Positions 1 to 64,000 of a DNA stretch of 64,000 nt are shown here, one piece after another. Position 1 is the stretch's first letter. Every line of letters begins with the position of its first letter. A program made the translations under genes and the position numbers. Under the pieces are notes generated by a model. That model saw nothing but the letters and a program-made list of their open reading frames with translations, ran no database searches and had not been told where the DNA came from. The DNA comes from Polytrichum commune (Eukaryota; Streptophyta; Polytrichopsida; Polytrichales; Polytrichaceae): NCBI GenBank assembly GCA_950295325.1, contig OX485807.1, forward strand, positions 36,176,440-36,240,439. The letters run 5' to 3'.

Positions 1-249
1 CCATGTTCCTTGCATTCATCTAAGAAGCCTTATTCATTGGTCATAAGTGATTGGAACAAAATACTCCCCGCTCCCATCCCATTTCCTATACTAGCTCTAA
101 GAATTGCAATTTGCACTTTTACAGCAAGACTTTCCAAGTGCACATGTTCTTGTGGTAGATGCACTTTTTTGGAGAAAGGTATTACAACTCCAACACCAAA
201 ACTACTGACATACAGACAGCATTCCATATGTAAGGAAGGAATAGCTTAC

Positions 250-3200
250 ATTCAGCAAGTAAGCAATCTTCTTCCTAGAGAGCATGCGCCTCTCTGAGTC
301 AATCCAGTAGGAAGGAATGCCCTTGTGCTCTGCAATTTCTTGCAAGTGAGAGGTATTGCTGGAGTTCCAGCCTCCCACGACCAGCATCAAATCCACTTTG
401 TCTTCCACAAGCTTGTACATTGCATCTTGTCGTTCCTAAAACATCCAAACCAAAAAAATCAAACATTACTCTGTGCCATGCCTTCTCTAATAAGAGCAAG
501 CAACTTCTAGAAGGCAATTATGATGCCACTTGAGCATACATTACCAAAGCCAAACTGATCGATGGCAAAACAAATCCACTTTGTCAGGTGTAGAAATGAA
601 ATATAATAAAATCAGAGAATACTCATAGAATGGGCAACCAAGCCTAATCCCAAATGCCCACATTGGGGGAAAACTTAAATTTCACTAATAACTTTAATCC
701 ATCCTTTCCTCCCACAGCACTTTACATTCAGTGAAACACAGAGTCCTCTAGATTGTCAGAAATGACAAGGGTCTTCAGAAAATTTTCCCACCTGGGTAGC
801 ATCACAAATAGTGTTGAAGCTCATGAAATGATCTGTTGCATTCTCCACTCCATACTTTTGCATCATAGTCCTCTCCAAGAGTTTTCCTGTATTGATGTTA
901 AGATGATTTCCATATGAATACATCAGAATCCAAGAAGTAGTGCCCTACAAAAGCCGAGGGAACATCGAAACCTCAAAAAAATCCAAACATAACTTTCCAT
1001 GAGTGCCATCAGGCAAGTGAACTCAAAACAAATGGAAATTCTTCAAAGAGAAACTCGGTTACATGAGGACTTACCAATCTCTTCAGTCTCCCCCTTCAGC
1101 ATTGTGGTCTGGTTGGCAATTCCAACCTTCTCTAGATCTTTGTCTGGGTTGAAGCCCTCAGAAATTGCAAACTTGAATTTCTGTTCAACAAAACCTTCTG
1201 TGTTAGGATTATTCATCGTCTTCACAACTGGGAGAAAAAAATGGTGATGATCTACAATGACAATGCGTTCATCATCAAAAATTGCAAATGAAGCCAATAA
1301 AGGGATGCGCCATTACTTCAAGAAACTCTTCCTTTGTCCCACTGGAGCCGTCCAACCTGCCTCCTAAAATGTAGTCACACACATAGTTGGCCTGCACAAC
1401 GAGACCTTGTAAGCTTAGAGAATTCAAATCCATAGTTCCCTGACTGAATCCAACTGAGTGGCAGAGTGTTTAAAACCAAAGATTCTATGGTAATCATGTT
1501 AGGTTTTTATAATTTTGTTATCAAATCTGACAGGAACACCAGTTTCTTGCCACAGTGCTTGTGTAAGCAACTACTGGAGCCCTAATAAGTGGTCACTCCC
1601 AAAAAAAATCTCTTTTAGCGAACTTTAATAGAGGAACAATATGTAATTTACTCACCTCTTTCTGGTTCTTCACAATAATGTATTTGCCTGCAAAGGACGC
1701 AGTGGCAACAGTCTCTTCATGAGCATACTTGCCATGGATTACAGACGTGTAAGTGGATTTTTTGTGCTTCTCCACTGTGTTCCAAACCTGTTTCCCAAGT
1801 GAAAGATACAATTTATCATTTCAAAACTCAAGCAGTGGACACCATATGCCTTCGATGTTCTCTTCAACCCAAGACAAACAAAACGACACTCTTGAGGGCA
1901 GAAGGTTTGGCAAGGATGAAGACAATTAAGAAAAGACTCACATATGTCAGGTTCTATCATTGACACAAATACAGGAAGTCATAAAGTGATCCTATCCGTA
2001 AGCCTGCTTGCATTGCGGGATCCTGCAAGAAAAAAGCATGTAACTACTATAGCAGCATAAGAAATAGGATGAGGAGCAAATGACAGAAAATACCTTGGAC
2101 ACCCACGGACAGGTTGTGTCTACAATTTGCACTTTCTTTTCATTAAGAATTTGCATTTCTTGCACTGCTGCCCCAAATGCTGGAAGGATGACCACATCCC
2201 CACTGTCTACAACAGAGAAGTCCTTGCCTTCCTCTGACACAGGCAATTGCGCCACCTTCATTTCTTGCAACCTCTATATACACAATCCACCACCACATGA
2301 GTAACCACACAAAGCACATACACTACAGAATGTACACAAAAACATGTGCACAGACAGGGTGTTTGGATGTAGATCTCTGCAATGGTGAATAACTTGCAAA
2401 TAACTTATAAAACGCATTAGTTTTCTCAATGGTATGTTGAGGTGCAAGTCATATGCACATTCATTATCTCTTCCTACATTGTGAGGTTCTAATCTATATA
2501 ATGAAAAGCAGACAACCTCATTCACAGTCGGGTTGTGGATTATCTCGTTTGTGAGCCACAGCTTTTGCTCTGGAAACTGCTTCCGAGCCTCATACGCAAT
2601 CTGCACTGCCCGCTCCACTCCCCAGCAGAACCCATATGAATTGGCCAACTTCACAGTAACGTTCCCCCATGTATACTCGAAGTTGTTCTCCTTCAACGTC
2701 TTCACTAAGTCACCTGCACATCATTAAATCAGCACAAAACCCTCAGAAACGTAAAATTTCACAATCATGGACATGGCAGAGAACAATGGCACATTAATAC
2801 TTGTTTACTTTTCCCAAACTACAATGATACACGAGGCTGCTCTTTCTATTCCTCCTCTGCTGCCCCGTCTAGCAACAGACAGTTTCTCTTTCTTCTAGAT
2901 TCCAAAATCCTCACATCCCATTTAGTGCTAGACAATGTTCATTATCCGGTTCCACCCAATGGCCATTATCCAACATAATTTCCATCAGGAATAGATTATG
3001 CACATCATTGAAGAACTTTGTAACCAATCTGTTACGAAAATTTATATTTTATGAATGAGGTGAATGTGTTTAAATTGTGTGATTCACCCTAAGAAACTTT
3101 AAGTGGAGAGAATACTCTCTTCCCAAAGGAGATTACGAGAAAATAAGGTCCACGAAAAACATCAAGAGCAAACCATGTCCATGTCGAGGGATCATCACCA

Positions 3201-3954
3201 GCACATAAACCAAATTAAACAAACTACAATGATACACTAGGCCGCTCTTTCTCTTCCTCCTCTGCTGCCCCGTCTAACAACAAAGAAATTATCTTTTCTT
3301 CTAGGTTCCCAAACCCTCGGATCCCATTTAGTGCTAGATAACGATCATTGGGCGAGGCCGGGTCCACCCAGTGGCCATTATCCAACATAATTTCCATCAA
3401 GAATAGATTATGCACATCACTGAAGAACTTTTTAACCAATCTGTTACACAATTTTACAATTCACAAATGAGATGAATATGTTCGAATGTGTGGTTCACCC
3501 TGAGAAGATAAGGTCCACGAAGCACATCATGAGCAAACCATGTCCAATGTCGAGGGATCATCACCAGCACATGGATAAAATTAAATAAAAAGCAAGAAAC
3601 ATCATGCAAAGGTGCAAAGTACTAACTCGTATACTCGACGTCCATCATCTGTAGCATCTCTTTCTTGTACCCAAAACCGCTCCTGTTGTAATTCTCACCC
3701 CTCGTCAGGGTTTTGCGAAACTCCTTCGAGTCGAATTTCTTTTCCTGCTCTTCCGCTGCTGGGGAAGCATCACATCTGATTAGGTCAGCAGCGAGCTTCC
3801 GCCCCTGCTGTTTCCTCTCAGAAGAGGCAGGCACCCTAAAAGACGCCCCGTAAGACGACGATGACGACGAAGCGTCAATGCGTTTCGCACCCACGGTCGA
3901 CAGAGCTGCCAATGGGAGCCTCACACCTCCCGCTAAGCCGCAGGAAGTCGCCAT
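250..3954 (-). CDS. HDR: 4-hydroxy-3-methylbut-2-enyl diphosphate reductase, plastid (3' end beyond window)
   Basis: Last enzyme of the plastid MEP pathway: it reduces HMBPP to IPP and DMAPP using a [4Fe-4S] cluster. Exons (minus): 3954-3627, 2713-2517, 2273-2094, 1787-1656, 1391-1317, 1180-1075, 886-792, 435-250. All visible junctions are GT-AG and together give 433 codons in one frame; plant HDRs are about 460 residues, so roughly the last 30 lie left of the window after the donor at 249. Residues 1-75 are Ser/Ala/Arg-rich, like a chloroplast transit peptide. The three cluster cysteines are present: Cys139 ([11 protein letters not shown]), Cys230 (DTTCPWVSK) and Cys367 (NTICDATQ). Other family blocks are [47 protein letters not shown] and [17 protein letters not shown]. 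The start is the first ATG after a stop-rich leader and precedes the transit peptide directly. Identification is certain; exon ends are read by eye. Confidence 0.96.
2816..3588. repeat. tandem duplication inside HDR intron 1
   Basis: Two diverged direct copies lie head to tail at about 2816-3219 and 3220-3588. Both begin AAACTACAATGATACAC, share the block GCTGCCCCGTCTA, and end with the shared stretch around ATGTCGAGGGATCATCACC. Copy 2 contains an open minus-strand frame (3451-3224) whose translation includes [20 protein letters not shown]; copy 1 is more broken. I do not recognise the protein sequence. The duplication accounts for most of the 913-bp intron. Confidence 0.85.
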
Positions 3955-3968
3955 TTTCCTTCAAGAAA

Positions 3969-4130
3969 CTGCAAAAAAAAAAAACAAAGAATCAGCACCT
4001 CTCCTACAGTAAGGAAAGCGAAGAAACGAAAAGACCCCGATTCACAACCACCAAATTCACCACAACCTCAACTCCACTCAATTCGCCAGTTCCTCCACCA
4101 ATTCAAGACGAAATATCAAAACTAAACTCA
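3969..4130 (-). other. possible 5'-UTR intron of HDR
   Basis: On the minus strand a 12-T tract followed by GCAG (plus 3969-3984) lies only 14 bases before the HDR ATG, a very good splice acceptor. A matching donor, TTCG|GTGAGTTT, occurs at 4131/4130. Introns in the 5' leader are common in plant housekeeping genes. No transcript evidence is available, so this is inference. Confidence 0.4.
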
Positions 4131-4380
4131 CCGAACAGAACAGAACCGAACGGAACCGAACGGAACCAATGTGCAGAGCGGAGAGGGGGAGCGAGAAAGT
4201 GTGGCTATGGCGGAGAGAATTGGAATTCATGCGACGCCCGTGCAATGGAATGCAAAGGCAGTGCTAGGAACGGAGAGGGGAGAAAGCCAGCCTACGGAGG
4301 AGAAAGAGGATTCCGATGGACGGTCCCGATTTCGCGGCAGATCCTCCAGGCAACGACCCGGATGTAAAGGACGACTTGGG

Positions 4381-4389
4381 CTTATAAAG
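4381..4389 (-). promoter_or_regulatory. TATA-box candidate for HDR
   Basis: The minus strand reads CTTTATAAG here, about 430 bases upstream of the HDR ATG. A start site about 30 bases downstream (near 4350) would give a leader of about 400 nt containing the possible 5'-UTR intron. Confidence 0.4.
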
Positions 4390-4682
4390 CCACGCCATTG
4401 GTCGGACCCCCTCTCGAGGCGTGCCAAACGATCCGTGTTTGGATTACGAAATATGTTACTTCCAAAAAAGCATCTCAAATCAATCTAAAATTGTGATGCG
4501 TTTGGGGAAACCACAATACAAGGGGGCCCAAGGCTAGTTATCTTGCTCTTTGAGTTGGCCCCACCAATGTAACCTAACGTTAGAACATCTTTAGCTCGAC
4601 CATGTTTTAATGAGCATATTTTTAAATGTTTTTGGTTGACTTGGTTCTGAAATTAGCATCAGAATCCCCAAATGGTTTAGAC

Positions 4683-5631
4683 CAGTGTGTATGTTTGACA
4701 AATTTCATGTGACGTTCAACCTCAAATCCAAAGTGTCACGTGACGTTTTCAAAAACAAAAATGAATGTCAATTGACATCTACATTTTATTCCAAAATGTC
4801 ACCTCAATTTTTGGCTTACACAATATTTTGGAAAACTAATATTTTGAATAATAAAAAACAAACTTGATTTGTAACAAAAAAAAATTATCAATCGAGTGTA
4901 AGTATCCTTCGGTCTCGCATGTTTCTCCAAATGTTGAAGATGGTAGCCCAATCCATTGCATCCACTTCAAGCCCACAAAGAGAAACCTGCATAAGAGCAT
5001 CAAGGGTCTTCAAGTTCAACCTATTGCGCAAGTGGCTTTTGATTGCATTTTGTTTGGAAAATCCTCTCTCACAAACAACTATACTTGATGGAATGAGTAT
5101 AATTTTTTGCCAAAGTTGCATAAGTTTAGGCCAATTTGTGTGCCATTCCAAATTGCTACCACATATGCGCCAAGCCTCAAATATCGTTTTGTTCTCACAC
5201 TCATGTTGAAGTGTTTCCGTAAATTCCAAGAGTTCTCCCTTACACATGTCACTCTCTTCTTCAGTGTATTGAAACATTTGCCTCGCCATGTTCCTAGTTA
5301 GTCTCGCTCTCCGATCATTGTCTTAGCTCCCGGTTACAAAGGAAATTGCAAGAGCAAAGTTGAACTTAAGTATGTGAGTGAGTGTAGGAAGTTCTCCTAC
5401 TGTTATGGGTTATGTTTTCCGGATACTTGAGCTGCACTTTATAGTACTCAAGTAATACGTGTCATTTCAATTTCTAGTGTGTCAATTGACGTGTGGTTTT
5501 CTTCTTCACAAGTCACAATACGTGTCAATTTCTAGATTGTGCGTGTCAATTGATGTGCATTTTTTTTTTGTGCAAGTTTTTGCGTGTCAAAAGAGGAAAA
5601 CTTGCAAAAACTTTGTCAAACATATACACTG
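4683..5631 (-). mobile_element. hAT transposon, internally deleted copy (949 bp)
   Basis: The ends are near-perfect inverted repeats starting CAGTGTGTATGTTTGAC on the left and, as reverse complement, CAGTGTATATGTTTGAC on the right. The element is flanked by a perfect 8-bp duplication GTTTAGAC (4675-4682 and 5632-5639), as expected for hAT elements with CAGTG termini. It keeps only the 3' end of a transposase gene on the minus strand. Subterminal copies of TGTCAATTGACGTG-like motifs occur near the right end. It is closely related to the larger copy at 13243-15357. Confidence 0.93.
4888..5289 (-). pseudogene. hAT transposase C-terminal fragment
   Basis: The open frame encodes the hAT dimerisation region, recognisable by PSSIVVCERGFSKQNAIKS followed by HLRNRLNLKTLDALMQVSL. 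Everything upstream of this domain, including the first part of the RNase-H-like catalytic core, has been deleted, so no active transposase can be made. The same region in decayed form is at 13440-13850 in the larger relative. Confidence 0.88.
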
Positions 5632-5639
5632 GTTTAGAC

Positions 5640-8041
5640 AAGATCTCTTTGGAATGATTTAACAACAATAGATTCCTGTTCATGACGAATTATTGTATTG
5701 TACCATGCAGGATGTGGTAGAAAGTTGTCCCTCCCACGTTTGTTGTTGAGTCGTTGGGATTGGGTCTCATTATCCAATGAAGTGGGATCTATGAGCGCGA
5801 TTTAGGGTTCTGTATGGCCAAAAATCTAGAATCCCTAGGGTATGCATTGTTTCTTTGTGTTTTCACCCTCGCCCATGATAGGTGTCACGAAACTTTACCT
5901 AACAAACAATTTACAGGGAAGGGTAAGGGAACAAGTTTTTACCGCAACCCTTCACCTTGGGGGCGCATATAAAAAACCAAGATATTTAGTGATGGCCCCA
6001 CCCAAATTGTGTAGATTTTCATACCTACAAGGCAGCATGATTGGTACTCTACGTTAGATTGCTAAACTTATTGAGGAGGGGGCTAAGGGAGTATTAAATT
6101 TTGGGTACATTCTTACATTCAGCCCAAAATGTGTTTGATATGGAAAATATGATCCACCAATTTAAGTGATACACTATATACGTCCGTGCAAAATCTGCAT
6201 GTACATCCAACTTTGATTTTTATCAAATAATAATAGTTTATACTATTATCTTAATCAGGGTAAATGGACCTTGAATTTGCTTGTTATTGTTAGTTAGAAT
6301 CTACATAGAAAACTTGCACATGCTAATGTATGAAACACAATGTTTAGTGCATGTGCATCAATGAGCTTTTGGAGTTGAATACATATGGTTCTACTTTCAA
6401 ATTGAAAATTGAGTTAAAATTACATTTGGGGTTTTGAATTTTGGCATATGTCATTATCGACAAATTGTCTAAGGTTGTCTTCATGATTGTTGACATTCAA
6501 TACTTCCCTATCGTAATATATGATTCATCCACTTATAGTGGCTAGAAATTGAAAGGGGGGAGGGATGTGAAAATACATACTTTCTTCAAACGCAACCTAC
6601 ATTTTAGTATGTACAAGAACCCACTAGGTTAAAACTAACCAACTCATGGTAACTTAGTACTTGAAGAAGTCTTGGATGTGTGCAACATTAAGTATCTAGC
6701 CCACCACTCAAACATCATCTCCAAAATGAGAGCATAGGGTGTTGTTGTGAGCACATAAGCCCTTAAGTTGCATCCATGTAAACCTACGTTATGCACAACC
6801 CTTGTTTCTTTGATTAGTTCCTCCACATAGGACTTCTAGTTGGACATGATGTCTTCATCATCATTCTCAATAATTGAATGGCTTCCATTGGGAAGGATAC
6901 GTACCTCCATTGCTATCTTCTAGAGCATTCTCCTCGTCCAAATTTGTTATGACATGGAGACTTAAATATACATAATGCGTATTTAAACCAAGGCCATTTG
7001 AAGTACAAGCTCAAATCTTTGTATATTTCCTTTTCCATACATGACCAAACCTAGATTCAATATCCTCACACTAGCAAATGTAGCTCATGTTTTTGTGTAC
7101 CAAAGTGTATACTACTTCCACTCATGTTTTGTAAATATCTAAATAGCTACAATATTCACCCAAAACAACCCACTCAGTGGATCTTTTAAATGCTCCAAAA
7201 CGCTCATCATGAGCATATCTATATGTACAACTACCCATCAAAATAAAAATCATGACACTGTCACAAAATATATCAAGTGAAAGAGTATGGATGAGAACCC
7301 GACTCCCATTTTTATCAAAATCCCATAAAACATTAAAAAAAAATTTAAAAATCATTTCTTTGAAGGGAATGGGCCTAAACTTATGTGATACTTGTAGTTC
7401 TACTCCATGTGGAACAAATGAGTTAGTTGAAAAATGAAGGATTTGTGACTTGTCCACAAAGGCCATCATTTCTTGGAAAATAAGAACCATTTGAGAAGAC
7501 TCCCAGTGCAAATTGGCCGCTTGTAGGTATACAAATGTTGAGGGTGTTGAAGGAGACATTGAAAATTAAAAGAGATGATAAATTATTAAAAGTGTTAGGT
7601 ACCAAGATACCATAGTACCACCCTCCTCTATAGAATACAAACACCCCCCGGAACTTCCACAATAATATACATACACAAAACCATCCCTACATCAATCATT
7701 TGCATTCACGTTAAACCCTATACCCTAGTACAATCCTCTACACTAACATCACTCCAACAAACAATCAACATAGCACACAACATAACATGCACCCTCAAAT
7801 TGACCCAACCTACCCCACCCAAGATAAAAAACCAAGAGTATCAAAACATGGAAAGATCTCTAGATCTCCTCCAACTCACAACTCCCCCCACCCATACCTC
7901 TCTACCATCCAAATGAATTATGATGAACCATATAAGAATTCCACCATCACAAAGTTCTTATATGGATGGCTCCTTTACCCCCCCCCCCCCAAAAAAAGAG
8001 GAAAACTCGTGGCACATGCAACTAAAGGGTTCCGGGGGTAT
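5640..8041. other. intergenic, AT-rich, no supported gene
   Basis: Between the first hAT element and the CTCGGGGGG-type element. I see no splice-consistent coding structure, tRNA or clear inverted repeats. The only notable item is the 145-codon open frame listed separately (7122-7559). A C-tract followed by an A-tract sits at 7980-7998. Confidence 0.6.
7122..7559 (-). CDS. unrecognised 145-codon ORF
   Basis: An ATG-initiated frame of 145 codons, long for such AT-rich DNA. It contains HKFRPIPFKEMIFKFFFNVL and MGSCTYRYAHDERFGAFKRS. I recognise no domain, signal peptide or neighbouring exons. It may be a remnant of a transposon protein or a chance frame; a real gene is unlikely because the frame has unusual composition, no flanking exons and sits between transposons. 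Confidence 0.2.
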   Translation of the reverse strand: MSPSTPSTFVYLQAANLHWESSQMVLIFQEMMAFVDKSQILHFSTNSFVPHGVELQVSHKFRPIPFKEMIFKFFFNVLWDFDKNGSRVLIHTLSLDIFCDSVMIFILMGSCTYRYAHDERFGAFKRSTEWVVLGEYCSYLDIYKT

Positions 8042-8049
8042 ACAACACT

Positions 8050-8772
8050 CTCGGGGGGTGCACCTTTCATTAAAACCTAGAATCACGTGCGTTCACTGCA
8101 TACTCTAAAAACCCCCTATATACAAGTTATTTTTTGTGAAATGAAGTAATACACATACAATTGCAACAATAAATAAACAAGTGACAATATGTATACACAA
8201 AAAACATCCATTCATATATAGTCATTAACATAAGTATACAAATATATTTTTGAACAATAATCAACCCCTATAATATGTATAACAAAATATCCTAGCTTTC
8301 ATCAGCAAAGTCGTTGAAAACTTTTTCATCTCCCGGATGTAATTCATAAACATTTGATTCACCAATATATGTCATTGTAGCCAATGCAATTATTGTCTCT
8401 AAGTCTACCATCAAATGATCAGTAAGATCATATGTCCATTTGTTGTTAGCCCCTTTTTGATACCAACATAAACCAATCTCCACGTTTGATGGACGGTCCA
8501 TCAAGTCAATTGGATCCCTATACTCCACCCAACGATTACCAAACGATTACCAAACGATTTCATCCAATATGAAAACTTATGATATGTAGTATAGTAACAG
8601 TACCATACAAGTACAATTATTGTATACTTTTTAAAGGCCTTCCATATATGTATGTAACTATAAATTATGACATGTATACCATATGTATACGTAATATGGC
8701 AAGGTCCAAATCAATACCCCTCTTGTGCACTCACGTATTCTCGTACATGTTTAGTACAGTGCACCCCCCGAG
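8050..8772. mobile_element. DNA transposon, family A (short copy, 723 bp)
   Basis: Perfect 14-bp terminal inverted repeats, CTCGGGGGGTGCAC and GTGCACCCCCCGAG. It is flanked by a perfect 8-bp duplication ACAACACT (8042-8049 and 8773-8780). An 8-bp duplication fits hAT or P-like elements, but the termini lack the usual hAT CAGNG, so the superfamily is open. It holds an open minus-strand frame ending at 8292 (includes GLCWYQKGANNKWTYDLTDH) that I do not recognise and that is shared with the larger copy; it may be an older captured exon. No transposase is visible, so the copy is non-autonomous. Confidence 0.92.
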
Positions 8773-8780
8773 ACAACACT

Positions 8781-9725
8781 TGCAACTCAACCGCAATAGA
8801 AAAATGCCTACCACATGCTCAAAATACTCAAATTTAGAATCACATGCAATCCTACTATGCCTAGAACACACCAAAAGCATTACCCAAAAATATACATCTT
8901 TACATATAACCTTAGTATCAAGTTAAACCTAATATGTAACCATATCAAATGACCCTCGTCACAACACGACCACCCAATAAATCACTAATCACCATCATAG
9001 TGTACCACCTAAGAAACGTTCCTGCATGGACATAACCAACAATGAAAAAACATACTACCTAGCCATATTGGAGGCAAGCCCTGACATGGACAATGAAATA
9101 ATACCACTCACACACATTGGGCACACCTCTCCATATTAGCTAAAAGTCGCCAACATCAAGAGTGCATGATGGTTCAATCCGAAACCTAGATGGAAAATAG
9201 ATGAATAGGAAAACAAACAACTCGTGAACTACTCAAGAACTTAGTTCAACTACGTGGAAAATGGCTTAACAACAACAAAATCAACCTCAAACTCCCCAAC
9301 TGCTTTTGGACAACCACATGGATAATGAACTCCCAAATCATATTAATTTTAAAATTCAAACGTGCCCAATACTTAGGCAACCTATGTAAATGAACCTTCT
9401 AGCCCCACCACCCAACCACCAATTGTACAGTATGCACACAAAATGACTAAGACACTCGGAATTCCATCCTACTAAATTGTAAACACTGCTTCATAAAGGG
9501 TCTCCAAATCAATTGACACACCAAAGTTGTCCACATGATAACTGCAAGTATATCATCTCATAACATCACCCATAATTACGCCCTCATCAATGCAGGCACA
9601 ACGAACACCCCCCCCCAAGACAACATAGTCCCCACATGGCTGCCATACACATGTCTCACACACCTAATATGAGACATCACCAGCTGGGCTCCAACCTCGT
9701 CAACATGTTTCTAAAGATGCCTTGA
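8781..9725. other. intergenic, no gene seen
   Basis: AC-rich, AT-rich DNA between the two family A elements. No open frame of note, no RNA gene, and no inverted repeats that I could pair. Confidence 0.6.
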
Positions 9726-10173
9726 CCTCATTCCTCGGGGGGTGCACCTTTCATTAAAACCTAGAATCACGTGCGTTCATTGCATACTCTAAAAATCCCC
9801 TATATACAAATTATTTTTTGTGAAATGAAGTAATACACATACAATTGCAACAATAAATATACAAGTGGCAATATGTATACACAAAAAAACATCCATTCAT
9901 ATATAGTCATTAACATAAGTATACAAATATACTTTTGAACAATAATCAACCCCTATAATATGTATAACAAAATATCGTAGCTTTCATCAGCAAAGTCGTT
10001 GAAAACTTTTTCATCTCCCGGATGTCACTCATAAACATTTGATTCACAAATATATGTCATTGTAGCCAATGCAATTATTGTCTCTAAGTCTACCATCAAA
10101 TGATCAGTAAGATCATATGTCCACTTGTTGTTAGCCCCTTTTTGATACCAACATAAACCAATCTCCACGTTTG

Positions 10174-10334
10174 ATGTACTCGAATTCAGGGACTTCCTTT
10201 CCCACGGCTTCAAATGCCCCTTTCAGCCATGCCTCCACATTTGCCACATGCAATGCATCGAACACCCCATCCCCGGCACTCCCATTCCCATTTCCACTTT
10301 CCGATGTAACAGCAACATTGCTTAAACCAGCCAT
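10174..10334 (-). pseudogene. captured exon 1 of AUGMIN subunit 1-like gene
   Basis: From an ATG at 10334 the minus strand reads 53 codons starting MAGLSNVAVTSES and ending VEAWLKGAFEAVGKEVPEFEY, which matches the N-terminus of plant AUGMIN subunit 1 (HAUS1-like), a microtubule-branching factor of the spindle and phragmoplast. At about 10174 it stops and transposon sequence takes over (RGDWFMLV), consistent with capture ending at an exon border. No later AUG1 exons follow. It is a fragment, not a functional gene, though a chimeric transcript could arise from its own upstream DNA. Confidence 0.8.
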
Positions 10335-10397
10335 GTCCTCCTGAACCCTCACTGAACACTACATCACCTGCTGCAAAAGAAGAAGCCAGTGACGAGA

Positions 10398-10910
10398 CCT
10401 AGGATTCCCTAAACCCCGAATGTCGTTAATCCAAAAACCCCAGGCATCTGAGCTACTCGTCCCTTTCTCCCAAGCATCTTCCTACATCTCCATTTCAGAT
10501 GCTCTCGTCAAATCCACCCTGCATTTGAATGATGAGGCCTGACATTCCCTAAATCGAAATCTCTGCAAATGTATTTAACCCTCCAACCCCAAGCATCCGC
10601 GTTACCTAAGCAGCTTACCGCATTGTCTTCCTTTGAGATTCTCTCTCCATCCACCCTGCTTCTAAATGATGAGGCCTGAAATCTCCTAACCCACAGTCTC
10701 TGCAAATGCGGTTAACCCACGGACCCTAAGCATCTGAGCCACCCAAGGAGCTTCCTAGACCATCTTCCTTTCAGATTCTCTCTTCAAATCCACCATGCAT
10801 TTGAACCATGAGCCCTAGCAAGCATTTCCTAACCCCCAAATCTCTTCAAACGTCGTAAATTCATAGACCCCAAGAATCTGAGCTACTCGCAATGAGCTCA
10901 TCCGCCTTTT
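10398..10910. repeat. about four tandem units of roughly 137 bp in the captured DNA
   Basis: Diverged units begin near 10398, 10536, 10672 and 10811. They share blocks such as CAAATCCACC.TGCATTTGAA, CCCCAAGCATC.G and CTTCCTTTCAGATTCTCTC. They lie upstream of the captured AUG1 exon, so they were presumably part of the donor gene's 5' region or expanded after capture. Confidence 0.75.
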
Positions 10911-11691
10911 TCTCCCAATGAGATATTCCTAACTTACATCTTCCATCCAGCTACTCTTTTTTTCAAGTTTCCAGTCACCGCCATCGAGCAACCTCCGCCC
11001 TCGCTCTTTGGGTAGCTAGTATCAATCCCTGAAGCTTCTCTGCCCGGAGAACCAAAGATTGCGTCTTCTAGCTCCGAATTTCAAAACGAGGCCATGACAA
11101 TGTCAGGACTTTCGGTGATTCCCACGGCAGCAGTAACCGCAGGGACGTTGAGAAGCGCTGGAAGCAGCAGGTGAAAGAAGGAAAAGTGAAGCAGTTGTCG
11201 GCAAAAGAAGCAGGCTATGCGAGAAGAGAAAACAAAAACCTTTGGTGTCCGACTATAAGAGAAAAAATAAACCTTCAGCGCCTGACAAAAAGAGAAAACA
11301 AAAACCTAAGGATGGGAGGGGAAAAGGGTCCTTGTTACTTTGAGCTGAACGAATCATTTCAAAACCCTAATACTGCCTCTTTCCCCGATATTACCTTGAC
11401 ACCTTGTACATGGTTCATACTACCCTATAAGGTTGCTAACGAAAATCGTTAATCCTAGTTAATCCTAATTTCATCCAATATGAAAACTTATGATATGTAG
11501 TATAGTAAAAGTACCATACAAGTACAATTATTGTATACTTTTTAAAGGCCTTCCATATATGTACGTAACTATAAATTATAACATGTATACCATATGTATA
11601 CGTAATACGGCAAGGTCCAAATCAATACCCCTCTTGTGCACTCACGTATACTCGTACATGTTTAGTACAATGCACCCCCCGAGCCTCATTC

Positions 11692-13234
11692 TCTCCGATA
11701 CCAACAACCACAGTCCAATCTATTGAAACCAATTACTGCCACGACAAATTCACATAACAATTTGTACGAGAAAATACAAGAAATACAACCCACTTGTAGA
11801 AGCCCTCAAACTTAAAGAATGAAATGTCAACCCCTTGGTGGCACAAACTGCTAGTGTCATAGGAGCTATTCCACATCCCAACCCTCAAATGCCTCCAAAG
11901 ACTTAAAGAAATGCCCAAATGCATCATCAAAACACTCACATAAAAATTACAACAAATTTCCCCTAAATACTTTACTTACATTGTCCTCAACAAATGCAAA
12001 TTAGAAGAAACCAACACCCAATACAACCCCCACCATAAAAAAGAAAACACCTCCTTGATTAGGGCATGATAAGGCTCTACCCTAAGGGAGAGCAAAACCC
12101 AACTACATACAAGTAGGGATTACACCACTAGGGAAACCACCCATGCTTTACATGAGTATTCCTTGGTGATGAATGGGTTTTTATTCATGCACATGCCAAC
12201 TTCCAAGAAGCACTTGCGTTTTTATTTATTTATCTTATGAAAATGGTCACTACAAACATAACATTATCTAGTTGCTAGCAGGGTGCAAGCACAGTCAAGT
12301 ACACAACACGATTCCCCTGCATAGGTTTTAGTGGAAGTGATTAAAAACTATATACTAACTTTGAATTTTGCAAAAAAATAATAATCATAAACATTTGCAA
12401 CCCATTGATCTACAAAGCCAAGCAATTTATGTTGCTAAATGTTTTTTCAAGAATAGTCGACATATATTAAAAGACGGTGCAAGTAGTGTGCAAGTAGATA
12501 TATTGAACATGTAATTGTCTAGAATTTGTTTAAAACATGATAAAATTACATTGGATTGATGTTTTTCTAGAATTTTTTTTGTGATGGTGCCTTCAAGTTT
12601 ATAATGAATTCAAGGAATATGAAAAAAAAATCAACTTCAAAATATTTAAGGTCATGAAATCTATGTCCAAAATCAAAATTAGCCATTACCTTTTGAGCAA
12701 TATTTTTAATGATAGGTTTTGAAGATTCCATCTTGGTATTCTATATTTGAATATCTAACATAAAAAATTAAGGGCATCATGAAAAAATCCAATTTAAACA
12801 ACACTTTATTATTACTTTTAAGCATTTGACCAATTTTTTTATGAATTTAGTATACTGAAACATTTTTTTGTATACAAAATTGTGTTTGCTCCCAACATCT
12901 GTTTCATTTTAATAATACAATGGCATTGCTTCACTTGACTTTACTAGGTTGAATGTGCTAGTGCAGTGCTATGTTGAGAGAATAAACATAATATAATTCC
13001 AAATAGAATAAGGCTTATTCCCAATCCCACCCATCATACAAACTCAGCTGGATAATGTTATGAATCGTATGCTCCATGACATTAGATTTGTGAAAATGTT
13101 GCCTCTATATAACAACCCTCTTGAGAGGTTGTATTGTGAAGTTTTCGGACTCAAATCGTTGATATGTTGATCAGTGAGTCAGGGACATTTTTGGACACAA
13201 TTGGTCGAGATCCTAGTATTTCCAAGTCCAATGG
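11692..13234. other. intergenic, no gene seen
   Basis: AT-rich DNA with T and A runs and many stop codons in all frames. I could pair no terminal repeats and see no RNA gene here. Confidence 0.6.
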
Positions 13235-13775
13235 GTTACATGCAGTGTGTATGTTTGACAAATTTCATTTGACGTTCAACTTCAAATTCAAAGTGTCATG
13301 TGATGTTTTCAATAACAAAAATGAATGTCAATTGGCATATACAATTAAAATTGAAACTGTCACCTAAATTTTGGGTTACACAATATTTTAGAAAAAATAT
13401 ATATTTTGAATAATCAAAATAAAATCTTGATTTGTGACAAAGAAAAACTATCATTTGAGCTTAAGTATCCTTCGGTCTTGCATGTTTCTCCAAATGTTGA
13501 AGATGGTAGCCCAATACATTGCATCCACTTCAAGCCCACAAGAGAGTCTTGCATAAGAGCATCAAGGGTCTTCAAGTTCAACCTATTATGCAAGTGGCTT
13601 TTGATTGCATTTTGTTTGGAAAATCCTCTCTCACAAATAGCTATACTTGATGAAATGAGTGTAATTTTATTTATTTTGCCAAAGTTGCATAAGCTTTAGG
13701 CCAATTTGTGTGTCATTCCAAATTGCTACCACATATGCACCAAGCCTCAAATATCATTTTGTTCTCACACTCATG

Positions 13776-14120
13776 TCAAAGTGTTTTCATGAATTCCAAG
13801 AGTTCTCCCTTACACATGTCACTTTCTTCTACACTGTATTGAAACTTCAGCAATATCCTTTCGAGCCACAATTCGATATTTGTGATTCGGTCGTTATTAT
13901 CGCTTGGATAATTACAAAGGTTGAACAATTTGGCTGCATTGAACACTGGAAGGTATGGGAAACGATCATTCAAAGCATGAACAACTCCTTGCACATAAGA
14001 TGCACCCAGTAGTATGCATTGTTGTAACTCATTGGGCCCATCAGTTCCCAATGCATGAATAATACGATCTCCTATATTTTTTTCATAACTCAATTGAAGA
14101 AAACCTGGAGATTCTCTCAA
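13776..14120 (-). pseudogene. hAT transposase fragment, middle to C-terminal part
   Basis: Open minus-strand stretch with ALGTDGPNELQQCILLGASY and NDRFPYLPVFNAAKLFN, ending in EESDMCKGELLEFMKTL, a segment also present in the 949-bp copy. The downstream dimerisation domain continues in broken frames down to about 13440. Same element as 13243-15357. Confidence 0.75.
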
Positions 14121-14562
14121 GAAATTTTCCTAAATTCTTGCTTGTACGTCCAAACATAGGTCCATTCCTGGATTAAAAATGACATTATAAAATTGAAATA
14201 GAGATATCCATGGTTGCACTAATAGTTGTGATATCAACCATATCATATTGAAATTTGTTGTTCAATTTATTCAACTTGTGTAAAACATCTACAATCAAGT
14301 TCAAATAAAAATGGAATTTAAAAGAGCACATGATCTCATACCAATGCGGCTCTTAATCTCTAAATAATTCCAATGCCGCCGGCATGTAGTGTAGTAAGTG
14401 GATCATGACATTACCTCGAGAAAGCCACCGCACTGCATGAATTTGTAAAACCACTACATAATTTCCTTCAAATACATCCTTCAACAATAGTTTCAGCTTG
14501 TTGCATCAATTTGTACTATGGCCCACCCACTCATAAATTTTGTTGGCAAAATGATCCACAAT

Positions 14563-14811
14563 TTAAAACTCTATAAAAGCTCTAGCTACATCTCTTGCAG
14601 CTAAAGCTTCACGATGTGCAATACAATGCACATTTATGAGAGTTGAAACCTTTGCATGCATTCTAGCCGCTAGTTCCGAACGGCGTCCCGTCATATTAGA
14701 AGTCCCAGTAGTGGCTAAAGCTACTTGGCTGAGAGGCATCCGATGCATTTTCTCCAATATTCCAGTGACAACCTCATACATTGATTCTAATGTACCATCT
14801 GCACTATGCAA
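14563..14811 (-). pseudogene. hAT transposase core fragment
   Basis: The translation contains TGTSNMTGRRSELAARMHAK and INVHCIAHREALAARD, the conserved middle of hAT transposases of the ZBED/ZNF862-like type. In active members the first block normally begins with a T-D-G or S-D-G catalytic Asp; here it reads T-T-G, so the Asp codon is lost. Part of the coding remains of the 2115-bp element. Confidence 0.8.
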
Positions 14812-15365
14812 AGTCTACCTCAAATCATCTCAGTGTCAAGTTGGGACGCCTCAAAATTAACCCAATTTTTAACCAACCAAAGCATCACTCTTCAAGATCC
14901 GTTGGGGCAAATTGTTCATTCACATACACATACAAAGCAGTCGTGGAAATACATCCTTAATAGACCAAGAACAATGGTCTTGTCGGCCTTGTACTTAGCC
15001 TCCACCACCTCTCTGACCATCGTCTCAGCTATAGAGCCTTCCTGGTTACAAAGGAAATTGCAAGAGCAAGGCTAAATTAAGTATGTTAATGAGTGTGGGA
15101 AGTTCTCCTACTATCATGGGTTATGTTTTCCGGGTACTTGAGCTTTAGTTGATAGTACTTAAGTTGCCCAATAATACGTGTCATTTCAATTTCTAGCATG
15201 TCAATTGACGTTTTTTTCTTTTCTTTTCTTCACAAGTCACAGTACGTGTCAACTTCTAAATTGTGCGTGTCAATTAACATGCATTCTTTTTGTGGGTGCG
15301 AGTTTTTGCGTGTCAAAAGTGGAAAACTTGCAAAACCTTTGTCAAACATACACACTGGTTACATG

Positions 15366-16410
15366 TTGACATCTTCCGGTTTCCTGCATTAATTCAAGGA
15401 ATATTCCATACAACTCCTCTAAAACAGTCGGTTTTTCCCCTAAAGGCGTGAACTTGAACTGATAATTTCTCAAACTCCACCGGTTCATCTCCCCGTCATT
15501 CATTGACATTGATCACCATTTTCACACCCAAAAATAAAAAATAAAAAATGGAAAATAAAAATAATGGAAAAAAGGAAATTATATATGTGGCCACTTGTAG
15601 ATCTATATACCATGTGTATTGTGTGTTCCTGAAATTGGCGCGGTTCTGAGTTTTTTGAAATTTGAATTTGCTACCGCCCTGTAGGAAAATGGAGATAATT
15701 GAAGGTCGCAGGGCTCCTGGTTCTGGGAGCTCGATCTCCGCACCAATAAGGAACTGACACGTAGGCAAGCGTAAGCGCAAAAACCGGTTACGATCTGTTT
15801 CGGTAACTGAGCTCGTTTCCTGGAGTTTCTCAGCTTTAACTTATTGCAAAGCAGGAAGCCGTAGGTAACCTAAAACCCTGGAGGAGATCTCTCTAACTTA
15901 TTACTTGTGCTTTCTAAATCTTGTGCATCTCCATATGAATATATATATATCTGTCAACCGAGAGGGTTTAACTGATGAAGTCGGGTTCTAGTTGACGGTC
16001 AATTTCTTTACCCAATGTCTTACTTTCTTAAACACATTTCTCACATAGATTCCGCAAATAGGGGTTTCGCCAGTCGTGGTCGGTTCTTGTCATTGTGACC
16101 ATGTCACTTTGAGGATTCTGGGTCTGGCATTGCACTTTGGGAGTATTATTTTCTATCTCGTCGTATAGAAAATATGTGTATGTATGTGGGTTCGGGTTGA
16201 CGGTTCCATCCGAAGGAGGATTTTTTGACGTAAGCTCGACATTTGGAAGCTGGGGTTTCTACCTGGAAGGAAGGACGTTAGGCTGCAGCATATCATCATC
16301 CCATATACCTATACAGACACGTATAGACACGTACAGTCTGTACATACAAGTGAGCCATTTCAGGGGTTGAAGAAGTGGGTTCAAATTGAGAACAGAGTTT
16401 TAGGAAAGAG
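15366..16410. promoter_or_regulatory. upstream region of the Tudor-like gene
   Basis: Contains an AT repeat (TATATATATAT near 15940) and the leader before the ATG at 16411. No unambiguous TATA box at a convincing distance. The first 60 bases resemble a stretch at 39848-39900 (both include GTTGACATCTTCCGGTT), hinting at another small dispersed repeat next to the hAT insertion. Confidence 0.35.
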
Positions 16411-18272
16411 ATGACGAAGCCAGAATTCAACGCAGGGGACAGGGTGTCATGGAAGTATGGAGCTGGCAAAGGAACCGGCCATATTATAGAGAAGCTCACC
16501 AAGGCCACCAAGCTGTATGGGAAGAATTTCAAGGCCACGGCCGAGGAGCCCAAGTACAAAATCAAGAGCGACAAAGGCAAGGCAGCCCACCACATTTTGT
16601 GACCCCATTTTTTTTTACGTGTCTTGCATGTATTTATATATTTCACATACTTAATGTCAGAACCATACCATAGCCATGGGTCATCTTTGCAAATGTGTTT
16701 CTTTCTCTGGTTTTTGTGACAATGCCTTGGCACACTTTTTGATGTTCATTTCTGCACCTCTTTACCCTAGAAGTGGATATGGAGGATGGGTAAAGACCAA
16801 TTTTCGAACATACGAGATTGCACTATTCATTTGTTGGTTGCTGTAGTAGCCAGCCAGCCAGCCAGCCAGCCATGCCATGCCCTCATTGTTTTGCCGTTGC
16901 TAATAAACCAAACCCCATCTTTTTTCAATGGAACTTAGGGACTTTACTCTCTCCATGTTGCTTCAGATTCTTTCCATGTAAAGACGACCTTGCTGTCACG
17001 TAATCAGAAGGTAACGTGTTCTGTGATGATTGTGCATACAGGAAAGGAACTGATTCGGAATCCAGAGACATTGGAAATGCTGTTGGATGCTGCTGGCGAA
17101 ACTGAGGGAGCAGAGAAAGAGGAAGTCGGTGGCGACAAAGATGAGGAGATTGAAGATGCTGAAGGTACTGTGTAAGTTATTTGACGGGTTGATTTGCACC
17201 AATTACAGATGATTCATACTGTATGAATTCTGTGCAGAATCTTGTTCATAGGACTCTCATAGTAAGTTACCAGCTAAGGCCGAGAGAAGTTGTCTCCGAA
17301 CCCTCCTTCGCAGGCAGTGCTTAAGGTGAGTGACCTGAATTGGGCACCGCCAACTTTTGGCCTACCTACACGCGGATTTAGAATATCATGTTGTTGTTAG
17401 ATTGTTAGCATTCGAGTAACAAACCCAACGTCATCAAAGTCGTCCAGTTTTTGTGACGTAAGAATTAGTGATGAATTTTCAAAGTTTGAAACTTGGATGA
17501 CCCATTCATGTTACGTGGGGCCTCTGGGCATTTTTGGTCCTTAGAGTAACAATGTAAGTGCTCGTTTACAGGTCCACCCAGACAGACAGTTATAGGGCTT
17601 GAAGTTGTGACACCCATTCAAACAGTGGTTGAATAAGGTGACTCACCTTATTTCAACTCTCCTCAGGGTTTCAAGTCATCCAGTTTTAAGTGTCCTGATT
17701 TTGGTTAGAGTCTCAAGGTTGAAAATGGACCAAAGAGTTCCAAATTTAACTTGCCCCAATAGCATCACAGCTTGTCTAATGTTTCAAGTTTTCTTATCTT
17801 TGTTGTTTATCTTTCACCATTTACATTGTAGTACAGGAGCTTTTCTCTGTATTCAAGCAGTGTGTTCTCCATAGTGTACTGGGCTATCTATGAAATCGAT
17901 GTTGTGTGTGAATTGATGTTTGCAAAATATGACTCAGGCGACGAGAAAGAGGATGATACTGAAGTGGACAAGGAGCACGAGGTTGGTGGGGAGCCATTGC
18001 AGCAGATGCCTGAGTCAAAGACAAAGAGTGACATGATCGTAGGGGAATCCATCCCTCACTTAGAAAATGCAGATGAAGATGCAAGTCTATCCAAGAGCGA
18101 GGTTCGTTATGAGCCCGATCGGAAACTTCATGATGCTGCCAACAGTGGTGACGAAAATGATGTGAAGATGGAAGAAGCAAAAGGTGAAGAAAATGGCATT
18201 GATAAAACGCATTCTGTGCATAGTTCGCCATGTGAAGAGGTCCCACAGCCAGGTCTTGATTCTGTCAAGTAA
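16411..18272 (+). CDS. HVA1/Tudor-like domain protein with acidic tail
   Basis: Proposed exons 16411-16576, 17042-17164 and 17938-18272, 207 residues. The N-terminus (FNAGDRVSWKYGAGKGTGHI ... EEPKYKIKSDK) is the small beta-barrel known as the hypervirulence-associated protein TUDOR domain (formerly DUF2945); its molecular role in plants is unknown. After LIRNPETLEMLLDAAGE the rest is strongly acidic and probably disordered (Glu/Asp/Lys/Ser-rich). Exon 1 has no in-phase GT donor: the only phase-compatible site is AAAG|GCAAGG, a GC-AG intron donor, and reading through instead ends at a TGA after AAHHIL. The exon 2 to 3 join (G|GTACTG to CAG|GCGACG) keeps frame. Gene identity is solid; the first splice site is inference. 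Confidence 0.75.
16849..16872. repeat. (CCAG)n microsatellite in intron 1 of the Tudor-like gene
   Basis: About six tandem CCAG units. Confidence 0.9.
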
Positions 18273-19769
18273 GCGAGAGAGCTGCCTTCTTGGAAAGCAA
18301 AGAGCAGAAGCTGTATCTCTCCAATTTGTGTGTACATCTCATGTTAATAATTTTCATCTTGATATGAGTTTCCCAACGAGAAATTGAACTGCTGTGTCGT
18401 GATTCGTAGTGAACGTGTGACATTGCTTCATCACCATTTGATTGCAAAGTTTAATCTAGAGGGGTCTCACTCAGTTGCTGGAACAGCCTTCACCACATGT
18501 GATTTGCCTGTCATTTCTCAACATGTCTTTCCCTGGTATAGGAGTTGGGGAGATAAATAAACAAGTGAACTTTAAATGCGGAGAATGAAGATGGTTGAGG
18601 GCTAGAGATGTCCACATCTCCATGTGTTTGTACAGGTTACCAACAGAATTGTCATCCTTTTAAGTTCTCTATTGTTAACAGTTGAATTTCATCAAACAAA
18701 TAGGTAACATTTGTTTGCATTAAGTTGTTATGATTGTGCAATTTGTACAACTTTGCCTCACCTAAAGAGTGCTTTACGTTGTTAGCAGGTTTAGTCTGAT
18801 GACATGTAGAGTGAGTAGGTAGTAGTACCTACTGGAGTTTAAGTTACTGGGATATCCTGAATTCATTAATCAGATGCTCTGTGGTCCTTAGCAACAAAAA
18901 TGGATTTCCTCTAAATGCTCTGCTTGGGCAAAATGAATGAATGAATGAATGAATTAGAAGTGCCTACCTCGTGTGTCGAGATGACGACTTCCCACATGAC
19001 ACTTAAATCTATGTTTCTACCTAAAAGGACTATGCCTACATTCTTCAACTCCAATTCAACTGTTTAGAGTTTTTCAGTGACTCAGCTGCAACCCCAAGGC
19101 ACCACTTGGCTCTACAGCCAATTTCAAGACCCTAAAACACAACTGTGCTGCAGCAACAATTTTGCCACCCATAACTGGGATGACATTGCTTACAATATCA
19201 CACACAGTTCACAGAATCCCGTGAGTGCCATGAAAGATGATGCACACATTGAAGTTTAAATTGAAAAGGTTTATTGTAAAACATAAAGCACACAATAGTG
19301 CAAGATGATTAACAAATCTAGACGTGCCCATTCCTATTTGCCTCATGATATTCAGAGCTCGTATGAATATCTTATTCACTATCAAAATGAAAGATTATGG
19401 TGCTCACCAAGCGGTCATGTAGGTGCACCCAATCATGTTGACTATAGAGCCCATAATGGTTAGCATATATTTTGAGCATGCGGTCCAATCTCTTTTAAAC
19501 AAATGTCTATTTGGTGTCCATTCTTAGATCCACACCTAACCACATACCACTCAAATATAGGTATCCAGATTATTGCTATGGTGAATTCAGGCTCGTTTGT
19601 CTGATAGCTTGACAATTGCATATTTCTGCATCCACACTGACATATTCTATGGACTCGATGCAAAGCATAACAACTCATAAATGTTACTAAATGGGCACAA
19701 AATACTAGAATCAAAACGTTAAATTTAGAAAATTTAAACTATGTATCAATAGAGATAGACACAGAATAT

Positions 19770-19814
<45 letters not shown>

Positions 19815-20112
19815 TTTGCAGCTCAAAAGAAAGTCCTAACACTCCCAAAAAAAATACATGTACATATCAAGCAAGAAGAACATATAATATCAGAATTATT
19901 CAAACAAAGACAGTTGCATGAATTTGTGGAGATCTTTCTAATTGAACAGATTTTAAATAATTTATTACAGATTCCATAGACTCTGAATCTAAATTTGAGA
20001 AAACACTACCTATATACAGTGGTGCATTTTGTGTACATAAAATTTTAATCTAATGTACACAATGTTTGAACAATGTAGAAAAGCTTCACGTGTGAAGAGT
20101 GATTGAAGGTGT
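18273..20112. other. intergenic, repeats only
   Basis: Holds the 3' flank of the Tudor-like gene, an (AATG)n run at 18934-18952, a copy of dispersed repeat family R (about 19286-19580) and an (AT)n/(GATA)n/(GA)n compound microsatellite at 19767-19815. No coding evidence. Confidence 0.6.
19767..19815. repeat. compound microsatellite (TA)n(GATA)n(GA)n
   Basis: Three successive simple repeats grade into one another within about 50 bp. Confidence 0.95.
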
Positions 20113-23100
20113 TCAATTAGGCTGAGGATCCTTTCCAAATCCCATAAAACAATGTGTTGTCATCATGTTCCCACGACGCAATGCTTGGGCAATTCGCCCC
20201 ACCAGAGGGAATTTCACAGTGTTTTTGTTCCACAAAGGTTTCTCATCCCACCTGGCATGTCGGAAGAGTTTGTTTGTTAGAAAATCCGCTAAGTTTAGTT
20301 TTGTTGAGCTTTCACTCAATGTGCTACAACACGCAGATTCAGAGACTTACATACATTTTTTTAGCGTGAACTTGTAAAGTCCTTAAAAATCAAAAAGATT
20401 TTTTCCCCCAAAATCTTGGTACACAAGATGGCAAGGTTTACAGAGTGTTAAAGGGGAGCTTACATATCCTCATGGCTGACAATTTTACCTTCTTCTACCT
20501 GCACCCAGTTTCCCAAGACAGAAAATTTTAACTCGGCAACAATATAACAAGGACCGAGTGAGTGGACTATCAGGTGGTGAATGCAAATATCTGTGTTGGG
20601 TTACAATCAAGTACTATAGAATGCTGTCTGGTTCAACACTTTTGAGTGCCAGAAGCTAATTTCCATGTTGGATTGAGCAGGTCTTGAACAATGTGGATAC
20701 GATATGTGGCAAAATTCTTTTAAAATAAAATTTATTTATTGAACCAGACAAGTGTCTACAGTAATGGTTTCTAAAACTTCTGGCAAATTGACAGTTGAGA
20801 TGAAATGGCCTTCACTACACTAAACATCTGATTTAGTGTGGCACAGAATTATATGCCATCTTAATTAAAATGGTCTTAAGTATCATGTGATGCCCTGTCT
20901 AGTCTCCGCCCAATGATTGCAAGACAATTAGCATGGGTCGATGATGAGTAGTGTGAGCCACACTAAATAAGGTGCACTTCACCAAAAACTCACAAGGAAT
21001 CATATGGGAAGAGTCATGCAAACCTGAAGTTTGATGAGGGTTTTCACGCTGAAAACTTTCTGTATGAATTTGTACTCCTGTGTGTTATGGATGCGAATCT
21101 GCACCAGGACATTCCAGCACATAGAAAACCTCTAAATTCGTATAGCAACATGGATATCACATTGGTCCAACCACATCACACCAAATTGGAGCATTGAATC
21201 ATTGCCTACCAAACATAGGGTTTGCAATTTTAATCTTTTTTTTTTCACATTTTATAGTTGCAAGACCTAAAAGGCTGAATCATGAATTGAATCAAGTTTG
21301 AATGACTCATTAGCTTAATGTTGATGAGTTTTGCCCTAAAAAGCTACTCGGTTGCAGATATCGGACAATACCTCCCCTGAATTCGGAGATTGTTCATCCT
21401 CCTCTACTCTGTATTCCAACATTCTCCCCTCCTTAAAAACCTGTTTCGCAATGAAGAACAGATCTTCTCGTCAGTGATACATTGGGAATCCTATAAACTC
21501 TTTCAATGAAATTTGTTGGCCTGCTTTGATTTTAGTCTCCAACAAAAATTTCAAAGCTAAGGAACTTTTTTTTTAAATGCAACACATCATAAAAGTTTTG
21601 AATACCTTAGGGATGGAATAGAATGCAGATTTAATCTGTGCCACCCTGCATGACACCCACTCCAGACATTTTAGGTCCAAATATGAGCATTTCTTTGCCA
21701 AAGCATTGAAGGGCTGAAACCTTAACAACATTGGTTCCTCATGAGGAAAACAGCCTAAAACTGAATTTATGGCAAAGAGGCAATAAACTCATGAGAAAAA
21801 CTGTTATTGCCTTCTTTGCCATAAAATTTCTTTAATTCCTTACCCATGGGCTCGCATGAGCGGATCCTCGAAAGTTGCATTTGGAGCATACATTTCATAG
21901 TCCAAGGCAGTTGACTTGCAGTTGTACCTGAAAAGAAAAACATGCATGTGGGAAATGAGGTGGGTATCCCAACTCCGTGGAGTGCAAAAATAGAACACAA
22001 AGAAGAGCAGTGAAGGTTTCACATACCAATTTATGCAACAAATAAAAATTAAAAAATTATATATATATCACACATCCCAGTGTTAAGATATTAATGAAAT
22101 TGGACACTTACATGTTGAGTATATGTGGGATGATTGGTGTGGCAAGGCGTCCGAGCTCCTTGCTGGTGTCCACACTAGCCATCCCTGTCGTGGCGCCTGA
22201 AAACATCCAAAGTATGAGGACCCAAACTTGATAAGAAATTCAATAATGACTATGAATATGTGCCATAGTAACGATTTCAAGTTAATGGAATGTACTGGGG
22301 AAGGCGAAAAGAGATAAATGAATAGACGCTTTGAATGATGTAGGCTCATTATATAATTCAAAGTAGGGAAAATTGGAACGCCACTTGGGGAGGGGAAGTC
22401 TCTCCCACCCATCATTATGTGAGAAGCTCCAAGAGCTTCTTCATCTTGATAGCGCAATTTCTTAGTTCCTTGTTCTTCTTGTGTGAGCTATGGCACCCAA
22501 CCTCTTTTTTTCCAACTAATCCCACCCAACCCCCACCCAAACTCTTCAAGATACCTTTTAATTTTGAGAGATCTAGGTGATAGGAATAAGTGAGGACCAC
22601 CAATGGTGTGGTGTATAGAGGAGGCCACTACAATACTGTGAGAAGCTCCAAGAACTTCCCCTTGATAGCACAATTTCTTTGTACCTTCTTCCTTCTTGTC
22701 TGAGTTTAGACAGCTACACTTTCCTATTAGACGTATACAAAACTGAATGTCCACTAATATTACACTCCACAACCAAAACAAACCCATGATTGCAGCACAA
22801 CTAGTTGCTTCGGCGTGACCAACAAAAGTGGTCCACCACAACCCTCGCACATTTGGCTCTTCCGCTCCGTGAAAGAAGCTCAGAAACCTCCCCAAAGCCT
22901 CCGACAATGAGCTCAGCATTTGGCACTCCAAACTCCCAGAAGCAATTTCAGGAAAACCGAAGACAAAAACTTCAACCCAAGAAACGAATTTCAAAAAACA
23001 GACCTAGCCGCACCCTCTGTCTAGGTAAATTTATCATCACCAATCAATATCCTACAAACTTAACTTAACTCAACTCAGCTTGGCTGTTCTCCCAAGCACA

Positions 23101-23175
23101 ATCCACCCTTCCTTCCTTGTGGTGCATGACGATGCTGTGTGGGAAGATGAAGTGTTTACCTGCATTGTCTGCCAT
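20113..23175 (-). CDS. NTF2/SnoaL-like plant protein, 180 residues
   Basis: Eight exons (minus): 23175-23160, 22196-22112, 21927-21844, 21645-21606, 21440-21372, 21098-21024, 20498-20464, 20251-20113. All junctions are GT-AG and sum to 543 nt including TGA. The product has the order of a conserved uncharacterised plant family with a cone-shaped NTF2-like fold: LDYEMYAPNATFEDPLMRAHG, then IKSAFYSIPKVFKEGRMLEY, IRIHNTQEYKF, LIKLQVEEGKIVSHEDMWD and a C-terminal KFPLVGRIAQALRR...MGFGKDP block. The lumen-like cavity of this fold binds small ligands in relatives, but the function here is unknown. No transit peptide is obvious. The first coding exon is only 16 nt (MADNA plus one base) and sits 964 bp upstream of exon 2, so the start is the least certain part. 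Confidence 0.85.
20813..20990. mobile_element. MITE family M, copy 1 (intron of the NTF2-like gene)
   Basis: Begins CACTACACTAAACATCTGAT and ends with the inverted GAGCCACACTAAAT... arm. The interior (ATGATTGCAAGACAATTAGC, TGGGTCGATGATG) matches copies at 34657-34852 and 58627-58822. About 180 bp, non-coding. Confidence 0.75.
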
Positions 23176-23614
23176 GGCTCTCCAAGCTGTTGCACGCAGA
23201 GCTTGGTACATATACTAAGCTACTACAAAGTAAGTAGTTAAGCTTCTTCTCCTTCTCCTTCTTGGTCCCCTCAACCTCCCTCACTTACTCGCTTCTCCAA
23301 CCTCGGGCTTCAAGTTCTGTCCCTCCCTGCAGATTCACAGACGCAACAGAATGCCTCAACAGACAGGTTTTATGGCTCAGCACAGAGTGGCGGACAGATA
23401 CAGATAAGCTTATTTCCATTCAACAATGTAGGAAGGCACCCACTCACCCACAAATTCAGGTCTGTTTCGGAGAAGGATTCAGGCCGAAGAAGAAGCAACG
23501 TCGTCGCAGAGCTCCCTGTTTCGCTGCACCTCCGGAGGAGCCCCGGCTAACTACACTAACCATGATGTTTAGTGTCACTTACTACTCGGAGTCACACATT
23601 CCTATATCTTTTTA

Positions 23615-23942
23615 CTACACTAAAAAGGATATTTAGTGTTTGATGCACTAAATACAAACGCATGCACTAAATGTCAATAACCCTATGAAAGTATGTAACA
23701 TTAAATGTAAACTCAAACACTAAATATCAATTGTGGTAATATGTGAAAGTTACATGTTTGAATTTAGTGTTAGTAAGGATATGGGGAAAAAAAAAAAGTA
23801 AGGATAAGGTGGCAGTTTGGAAGGTAGCGGCACATTTTATGTCTAACACTAATTATCAAGGAATTGAAAATTAGTGTTGAGCAAGGTAGGGTGGTAACAA
23901 TATTAAATATAATCAAACACTAAATGTCCTTTTTAGTGTAGT
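23615..23942. mobile_element. MITE family N, copy 1 (328 bp)
   Basis: Terminal inverted repeats of about 30 bp: ACTACACTAAAAAGGATATT at the left and its complement (AATGTCCTTTTTAGTGTAGT) at the right, one mismatch over the first 20. Interior carries several ACTAAAT motifs. No coding potential. Confidence 0.8.
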
Positions 23943-24169
23943 GATGTAATTTTTTTTATCAAGTAAAGATGTTAAAATTTCTAATATGTCCAAACAACCA
24001 ATTCGAGTTTTGTTGGTCTAAAATGAGATGTATAGTAAACAATTAGAATGTTGCGTAATTCCAAATAGAAAATGAAACTAAATGTCATGTTTTGTAGTAC
24101 TCTAAGTTGGGCCACTTTTGGTTGTTTCATGGCCCCGGTGGTGGTGAAGAATCTCAGTCAAGAACCAAG

Positions 24170-24520
24170 GGAGAGAGGGGACTATTGTATAAGGGGACTA
24201 TCGAAAATTGGACTTCCCATGACTTGGTTACGGTTATCAAAAGCACATGTTTGTTGATTCCTTAATTGAATACGAAGATCTTCTCGATTGTGTCACTATT
24301 GAATGTAGAGTAGTTATAAATCTTTGAAGATGTAGTCCAATCTCTTTTGTACATGTGACACTGTCTTTATGGTGTTTATTCTTTGATCCTCACCTAACCA
24401 CACACTAATCAAAGAAAGGGTTTTGACTAAGAAAAGTAACCAAATCACACTTGCATACCTTATGGCGAAAGAGTGTAATGGATGGGTATCAAACTCACTC
24501 AAGTTTTGGATCATTTGGGA
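24170..24520 (+). repeat. dispersed repeat family R, copy
   Basis: Shares TAGTCCAATCTCTTTT, GTCTTTATGGTGTTT.TTCTT and GATCC.CACC.AACCACACAC with copies at about 19286-19580, 29400-29730, 32570-32960 and 33735-34110 (same strand) and 29835-30150, 41150-41260, 55165-55460 and 61400-61510 (opposite strand). Full copies are 300-400 bp. No coding frame, tRNA box or clear terminal repeats, so the class is unknown. Confidence 0.75.
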
Positions 24521-24540
24521 TGTTCATATGGCTTTTTCCT

Positions 24541-24755
24541 ATCACTACAATAAACATCCAATTCGGCATGGCAATATGATACACTAAATAATGTATTTAG
24601 TATCAATTACAATTTGGAATTATGCGATTTGGAATTTGCAATTTGTGAATTTTTACTTGGAACAATTTACATCAATATTAAAAAGATATAGCATTGTGTC
24701 ACTCCAAATAGTAAGTGAGGCTAAATATCATATTTTAGTGTAGTTCACTACGTTT
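24541..24755. mobile_element. MITE family N, diverged copy 2
   Basis: Left end ATCACTACAATAAACATCC and right end TTTTAGTGTAGTTCACTAC are inverted relative to each other, and the right end matches copy 1. About 215 bp. Confidence 0.55.
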
Positions 24756-26565
24756 TCACCTATTCAACAGATGAGTTTACACATACACCACAAATCCCTT
24801 GCCATCTTGGACAAAAGACCAATGAACAAGGAGAACCGGCTTCTAGTTACATGTCAATCAGTTCATTTCTCCAAATTGCCAGTTCAAGATCCAAACTGTA
24901 GGAAATAAACCGACCCATATTTTAGAAAAAAATTACCATTCTAAGTAGAAATACAAGGATTAACCAAAACATTTCAATGATGAACTGGTTGATTATAAAG
25001 AAGTGAGGATCATGACGGAGAGTTGGCTCAAATTTCTCCCCTTTCATTGCAAAAGACGTATGAGATCGGAAGTCAAACTCAATGTGCACTTTAATGCCAT
25101 TCTCGTAGCCTAGGACAAGACTTATAGTAAAGAAAGCATGAACCTATTTGCAAAGGATCTGACAAGTGGACAACTAATAAGTCCACGTGGACCACAAAGT
25201 GGTGACAAGTGATGTGGCCAAGTTTGGTCCAACCGGAGGTCCACTAGTAGCATGGTGCCATGTCACTTCACATGCTCAACTTTTGAAATGAAATCGATCC
25301 GAAGTCCCAAGTCACTCGAGGTCAACCGTGCAATCTCAGCCGTTGAGAACATGGAAAGTTGGGGGACATTACCACTTCACACGGGTCCCACGTATGACAT
25401 GGATGCCTACATGGCAACACTTTTTGGAGGTCAAACTTGGGACTTGTGTTGAGAGCTGGGTCAAGCAAAAAGCTAGACTCAACTCTCAACACAAGTCCAA
25501 CGAATATCTTTTGCATATTACAATCAAGATTCAACTTTGATGACAATCATCCATAATTGAATGATTTCTTGAGGCTTAAAAGTTGGGACTTTTGCCTCCA
25601 ATGTTGGGACTTGCTAATATGAATGGGTTTTGGGACTTGGCTCTCCGTTTGAAAAAACCCTAAAGTTCAGGAAGCCAAAACTTGGCTTATCATGAGAGTT
25701 AAAAAACACCAGATGGTGTCAAAGCGGCACAGATTTTGTAGTGACAAATGGAATCTAAGGGACGGAATTTGTATACAACAACACATGTACATCTTTACAA
25801 ACTGCTACAATACCTCATAAATTCATCAATATATGTCCTCATATATTATAGAGACTCCTTGTTGTGTACTCTTCCTCCTATCAACTTCAACTCTAGTTTA
25901 TTCAACACAATAGTTGCAGTTATGAAAGCAGTTATATTGCAACGAAAATACTTGTTCTTGAGCAAGACCCCATCATTTGAGAGTCAAGAGAGTCCCATTT
26001 TGAGGATGTATAGGTGTTCTAGTTAAAGCAAGAAAGAATTGAGCACTTGCACGAACAGCAAACATTCTTCGATCTGGGGGTAACTCTTTTATTGAATGGT
26101 ACAAAATGTACAAGAAATTCCTGAATTCAGAGCCTGTGATCATGGGATAAAGGTACAACATGGTGGGATTTCGGGAATACCCAGAGGTCAGATAGAAATA
26201 CAGCTGATGCGGAGGAGAACACTGGAGCGAGATCAGTGGCGCTGTTACCTAACATGAATCCTCGTACAAGTACACACACCCTTACGAATTGCAAAATCGT
26301 GGCATGATCGCCGCTAATTCACAGCCATATTCTCCCTAGCTTCGGTCGTTTAATTGATCACCGCGCATTTCGAGATATGGTGATAAATGGTACAAACTCT
26401 CCCACTTGTCTCACTTAGGGTAGTGGATGCGCTAGCTATTCACCGAGCACTTCAGGGGTCTCTTGAGGTTTTGAAGCCGGAGCATCATTTATTTGGACTT
26501 GGAGCCTTACCACAACTTATCCACACACCTTTCGGGGGTGCTGTTAAGGTATCAGGGTTTAGGGT

Positions 26566-26853
26566 TTGGCGGATATGAATTCTCAGGAGTGCCACAACCA
26601 TAGGTTCCAAGCGTGGTCGAGAGAGGAGACCAATTTTTTTCTTTAATCTTCGGCCTATCTTGCTCCTTGCGCTCCACACATCACGATGCATTTGGACCGG
26701 CGCTCGAGCAGATTGCCTTTGTTGTTGCTGCTACTCGAATTAGCTTTTTGCACTGTAACATCACGTGACGGGACGAGGACGGCTTCCAAGTTGTCTTCCT
26801 GGCGCAACTTGGCGGCCTGATCCCGTACGTTTTGGAACTTCACCACAACCGGG
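26566..26853 (-). pseudogene. decayed duplicate of the kinase 3' end
   Basis: Matches the end of the adjacent receptor kinase exon 10 at an offset of about 463 bp. The minus strand still reads VVVKFQNVRDQAAKLRQEDNLEAV where the intact gene reads VVVDFQNIRDWAAKLQEEGDLEAV, then loses frame. It begins mid-exon and extends into the 3' flank, so it arose as a local tandem duplication of DNA and not by retroposition. Confidence 0.85.
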
Positions 26854-26914
26854 TGAAGAGGCATTTCATTCATGCTTGATCCCAGTGGAGCTTTGCATTT
26901 ATACCTATCCATCT

Positions 26915-26943
26915 AACTGTCTATCTATCTATCCATCTATCTG
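26915..26943. repeat. (TATC)n/(CATC)n microsatellite
   Basis: Tandem TCTA/TCCA units between the kinase pseudogene and the intact kinase exon. Confidence 0.85.
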
Positions 26944-27010
26944 CATGGTACAGCAATCCGAGTCTGCAGGAGTGGGAGGTTGGAGGGTGCACCCATCTTT
27001 GGTATAGGGT

Positions 27011-30000
27011 TTAAGGTTCGGTGGCGTCTTCGGGTATGGAGGATTCTCGCGAGCGTCGCAGCCAGAGGGTCCAAGCATGATCAAGAGAGGAGGCCACTTC
27101 TTTCATCTTCGGTCTATCCTGCTTCTTGCGCTCCACGCATCGCAACGCCATTCGGACCACCTCGAGCAGGTCACCTTTGTCGCCTGTGTTGGTGCCACTC
27201 AAACTGTGCGCGTCTTGCACTGCAGCAGTTACATCAAGTGACGGGTCGAGGACGGCTTCCAGGTCGCCCTCCTCCTGCAGCTTTGCAGCCCAATCCCGGA
27301 TGTTTTGGAAGTCCACCACGACCGGCCGGCCGCTCATGAGCTCCAGCAGCACAATGCCGAAGCTGTACACATCACTCGCGAACGTGACCTGGCCGCTGGA
27401 GACGAACTCGGGGTCCAAGTACCCGAACGTCCCGCCCATGCGGCTCGCCATCAAGTAGGACGACGCGTTCTTCGACTCGTCCCGGTTCCACAGCGAGAGC
27501 CCAAAGTCCGAGACGTGGGACTCCATGTCCGCATCGAGTAGAATGTTGGCAGGCTTCACGTCGCCGTGGTAGATCTTGGGCACCGCGTACTCGTGCAGAT
27601 ATTCGAGCCCCTTGGCCGCGCCCATGGCGATCTTCAGCCTCGCCTCCCACCCCAGGAGGCGCTTCGAGCTCGAAGGGGTGTCAGGGCCGCTCTGGGAAGG
27701 CAAATCCTGTATTTTGTAGGGAGCAAGCAAGCAAGGGGCGTCATCAAAATAGTCTAAGGCTCAAGCAATCTCGTCATTATTATCAACTCAGAAACAAAAC
27801 ATGAAAATTATTATCACGAGGTGACCCGAATGAAATGAGTGGAGTGTTTCCTAAGGTATATAACAAGGGTTGTCATTCAGTGCTTCAGTCTTTGTTTTGT
27901 GGGACTCAATACTTGTTGATGAGAGAGAGAAAAGAGAGATGACTCCGATGTTGCCAAACCAGCGTGAAATTGGTGTTGCTTCATCTAGAATTACGTCTAC
28001 ATGTGATTCCAAAATGAACATCACGAGAATTGGGGATATCCAACAAACATCGAAGCTCCACACGGCAGCTATTAAGAGTGGAATCTCCACTAGAATAGAA
28101 ATAGGGCATAAACCTTGTGTTGAATTATGTTATGAGTTATTAAATAAGGTTCATGAAATCCCTTGTTTTATCCTACGACCCATGCAAAATAGGGTTTCTG
28201 CTAATTCATCTAAAAAATCCATTGCCCCGCGGCGAATGTCGAGGTCAACCATGTGATATATCATCGAATTCGTTATTTCGTGGGTGCAACGAATTCATTC
28301 ATTCATTCAAAGAATACACTGTATGAAAGAAAACCAAACCATCATAAAAGATCAGAAAAGGAAAAGTGAGTTCCTACCTCCCCAGTGAGGGTAGGGCTGC
28401 TGCCGTGCAACCAATCCGCGAGCGTCCCGTTTTCCATGAACTCGTACACGAGGATGATCTCGTCCTTGCAGTAGCCCAACAACCGCACCAGACGCTTGTG
28501 GTTGAGTTTGGAGAGAAGCTCGAGCTCCGTTGCAAATGTATCCCACACCTGGCCGCCTTCGCAGGTGTCCGCGAGGTCCCCCCGAGTCGGCTTCTTGATG
28601 GCCGCCACCGTCCCGTCCGCAAAGGTGCCTTTGTAAACCAAGCCGTGTGCACCCCGGCCAAGCTCCGCCGAGGTGCTCCAATTGTCCGTTGCGGCGGAGA
28701 GCTCCTCTTGCGAGTATTCAATCAACGCCCGGCTTGCCTGGCTGCCCCATCCACCGGAGTTGGCTCGCAGAGACCGCCCTCGGCTCTTCATTCCCCTGCT
28801 TGATTAATCACACCACCCACATTCATCGTTACATGAGCAAGCCTTGCGTACCTTTAAAGAACGCACAGTCTCAATATACAGTCAACTACACAATTTGTAC
28901 AAGCCTCACCAAGCTCATCAGTCATTTTACATGTTTATATATGGATTTGAAACCTTATTTCATACATTGTCTTATGTCAAGGAGAAGAAATATATCTCTG
29001 TATATATACACCCGTACGTGACATTGATGTTCAAGATACAACGTGTGTATTTGCATCGAAGGGCCCTCAAGCTGCAGATTGAACTCAAATCTTCCATAAC
29101 ATCAAGGTTATCAACCATGTCAAAAAGTGTACTCGAAAAATAAGTTGATTATGGAATCGATCACTTTTGACATGATTGATTGAAAATGCAAGCATGTAGC
29201 TCACACACAAGTTTTTGTGCATGGAGAGGTCCAGTCAGGGCCTCTCGGATGCTTAAAGGGTTGACAACATTGTTCGTTGGATCGAGGAAGTTGCAGTAGC
29301 TCAACAAACCATGGCGTTATCGCAACGAGGTACTAGAGCCAAAGGCAAAGGGAACGCATGTCCATTACCAGATGTAGTGGTTAGGGTATGGCAAGGTCGT
29401 CAATTAAGATAAACGGGTCTTAAACGGGACACATTTAGCTTTGCACCTTCTGTTAGGATATGAAACATGCAATTAGTGCAAGATGATCAACAAATTGAAA
29501 TCGTGTCCGTAGCCACTTTCATCACTAATTTAGTCAATATTCTCTTTCTCATCAATTGATCATATAGGTCCCCCCCAAATCACATTGACCATTAAGCTTA
29601 GAATGGTAAACAAATTTTGCATGCGTGTTTTAAACACTATTCTTTTTTATATTCGTTCTCAAATCCACACATAACCACATACCGCTCAAATAAATATAGG
29701 TGTCCAATTAAGATGAGTATTTGGATTAGGTCGCTTCCCTTACGTAGGGTGATTATGCCCCCTCGTATCCAATCAAGAATAAGGTAGATGGGTCTTGACT
29801 TAAGTGGCTCGTTTTCTTGATCAAACCCCAAGATTTGATTGGTGTGTGGTTCAGTGAGGATCAAAGAACAAACATCATAAAGCCATGTGTTTAAAAGAGA
29901 TTGGACTATGTCTTCAAATATTACTAACTACTCAATAGTGAGCACAATTGGGAAGACCTATGTATCCAATTAAGAAATCAACAAACGCGCACTTCCGATA

Positions 30001-33000
30001 GCCCATAACTACATGAGGAGAGGTCTGATTTTCAATCCGGTTTTTGCAGACGTTTCATCGTAGATTTGCTAATGCAACACGAGTTTTGTTGTCTAAATCT
30101 AATCGGTAGAAGTTGGAAAACACGAGGACTTTTTTTTCAAAAAAATAAAAAATAAAAAAATCCCATACCCTAGACGTGTCTAACAAAATCGCTCGACCTA
30201 ACCACTACAAAGAGGAAGAATTGGAAGTACTGGAGCTTACGTGGGTGAAGAAGGGAACGATCCGGATCTGAACTTCCCGGGAGACTCGGAGGAGGAGGGA
30301 GTCGTCCGGTGTGATTTGTTCGATGCTTCCGCTTTCCCAGGTAGCAGATGGTTATATCTCCTTCCGAAACACCCGAACCAGAGCAGGGCGAGGAGCAAAA
30401 TCAGGGCCAGAGCCACTCCAACTCCAATCCCGCTAATCTTTGTGGCACTCAGAGAGGAACTGGCTCGACTGAGCGCCGACGCTAAGCAAACACCGGGGCA
30501 ATTGCAGACTCGCTGCGTGAAGCTCAGGCCACTCGTGTCGTTCGTTAAGCACAAGGGATTCTTCGGGGCTGCCACGTTGAAGCATTCGTTGGCTGATGAA
30601 TAGCTCATCTGCCAGACGCCCAGAAATTATATGAAACACCACCAACACCATCAGTTTTCGTGCCATACAGCCGTAGCATTCACCCTTCAGCGTCTACGAC
30701 GAGGCCCAGATTGGGCCTCTCCATCCATGAAAACATGTATTTCGAGCTGCATTTTTCTTCTTTCATGTTTAAGCCAATTATGTCGAAAGTGATCCTACCT
30801 AAATTTCACTCATTCCTCAGATGCACTGTTTGAATCAGTTGAACACCTTGATGTTAGTGTAGATTCAAAGTCAAATCCGGAGCCTGAGTGACCTTATATG
30901 CAACTACAGACATTTTATTTTGATTATCAATGTCAATATGAGTAGATTTTCCTTTTCTCCCTGACATAAGGCAGCGTATACAGTAGAACAAGGTTGCGGA
31001 CCCATGAATATATAAAATCTGATTTATGAACTTATCCTTCATAAACACCTTGGTTTTAAAATAAAAAAATCTAGACTACCATATCAAGATATCTAATCGG
31101 TACCAAATCGGGAAGAGTTTAGTGGTTATGGAAACAATCTCCATAACCCCTGTATCGCCAAGATTGTGCTTTATAATCTCCCCCAGATGGCGAAGGAAGA
31201 AGATCTATGAGGTTTATACGAGTGATGTAACTGAAGGGATGCCGCCAACACCGGGCCAACACCACTCTAAAATGAGATGAAGACTTTCCCAACATCTACA
31301 ACCACAACATAAGGTAATGAAGCTTCAAAAGATCACAGGTTCAATAGTGACACCTACTTTGGGTCTCTAACCTAAAGCTAGCTAGCCTGTTCACCATCTA
31401 CCTCCAACCTACTTGACACTATGTGAGTGGTTGGAGTGCAAGGGAGCATGCACACATGATCGATGTATTAAACCCCTCCCCCCCCCCCCAAAATGATATG
31501 GAATCTTGATTTCATGCTTAACTCGATTCGTTCTCTCACAAGTTGTGTAAGATAACCGACACGTGTCTCCCAACTATAGAGTTATAGGCATGCCCACTCG
31601 CCACTCCCGTGGCTTGTGAAGGCAAACCCATATTTGAGCTCCTCGTGCTGAGTTAGTTCTCATACTCAATTTTGACATGCCCATAACCAAATTGTCGGAG
31701 ATCTCATCGCATGGCCACTACCTCAAGTGACACGAACTAGGGTTCAGGGTTCGTACAAAACAATGAACCGGGAGAACCGACCGCTAGTTACAGATGAACC
31801 CGGTTGAGTTTGAGAAATAACCGGTTGAAGTTCGAAACTTCAGGAAAATTACCGATCACTTTTGAGGAATCTATGGAAAATACACCTCAAATCAATGAAG
31901 AAAAACCGAAAGATCACAACATGTAACCGGTTAGACTTGGAAACACTAGGATCTTGATCGATTATGCCCAAAAATTACTCCGGACACTGGTGCAAAATAC
32001 TTACGTTGCAAGGAAGGCGGGGGGGCACGAGGCCGGTGAGCGAGTCAGTGTTTGAATGCGACAACAAAGCCGTCGAGAAGTCGGATTGGACGATCGATCC
32101 CAACTCCTCGATGAGGACGTCGATGCCCGCGACACCGATGAGCGTGTAATTATCGGCGAAGGCCGGGTACACCACGGTGATCACTTTCCCGAGGCTTCCG
32201 TTGTCTTGGTAAGGGGCCGTCCACGCCGGAGTGTTGTTCACGGCCGTGAGCCGGATTCTCGCGAGCACGCCGAAGTAGGACCGAAGCGTCCATAGAGGAT
32301 TCGCCACCGTCTTGCTGATCTTTTCGTAGGTCCCGTAGCAATCGCAGGCGAGCTGCGACAAGGGATTCGACCCCGAACTGAGCCTGTCGAAACTGTAGAT
32401 TTGTACGAGAACGTTGAGGTTTCGGATGCTGTCAAACACGGTAGTCGTCGTGCCATTCGCAGAAACCCCGGAACTCACAGCGTCGATTTGCCCATCTGTG
32501 AATGTCAAAATCACCTGGAAGAATTCACACCCGTGAAGTGTAAGAATGTTAAATCAATCCTCACATGATCCAAGTTGGGTTCGTTTTTCATGTTCTCCAA
32601 CTTCTACCTATTTTATTTACACAATGGAACTTGTGTCGCATTATCACATCTACGATGAAGTATCAGCAAAAGTCGGGGAGTGATTATCGGACCTCCCATG
32701 ATTTAGTTGAGGTTATCCGAAGTGCGTGTTTGTTGATTCCTTGAACTGAACTCCCAATTGTATTCACTACTGAGTGTGGAGTGGTTTATAAAATTTGAAG
32801 ACGCAGTCCAAATCTCTTTTAAACATCATGTGTCTTTATGGTGTTTGTTCTTGGATCCACACCAAACCACACACCAATCAAATATAGGGGTCCGATTAAG
32901 AAAACCAACTGAATAACACCCGCACACCTTACTGCCCAGCAGACTATAGAAAAATATATATTAAGTTTTGAAATTTGAGCGACTCCAATGATGGTAAGGT

Positions 33001-36000
33001 AGGTGAGTTTTTGAGATTGGTTTGTGACAAATGTGCCGGAAATTAATATTATTTCAGAAAGATTTCAGATTTCAGAACAGATTATTGGCAATTTTATAAG
33101 AACATATCAAGGACATCTTTGCAACAGAATTTGGTTGCCATTAGAAAATAGCAAGAAGAAAATGGCCATTTGAGAGACACATTGAAAAATCCCAAAAGCT
33201 CTGCAAAATTGTGCATATTCAGACTTGCATCATTGGTATATTGAGAGTTGTAGTCGAAGAAGTTGAGGGTTCAGCTCTTAGCATTAATTCAACCTTTACA
33301 TTTGGTATCATCTATCAGCATTCTCAAGAATCTTCTGTAAAATGGCTCTAATTCACTCGGGAACGTACACAACTACCCAACAATTTTCCTTACGTCCAGT
33401 CTTCCAGGCATAGCTTGAGACTCAGTTTAGCTGGCTTCACGATTTTGTAAATGTAGGTGAGAGCATGAATCATACCTTGAGTGCAATGGAGTTTTGATAG
33501 ATTTGATTTGCCGCAACAAAGCCTGCTGTCAGATTGGAAGCCCCTTGGGTACTATCAGCTACAAGAGGTTGTAAGGCATTTTTCAAATCTTGGAGATTTG
33601 TTGCATTAACTGTCATCTGCAAAGTTAAAAACATGCCACTGTCAAGAGACACGCTTCATCCAAATGATGGAAAACCAGAAAAGTCTGTAAGGGGTGAATC
33701 TCCACATCTGAATGCAATAGATCATAAGTTTGATCAATGCATTTAAGGTAGATGGGTCTTAAATGGTTACAGTATCTGACTAAGACACTTCTCCTAGGAC
33801 AAGACATACGTGATTAGTACGATATGATTAGCAAATCCACATGAAAGCCATAGCCACTTTCCTCATGCTTTTTGAAGCTCATATGAATATCCATTTATGA
33901 TGATGAGGATTCTTGTGCTCGTTACGTGGTCATGTAGGTCCCTCCAATTATGTTGATTACTGAGCTTACAAGGGTACCATAGTTTGAGCACATGGTCCAA
34001 TCTCTATGAAACACGTGTCTTTTGATATCAGTTCTTGAAGCCACACCAAACCACATGCCACTCAAATATAGGTATCTTATAAAGGAAAGCAACCAATTAA
34101 GGGATGTATACCTTAATGACCACAAACTTGGGGCCACAAAATCCGTATTGTGTGAACATGATGCACAAACTATATAAAGCTAGCCCTATTCCCTTTGGGG
34201 CTTAGGGTGAGTTTCCATGTAGGCCACTTGCCCACTATAGTGTAGATGATTGTGGGTTGGAGGTGTTCACATGGAGTTAAGCACAAGCCGCCATCCGACC
34301 ACATTCTCACGGTCCATTAGAATGTAGAGGGCCATGGACACATGCCGCTAGACATCAATGCGCACACTACAAAAACTTTAACCTACAAGTGTCGGTCACC
34401 AAAGGATTAAGACCGGTTGAAGACTCAAGAGAACTCCATCCTTGGTAATTGGGAGGAGGAGGTTAGTAGGTGAGTCCGGATTTGAGAAGATGGGAGTAGC
34501 TAGTTGCCACATACAAACCTTACCCCACCAAATTCCTCTACAGTTGGGCAGGTCGGTCCTTATTCACACTAGAATGTGGTGGACGAGCAACCTACACGAA
34601 AACTCACCCTTAAACTTCCTAAGAGAAAACAAGAGGCACGAGATAGCTAGGGGATAGCTACACTAAACATTCGATTTAGTCTAGCATTCACATTGGTGGC
34701 CATGTTAATTAAAGTGATCTTCATGACTTGTCACATACCACCCAAGTGTCATATGACAGCCTCTCTACTTGCAATCCAATGATTGCACAACAATTAGTGT
34801 GGGTCGATGATGAATAGTGTGGGCCACGCCAATCACATGTTTAGTATAGCTACAAAGGTGAGAGGAGGGGAACAAGGAGGCTCTCTCTTGACACAAGGTT
34901 GGGAGGTAAACGTACACGTTCTTACCACACACTTGCATTGGAACTGCCAGTTATGCTAAAAAAACAAGTACCTACAAACCAAGATGGTAGAAGTGAGCTT
35001 AAATGGTGCAAGCTTGACAATATTTATTTGATTTGATTACTCACAGGCGAGAGAACAGGTGATGCAACAGCCGAGCTCGTGAACGTAACGATTGTGATGC
35101 GGTCACCAATGGCCAGCGTGTCTAAGAATGAGGTTAGCATTGACACTAAGGCTTGAATCTTTGTTGTGCTGGTAGTAACTAGCAGGTCACCAGGAAGGCT
35201 GTCTCCCATTGAATTTCCTGCGTCAAGCAGCACAACCACATCCTTCTTCACCGCTGTCACTCCCATGTACCTGTCAAGCGTGTATAGAAAGTTCAATTTC
35301 TGAGAAAATTCTTACCCCTCAAAAGAAACATACATGGCCTCGTGACATTGTTAAGATCTGCATATCCTAACCCTTTTGCCTAAACGGGCAGCCTAGGCAA
35401 GCTGACATATTTAGGATCAGGAAACACTCGCGTAAGCAAGATACAGCCTTAATGCTTATGGAATTGGCCCATTACTATTCTTGCCAGAGTGAATTTTGAT
35501 TCCTCATCTACGGCAGTCCCATAAGAAGCTTGACAATGTTACACATGCTACCTACATTGACAGAATGTGAGATCCTCATTCTGCAAACTCTTTGGAATTT
35601 ACCTAATTCTTGTACTATCCAGATTCTTAGAAGTGTACATAATTGCCGAGTTGAAATAGAGAGGGATTTATGTGTTAAAATTGTTGAATCAGCATGTTCA
35701 TAAATGGAGTTACAGTTGAGAAGTTATTTACCATGGCCGTTTTCTTGGTTCAAAGGTGCAATTGTTTGCTGCTACATCCTGCAATGACATGAAAGAGTGA
35801 TTTCATTTTTCTCCTCTAGCAACTCTCATTTTGTAAAGATGATGAGGACATATTGAAGGGCATTCTAACTAGATTACTCAGCTCAGAAGTTGATGCTGGA
35901 AAGCATCCTTCCACAAATTCAAAACGACACGGAGTAAGTGCCAATGCTAATAAGCTATGGTTAATTCCTGACTATTATCTGTGGTTTTAATGAGTAAAGC

Positions 36001-37830
36001 TCGGCACAGGCAGATCGCATACAATAAATTAGTTTCACACATGCTTCAAATTGTATCCTATATATGTGGAATTCTCACCCGTCCCGGAAAAGCTCGATGT
36101 ACTCCTTCCACAGACGCAAAATAAGTCCATGAAGTCAGATTCAAAGCACTGTTGTGGGAACTCGAGATGTTCATGAAGATTGGATCCAGCATTCGCTGTG
36201 AGCATATCGTAGCATTCGCTTCATCTGTTAAAGTAACATTGGAGCCTGTTGGAAGCCTGTAAGTTAACCACCATCAACTTTAAGTATCAATATTACAATT
36301 GACCTTTTCGCTTTTCCCACGTTTCTCAAACCGGGCAACTGCAATTAGGAAACTAATTAAGAAGAAATGCTTGAGTAACACGAACTTGGAGGAGCTGGAT
36401 GCAATGAGTAACTCGAAAATATTCATTGCTTTCAACACTGCGATTGGTTTCAAGCACCAAACTGTTTGGCAAGGTTTGCTTAATTATGCAAGAATTGACC
36501 AAGCCAAAGCGTTGAAGTATGATGAATCCGTCTTCAGCTATGAGGAAATTCTTGACCACTTCGACATGTGTTGGGGAGCTAATCTAACAACTTAATCCAC
36601 ATCCACTCCAACCCCAAGATTAATTCTTGCAATATGAAGTTGCCCAATGATTTTGGGCTAGTTGCTCATGCTTACGAGTCTTGTTACCTTTCTTAAGGTT
36701 GTTTGAATCCACCGCAAGTGCCTAAGCTAGCTGTGCCTCTCTCTTTCCCAGTCCTAGTGGCTTTGTAATTTTTGGTGAGTGGATTAAAGCGTTTCACTAG
36801 TCTCCAAAAACAAACAAACAAACAAAGTAAATAATAAATGATAAATAATAATAACAAAAGAAAACAAATATTGAGATTGGTTTGTATATGTTTCAATATT
36901 AAAAGGTTTACCTGACAAAGCTTTTGGTTAAAGAGACTCGCAGTTGCGAACATCCCTGGGCTCCATTTACACTATAGCAATTGGGGTTGAGGGCCACATC
37001 CTTGCAAGTATAGCCAGCTTCATCACCTTGTAATGGTACACAAGCCTGCCGAGAACAATTTCCTTCACATGAAGCCACCAACGCTGCCAGCAGAGAAATT
37101 GATTCAATATTAAATAGATACTGAAACAATTTCAACCAGGTCTGTGCAAGGGGAGAACACAAAGAATTCTCCAATTACAAAGGCTGCTAATTCATTCCTG
37201 ATCACAGACATCCAGGACAACAATGCCACTGGACTCTATACACCTTGGACTGTAGAAGTGAACTTGTCCATTACAACCGTCTGTTGCAGCTCGCCTATTC
37301 CAACTCTTCGAGAGAATGTATAAATAAATAAATTTGGTTGCCCAGTGGAGGTTTTTGGCTGCGGTTTTTTACACTTGGCCGCAACTGAATTGATCATTTA
37401 TACAATTTTTGTAGGCAGGAGCTGCCATTGACGGTTGAAATGGACAAGATTTCTTCAAGCGATGAGAGGATAGGCTCCATCCAGTCCCATGAGTCTCTAA
37501 TGTTTCAGTGTCATACCAAGCCTTTGAACAACAAGCCTGAGATTTGCATATAGAATTAAAAGCATGAAATTAAGGTGTTTGAACCTGTAGCCTTGGGGGT
37601 TCTTGATATGTGCATTGTATTGACAAATTAAATCTGACATGGTCAAAGTCAGAGTTTCTCATACCACAAGAATTCATGAAATTGAGCACAGCAGCCTGCG
37701 CAATCTCCATAACCTCTTTCTCCACCTTGTTGATGTAATCCACAGCATCCAACCCACTTTGTGCATGGCAAAGACTAATTATTGCAGCCAAAACAATAAT
37801 AATCTTCACTGGGTCAGACGGTCTCCCCAT
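27011..37830 (-). CDS. receptor-like kinase with alpha2delta-type VWA/Cache ectodomain
   Basis: Ten exons (minus): 37830-37665, 37083-36912, 36256-36079, 35778-35732, 35270-35045, 33616-33476, 32514-32005, 30608-30241, 28795-28378, 27706-27011; every junction is GT-AG and one frame of 973 residues results. Residues 1-23 are a signal peptide (IIIVLAAIISLCHA). The ectodomain is Cys- and Asn-glycosylation-site-rich; RKRPWY (184-189) leads straight into a VWA domain (DVVVLLDAGNSM, 198-209; TFTDG, 314-318), followed by a Cache region to about 470 with LIGVAGIDV (435-443). The membrane helix is about 538-560. The kinase has the Gly loop GRGAHG (649-654), Lys670, Glu693, HGD (789-791, not HRD), DFG (809-811) and GTFGYLDPE, so it looks active but non-RD. 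The N-lobe resembles CRINKLY4-type kinases. Ligand unknown. The ATG chosen gives the signal peptide directly; a TTG further upstream is not a plausible start. Confidence 0.92.
29400..29730 (+). repeat. dispersed repeat family R, copy in kinase intron 8
   Basis: Contains GATATGAAACATGCAATTAG and the core AATCCACACATAACCACATACC...AATATAGGTGTCC. Another copy lies just beyond it in opposite orientation (29835-30150), making a loose inverted pair inside the same intron. Confidence 0.7.
29835..30150 (-). repeat. dispersed repeat family R, copy in kinase intron 8, inverted
   Basis: Carries the complement of the core (GTGTGTGGTTCAGTGAGGATC, then TTAAAAGAGATTGGACTA) and ends with AATCGGTAGAAGTTGGAAAA, an end also seen at 55833-55855 and, complemented, near 32590. 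Confidence 0.7.
32570..32960 (+). repeat. dispersed repeat family R, copy in kinase intron 6
   Basis: Near full length: CAACTTCTACCTATTTTATT at one end, then CTCCCATGATTTAGTTGAGG, GCAGTCCAAATCTCTTTTAA and CCACACCAAACCACACACC. Confidence 0.75.
33735..34110 (+). repeat. dispersed repeat family R, copy in kinase intron 5
   Basis: Begins TTTAAGGTAGATGGGTCTTA and includes GATTAGCAAATCCACATGA, CATGGTCCAATCTC and CCACACCAAACCACATGCC. Confidence 0.75.
34657..34852. mobile_element. MITE family M, copy 2 (kinase intron 5)
   Basis: Terminal arms TAGCTACACTAAACATTCGA and, from the right, TAGCTATACTAAACATGTGA are inverted repeats. The 196-bp interior matches copy 1 (TTGCACAACAATTAGTGTGG, GGGTCGATGATGAATAGTG). 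Confidence 0.8.
36299..36595 (+). other. coding-like antisense ORF in kinase intron 2
   Basis: A stop-to-stop open frame of about 98 codons on the opposite strand of the host gene, with codon use resembling real protein (LIKKKCLSNTNLEELDAMSN, AFNTAIGFKHQTVWQGLLNY). It lacks an ATG until the middle and has no flanking exons. I do not recognise it; a retroposed or captured coding fragment is the likeliest reading. Confidence 0.35.
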
Positions 37831-40800
37831 TTCGTCTTGAATTACATTCGTCTTCAAAGTTACCTAAGTAGGTCTAGCTAGTAGCTACAGAAATGAAACT
37901 GGTCACTGCCAGCAGTTTGAACTGACAGCCCGTCCTAAGAATCATCATCCTCAGAGTTCGTCTTTGAGATTTTGATGACGTTCAACTGCAAGCCAACGAA
38001 GGTGTTCCAGCATGTTAAAAATGTGCCTACAGTTCTTTTATTTTTGAAGTAAACATCACCCAGTAGAGCCCAGCATCATCTCTGAACAAAGGGTTTAACA
38101 AAAGAATTTAGTAAAGAAACAGAAACTAGGTGAAAGTGTGGAAGACCTGAGTTCTATAGTACTTTTCTCTGTCTATGGGATTCGCAAGCCTGAAGAAAGG
38201 ATTCATGTGGTAGCTCTTGAGGCTATGACTGTAAATCCAAAATCCTCGGTCCCCTATATAGATATGTTTAATATTACTGTCTTATGTGAATTTGTGCGCC
38301 CCTCTACTTGATAATTAGAAGATAGCTATATCTGGTGACCCAGATATAAACTTCCAGTGCACGGTCGTTAATTGAGTCTCCTTGCTCATTCCCAAAACCC
38401 TGGAATTACCCCTTTCTCTTGTGTATAATAATCTGAAAAAATTTCAGAGAAGCTTATGTTTCTGAATTAACGCCTTGGCTCAAGTCTGGAAGCATAAAGC
38501 TTGAATTCACACCCTGGAATTCCCCATTTTCTAAGTGAAATCTCAAATTCCTCTTCTTGTTTCAGAGCAACAGCTTTTGTGTTGCAGAACTCACGTCTAG
38601 GCTCGAGTCTGGAAGCCTAAACCTTGATTCTGGGTCACCTCCAGAATTGAATTTGTCAGAGGAATGGTAATCACAAGACACTTGAAAACTGAGTCCACAA
38701 AAACTAAGAATCAGGGGCATCAGTTCCTCTGGTTCTGTCGGACAACCAACACCTTTACGCTCCATCAGGACCCACGGTTTTGGTGGTAAACATTGGCTGG
38801 TACCTGGATACATACATGGGATTCTAACCTGTGTTTCAACAAAAACCAGGGAGAGGGTCCCTACTCCAACAACCCCTGAAACCTCTCCGTTTCGTGTGAT
38901 CACTCTCATTTCAGAGCAACAACAACAAAAGAATTCCACGAGGAGGGCACATACAGACAAACCTCGGAGGAAGGAAGGAAGGAAGGGAGGACCTCCAAGA
39001 ATCCTGCTGAAACTGCTGCTGCTTCTCAGCAGTCACGTTGTCAATTAGGACCTCCCACTACAACAAACTCCATCCAACTCGAAGCAGTTCATGGTGAACT
39101 TGACGACTCCTTGGATGGTCTCCGACGATCTCCGAGCCCCTTAAAAAACCCCGACTCCCGAGTACTCCATCACGATCACGCACACCACGACTACACATAA
39201 CTGCAAGTCTTGTCATTTCTCCACACTCCCGGTCTCCACAATGAGTTTCGTGAATCCCAACCCCCCTTATGGATAAGCTCCCCCAACCCCCTCCTTATCT
39301 CCCTTAAACCCTCATCCTCCTCCCCCCAAACTCCCTCGCAACCCCCAAAAAACACACCACACACACAGCTTAACCCCCACAGTACTCTCTCAAACTCTAC
39401 TCCACACCAGATGCCCAGCCTGCACTGCAATCCCAACAAGGACCAGAACGAAATCACAAAGGAACTGTCACCTTCCTTCCCTGCCACTCCCTAAAGGCCA
39501 GAGGGCGCTTGCAATAGGCAGAAGTAGAGTTGGAGGGCACCGTTCCCGACACCGCAACGAAAGGCTTGCTTGCGCCTTGCAAAGAGGTGTGTGTTGATGA
39601 TTGAAGGTGCACCTGAGGAACGAGGCAGCTGGTAAGTAAGATTTCAAGGAAGGAATCTAGGGAGACTTGGGGAGTCAGCTCCGTGGTGCCATAATAGGAG
39701 GAGAATGAGGAGCTCCCCAATAGCCGCTCCTGTCCTCCGTCAGTCCACTGTGCCATTGTCGGAGGAGGCGACGACCCGAGCAGCGTTCAGGAACATTTGC
39801 GGGCACAATCGGTCGCCCTCCCACTGGTCCCAAGTCCAACCGGTCACACGTTGACATCTTCCGGTTCTCCTTTTACAAATTGGGGTATGTAATGTTCTCT
39901 AAATTCCTCTACAGTCTATTCGACACTCATTTTATACGACACCCTCGATATTGCGACCCATTTTCGCGCGACCCGACTCGTTAGTCCAAAACTCCCTCTT
40001 TTATACAACCACCACACTCGATGATGCGACGTTTCGAATCCCCGTTTTGTCATATCAAAGAGGTGGCTAACCCTAAAATTCTTACATCCATTTTCACTTG
40101 GAAACTATTTGGGAATTTCACTTATCATTGGGAACTACTTGGGAGCTTCACTTATCATTGGGAACATAATGATAATTAAGGTTAACTTTCAAGAGTTAGT
40201 AGGGAATTTGGATAAGATAACAATTGCTAACTTGGGTAGGCAACACCTAAGATCTTTGGACTCCTATTTCAAGAGTTCTTGAAATTATTTATATTTGTTT
40301 GAAATTATGAGTTATTATTTCATACCATATATATATATAGCTTAACTCGTTGTATATATTTTTAAGCTCATAGTACTTTTGTTTTTGTTTTTGTTTACGA
40401 TAACTTTACGCCAATTGTCATATTCATGAGAAGACGACACCTCGATAATACGACCTTTTTTTTGGGTGCTTCCCAAACGTGTCATACTAAAGAGGGAGAA
40501 CAGTAGAATACGATGACCGGTTCATCTGTAACTACTGTAGTTGTCCCCGTCCATTGGACCCGGCGGTCCGTCCGTTAGTCCAGTGGGCCGCTGTCGGAGG
40601 AGGCGACCGCCGGACGAACGGAAGGACGGAAGGGGGAGGAAGGCGGAGGACGTGACCGGATGCCGACGGTCGTCTCGCCGACAGGGCTGGCGGGGCGGGG
40701 TGGGGTCCACCTCCGCCAGAACGAGGTGCCATGTGGGCGGTCGAGCTGGCGGGCGGCCAGGATTGGGTCTGGGGGAAAGGAGGGTAAATGGGTCCTAACG

Positions 40801-41140
40801 CTGAAGGTAAGCGTGCCTAATTCGGTTACTCTCTGAACTCCGTAATTTCCCGCTCGTGGCAACCAAAGTGCACGTGAGTGATATTGAGGAATTCTGTAGT
40901 GTTAATATGGATGCCTGACAAAAGAGAGTTACTGTAGTGCGTGACATTATGGAACAACACACACAAAGTCAACATGGCAATACCAACCGTAGTTACAATG
41001 ATGACAACGTGATGTGTGTGAGCATGTGGTTTGCGTTCTTTGGTGGTTTATTGTAATGTCACAATATGTGATATATGGGAGGGAAACGTGATAATGAGGA
41101 GTGAGACTTTAACTATGACATTGCGGAGTTTAGGGTGTAC
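37831..41140. other. upstream of kinase gene; GC-rich tracts, no gene called
   Basis: 38700-39860 and 40530-40800 are distinctly GC-rich for this window and open in several frames on both strands, but the frames start at non-ATG codons, lack splice partners and match no family I know. Two short segments, near 39739-39775 and 40577-40612, are similar (both contain TGTCGGAGGAGGCGAC) and may mark the ends of an unrecognised element of about 0.9 kb. Confidence 0.4.
38254..38261 (-). promoter_or_regulatory. TATA-box candidate for the VWA/Cache kinase
   Basis: CTATATAG about 425 bases upstream of the kinase ATG on its strand, the best such motif in the 5' flank. A leader of nearly 400 nt is implied, possibly spliced. 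Confidence 0.3.
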
Positions 41141-41149
41141 TTAACGTAA

Positions 41150-41260
41150 TTGGACACACCTATATTTGAGTGGCATGTGGTTGGTTGGTTGGTTGTGGCT
41201 CCAAGAATGGATATAAATAAGACACGTGTTTAAAGAAATTGGATTATGTGATAGATAATG
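41150..41260 (-). repeat. dispersed repeat family R, short inverted copy
   Basis: Contains CACCTATATTTGAGTGGCAT and GACACGTGTTTAAAGAAATT, the complement of the family core. Flanks are diverged. Confidence 0.6.
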
Positions 41261-42177
41261 CCCAAAAGGGAGGGGGATTATGCCCGTAAGGGCTTGCATC
41301 AAGGGTGGAGCCCAAGATGCAACCAAGGGATCCGTTGTGTCTACGTAAACTCATCTATTGCAAAGGTAGTCATTTATACCATAAGATATTAATAGGAGAT
41401 TTGACTCCAGAATTAGAGTCAAAGACCCCGAATTAGTCTAGCATAGTTGAATTGGAATGAATCGGCCCTCAATCTTGTAGGGGGGGTTTATTTTTACTGG
41501 AGCTCCTTCATCCACAATAGACGAGTTTACACAGACACCACCAACCGACATGTAGGTATGTATGCGTAGAATGGTCCCCCTGCGCGTTACAGGGATTTTC
41601 TCACATAAAGCCACTACATGCTTTTCTTGCCATTGGATCTCTATAAAATTCCGCCCACATGTAATATTATGCCGTGAGTCACGATGGGAAAATCCATCTA
41701 TAACCAGCCCGCCCACATAAAAGTTGCAAGGACTTTACACATACACTAAATATCTATAAAATACCTTGCATGTCTAATGCTAAGTAACAGAAAAAATCGA
41801 CAACAAACAAGCCCCTGTAGACCCACCATAGGACGACCCCCACACCACCGCATTATATGACATAAGAGATTCCATTCATGTTATATTATTTGCAGCAATT
41901 CACACTTCTTTTCTATGTGTTGAAATTCTAAGGTTACCGGCACAAGCATATATAACCTGTTCCAACAGTGGCAAAATACAATAATTTACAGTGAACATGT
42001 ATTCAATGTATGACCTCGGCACTTGGAAACAATGATCTGACCGGGTGAAGCCGGTGACAGAGTGGACCAGAGACTGGTTATACCCAGTCGCTCTGAAGGA
42101 AGGCTCTGGAAGGCTTCCTGCCCTAGGGTTTACCTGAACCTAGTTGCCAGCAGGCTTCCAGACTCCCTTCCTTCTTC

Positions 42178-42210
<33 letters not shown>

Positions 42211-44830
42211 CCCTTAGACTATGCTTCATGATAATATTCCACCATCATAACATTATTCAGATCCATAGCAATGTTTTGTGGGAATGATAGTATTCTACAG
42301 AATATTCTGTGGAATATTGTCAGTCCTACAAAACATTGTTATGGATCAGAATAATGTTTTGATAGGAATCACTTCACTATGCTAAATATGTCAAGTAGTG
42401 AATGTGGGCTACTAGTCAGGGTGGGGCATTAGTGAAGGTGATATTAAATTTTCTTTACGTTGTGAATTAGTGCCACCAAAAGATCTAGGAAGCATTGTTC
42501 ATCTCGGCACTTGGCACCAATCACTAAAAAGTGTTGGCACTTGGCACTGTTCATTGGCAAGCATGCGGCACACACTAATCACAAGCACACACTAATTTTC
42601 TTAAAATCTATGGTAAATGAGCAAAGAATTTAATTTCTTCATGAATTTAGTGTCACACATTAGCAACTCTAGTCTTGGGTCACTTTGAGATTTGGTTGTT
42701 TTGTGCATGTGACTTGTAATAGTACCACCCTCAATAATTGGTATATTTAGTGTATATTCTAGAATAAAATAATTACATTATGTGCCCCCCCCCCCAAAAA
42801 AAACAAAAAAGTAATATATTCGGTTCATATTCATGCATTCAAGTTGACACTTGGAATATTGGGCAGAGGTATATTCCATGCACTATTCATAGGAAGCATT
42901 GTTCATCCCGGCACGGGTCACAATATTCCTACTACACTGATTATCCCAATTAGTGTGTGTTACTATTTGGAGTTACGCAACGCTACAAACATTTAATGAT
43001 AATGTAATACTATACCAATCAAAGCAATTTATGTTCTATAATGTCGTAACAACCTCTTGAATTTTCGTTAGTAAAAAGTGAACTTATGAGTAAGATGTTA
43101 TTGCACTGCATAACTCTGAATACTAACACACACTAATTGAGGTGATCAAGGTATTCATATCAAATGTCAACTTCTCCCTATTATCTAAGTTTCTTCCCTT
43201 GAAGATAAGACGGTGGAGGCCCCCTATCATATACTAAATATAGAAATGAAACCAAACCTACATTGTACCTCCGGATTCTTTTAGTGGACTATTTCTCATG
43301 ATTTCGGTAAATGATTCTTTCAACTAAATGAGTTGACGAGATCTCATTTCCGAGCTCTACACCTCCATTGTTGACTTGATCTTGTCCCTAAGATGGCATT
43401 GAGATCGGGGTGTAAGTTTGGAAGCAAGTTATTAGATGAGCTCAACCTTTGGAGACGAATTTTGGCTCTTCCCAACACGATGGAGCCTAGTGGTATTTGA
43501 CATAGTAATTTGGAACCCATAAAACTTCCAAGTCGTTCGGTTGAGATAACATATCAAAACTATGTGAAAAAGAACCAACTTGACTTTTGGGGCGTTCGTA
43601 TTGGATGAATGAGAGGCATATTCATATTCTTTCTCACTTTTTAACCCCTTAAAGGTCAAGAAGACCTTTTGTGTCTGGGCAGTTGTCTCTACTTGACCAT
43701 ACCAACGTACATGTTTATGTTATGATCTCATGTTGTTGGACACAAGGAGGGTTGAAATTGTGTGTGTACAATCTTAACTTTGCAAAGATGGCATTGGTAC
43801 AATGAGGTCCACCATAAGAGGTACATGTTGTCTGTAAGAAGTTGTTGGATTGGATCAAACTTTTCTGTGATGATTTTGGGGGGATTTATGCTTTGGTCTC
43901 TGGAGGTTAAAATTTTAATTATATTGAACGTTGAGATAGAATTTTGTTGTTGATAGCTTCATCTTCAACAATCATTCCCCGGAAGAAAAACGGTCTTTAT
44001 TGAAGAAGAAAAAAATGTTTCTAATGAGGTTTTTTGATTGTACAAATTACTTGAAATAGGTTACAAATACGATCAAGTACATAAAGTGTACAATGTTCAA
44101 TTCTATGTACAATCTAGTATTTTTAGCCATCATTCCTCCACATTATTGTTTTCTTTCTTCCCCTCAAACACTCTTGTATATAATTCAACTTGGAGGCTTG
44201 GGATAAAATAATACCTTGCTAGGAATTGTTTATGAACATTTCAACCATAATCTTATGCATGGGTTTTGGTCATGTCAAGCAAATAGATTTAGCATTTACC
44301 CATGTAGATGTAATCCTTATTTAGCATGTAAAAAATGTTTTATTATTATTATAGCATTTGAGCATTGGAAGTCATATTTCTACAAACACTTAGGGTTTCT
44401 ACAACCTTTAAGGGTTTGAAACTACCGGTATGTGTTCTATGACAAATGCAATAGTTTGTACAAGACCCCAACAAGCATTCATTTTTAATTCCACATGCTC
44501 TATATGATTATAACTATAATGAGGTACAAAAGAGGAAACAAAAATATGGCCATAGTCCAAGATTATGTTAGCAAATACATGGTATGCATTTGAATGTATG
44601 TCATATACATAGTTATGCTTAGTAAACCCGTATCAGGTTCACATATGAGCTCACGGCTATGATAAAGGTGAAGCATCCCTCATTCACGTGCCAACACTAG
44701 AGGTTGGCGCCACCTCTCTCCATTGCAAGCTCAAACCTCCCAATTTTTTTTCAAGTAAGTATGTTTCGATTGGAAGAATGCAAATGGCATATTGGTTAGT
44801 GTTAGATGGGGGTCACTTTGACATTTTAAG
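41261..44830. other. intergenic, no gene seen
   Basis: AT-rich, with a (TTA)n tract at 42175-42209 and the palindromic MITE listed separately. Scattered TAGTGT/ACACTA motifs around 42370-43250 suggest decayed MITEs. No supported coding region. Confidence 0.6.
42247..42361. mobile_element. palindromic (foldback) MITE, copy 1
   Basis: Nearly the whole 115 bp is an inverted repeat: AACATTATTCAGATCCATAG on the left pairs with CTATGGATCAGAATAATGTT-like sequence on the right (about 3 mismatches in 35), with a second small palindrome, TATTCTACAGAATATTCTG, in the loop. A related copy is at 46796-46918. Confidence 0.82.
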
Positions 44831-44838
44831 AATATAAG

Positions 44839-45532
44839 GTAGAGGGTGCTAAAACCAACACCCCATCCAAAACCAACACCTATAAACGCCTCCCAATTGC
44901 CAACACTTTACAACCTTGAACCATACTTGGCGGTGTAAAGAGTGTATGGGCCTACGGAGTGATGGTTTTAGGTGACATTAGTGATGCCACCTCATAGCAG
45001 CCTCCACTACCTCCATGTAGGGTAGGTAACATGCTCCACTTTATCTCGGGTTGGTTCAAGGTGGGATTAGGGTGGCTTGTCAATGCATATTCTAGCCGTT
45101 CTATTCATAACGCCCAAGAGGTAGGCCCACAAAGCACAAAAGGTCATTACCCGGGATGCAAGGTGATGGGTTTGCAAGCGAACCAGGTGGGATCATGGAG
45201 GTAGCCATGTGGCTTTGCGTCCCATTACTACTTGGGCTTTGATGTAGTTTGGGTCTAATACCCAACTGTGTTGTGTTGGTTCTAGGCAATGAAGGTGGGG
45301 GTCCTCATTATATGCAAGGTTGCCATACATAGGGCCTATGAATTGGTTTAAGGAAGCTAGTAATTTTGACTTTGAATATTCATCAAATATTCAATTGAGA
45401 TTAAAAATATTTTTTCTTTCTTGATACCTATGTTTAGTCCAAAGGCTAATATGATTTTGAATTTTTTTAATATCAACCACATAGCCATATGTGTATGCAG
45501 TAGCTTAAAGTGTTGGGTTAAGCACCCTCTAC
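44839..45532. mobile_element. inverted-repeat transposon family C, copy 1 (694 bp)
   Basis: Ends GTAGAGGGTGCTAAAACCAA and, from the right, GTAGAGGGTGCTTAACCCAA. Flanks AATATAAG and ATTATAAG look like an 8-bp target duplication with one change. No transposase. A second copy in opposite orientation is at 59356-60085. Confidence 0.8.
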
Positions 45533-45540
45533 ATTATAAG

Positions 45541-46790
45541 CATAGCACGAGCAACCTTAAACAACTTCTTACAACGTTTTGAGTCCCAAAATGGATCTCT
45601 TGGACCTTCAAGGGTTAACAATTGTAAGTAGGGTGAGAAAAGAATCACCAAACTCTTGGCATGGGCTTCTCAACTACACTATAAGTACTTCTAGGGCCAG
45701 AATGTTGACGTATGCCAAATAGGCATTCGTATATAGGATTGTTTATGTACAACTTGGATGCAATATGTCACACTTAACAATGCACTCTACTATCGATTGA
45801 ACTCAATGTCTTAGAACATGATGTTGTCTATGTTGAGTGGTGAATCATGTTTTGGGGTAATGTCACCCTTATCGGGGTTGGTCGATTCCCTAGTGTGCAT
45901 CCTAGAGATTTGTCCCACTTCTCTATTTCAGGTCCCAATGATTTGGTATGTATCTTGGCAATGAAATTAAACCGTTTCATTGATTTGAGAACAAAAATTG
46001 CAAAGAATATGAAGGAACTCAAAATAAATAGGGTGTCAAAATTTTTTTTGTCCCCCGCACCTTTCCTTCTTTCATGAATTGCTTGCAAACTTGTAAGTAG
46101 AGGTCCCACATTGATTCATGATCTTGGATTCTAAAATCTGACACAAAATGTCAAATTTGGACTTGAGCCATTTGTTTAAATTAGAAAAATCGAGTAATAT
46201 CTACTAAAGAAACGAGTGCATAACCTAGATTGTGTATTACATCCAAAACCATAACATTACTCAACGTTCAACTCTCGTTTTGTGGGCGCTCAAAATAATA
46301 ATAGTCAGATGCTCGAAAAGATGCGCAAAGAGACTTAGATTTAGACTGAGCACCCAACATCCAACTGATAAACTATGAAGGCCCAAGTCGTTGAGGAATG
46401 TTATGACCTTCGCCACAAATAATATTGGACATGGTGTGCTTGAGATATTCATGATTTTACAAAAGTCAACTTGATGCTCAAATGGCTTTTCGGAGTTGCA
46501 TGGAGGCACACAAAGTGAATATCGTTGCCCAACATATGACTTTAGCTCCATGATAGCCAATGAATCGTGTATTGGTCTTTAAAAATACACGTGATTATTT
46601 CATAGCCGCATTGTTCGTACAACCTACACCTCAAAAGTGAATGTTTAGTCATGGTAACTAGCCTGTCAAGCCTTGTATTTCGCACACACATTCACAGGCC
46701 GGATGTGGAGGACGGTGGAATGTGATCCCAATGTCATTGAGACAACAAGGTTGTGTGGGGTTTATGTGATATGTAATGAATAGAAACGAA
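45541..46790. other. intergenic, no gene seen
   Basis: Open frames up to about 100 codons on both strands (for example near 46261-46560) carry no recognisable motif and no splice partners. Confidence 0.55.
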
Positions 46791-46795
46791 GAGCT

Positions 46796-46918
46796 ACATA
46801 ACATTATTCAGTTCCATAACAATGTTATGTGGGACCGACAATATTCTATAGAATATCTCGGATATTCCTCACATGCAGTCCCACAGTACATTGTTATGAA
46901 TCTGAATAATGCTATGTA
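46796..46918. mobile_element. palindromic (foldback) MITE, copy 2
   Basis: Arms of about 40 bp: left TACATAACATTATTCAGTTC, right as complement TACATAGCATTATTCAGATT, roughly 4 mismatches in 40. Same family as 42247-42361 by arm sequence. Confidence 0.82.
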
Positions 46919-47159
46919 TGATGGATGCTCAAGGGAATGATAAATGAATCCGGCAAGGCCACCTCTACTCCAACCTCAATATCTTAATATATTGGATGAC
47001 AATATAGGTTGAGATCAAAGACATTCCCATCCCAACCCTCAATGGAATGGATGGAAATGAGGTCGACTTGAATAGTCCCCTCTTACCATAATAGGATGTC
47101 TTTTATTCTAGTCAACCTCAACCTTCTTCATCCGATTGAGGTTGGTGTGGGAATGTATT

Positions 47160-49630
47160 GTCCCTTCCCCAACTTATATAAGAGTTATTCATAAAGTCCC
47201 TCAAAGAGGGACAAAACCGTGCGTTTGATCGTTCTTTGAGGAAACTTTCCATTAAGAGCTCATTAGCTTGTTTTGTGTTGAAGACTATTGAAAGTTGGGT
47301 GAAACTTGTGGGACCACCTCTCTTCACCTCTTAAAACTTAGAAATTTCTTAGGATCTGAATACAATATGCGCATGGGATCCATTGTCCTAAATCCTAGAT
47401 TGGCCTATGCAAAGCTAGCTTGGCCCACCCATTCTAATAGGACAAGCTAACAAATTGGTTTAATAGCTTGACACCACTCTTTGTGTATGGTGATTGTAGT
47501 TAGTTTTTGCTCTCACTTAAATAACCCAAAACACCAGGGTACAGACTCTCAAGGAAGGCTTAACTAGTGTCTATTACAGGCATTTGTCACTTCATAGTTC
47601 CTTAATTAGACCAAAGGTTTGCTATATTCACTCTAGAACATGACTGGTATATCTTTTACTCTCCTTTTCTCTCTTGGTTTCCTCTCACTGTGTCTCAGTC
47701 AGTAGGGTATGTGTGTCAGTCTCAGTAGTAACCATCTCGTCATGAGATTTTGTAGAACAATAGTCAAGAGAGAACAATAGTCTTTGAGTAACACAATTGT
47801 CTTTTGGTAACCATTGGCCAATGCATCTTCAATTCAAAACAACTCCTTTATTACTTGGTCAATGTTAATTCCAATACAAAACAATTGTTCATTCATTAAT
47901 TCAAGATTTAATCATTACTCACAACTTATGCAATGAACCATAATCAATCAAGCTATAATCTTGGTCGCCCTGCACAACCTGCAACAACAACAACCAGGGT
48001 AACACACAAGACAATAGTTGATAGGATTAAATCGCATTCCATACTCAAAGATTTCTCCTCGTGACTAGTTACCAATTAAAACTTAATTAAGATGAGATTA
48101 ACTTATGCCTAGATAACATTTATGTACCAAAGTTAATTCAATCCCTCTTACAATCCAATTGAAATTAGGTTAACTTATGCCTAGGTCTTCGTTATAATCC
48201 AAAGTTAATTATTCTTTGCTTACATTCAATTCTTTCTACAAACTTCTCTCTTTCCTTCTATCAACTGATCAGAAGTGAATTCTCATCACTTCAGTTGATA
48301 GAGATTCTCTCTTAAATTCCATTCTTCCCAATTATAACCTATCAGCCTACACTCAAGATTTCACTGTAATCTTCTTAAGGCTGAACTATGTTCATTTCAT
48401 CTCTTCCTTCCTTCCTCAGGTTAACAATAATCATTCCACACAATGGCCTGCCTCTTGGCCTCTCGGCTTCCTCTCAACCTACAGAGAATACCACCATAGC
48501 CAATAGTTACACTATATTCCAGTTAACGCTCGGCTGACACTTGGTCTTCAAGCTCAACCTGACGATAGTTCAACTCTCTCGGCCACACTCTGTCTATCTC
48601 TGGTACGCCTCCCTCGCAGAGCTACCTGATTATGGTTTACTCGATATCCCTTTCTCTCTCTCTCTCTACATGGCAGATACTCTGCTTTGCTCATAGTTCT
48701 ACTGGACCTCTTCCTCGTAGAATTCTGAGACGATTGTTTATGGCTCGGACAACTATATTCCTCTCACAGACGATAGTTATCTCTTCGACATTATCCCTCT
48801 CTAACTCTTATCTCCAGGTAATTCAACTATGCTCGAAACTCACAATTACTTGCTCACTGTTCATTTTCCTTACTCCATCTCAATCTCAACTTACCCTCAA
48901 TAATTTCAACAGCACATACTCTTTCACTTTCGATTATCATTCATGAAACTCTCTTCCTCTCTGAAATTCTCTCAATTCCACTTACATATCAGATTACTCT
49001 ACTTACAGAGTTAAGCTCGCAATCTCATACATAATCAATTGCACTTGCACTCAACAAGAATTACACTCCAGATTATAGTGACACATCAAACATCCTCTCT
49101 CTAACGTCAGAGCTTAAGCCAATTCACTCGCAGTCATCCAACAATTTCCATTTCACAACAACAATGAACTTCCACAGAAAATGACAACCCGCAATCACTG
49201 CGATGTTGTTTAAGAAAATGGTTAAACTATAGACCTCGCCCGATTGCGGTGCGGAGGGAGACAAGTCAATGGTTATACGATTCGCTCAAAAGCTTCTAAG
49301 GAAATGTCTGTCTTCCCCCTCTTCGCCAACCCTCTTACGGTGGCGAGGAAGACGATAGTTTCTGTAACCGCTAGCTAAGGCCCCTAAGGCCGTAAAAATA
49401 GTTGTAACTTCTCCTAAGCCTATTGTTTAACTATGTTCATCCGGTTGGATGACTTCATCCTTTCTAGAGCTATAAGCCTATAGTAAAACTTTTAAAAGAC
49501 CAAAAATTTGGCTCACAGTGATTTAAGCATTAAGAAAACTTGGGCAACTTTGTGTTGATTCTCATCAACTCATGGTTTGGAACACAACCCATGGTTTCAT
49601 CTACTTTATTTTACAAATAACTCTAATACA
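47160..49630. repeat. dispersed repeat split by an LTR insertion
   Basis: 47160-47489 and 49523-49630 together align with the uninterrupted relative at 57205-57612 (shared: CAAAGCTAGCTTGG.CCACCCA, AGCTCA/TTGACACCACTCT, TTTAAGCATTA.AAAAACTTGG, ACCCATGGTTTCAT). The interruption is exactly the element at 47495-49517 with its 5-bp duplication. Confidence 0.8.
47495..49517. mobile_element. solo LTR, 2023 bp
   Basis: Starts TGTAGTTAG, ends GGCTCACA (TG...CA), and is flanked by the perfect 5-bp duplication GTGAT (47490-47494 and 49518-49522), the signature of LTR-retrotransposon integration. No gag-pol frame, primer-binding site or internal direct repeat is visible, so it is best read as a single LTR left after recombination. 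It contains a (TC)n tract near 48650. An uninterrupted paralogue of the target at 57480-57510 confirms the borders. Confidence 0.78.
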
Positions 49631-52600
49631 TGTTGAGATCAAGGACATTCCCATCCCAACCCTCAATAGAATGATTAGGAGTGAGGTCAGCTTGAATAAC
49701 CCCCTATGATGTCAATACAATATATTTTATTCAAGTTGGTTTCAACCTTATTCATTCTATTCAAGATGGGATGTGAATGTTCTAGACCTCAACCTATATT
49801 GTCATCCAATATTGAGTTATTGAGGTTAGGATTGAGGTTGGGGTGGGAATACAATGGCCTTGGGCCCTTCCCCAACCTATATTATCATTCCAATATTGAA
49901 GTTATGGGGTTGGGGTTCAAGTTGGGGTGGCCTTGTGCTAGAGGCATTGTCATTGTAAACTTGTAGCTCATTTGAATCTCATCAAATCTCCAATTTTGCT
50001 TCATAATCAATAGAAATGATACTTAGACCCTATGAACATGAGCCATTTTCTTCCTCCCATATTGCAGTTATTAATGTGGGAGCCCCATAAATAGTAAGAA
50101 ATTAAATGGCAACAACCAATGAGAGTAATGATTGTTATGGAAGGTCCATAGAAGGTAGGGATAACGCTAGGAGAGTATTTGGAGACTTGTGCATTTTGTG
50201 GATAACCATGACCATTAAAATTAAATTGAGAATAGCATTGGATAATGAAGGCTTTCTATGTTGTATTTCTTATGTTGAGTAGTTGTTGTATTTGTCGCGT
50301 GCCTCTCTATGAGGAGTGCCCAAACCACCATGGGCACAAGGGGGACCCTTGAGTGACACCCGGGACTTGTGGCACTATTGGTGAGAGGGCCCAAGTGATT
50401 CTAGTGTGGGTGAGGGTCCCGGGCGTTGAGAACTCCTCCCACCCCACGGAGACTAGGAGTCACGAGGGTAAGATCATCAGCTATGCATAGCTAATGGCGT
50501 CCGGATTCTAGAATGCTCAAGAACTCCCCAATCAGAGGTGTTAGCTAGGAGATATGGCAATTTGAGTGAGACAACACCTTGGGACAGCCGAGGGACCCGG
50601 GAGTGGTGCCCGAGACTGCAGTGGTTAGGACAACCATAACTTCTTTAACTATCTCCTGAATGGGGCAAGTGAGGAGTCTATCGGCATCTACGCAAAGAGT
50701 AGATGTCAATGGAGTGGTTGTTTGATAGAAGCAAAGATCACACAACAAAGCTATGAAGGTCTAAAGTTGTTGGGGGCATCTAGCCTCAGCGGCTAAGGGA
50801 AAATGTCTACTTGGCCCCAATTCTTAGGAGAGAGACAAAAAGTTACTTGATGGTGGGGTAGGGGCCATGCCCAAAGACCTAGAGGTTTATATGGGTGAGA
50901 CGGCATTGCCAACCGAACCTACTTGAGGCCGAACGGCAAGGCCTCCACGGGCATTAGCCCAAAGTGGGGGCATAGTTGCTTAGTATGATTCGGGTTGTTA
51001 TAGTGTTGCTCCGACAATACAATGATCAACTAAAGATTGGACTTCCATGGATGGAATTCCACATCTAACCATTGGCTACTTATTAAGGGGAGACTCCCGA
51101 ATGCATGGTAGGAGGGTGGGTTACCCACCTATGAGCTAAGAGATCCAAGGTATTGGGAGCTAATCATTCGCATGAATGGAATGCGAAGGGTTAACGCTCA
51201 TGACCCTTGCTAGAATTGAGAGCCAACAAGGGTTGCAACAATATCTCTTCCCATTCTTATTTTAGGCATGGCTTTGTTTTTCTTCTTGGAGTAATCGATC
51301 ATAACCTCGGAACTCATTATATCTTATTTGAAAAAAATGTTTATGAGACCGTGGAAAGACCAAGAAAAACATAATGCAAGAAGGAAGGGAGAAAGAAGAC
51401 AAAACTACAAGTAGTGAGGAGGAGAGAAAGGAAAGTAGGACACGAGGCAATGTGGACTTTGCCATACAATATGTAATTTATCTTCCAATTAATTTATGTA
51501 CTTTATGGAATAATCTTTCTATGAACATATGTGGGCCGTTATTAAGGGGAGTCCATTATCATTAACAAATATAAATATATGTGTATCACACAACCGACAA
51601 CCCATCTCATACCGATGTCAAATGTTGCGAGTCCAAGTTCCAAATGTCATGTATTATAAAAGATGTACCATCACCTCATGAATCTTTTGTTGACTTTTTG
51701 GTCAAAATCAATCTCCAAGGTTGGATAGGGCCATGTGAGTTATCATACGGCAAGTGTAGTTGTGGCCCCACATATCTAGTTCTCTTGCGAGGACTTCCAA
51801 TGTCACGTGTCTTTGGGTTGGTTGAGAGGTACACTCATATGCAATAATTCTTTGCAGCCGAGATCTTGTAATGCTAAATTTGGTAGTTGAATTTGTGCTT
51901 AACCCTTGAAGGTCTTTATGGACTTCAAACATCGTACAAAGGTGTTTAAGGTTATTTACGACTTTTTGAGGTGTATATGTAGGCGACAATTTCATCTAAA
52001 TTAAGCTACGTACTCATCAACTACATTCTTCTAATAAGAGCGCATGTACATGTCAAAGAAAAATGTAAGAAGGTTTGGGCTCATAGAAATTTGACCTACC
52101 CTCAAATATGTTTACTATGTAAAATTTATCACCATTTCACCTATGGCTATGTCAATATTTTCTTGGTCCAGAAGATCGAAGTTTGCATCAAACATAACCT
52201 ACTTAGGGCCACTTCACACACAAGCCAAAGAATTGTGACCATGAAATTGTGAGAGCCCAAAAGAAAGTGTCCAAACGTTGTCCCAAGACACCTCCAAAAT
52301 CATGTAGTGTGGTCACAAATCCTCAAGTGTAGTGTGAAGTCACATGTGACCGGGCCCTCAACTAAATGCTATTTCAATGAATTTCTATTCATGCGGGTCC
52401 TCACACATGATAAAATAGAATAAAAACCAACAATTGTGAGCATTCGGAGTGCCGTGGTCTCCCAATTTTGTGTTAGGCTTACCTCCAAGAGGCAGTTTTT
52501 GAAAATAGTCCAAGTGACCATGAAACATGATCCAATTGATGCCATGTAGGAATCCATGTAGACTATACATCCATCTTGCATTCACATACTCCTTTGGTCC

Positions 52601-55160
52601 CTCAAGCGTAATGTGAAGCAAACTTGGACGGGCTCTGCCTTTTCCACCAATGAGAGTGCTTGAAGTGTACTTGTCTTGGGCTCTCAGGCTCGTGTGTGAA
52701 GTGGCTCTTAGTATACAAAGGAAATAAAAATGCACGAAGTCACTTATTTGACAACTTAAGGTGGATTTACACTTGGGGGCCAAGACCAAAGTAAACTCCA
52801 AAATTGAGTGATCCTATTGGTCAAGAGCTAAATTCATGTCCCAAAAGCGTTTACACTAGGGTCTAGGCCCAACGTACAAAAAAATGAAGTGTTGTTAACG
52901 TGGCATTACTCTCCCACCAAATCTTGACAGTCCCCACTCAAGAAAATACTCCTCCTAATTTAAGAAACCTAATCTTCAAGCTTAGATTCAAGATTGGGCC
53001 CAATCTTGAGTCCAAAAACAAGATCCATGAAAGGGGTGTTTCGGACCCCAAGTTTCCTTGGACTGGGTCACTATTGTAAACCACCCTTTGAAAGTAATTT
53101 TGGTATTTGTGTGTGATCGAACATAAGGTACGTGTGTGGAGCCTTCCTGGCTCACATTGCACACAAGACACGAGAGGAAACAAAGGTGGAGCCGGGAACG
53201 AGACCAAGGGCTGGAGCGGGAGTAGCACCGCACCGGCAGCGACACCAAGTTGGGACCAAGGCCAAGCCCGAGAGCAAGAGGACTGAGGACCAACTAGGAG
53301 GATAAAAATTAGATTGGGAGCCTGAGGATGAAGAGACTAGGAGCCAACGAAGACAAGACAAGGAGCCACATGTGTGAGGACCGGGAGCCAAGGAGCCATG
53401 GGAACACGAGAACCGAACTCGAATTTAAAAACATAGTGAGCAACCAAGGACTAATTAGTAAATATACTTAGATGAACTCATGTAGATGAAAGACATATAA
53501 CTGGGGATGACCACCCGACTGGACGGACTTAACCTCCGCAACCACTTTGGATGAAAATAATCAAATGAGATATTGTAAGGCACATCTAGGCATGTAGTTA
53601 AAACCAACCACATGTCTCTCAAGGCTACATATGAATTAAACACGTGTCTATTACCAAAAATATATTAACCAAGCTAAAGTTGGACTATGAGAACACTTAC
53701 ATTCTAAATTAAGAATTTGGAACATTTGGTAATAGGGGAAAGAGGCATAACCACCGTATTAAGGAATTCCTAGATAATGGAACCTATATAAGAGGGCACT
53801 TGAGCCCCTTAAGATACGTCATTTCAAACACGAACAATTTCACGTGAGCATCGAGACGACTACCAAGAGCAAATTCACGAAGACCTTTTGGACTATTCCT
53901 TGAAGACCTTTAAGGCTAAACGAGAAACCTTTGGTAAACCAAAGGACTCGTAAACCTCAAGCAAACTTGGATTTAATGCCGCGGAAGAACAAGAACAATT
54001 CAATGCTTAGGAAATAGCTAACGAAAGCATATTCCAAAAGAAACTAAAAAAGACTTTTGAATCTATGAGATTTTGGAGATTGGACAAAACTTGAAAAATC
54101 ACCCAAACGTTACTGAACCCCAAGGGAAAATGCACATAGATCCTAAAGAAATTTGAAGGAAGCACAAACGACCAAAAGGGTCAAACAAAAGTAGTAAGAT
54201 AAGAAAATTTAACAAAACATTGGTGAAGGAAATCTATCCAAATATAATGGGAACACCGAAAGGACAATATAACTTCAACCATTACCCAACATACACCAAG
54301 ACTTTGAAGGTTGAAGAGAAGGGTGTTTACCCACCAATATACTCGAACACCTTTGGAGTTGAAGTTACGGGTTAAACACTGAATGACAGGATAGGCATAA
54401 ATCGGCAAACACATAATCATTGAGAGAGGAAAGACGAAGGAGAGGCCGCCAAGTGGGCTACATCGACCATTGCCCTGCAATCAAGCACAAACTAAGATTT
54501 CACTGTATCATACCCCTCACATCAAGAAAGGGGATTTTGGGGATAATTAAGAAAGATATGTAGAAAGTACAAGATCATTGACCATGGAAAATTTTAGGTC
54601 ATACACACGTTAGTCTAGGAATCTTGATCAAATACTTTGGATGTAAGATTTCATGAAATCAATACGGAGGTGTACTTGGTGAATGATGTAATAAATAAAT
54701 ACCCGTAATCAAATGCCATTCATCAACTAAGTAGATTTGCATTAGCGAGGGAGTATGTTTGAATTGCACAAGGACTTTGATACTCTTAACTACACACTCT
54801 TGGAATTTGGATTGAATAAGAGTGATTATAAGTCATTCAAACCATGAAAGATATAGGAGTGATTTTCCATGATATTGGATATATGAATAAATTCCACTCC
54901 AAAAATACTTAACCTTGACATTGGGATTTAAGGGAACATAATCTTAGAAACCTGGGACATCTACCCCTTGAGGATCCATGAGAGCTAGAAAAAGGAACGT
55001 TATACAAAACTAAGTGTCAATAATAGTATACATGTGACCACCTTCATAGAAATGGAAATCTAGAACAATCTAATTTTGGTGGGAGTGATGTTAGTGTAAA
55101 CCGGTCAGCAGCGGGTTACACCGTCTAAGGTTGAGGGTTGAAGGTGACCTCTATAATGTG
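49631..55160. other. long repeat-rich intergenic stretch, no gene called
   Basis: 49628-49880 repeats sequence at 47008-47160 (TTGAGATCAA.GACATTCCCATCCCAACC). 50290-50960 and 52800-53400 are richer in GC and may be degenerate retroelement DNA. A promoter-like CTATATAAGAGGG occurs at 53786-53798. TTTTGGTGGGAGTGATGTTAGTGT at 55074-55097 resembles a polypurine tract next to an LTR start, but I could not find a partner LTR. No intact coding region. Confidence 0.45.
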
Positions 55161-55164
55161 GGTG

Positions 55165-55460
55165 TTCATCATTTACTTATCTTAATCGTACACCTATATT
55201 CGAGTGGTGTGTGGGTCAGGTGAGGAACAAAGAACAAACACCATAAAGACACATGTGTTAAATGTGATTGGACTACATTCACAAAGTTTATCAACTACTT
55301 CACACTCAATAGTGAACACAATTGGGAGGACCTATGTATTCAGTCGAGGAATCGAAACTAACAAGCACTTTCCATAACCATCACTAAACCATGGGAGGTT
55401 TGATTTCTCAATCCATTTTTTTTGTTGGTGCTTCACTGTAGATTTGCTAATGCAACAATT
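55165..55460 (-). repeat. dispersed repeat family R, inverted copy
   Basis: Complement of the core: CACCTATATTCGAGTGGTGTG, AGAACAAACACCATAAAGAC, GTGATTGGACTAC, GTAGATTTGCTAATGCAACA. Confidence 0.75.
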
Positions 55461-55850
55461 TCGTGGTGTGATCTTTCCCTTTGCATTAGCAAAAAGGGTG
55501 CAAATATACCGTTTACTATTTTAAATAGACTCATAGATGTCATGTAAGATATTGGAGTGCATGAACACTGGTTGAAGTCGGGTTCTAAATCCTGCTGGTG
55601 GGATGCTCAGTTCACTCTTGAACCTTGATAGGAAGACAACTTCTTCCCAAAATTATGCAAAAAGAATAACATAGTTGAAGGACACATAAGAAAGAGGCAA
55701 ACGTTTCGATATTGTACACCCTTCCCCTTTTAAACTTCAAGATTTACAACTTTAAAGTTAATGTTGCAAATTGAGTTACTTTTTGATCATTTGGAGCACT
55801 TATGGCTGATCCGTAACCCATTCCTTTTTCATCTAATCGGTAGAAGTTAG

Positions 55851-56192
55851 AGAACATCCCCCACACGCACAATCCAATTTATCGAATTTACATACTGCCA
55901 TGATAGATTCCTAGAACAAGCACTCACCCGAAAGCACACGAAATATGACCCATTAATCAACACCCTACAAAACAATGGATGGCAGGCTAACCCCATCATT
56001 ACTATCACAGCTGGAGTTAGAGGAGCCATACTCGAACACTCCATCAATAAATTAACCAAACTAAAAATCCCTAAACCCAACATCAAACTCCTCATGAAAC
56101 ATATACACCAAAACGCCATCAAATACCTCACATACCTAGTCCTAAATAAAAGAAAACTAGATAACAAACAAACACCTATCTCCCCGCCATAG
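55851..56192 (+). pseudogene. C-terminal fragment of a LINE-like retrotransposon ORF
   Basis: An open frame without ATG, ending in TAG at 56190-56192. It reads IEFTYCHDRFLEQALTRKH, then NTLQNNGWQANPIITITAGV and KHIHQNAIKYLTYLVLNKRK. This layout (EFTY.. DR ... NGW ... GVRG ... A..Y....) matches the tail I associate with reverse-transcriptase proteins of non-LTR elements in many eukaryotes. Everything upstream, including the polymerase domain, is missing, as expected for 5'-truncated LINE copies. Confidence 0.5.
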
Positions 56193-58438
56193 TAAAGTTG
56201 GATATGCTAATATAATATTAGAGCCCACCCCCCGTGGAGGTAAAACACCCTATATTGCATCTCGGAACACTGTGATCAATATAAGGTTGACAGGTTCACA
56301 TTCATGCTGGTACCAAGATACGGGCGTTATTTTTCTTTTCTTTCTTAGACAACATGGAAAAACAAACCGAATACTAGCACCCACAAACCCTTATATGTGC
56401 AAAGGGTCACTTACCATTGTGATGAATATGAACCTCAAATTTTACCATGGCAATGTGGTGGGGGCCCATGGGCCAAATGGACACCTTAAGCCTCAAGTTT
56501 TTCGGGTTAATACCGAGGCTCATGGTCTCCCCGCCCAAAGGTCAATCATGGTGAATTGAATGTGCCAAGTGGGTCGGTTCCATTCATTAACTTAAGTCCC
56601 TCAAATTGCATGAGGAACGGTAAACACGGGGTATGATCTTTGGCATGCTTGGGTCTTTTGAAGACCCAATTGTGAGGTCGAAACCGAGTCCCAAGCGGTT
56701 TCACACAGCCGCACTCTTTCATAAATCACTTCCAATGTGCAAAAAAAGGATCTTTCATTGTTATTTGCATGGCCTTTTGAAGGTATGTAGAAGTGCCTAT
56801 TGCAAACACTTTGAGCACTACGATTCCTTAACTAACTTAAACTAATCAGCCGATGTTTTATTTGGATCGAATAGTTATGTTATGAGCACGACGACATTAC
56901 GGACACGTGAATTGGAGCATATTTGATTTCCTTTAGAAATGTTTAAAGTCATAAGTTTCATTTGACCCTTTCTAGTCTCACATGCCTCTCTAAAGTCGAC
57001 GATGTTGATTGTTGACATTGAGTATCCTCTACCCAATGAGTTGTGTTTTTAGTCCTTAAAATAATTTCAATAGTGTTCATGTTGAAGCACGTTGTTGCCC
57101 GATTTAAAGAAAAGTAGGTGTCGGAATTGGGGTCACCAAAGGAATTAGCTTGCTTCTACCTTACATTGTGGACTCAAATGATACATGCATTTTTTTTCGA
57201 GTATAATAGAGTTATCCGTAAACTCCCTCAAAAGAGGGACTAAACTTTCTATTAAGAACTTGTTAACTCATCATCAACTGGAGCCTATTTTGAAAGTCGA
57301 GTGGAACTTTTGGGACCTCCTCTTTCCACCTCTCAAATTTTGAGAGGATTTTAGCATCTAAAATAGGACATGTGCATGGGGCCCGCTGTCCTAAATATAG
57401 TATTGGCCCATATATCCAAAGCTAGCTTGGTCCACCCATCTTGGTAGGACAAGCTAGAAAGCCGACTTTTAATAGCTCACCACCACTCTATGTGTTAGAT
57501 AATTTAAGCATTAGAAAAACTTGGATGACTTTGTGTTAATTCTCATAAACTCAATGTTTGGGACTTCACCCATGGTTTCATATGCTTTACTTTACACATA
57601 ACTCTAATGCGTGAGCCAACATGGCAATCTTGCATTGCAATCTATAATCTATGTACCCGCCATGTGCCTTCGGTGCCATTTCATTTAAAGTGGTTCACAC
57701 CGGCCTCGTGGCTTCATGGGCCCACTTTATTAGTGTGGGCATAATGATTTATGAAGCCTTAAACGGCATGTGTCTTACACTAAGTGGGGTCCAAATGGAT
57801 ACTTTTAGTTATACATCAATTTCAATTAGGATATCAAACATGTGATTAACACAAGATGATTAGCAAATCCAAATTTTTGAGAAATTTTTGATGATTAACA
57901 ACTTTGCATGAACATCAAAGTTGTTTGTTTTGGTAAAAGTGAAATAATTTCTTTATTCTTATGTCAAAATGGCCTTTGTGCTCAGTTTGACATTTGAACC
58001 TCTCTAATTTTTAGGGAATTCTTTGCATTTATGTGGTTATAAATATGGGACAAGTTTACATACTCTAGATGCAAGGTGGCTAGTTTATTGTGGTTTGCAC
58101 ATTTTGGCATAAGAATTGGTGGAGTTGTAGCTATTGAGTTGTTCTCATCTAGTGGATCACACAAGCATTCCGCTCATTCTCCGAGTGAATCCAATTAGTC
58201 AAAGCTCTTTTCGGGAGATAAAACATGGCATTCCCTTGTGCATCGCTTCCTTCAATTGTTATAATCTAAAAATCCAAAGAATCATTGAAGCCTATTTTTT
58301 TTTGGTCAAAATGGCTCAATTTTCCATGTTTCAAGATCTTATGGGAAGTTAAGGGTTAATGTTGAACACCTCTTGCATTTGATATGGGAGTTGCTCAACC
58401 CATGCTAGGCCCTCTTACCTTATACATAAACAACATCA

Positions 58439-58456
58439 TTTCTTCTTCTTCTTCTT

Positions 58457-58486
<30 letters not shown>
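58439..58486. repeat. (CTT)n microsatellite
   Basis: About 15 tandem TTC/CTT units. Confidence 0.97.
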
Positions 58487-58487
<1 letters not shown>

Positions 58488-58626
58488 AGTTTTTCTTGAA
58501 TTTTAATTTATTATGTATGATTATTCTGCAAGTTAAAATGAGTGTAAGGGTAGAGAACATGCACATAGATAAGGCTTCCCGGTTCATTAAATCCCAAACA
58601 ACTCAATTATTGTCTTGCTCAACACA

Positions 58627-58822
58627 ACTACATTAAATCATCTTCTTTAGCGTGACAAAAAATTTGGTATGCCTTGTTAATAAAATGATCTTCATGACTT
58701 GTTATGTAGCATCAAGTATCATATGACACCCTCTCTAGTTGCCACCCACTGATTGCAAGACAATTTGTATGGGTCGGTGATGGATAGCGTGGACCACACT
58801 AAGTCAAATGTTTAATAGTGAA
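58627..58822. mobile_element. MITE family M, copy 3
   Basis: Interior matches copies 1 and 2 (ATGATCTTCATGACTTGT, CACTGATTGCAAGACAATTT, TGGGTCGGTGATGGATAG). The left arm is decayed; the right arm ends AAATGTTTAATAGTG. Confidence 0.75.
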
Positions 58823-59355
58823 GCACTTGTTACACCTTCTTGTGCCATGCTCATGGAAAATTACTCGCTCCTTTCCCCGGCTCCACAATTCACAATGGAT
58901 CAAAGATACCTAATCCCAAGGCCTTTTGGGGGAGGGGAGGGGGGTGTTGGGGGTTGAATCTCATTGACATTCTAGGTTGGTTAGTTCGGTGAGAAGGGTG
59001 TTGACAATACTTAAACGCAATGTGAAGATGAAGCTCAATTTGTATTACAAGGTAGACATGGACCTCATGCCCCCTTTCCTACTTGACTTTAGCTAAGCCT
59101 AAAAGTTGGTTCTAAAAACACGGCCTTCACACCATCAACACTATCTAATGCCGAGCCTAGTTGGCAAATGATGTGGCGTGGTTTAATAGTGGAGGTTTTA
59201 AGTCTCAAGCACCAACCCTCCCATCGGTACTTAGACATAAGGCAAGAATGTAGGTCCTTTAAAAGTGTCGCCTCCTGCCCTTGTGATTGGTTGCTTTTAG
59301 TCTTAGCTATGAGGGCACGAGGAGCTTCATTAACAAAATCGGGTGGTAAGGTAAG

Positions 59356-60085
59356 GTAGAGGGTGCTTAAACCAACACTTTAAGCTATTGCACATACATA
59401 TGGCTACATGGTTAAAATGAAAAATATTTATTCATATTAGCCTTTGTTCTAAACATGCGTATAAAGAAAGAAAAAAACATTTTTAGCCTCAATTAGATAT
59501 TTGATGAATATTTCAAAGTCAAAACCACTAGCTTCCTTAAACCAATATATAGGCCCCGTGTATGATGACCTTGGATATGACGAGGACCTCCACCTTCGCT
59601 GCCTAGAACCAACACAACATAGTTGGGTACTAATCCCAAGCTAGATCAAAGACCAACTAGTAACGGTGCGCAAAGCCACATGGCCACCTCCATGATCCCA
59701 CCTAGTTTGCTTGCAAAACCATCACCTTGCATCCTGGGTACCAACCCCTGTTGTGTTTTGTGGGCCTACCTCCGTGACCTTGTGAATAGAATGACTATAG
59801 CCCCTCCCCCCCTGCAATGTATAGAATGGCTAGAATAGGCATTGACAAGCCACCCTAAACCCACCTTGAACCAACCCGAGATAGGGTGGATCCTGTTACC
59901 TACCCTACATGAAAGTAGTGGAGGTTGCTATGAGGTGGCGCCACTAATGCCACCTAAAAGCATCACTCCGTGGGCCCATACACTCCTGCACCATGGGGAA
60001 CGCTTCAAGGTAGTAGAGTGTTAGTGATTGGGAGGTGTTTATAGGTGTTGGTTTTGGGTGGGGTGTTGGTTTTAGCACCCTCTAC
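59356..60085. mobile_element. inverted-repeat transposon family C, copy 2 (opposite orientation)
   Basis: Ends GTAGAGGGTGCTTAAACCAA and, from the right, GTAGAGGGTGCTAAAACCAA. The interior is the reverse complement of 44839-45532 (for example ATATTTGATGAATATTTCAA versus TTGAATATTCATCAAATATT). No matching target duplication, because another inverted-repeat element abuts its right end. Confidence 0.78.
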
Positions 60086-60088
60086 CGT

Positions 60089-61147
60089 AGGGCCAAGTTC
60101 CATGTGCCGGTCCCGGTCCGTTTTTTTTTTAAATAAATGGGTGGGCCGGTGAAAAGAGGGTGGTGCCATGTGCCCATCCCTCTCACCCAAGGACCGGTAC
60201 CCCCATGGATGGGTGTCCCACATTTTGTGTTGTGCAAGAACGGGTGCCAAAGGACTAGCGGTCCTAACGGTCACAAGAAGGGCATGAGCCGGTTAGAAAG
60301 CTTCGGTGACCGGATCGGCCGGTCACCTAGGGTACACCCTTGGATACTAAAGGCCACTTTGTTCTTCAAGTCATTTCTTTTGAGGAGTATTTCTAGGGAA
60401 TGTGTATTTTATGATGTTTTTAGAATCTAGATCTTAATTATTTATATAGATATATATAAGGCAAACAAACCAAAGGAAACACTCATGAAATAATTAAAAG
60501 ATTATTTTGGTATAATTTAGGTGTCACAGTTAAGTTTTATTAAAACAAACACACGATTATTTCACTTTATGTAGTGGTTACGTTGACAATTAGATTGTCA
60601 ATTAGGGGTATAAACTTTAAAAATCTCTATATATCAGTACATGCAATGTTGACAGCCACTCGCCTCACTCTAATTACCCGAACAACAATCTGGCAGTGAG
60701 TAGGCCATTTACTTACCAAAACCGGGGGCACTTGGGTATAGTCCATACTCTTGCGTTTAAATTTAAAAAATTAGTGTAACTTGAAATTTACAATGTAGTC
60801 AACATTAATCAAAATTGTTGACATTCTTGGATTAATTATGATTCTAAATTAGGTTGTCTTAATTTTGGTATGATTTGGAATTCATTCAATAAATGTATGG
60901 AAATTAATGTGCAAATCAAATATGAAAAGTTGAATGATGATGACCTCCATTGCCGGTGACCTTCATAAAGTGTCATGTCTTATCACTCACCAAATTTAGT
61001 TAGAAAGTAGAAAATTGAAATAAACCAACACCCCACATAGAAGTACCCCTCCATGAAATGGGTGACATCGCCCATTTTTTGGATGATGTCACCTGTTTCT
61101 CACCCATTTAAAAAACGGACCGGGACAGGCGCATGGATCTTGGCCCT
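60089..61147. mobile_element. inverted-repeat transposon family D (about 1.06 kb)
   Basis: Left end AGGGCCAAGTTCCATGTGCC and, from the right, AGGGCCAAGATCCATGCGCC, continuing through GTCCCGGTCCGTTTTTT on both sides (about 40 bp of inverted repeat). The immediate flanks, GTA and TTA, hint at a 3-bp TWA duplication of the PIF/Harbinger kind, but imperfectly. No transposase recognised inside. Confidence 0.68.
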
Positions 61148-61399
61148 TAGATGAGTGGCAAGGCATTTGGGGATGGGACAAACACTATCCAACATTCATT
61201 GCTTGGTAGATAAAACAATGAACATGTGTGAAAGCTACTTAACTGAAAGCTACTCGAAAATCTCTGGAGCAAGTTCTTCTTGTAGGTACATTGGGATAGC
61301 TGGATGCCTCCGCTGTAACCGAGAGAGCTTTACCCAATTTTTAGGAAAGACTTTGGTTAATTGGTATAGTTAGGTGGGAAGGGGGCATCATGTGGTCAA

Positions 61400-61510
61400 T
61401 CTCCTAATTTAAGAAACACCTATATTCAATAAGTGGTCTATGGCAAGGCTTGTAGTTAAAAAAGGGCACCAAAAAAGACACGTGTTACGATGAGATTGGG
61501 AGATGTGCTC
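61400..61510 (-). repeat. dispersed repeat family R, short inverted copy
   Basis: Contains AAACACCTATATTCAATAAG and AAAGACACGTGTTACGATGA, the complement of the family core, strongly diverged. Confidence 0.5.
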
Positions 61511-61549
61511 AAAATACGAAACACCATTTTTAACACATTGGGGGTGCTA

Positions 61550-62200
61550 ATGAGACTTTTGAAATATTTTTGACTTCCAAGTTAATTACATGTTTTATTG
61601 ACGGTTTAATTTCGCAAAAGGAAGTCTCAATTAATTGCTTAATTACTCAATGGAAGTGAACATATATATTGGATTTTAAACCTTGAAGATGAAGTGCACT
61701 CAATATGGGTTATATGGAGAAGTAGCCTTGAACCCTACTATGAAGGACAACACACATGAAGGACAAAATTAAGTCCTGAAAGACAATCGCAGTGCATGAC
61801 AAGACTGAGTCATGAAGGACAATTGCGGTCTTGAAGGACAATGTGTATAAATACTTGCGGAAATAGAAGGCATTAACTAGATTATTATAAAATAAACATA
61901 CTAAAAATAAAGACGTTAATTTTAGTTCCATTTAGAATGACAATGTCATTTTCAATGGTAAGTCTCAATAGATATTGCCTCAATGTTAATGAGGCTTTTG
62001 TGATGTTTTTGACTTCCAAATTAATTACATGCTTTATTGTCGGTTTCACCTTGAAAAGGAAATCCTAATCAATTACTTATTTAGTCAATGGAAGTGAACA
62101 TATATATTGGATTTTGAACCTTGAAGATGAAGTGCACTCAATATGGGTTATATGGAGAAGCGGCCTTCAATCCTACTGAAGGACAATAGGCATGAAGGAA
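61550..62200. repeat. direct duplication of about 210 bp
   Basis: 61550-61762 and 61990-62200 are closely similar (GTGAACATATATATTGGATTTT, ACCTTGAAGATGAAGTGCAC, CAATATGGGTTATATGGAGA). Each is followed by a run of degenerate TGAAGGACAA units. No coding content. Confidence 0.85.
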
Positions 62201-62646
62201 AAATTTAGGTCTTGAAGGACAATCGTAGTGAAGGACAACACCATGGTATTGAAGAAATTTTGCTAAAAGATAACTGTTATTTTATTGAAGTGGCAGACAT
62301 CAAGGAAGAGAGGCATTTGGGAAGAGATGTCGGGCAACGTTGCCCGAATCGCGTGGGTAGGGATGCGAAAAGTTTCGGGGGGCAAAGGCAGTGGTGGGCC
62401 CCACCAGCGTCTGTCACGCCGGCCAGAGCTCGTTGGGGTCTCTTTAGCGTCTGCCCATGGTCCATGTGATCAATCAATGAGAATGAGAATCGAATTTATT
62501 TTTAACCAATTATAACTTTTGCATCTTCAATCCAATTCTAAAACTTGAAAGGTGAATGGGATAATTCCGAATATGGATGAGCAAGCAACATTATTTGTGA
62601 GGTCGGAAACATCTACAATAGGAATTCCCTATGAAATCAATAGATA

Positions 62647-62850
62647 TATATTTTTATTTTATTTTATTTTATTTTTTGGAGACAGAAGGCCGACAGGCCA
62701 GTGCCAAAGCACAGAAGGCAGTTGACCACCTGGCAAGTTTTCCGTCAAGTAGAGAGGAGATTTCAGAGCCGGGATTCGAACCGCCAGTCTCTTCCTTGAG
62801 TATTGGGTATCTCTCCACCATCATCTGGTAGTTTAAGGTCATCTCGGACC
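62647..62850 (-). mobile_element. tRNA-derived SINE
   Basis: On the minus strand the element starts GGTCCGAGATGACC, contains a perfect pol III B box GGTTCGAATCC (plus 62773-62783) with an A-box-like TGGTGGAGAG upstream, and ends in an (AAAAT)n tail (plus 62650-62676). It is flanked by AATCAATAGATA (62635-62646) and AATCAATACATA (62851-62862), a 12-bp target duplication with one change. About 204 bp in all. Confidence 0.75.
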
Positions 62851-63234
62851 AATCAATACATACTATTGTCCTACACCCTTTGTAGTCATAATTGTTATCT
62901 GTGTGATCCCCTGCCTAAGTTTTCTATTGTTCTACACCTATGACGATATTCATATGTGCTTCAAAAAAGCATGAGGGAAATGCCTAGTATGCATTCATTC
63001 AAGACGAAGGAGAATCTTCAAAGTTGATATTAAATAAGATATTCACATGAACTTCAAAATCACGAGGAAAATGTCGAGTATGGGCTCAATTTGGAGTTGC
63101 TAATCATCTAGTACGCATGAATCGCGTGTTTGAAATATCCTGGGAGAAGTTGGCTTAATCACAAAAAAAGATTTCGATGGAAAGACAAAAAGGAATTAAT
63201 TATTTCAAGGCTTGATGGAAAGATAAAAAAGGAA

Positions 63235-63634
63235 TTACACTAAATACTGTGTTTAGTGTCATATGGTATTTTATGTCATTGTGGTGACTTTTCTAATGAC
63301 ACTTCTTGTGAATAAGTTACAAATACTGTCATGGATGATTGAAATTTGGATGAAAACCATGCCGATTATGGAGACAATGTATGGTATATTCTGCATCCTA
63401 AAACATTCTTGTAATGAAGCATTGAGATGAAAGATTGAAATTTGGATGAAAAATCACTTTGTAAGTGACAGTAATTGCAACATTGTAAATCTGGAATGCC
63501 CAAAACTTTTACATGGAATGACAAATAATGTTAGGTTTATACATCTAGTGTTAGTGACACTACACGGGCGGTTTTCAATTCGTATTGAGCAAGACAAATA
63601 GAATTGGTGAAACTAAATACAATATTTAGTGTAA
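63235..63634. mobile_element. MITE-like element with TTACACTAAAT termini (400 bp)
   Basis: Termini TTACACTAAATACTGTGTTT and, from the right, TTACACTAAATATTGTATTT are inverted repeats (23 bp, two mismatches). The motif recalls the ACTAAAT-rich family N elements. No coding content. Confidence 0.65.
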
Positions 63635-63636
63635 AT

Positions 63637-63841
63637 ATGGAAGGAGAGATGGAGAAGTAAAAAGTAACATAACTATGGAAGGAGAGAGGGAGAAATAAAA
63701 AGTAACATAACTATGGAAGGAGAGAGGGAGAAATAGAAAGGTAACATAACTATGGAAGGAGAGATGGAAAAATAAAAAGTAGCATAACTATTGAAGGAGA
63801 GATGGACAAAATAAAAGTAACTAACTATTCAAGGAGAGATT
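63637..63841. repeat. minisatellite, about five units of 38-39 bp
   Basis: Units read TATGGAAGGAGAGA.GGAGAA followed by ATAAAAAGTAACATAAC, with growing divergence to the right. The array lies just past the 3' end of the tRNA gene and just beyond the MITE-like element. Confidence 0.92.
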
Positions 63842-63862
63842 AACAAAAAAATTAAAAAAATT

Positions 63863-63867
63863 AAAAA
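63863..63867 (-). terminator. pol III terminator of tRNA-Met
   Basis: A five-T run on the tRNA strand, 6 bases past the mature 3' end. Confidence 0.75.
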
Positions 63868-63873
63868 CGTTTG

Positions 63874-63958
63874 TGGGGTGAGAGAGGCTCGAACTCTCGA
63901 CCTCAGGATTTCTCTTTAGCTATGAGACCTACGCGCTAGCCAACTGCGCCACCACCCC
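63874..63958 (-). tRNA. elongator tRNA-Met (CAT) with 11-nt intron
   Basis: The minus strand folds as a complete cloverleaf: acceptor GGGGTGG pairing with TCACCCC, D arm GCGC/GCGC, anticodon CAT at 63922-63924, and TpsiC arm GAGAG-TTCGAGC-CTCTC. An intron of 11 nt (63910-63920) follows the purine 3' of the anticodon, the canonical position. Elongator tRNA-Met and tRNA-Tyr are the usual intron-containing tRNAs in plants. The mature RNA is 74 nt before CCA addition. Confidence 0.97.
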
Positions 63959-64000
63959 TGAATGATGAGATTCATTCTAAAATAGTACTTGTAGTATTTA

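Follow-up and report, generated by a model that had tools for sequence, protein, structure and literature searches.

A gene of the moss Polytrichum commune couples a plant receptor kinase to a sensor module of the kind found in calcium-channel subunits of animals and amino-acid receptors of bacteria. It lies within a 64,000-nucleotide stretch of contig OX485807.1 (hereafter the window). Receptor kinases are a main route by which plants read their surroundings.

Gene model and predicted topology

The gene occupies 27011-37830 on the minus strand, and its spliced model has ten exons encoding 973 amino acids in an intact frame, with GT-AG borders at 9/9 introns, bearing out the coordinates, strand, exon number and length given by the sequence-only reading. 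Equally, the spliced model, hydropathy, Pfam and profiles place in one frame the elements named there: signal peptide, RKRPWY (aa 184-189), VWA, Cache segment with GIDV (aa 440-443, containing Asp442), transmembrane helix and kinase. The features, in window coordinates, are:

37665-37830, minus strand: exon 1; ATG, signal peptide (MGRPSDPVKIIIVLAAIISLCHAQ) and N-terminal segment (spliced model, hydropathy)
36912-37083, minus strand: exon 2; Cys-rich N-terminal segment, aa 56-112 (spliced model)
36079-36256, minus strand: exon 3; first part of the Cache module, aa 113-172 (spliced model, moss-ectodomain profile)
35732-35778, minus strand: exon 4; 47 bases encoding DVAANNCTFEPRKRPW, with F181 and R186, the W188 codon being split by the intron (spliced model, alignment)
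35752-35754, minus strand: F181 codon, exon 4
35737-35739, minus strand: R186 codon, exon 4
35045-35270, minus strand: exon 5; Y189 and first part of the VWA (spliced model, alignment)
35267-35269, minus strand: Y189 codon, exon 5
35210-35224, minus strand: degenerate MIDAS D204-A-G206-N-S208, exon 5
33476-33616, minus strand: exon 6; middle of the VWA (spliced model)
32005-32514, minus strand: exon 7; end of the VWA and second part of the Cache module, with Y412 and D442 (spliced model, alignment with PctA)
32209-32211, minus strand: Y412 codon, exon 7; aligns with PctA Y144
32119-32121, minus strand: D442 codon, exon 7; aligns with PctA D173
30241-30608, minus strand: exon 8; Cys-rich stalk, transmembrane helix (about aa 536-562) and juxtamembrane segment (spliced model, hydropathy)
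28378-28795, minus strand: exon 9; juxtamembrane segment and kinase N-lobe, with catalytic Lys670 at 28594-28596 (spliced model, Pfam, PDB matches)
27011-27706, minus strand: exon 10; kinase C-lobe with HGD 789-791 (27560-27568, non-RD), DFG and stop codon (spliced model, Pfam, PDB matches)
26580-26864, minus strand: broken partial duplicate of the kinase 3′ end, just downstream of the gene, 47% identical to aa 866-963

The least certain part of the model is intron 9 with the flanking insert of ~20 residues, located between aa 733 and 760; paralog L024 of the same genome, which shares most exon borders with the window gene (judged by eye), has its kinase in one exon and lacks these residues.

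The gene is predicted to encode a single-pass cell-surface receptor kinase, in which a signal peptide is followed by a Cache module that takes its VWA insert immediately after RKRPWY, and then by a Cys-rich stalk, a transmembrane helix and an RLK/Pelle kinase. The signal peptide and helix are placed by hydropathy only, from a hydrophobic N terminus and a single hydrophobic segment further on, around aa 536-562. The kinase matches Pfam PF07714 (E 7e-35) and is assigned to RLK/Pelle by its best PDB matches (BAK1, FERONIA, SYMRK and LysM kinases). Its catalytic motifs are intact (AIKK at 668-671, HGDVKPAN at 789 and DFGLS at 809), HGD being the non-RD form. Together with the signal peptide and the single transmembrane helix, the catalytic Lys, HxD and DFG complete the set of elements by which an RLK/Pelle receptor is recognised.

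Topology and kinase family are those of plant RLK/Pelle kinases such as BAK1, FERONIA and the LysM-RLKs, whereas the ectodomain falls outside all classes named in the excerpts surveyed (LRR, G- and L-lectin, WAK, DUF26, LysM, malectin, PERK and thaumatin-like). The literature excerpts drawn on are those of PMC9901441, PMC10104139, PMC11245519, PMC3019232 and PMC10834447. We found no earlier description of a receptor-kinase class with a VWA-in-Cache ectodomain, nor any receptor kinase with an amino-acid-sensor fold, in the open-licence papers searched, within which the earlier statement that plant receptor kinases are not generally described with this ectodomain holds; the key dCache_1AA paper (PNAS 2022), which may mention plants, lies outside that set. 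A term search of PMC10916322 and PMC10868138 for VWA, Cache and von Willebrand returned no mention.

The VWA-in-Cache ectodomain

In the profile search proposed with the sequence-only reading, the ectodomain of the window protein alone matched Pfam weakly, below Pfam's cut-off (VWA, E 0.001; MCP-like_PDC_1, E 0.0011), and its relatives matched better. At E ≤ 0.01, MCP-like_PDC_1 was matched in 10 of the 11 members of alignment A2, the kinase in 9, VWA_2 in 6 and VWA in 5. In sequence searches of the PDB, the window ectodomain alone matched α2δ-1 (E 5.5e-11) and CACHD1 (2.3e-7), and a profile of seven moss ectodomains matched α2δ-1 (2.1e-23), CACHD1 (4.3e-15), PctA (5.8e-5) and PctB (3.6e-4).

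With the VWA cut out, the profile matched 23 distinct PDB sequences at E ≤ 1, 13 of them α2δ-1 (best 5.7e-6); of the other ten, nine come from bacterial chemoreceptors (PctA at 6e-5, PctB at 0.0015, the others between 0.014 and 0.063) and the tenth is a sensor-domain diguanylate cyclase (0.93). A chance motif is rejected, since α2δ-1, PctA and PctB are still matched. CACHD1 is absent among these matches, though matched by each Cache half alone. The single halves match known sensors weakly, mixed with some chance matches: the first half gave CACHD1 (1.5e-5), PctB (0.0075), α2δ-1 (0.1), PctA (0.18) and a sulfatase (0.18), and the second CACHD1 (0.0015), PctA (0.027), α2δ-1 (0.031) and subtilisins from 0.56. 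The VWA piece of the window protein alone matched no VWA in the PDB, its matches being two cysteine synthases at 0.5-0.6; the putative VWA is assigned from Pfam in the relatives together with joint alignments to α2δ-1 and CACHD1. Overall, the PDB and profile matches uphold the proposed α2δ-type VWA-in-Cache ectodomain joined to a plant kinase, which recurs in other mosses.

As in α2δ-1 and CACHD1, the VWA is inserted directly after R-x-R-P-W-Y, at the same point of the Cache; the match spans about 320 residues, and a closing strand with GV-G-D is common to both. Whereas α2δ is a lipid-anchored subunit associated with a channel, the window protein has a Cys-rich stalk, a transmembrane helix and a cytoplasmic non-RD kinase. 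Its MIDAS is DxGxS, against an intact DxSxS in α2δ-1, with the first Ser replaced by Gly in 12/12 rows; the last Ser is replaced in two of these rows, by Thr and by Phe respectively, and the loop Asp in one, by Tyr. Sensors of the dCache_1AA type have two Cache modules, with the ligand in the membrane-distal one. The distal module of the window protein matches PctA, whereas a second, membrane-proximal Cache as in α2δ is not recognisable by sequence profiles, the matches of which stop near D442, about 93 residues before the membrane.

VWA-in-Cache proteins are also present in 5/195 genomes of the Hodarchaeota phylum, which extends the module beyond animals and mosses. In these membrane proteins (L035-L038, L001/L030) the VWA sits at the same insertion point, and comparison of moss and archaeal profiles gave a probability of 99.4 and an E of 1.7e-21 over 288 columns. 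Unlike the window protein, they have an intact MIDAS (DxSxS) and no kinase; a further Cache-like region follows the VWA, where the match to Pfam dCache_1 reaches the end of that model in 4/4 and is above Pfam's cut-off in 1/4. A module common to archaea, animals and mosses bears on the origin of α2δ, with a VWA-in-Cache core not tied to animal calcium channels.

A scan of genome contigs for a bacterial source of the moss gene gave at least 15 loci. Among the matches listed, only L001 was matched across VWA and Cache; L015 was matched in both Cache halves, its protein having no VWA by Pfam; and the other 13 were matched, by range, in the first half only (up to query residue 223), a profile search having been run on the genome of one of them, L003. 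At E ≤ 1e-8, neither the 188 genomes searched from L015's phylum nor the 200 from L003's yielded a match; these two sets had no positive control, so the moss gene may still be of bacterial origin.

The candidate amino-acid pocket

The dCache_1AA motif, Y-R-W-Y ... Y ... D, is taken from excerpts of PMC9901441 and PMC10104139; the former prints YxxxRxWY, and we place the Tyr five before the Arg, following PctA numbering and the PctB sequence. FEPRKRPWY of the window protein aligns with YDPRRRPWY of PctB, and PYqD and GvaGiD align with PYVD and GVVGGD of PctA, which hold Y144 and D173. The Arg, Trp, Tyr, Tyr and Asp of these bacterial sensors are in register, and 5/6 PctA pocket positions are identical; the window protein differs in Phe181 for Tyr121, in its VWA insert and in an RLK kinase output instead of chemotaxis. 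In PctA, the carboxyl group of the ligand bonds to R126, with W128 and Y144 favourably placed and D173 a key residue (PMC10104139, excerpts). The four residues proposed earlier, Arg186, Trp188, Tyr189 and Asp442, all align with the bacterial and α2δ motif, but the opening Tyr is Phe181, and PctA Tyr129, the match of Tyr189, is said in the same excerpts to be structural, without ligand contact; Tyr412 (PctA Tyr144) is an additional motif residue.

Apart from the kinase-less relative P0011, R186 and W188 are conserved in 10/10 covering rows, Y412 and D442 in 11/11 and Y189 in 9/10. Invariance at five of the six pocket positions has a hypergeometric P of 0.006 over the whole ectodomain and a marginal 0.05 within the Cache halves, the rows not being independent. 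Mean column identity is 0.78 and 0.81 in the Cache halves, 0.67 in the VWA, 0.65 in the N terminus and 0.61 in the stalk.

The alignments make it probable that the protein is a receptor kinase with an amino-acid-sensor-type pocket in its Cache module, through which a ligand would signal to the kinase, and the moss may sense extracellular amino-acid-like molecules in this way. Outside the cell, the Cache module, with the VWA between its halves, would offer a candidate pocket of F181, R186, W188, Y412 and D442, with Y189 structural. An apoplastic amino acid or similar molecule would bind with its carboxylate on R186 and its amino group presumably near D442; binding would shift the Cache/VWA unit along with the Cys-rich stalk and thereby alter the state of the non-RD kinase, which would probably act with an RD partner. 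If ligand binding to the pocket is borne out, mosses would have an extracellular amino-acid receptor kinase open to direct test, on which a known pharmacology, that of the gabapentinoids, can be tried.

The same architecture might instead bind a different small molecule, or the end of a peptide, owing to the Tyr121-to-Phe change and differing loops, which we consider unlikely. Phe181 is found in 10/10 covering rows other than P0011, the distant paralogs L027-L029 retaining Tyr, and amine and purine subfamilies of dCache_1 share ancestry with the amino-acid sensors and differ from them at few pocket positions (PMC10104139, PMC11245519, excerpts). Yet the carboxylate-binding Arg, which is not conserved in amine sensors (PMC10104139, excerpts), and the key Asp are both retained.

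It is distinctly improbable that the Cache is a structural scaffold without a small ligand, the VWA instead engaging a partner that is a protein or part of the wall. Proteins are the usual ligands of VWA domains, the VWA-bearing Cache of CACHD1 (EHRSRPIYVS) lacks the Trp of RPWY, and archaeal L037 and L038 (2/4) have lost the pocket Arg. This loss, together with the lack of gabapentinoid binding by α2δ-3/-4 (PMC9901441, excerpts), also weighs against the amino-acid reading, showing that modules of this kind can be kept even where the pocket is not. The degenerate MIDAS and the higher conservation of the Cache halves than of the VWA argue against a scaffold. An α2δ-like auxiliary channel subunit is very improbable despite α2δ-1 being the closest solved relative: the protein is fused to a kinase whose catalytic motifs are intact and lacks a canonical MIDAS, and land plants are not known to have CaV channels.

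A bolder extension of the amino-acid-receptor reading, offered as speculation that we doubt, is a moss family of extracellular amino-acid receptors built on the VWA-in-Cache module common to Hodarchaeota-type archaea and animals. It would have been wired separately to non-RD (window gene) and RD (L028, L029) kinase lineages, both kinds would pair on ligand, and gabapentin-like drugs would act on them.

Relatives in mosses and in the same genome

Kinase-fused relatives are annotated in at least three named moss genera, Ceratodon (P0001, P0009), Sphagnum (P0004) and Physcomitrium (P0007). Three further relatives (P0002, P0005, P0006), each an uninterrupted frame of 928-1015 aa, lie on contigs no longer than 4.2-4.8 kb; these contigs are probably transcripts, because genomic copies with introns of the window gene's kind would be longer. 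The model was read from DNA alone, but these full-length fused relatives, together with paralogs L024 and L025 of the same domain order, nearly exclude an artefact in which ectodomain and kinase exons belong to separate neighbouring genes, and we reject it.

P0011 lacks a kinase, and a protein search with it as query returned only P0011 itself among 8000 candidates scored. The other protein searches likewise scored 8000 candidates each, so that liverworts, hornworts, ferns, seed plants and algae may have such proteins too. In a tree of 11 ectodomains, 3/8 inner branches are well supported, and the place of the window gene is not settled by it. Five other loci of the P. commune genome hold kinase-fused relatives: one is decayed, and two, L028 and L029, carry a kinase of the different, RD lineage.

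Gene model and ectodomain

Rebuilt from its splice sites, the gene on the minus strand comprises ten exons within 37830–27011, with all nine introns GT–AG and a stop-free frame of 973 residues. The coordinates and length, as well as the positions of RKRPWY (184–189) and Asp442, match those of the sequence-only reading exactly. The N terminus is hydrophobic and signal-peptide-like, and the only later hydrophobic stretch spans approximately residues 536–562. Ahead of residue 540 lie 13 N-glycosylation sequons and 18 cysteines, one of them within the signal peptide. Pfam, applied to this protein alone, finds the kinase clearly, and the VWA and the chemoreceptor Cache model both weakly, below threshold. 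The kinase is of RLK/Pelle type, with BAK1, FERONIA, SYMRK and LysM receptor kinases as its nearest PDB matches; Lys, HGD and DFG are all present, and the HGD makes it non-RD. In flowering plants, kinases of this kind are typical of those immune receptors which act together with an RD partner. A partial, broken copy of its own 3′ end of the kinase (26580–26864) adjoins the gene downstream.

The ectodomain as a single query matches the animal proteins alpha2delta-1 (E = 5.5e-11) and CACHD1 (2.3e-7), and a profile of seven moss ectodomains extends this to 2e-23 and 4e-15, and to the bacterial amino-acid chemoreceptors PctA (6e-5) and PctB (4e-4). The VWA insertion point is common to the moss protein (RPWYMGVTAVKKDVVVLLDAGNSM), alpha2delta-1 and archaeal proteins (RPWYIGAITGAKDAVIIMDISGSM). 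A Cache profile lacking the VWA continues to match alpha2delta-1 and, at E ≤ 1, also nine sequences of bacterial chemoreceptors and a single sensor cyclase; CACHD1 is absent at that threshold, although each half alone does match it. Sequence and profile matches and the shared insertion point thus bear out the alpha2delta-like VWA-in-Cache ectodomain proposed earlier. As opposed to alpha2delta, the moss metal site (MIDAS) is DxGxS-like, Gly replacing the first Ser in 12 of 12 rows; the last Ser is Thr in one row and Phe in another, and the loop Asp is Tyr in one. Profile matches end near D442 whether the target is alpha2delta-1, PctA or the archaeal proteins, and the 93 residues remaining before the membrane are Cys-rich. 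Judged by sequence, the moss protein therefore probably has one Cache module, with the VWA inside it, carried by a Cys-rich stalk, in place of a complete double Cache.

The earlier statement that plant receptor kinases are not generally described with this ectodomain agrees with the open papers searched, in which we found no receptor kinase with a VWA–Cache ectodomain. The main text of a survey that covered 177,645 plant RLKs (PMC10834447) does not contain VWA, Willebrand or Cache; because it places almost 70% of them in seven other ectodomains, VWA–Cache RLKs may sit unnamed in the remainder.

Putative amino-acid pocket

In PMC9901441 the motif is written YxxxRxWY plus Y…D, and Arg241 and Asp491 of alpha2delta-1 are described as important for the action of gabapentin; PMC10104139 assigns roles to PctA motif residues Y121, R126, W128, Y129, Y144 and D173, the role of Y129 being structural. 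In HMMER alignments, moss F181, R186, W188 and Y189 fall on the motif via PctB, and Y412 and D442 align with PctA Y144 and D173, in agreement with the earlier placement of Arg186, Trp188, Tyr189 and Asp442. Counting only rows that cover each position and leaving out P0011, a kinase-less relative, F181, R186 and W188 are conserved in 10/10, Y189 in 9/10, and Y412 and D442 in 11/11. Since some of the rows are closely related to one another, these counts are not independent. The same applies to the excess invariance of the pocket (P = 0.006 over the whole ectodomain, 0.05 within the Cache halves). P0011 has Tyr where the others have F181 and keeps the Arg, Trp and Tyr, whereas Y412 is replaced by Leu and D442 by Ser. 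From the pocket residues we infer a ligand, with some reserve because the opening Tyr of the motif is Phe here and no second Cache is recognisable.

Relatives in mosses, archaea and bacteria

Searching 5.8 billion proteins with the ectodomain matched at least 11, and a profile search at least 13, 10 of these 13 already among the known relatives; each search drew its matches from 8,000 scored candidates. Species names are attached to five of the 11, all mosses.

Named moss relatives
Ceratodon purpureus: P0001, P0009, P0011
Sphagnum balticum: P0004
Physcomitrium patens: P0007

A kinase is found in nine of the 11; P0003 stops short of the membrane, and the P0007 gene model is missing a portion of the VWA. 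The window protein shares 66% identity with P0001, 61% with P0003, 58% with P0004 and 50–51% with P0006, P0008 and P0009, with comparable values for the kinase and ectodomain portions; the relatives agree with a moss origin of the window. In P0014, whose database entry has an incomplete ectodomain, the ectodomain end (62% identical over 110 residues) is joined to a different kinase, a probable, catalytically dead pseudokinase judging from HLG at HxD and VFG at DFG.

In the 408-Mb Polytrichum commune genome (64 contigs), a protein search matched 24 stretches, which fall into seven loci including the window gene. In L024 and L025 the exons follow the order of the window gene, and a single downstream exon holds an open HGD kinase. 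L026 looks decayed, with an in-frame TAG within the Cache exon and Y412 and D442 lost; its kinase exon nonetheless remains open and includes HGD. The more distant L028 and L029 have YDPRKRPW in its own exon, then the VWA, and downstream the exons of a different, HRD kinase, with which we infer the ectodomain exons to be joined in one transcript. GVAGID is present in L029, and no matching exon was found in L028. L027 retains both YETRQRPW and GVAGTD; a search of approximately 14–16 kb downstream with two kinase queries revealed no kinase. The first Tyr of the motif is retained in L027–L029. The VWA–Cache module therefore recurs next to two kinase lineages and without a kinase.

Among the matches listed in a prokaryote genome scan, a contig of Candidatus Hodarchaeota (L001), whose phylum is the Asgard group, aligned across VWA and Cache; 5 of 195 genomes of the phylum match at E ≤ 1e-8. 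The matches are VWA-in-Cache membrane proteins, four of the five with open frames of 552–609 residues, and L001/L030 has an internal TGA. L035 and L036, which share 92% identity, have the complete motif; they and the frame with the TGA show it as YDPR-RPWY, WSWPYVD and GVVGAD, along with a D-x-SGS MIDAS. L037 and L038 retain the VWA and its position and have lost the pocket Arg, which slightly lowers our confidence in the earlier reading as an amino-acid-sensing receptor kinase; the finding itself is real, and with moderate confidence we still regard that reading as largely right. In L001, L035 and L036, the frame of a VWA-less second Cache protein comes next.

Moss and archaeal profiles align with a probability of 99.4 over 288 columns. 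The archaeal profile matches alpha2delta-1 and CACHD1 at 1e-30 across the whole unit, with inter-alpha-trypsin inhibitor chains slightly above them via the VWA alone. The moss and animal module may have been inherited from an archaeal ancestor or gained via transfer. A deltaproteobacterial protein (L015:1309–3510) with Pfam Pkinase and a Cache bearing YDPRLRPWY, PYED and GVAGLD is a bacterial parallel, pairing an amino-acid sensor with a Ser/Thr-type kinase, without the VWA.

Other features of the window

Further features
2274–3960, minus strand: LytB/IspH gene pieces (isoprenoid pathway); Pfam LYTB E = 2.5e-11 for 2274–2720
4888–5322, minus strand: hAT transposase remains; Pfam Dimer_Tnp_hAT E = 2.6e-6
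13776–14129, minus strand: hAT transposase remains, resembling 4888–5322 by eye
19296–19572: dispersed repeat
24200–24462: dispersed repeat
29811–30125: dispersed repeat
32588–32905: dispersed repeat
55157–55457: dispersed repeat
63874–63958, minus strand: tRNA-like gene (Rfam, 48.7 bits; no anticodon named by ARAGORN)

The dispersed repeats, up to approximately 300 bases long and 73–79% alike, lie in introns of the window gene and elsewhere in the window, those at 29811–30125 and 32588–32905 in opposite orientation to each other. By eye, 3622–3960 on the minus strand resembles the N-terminal end of LytB/IspH.
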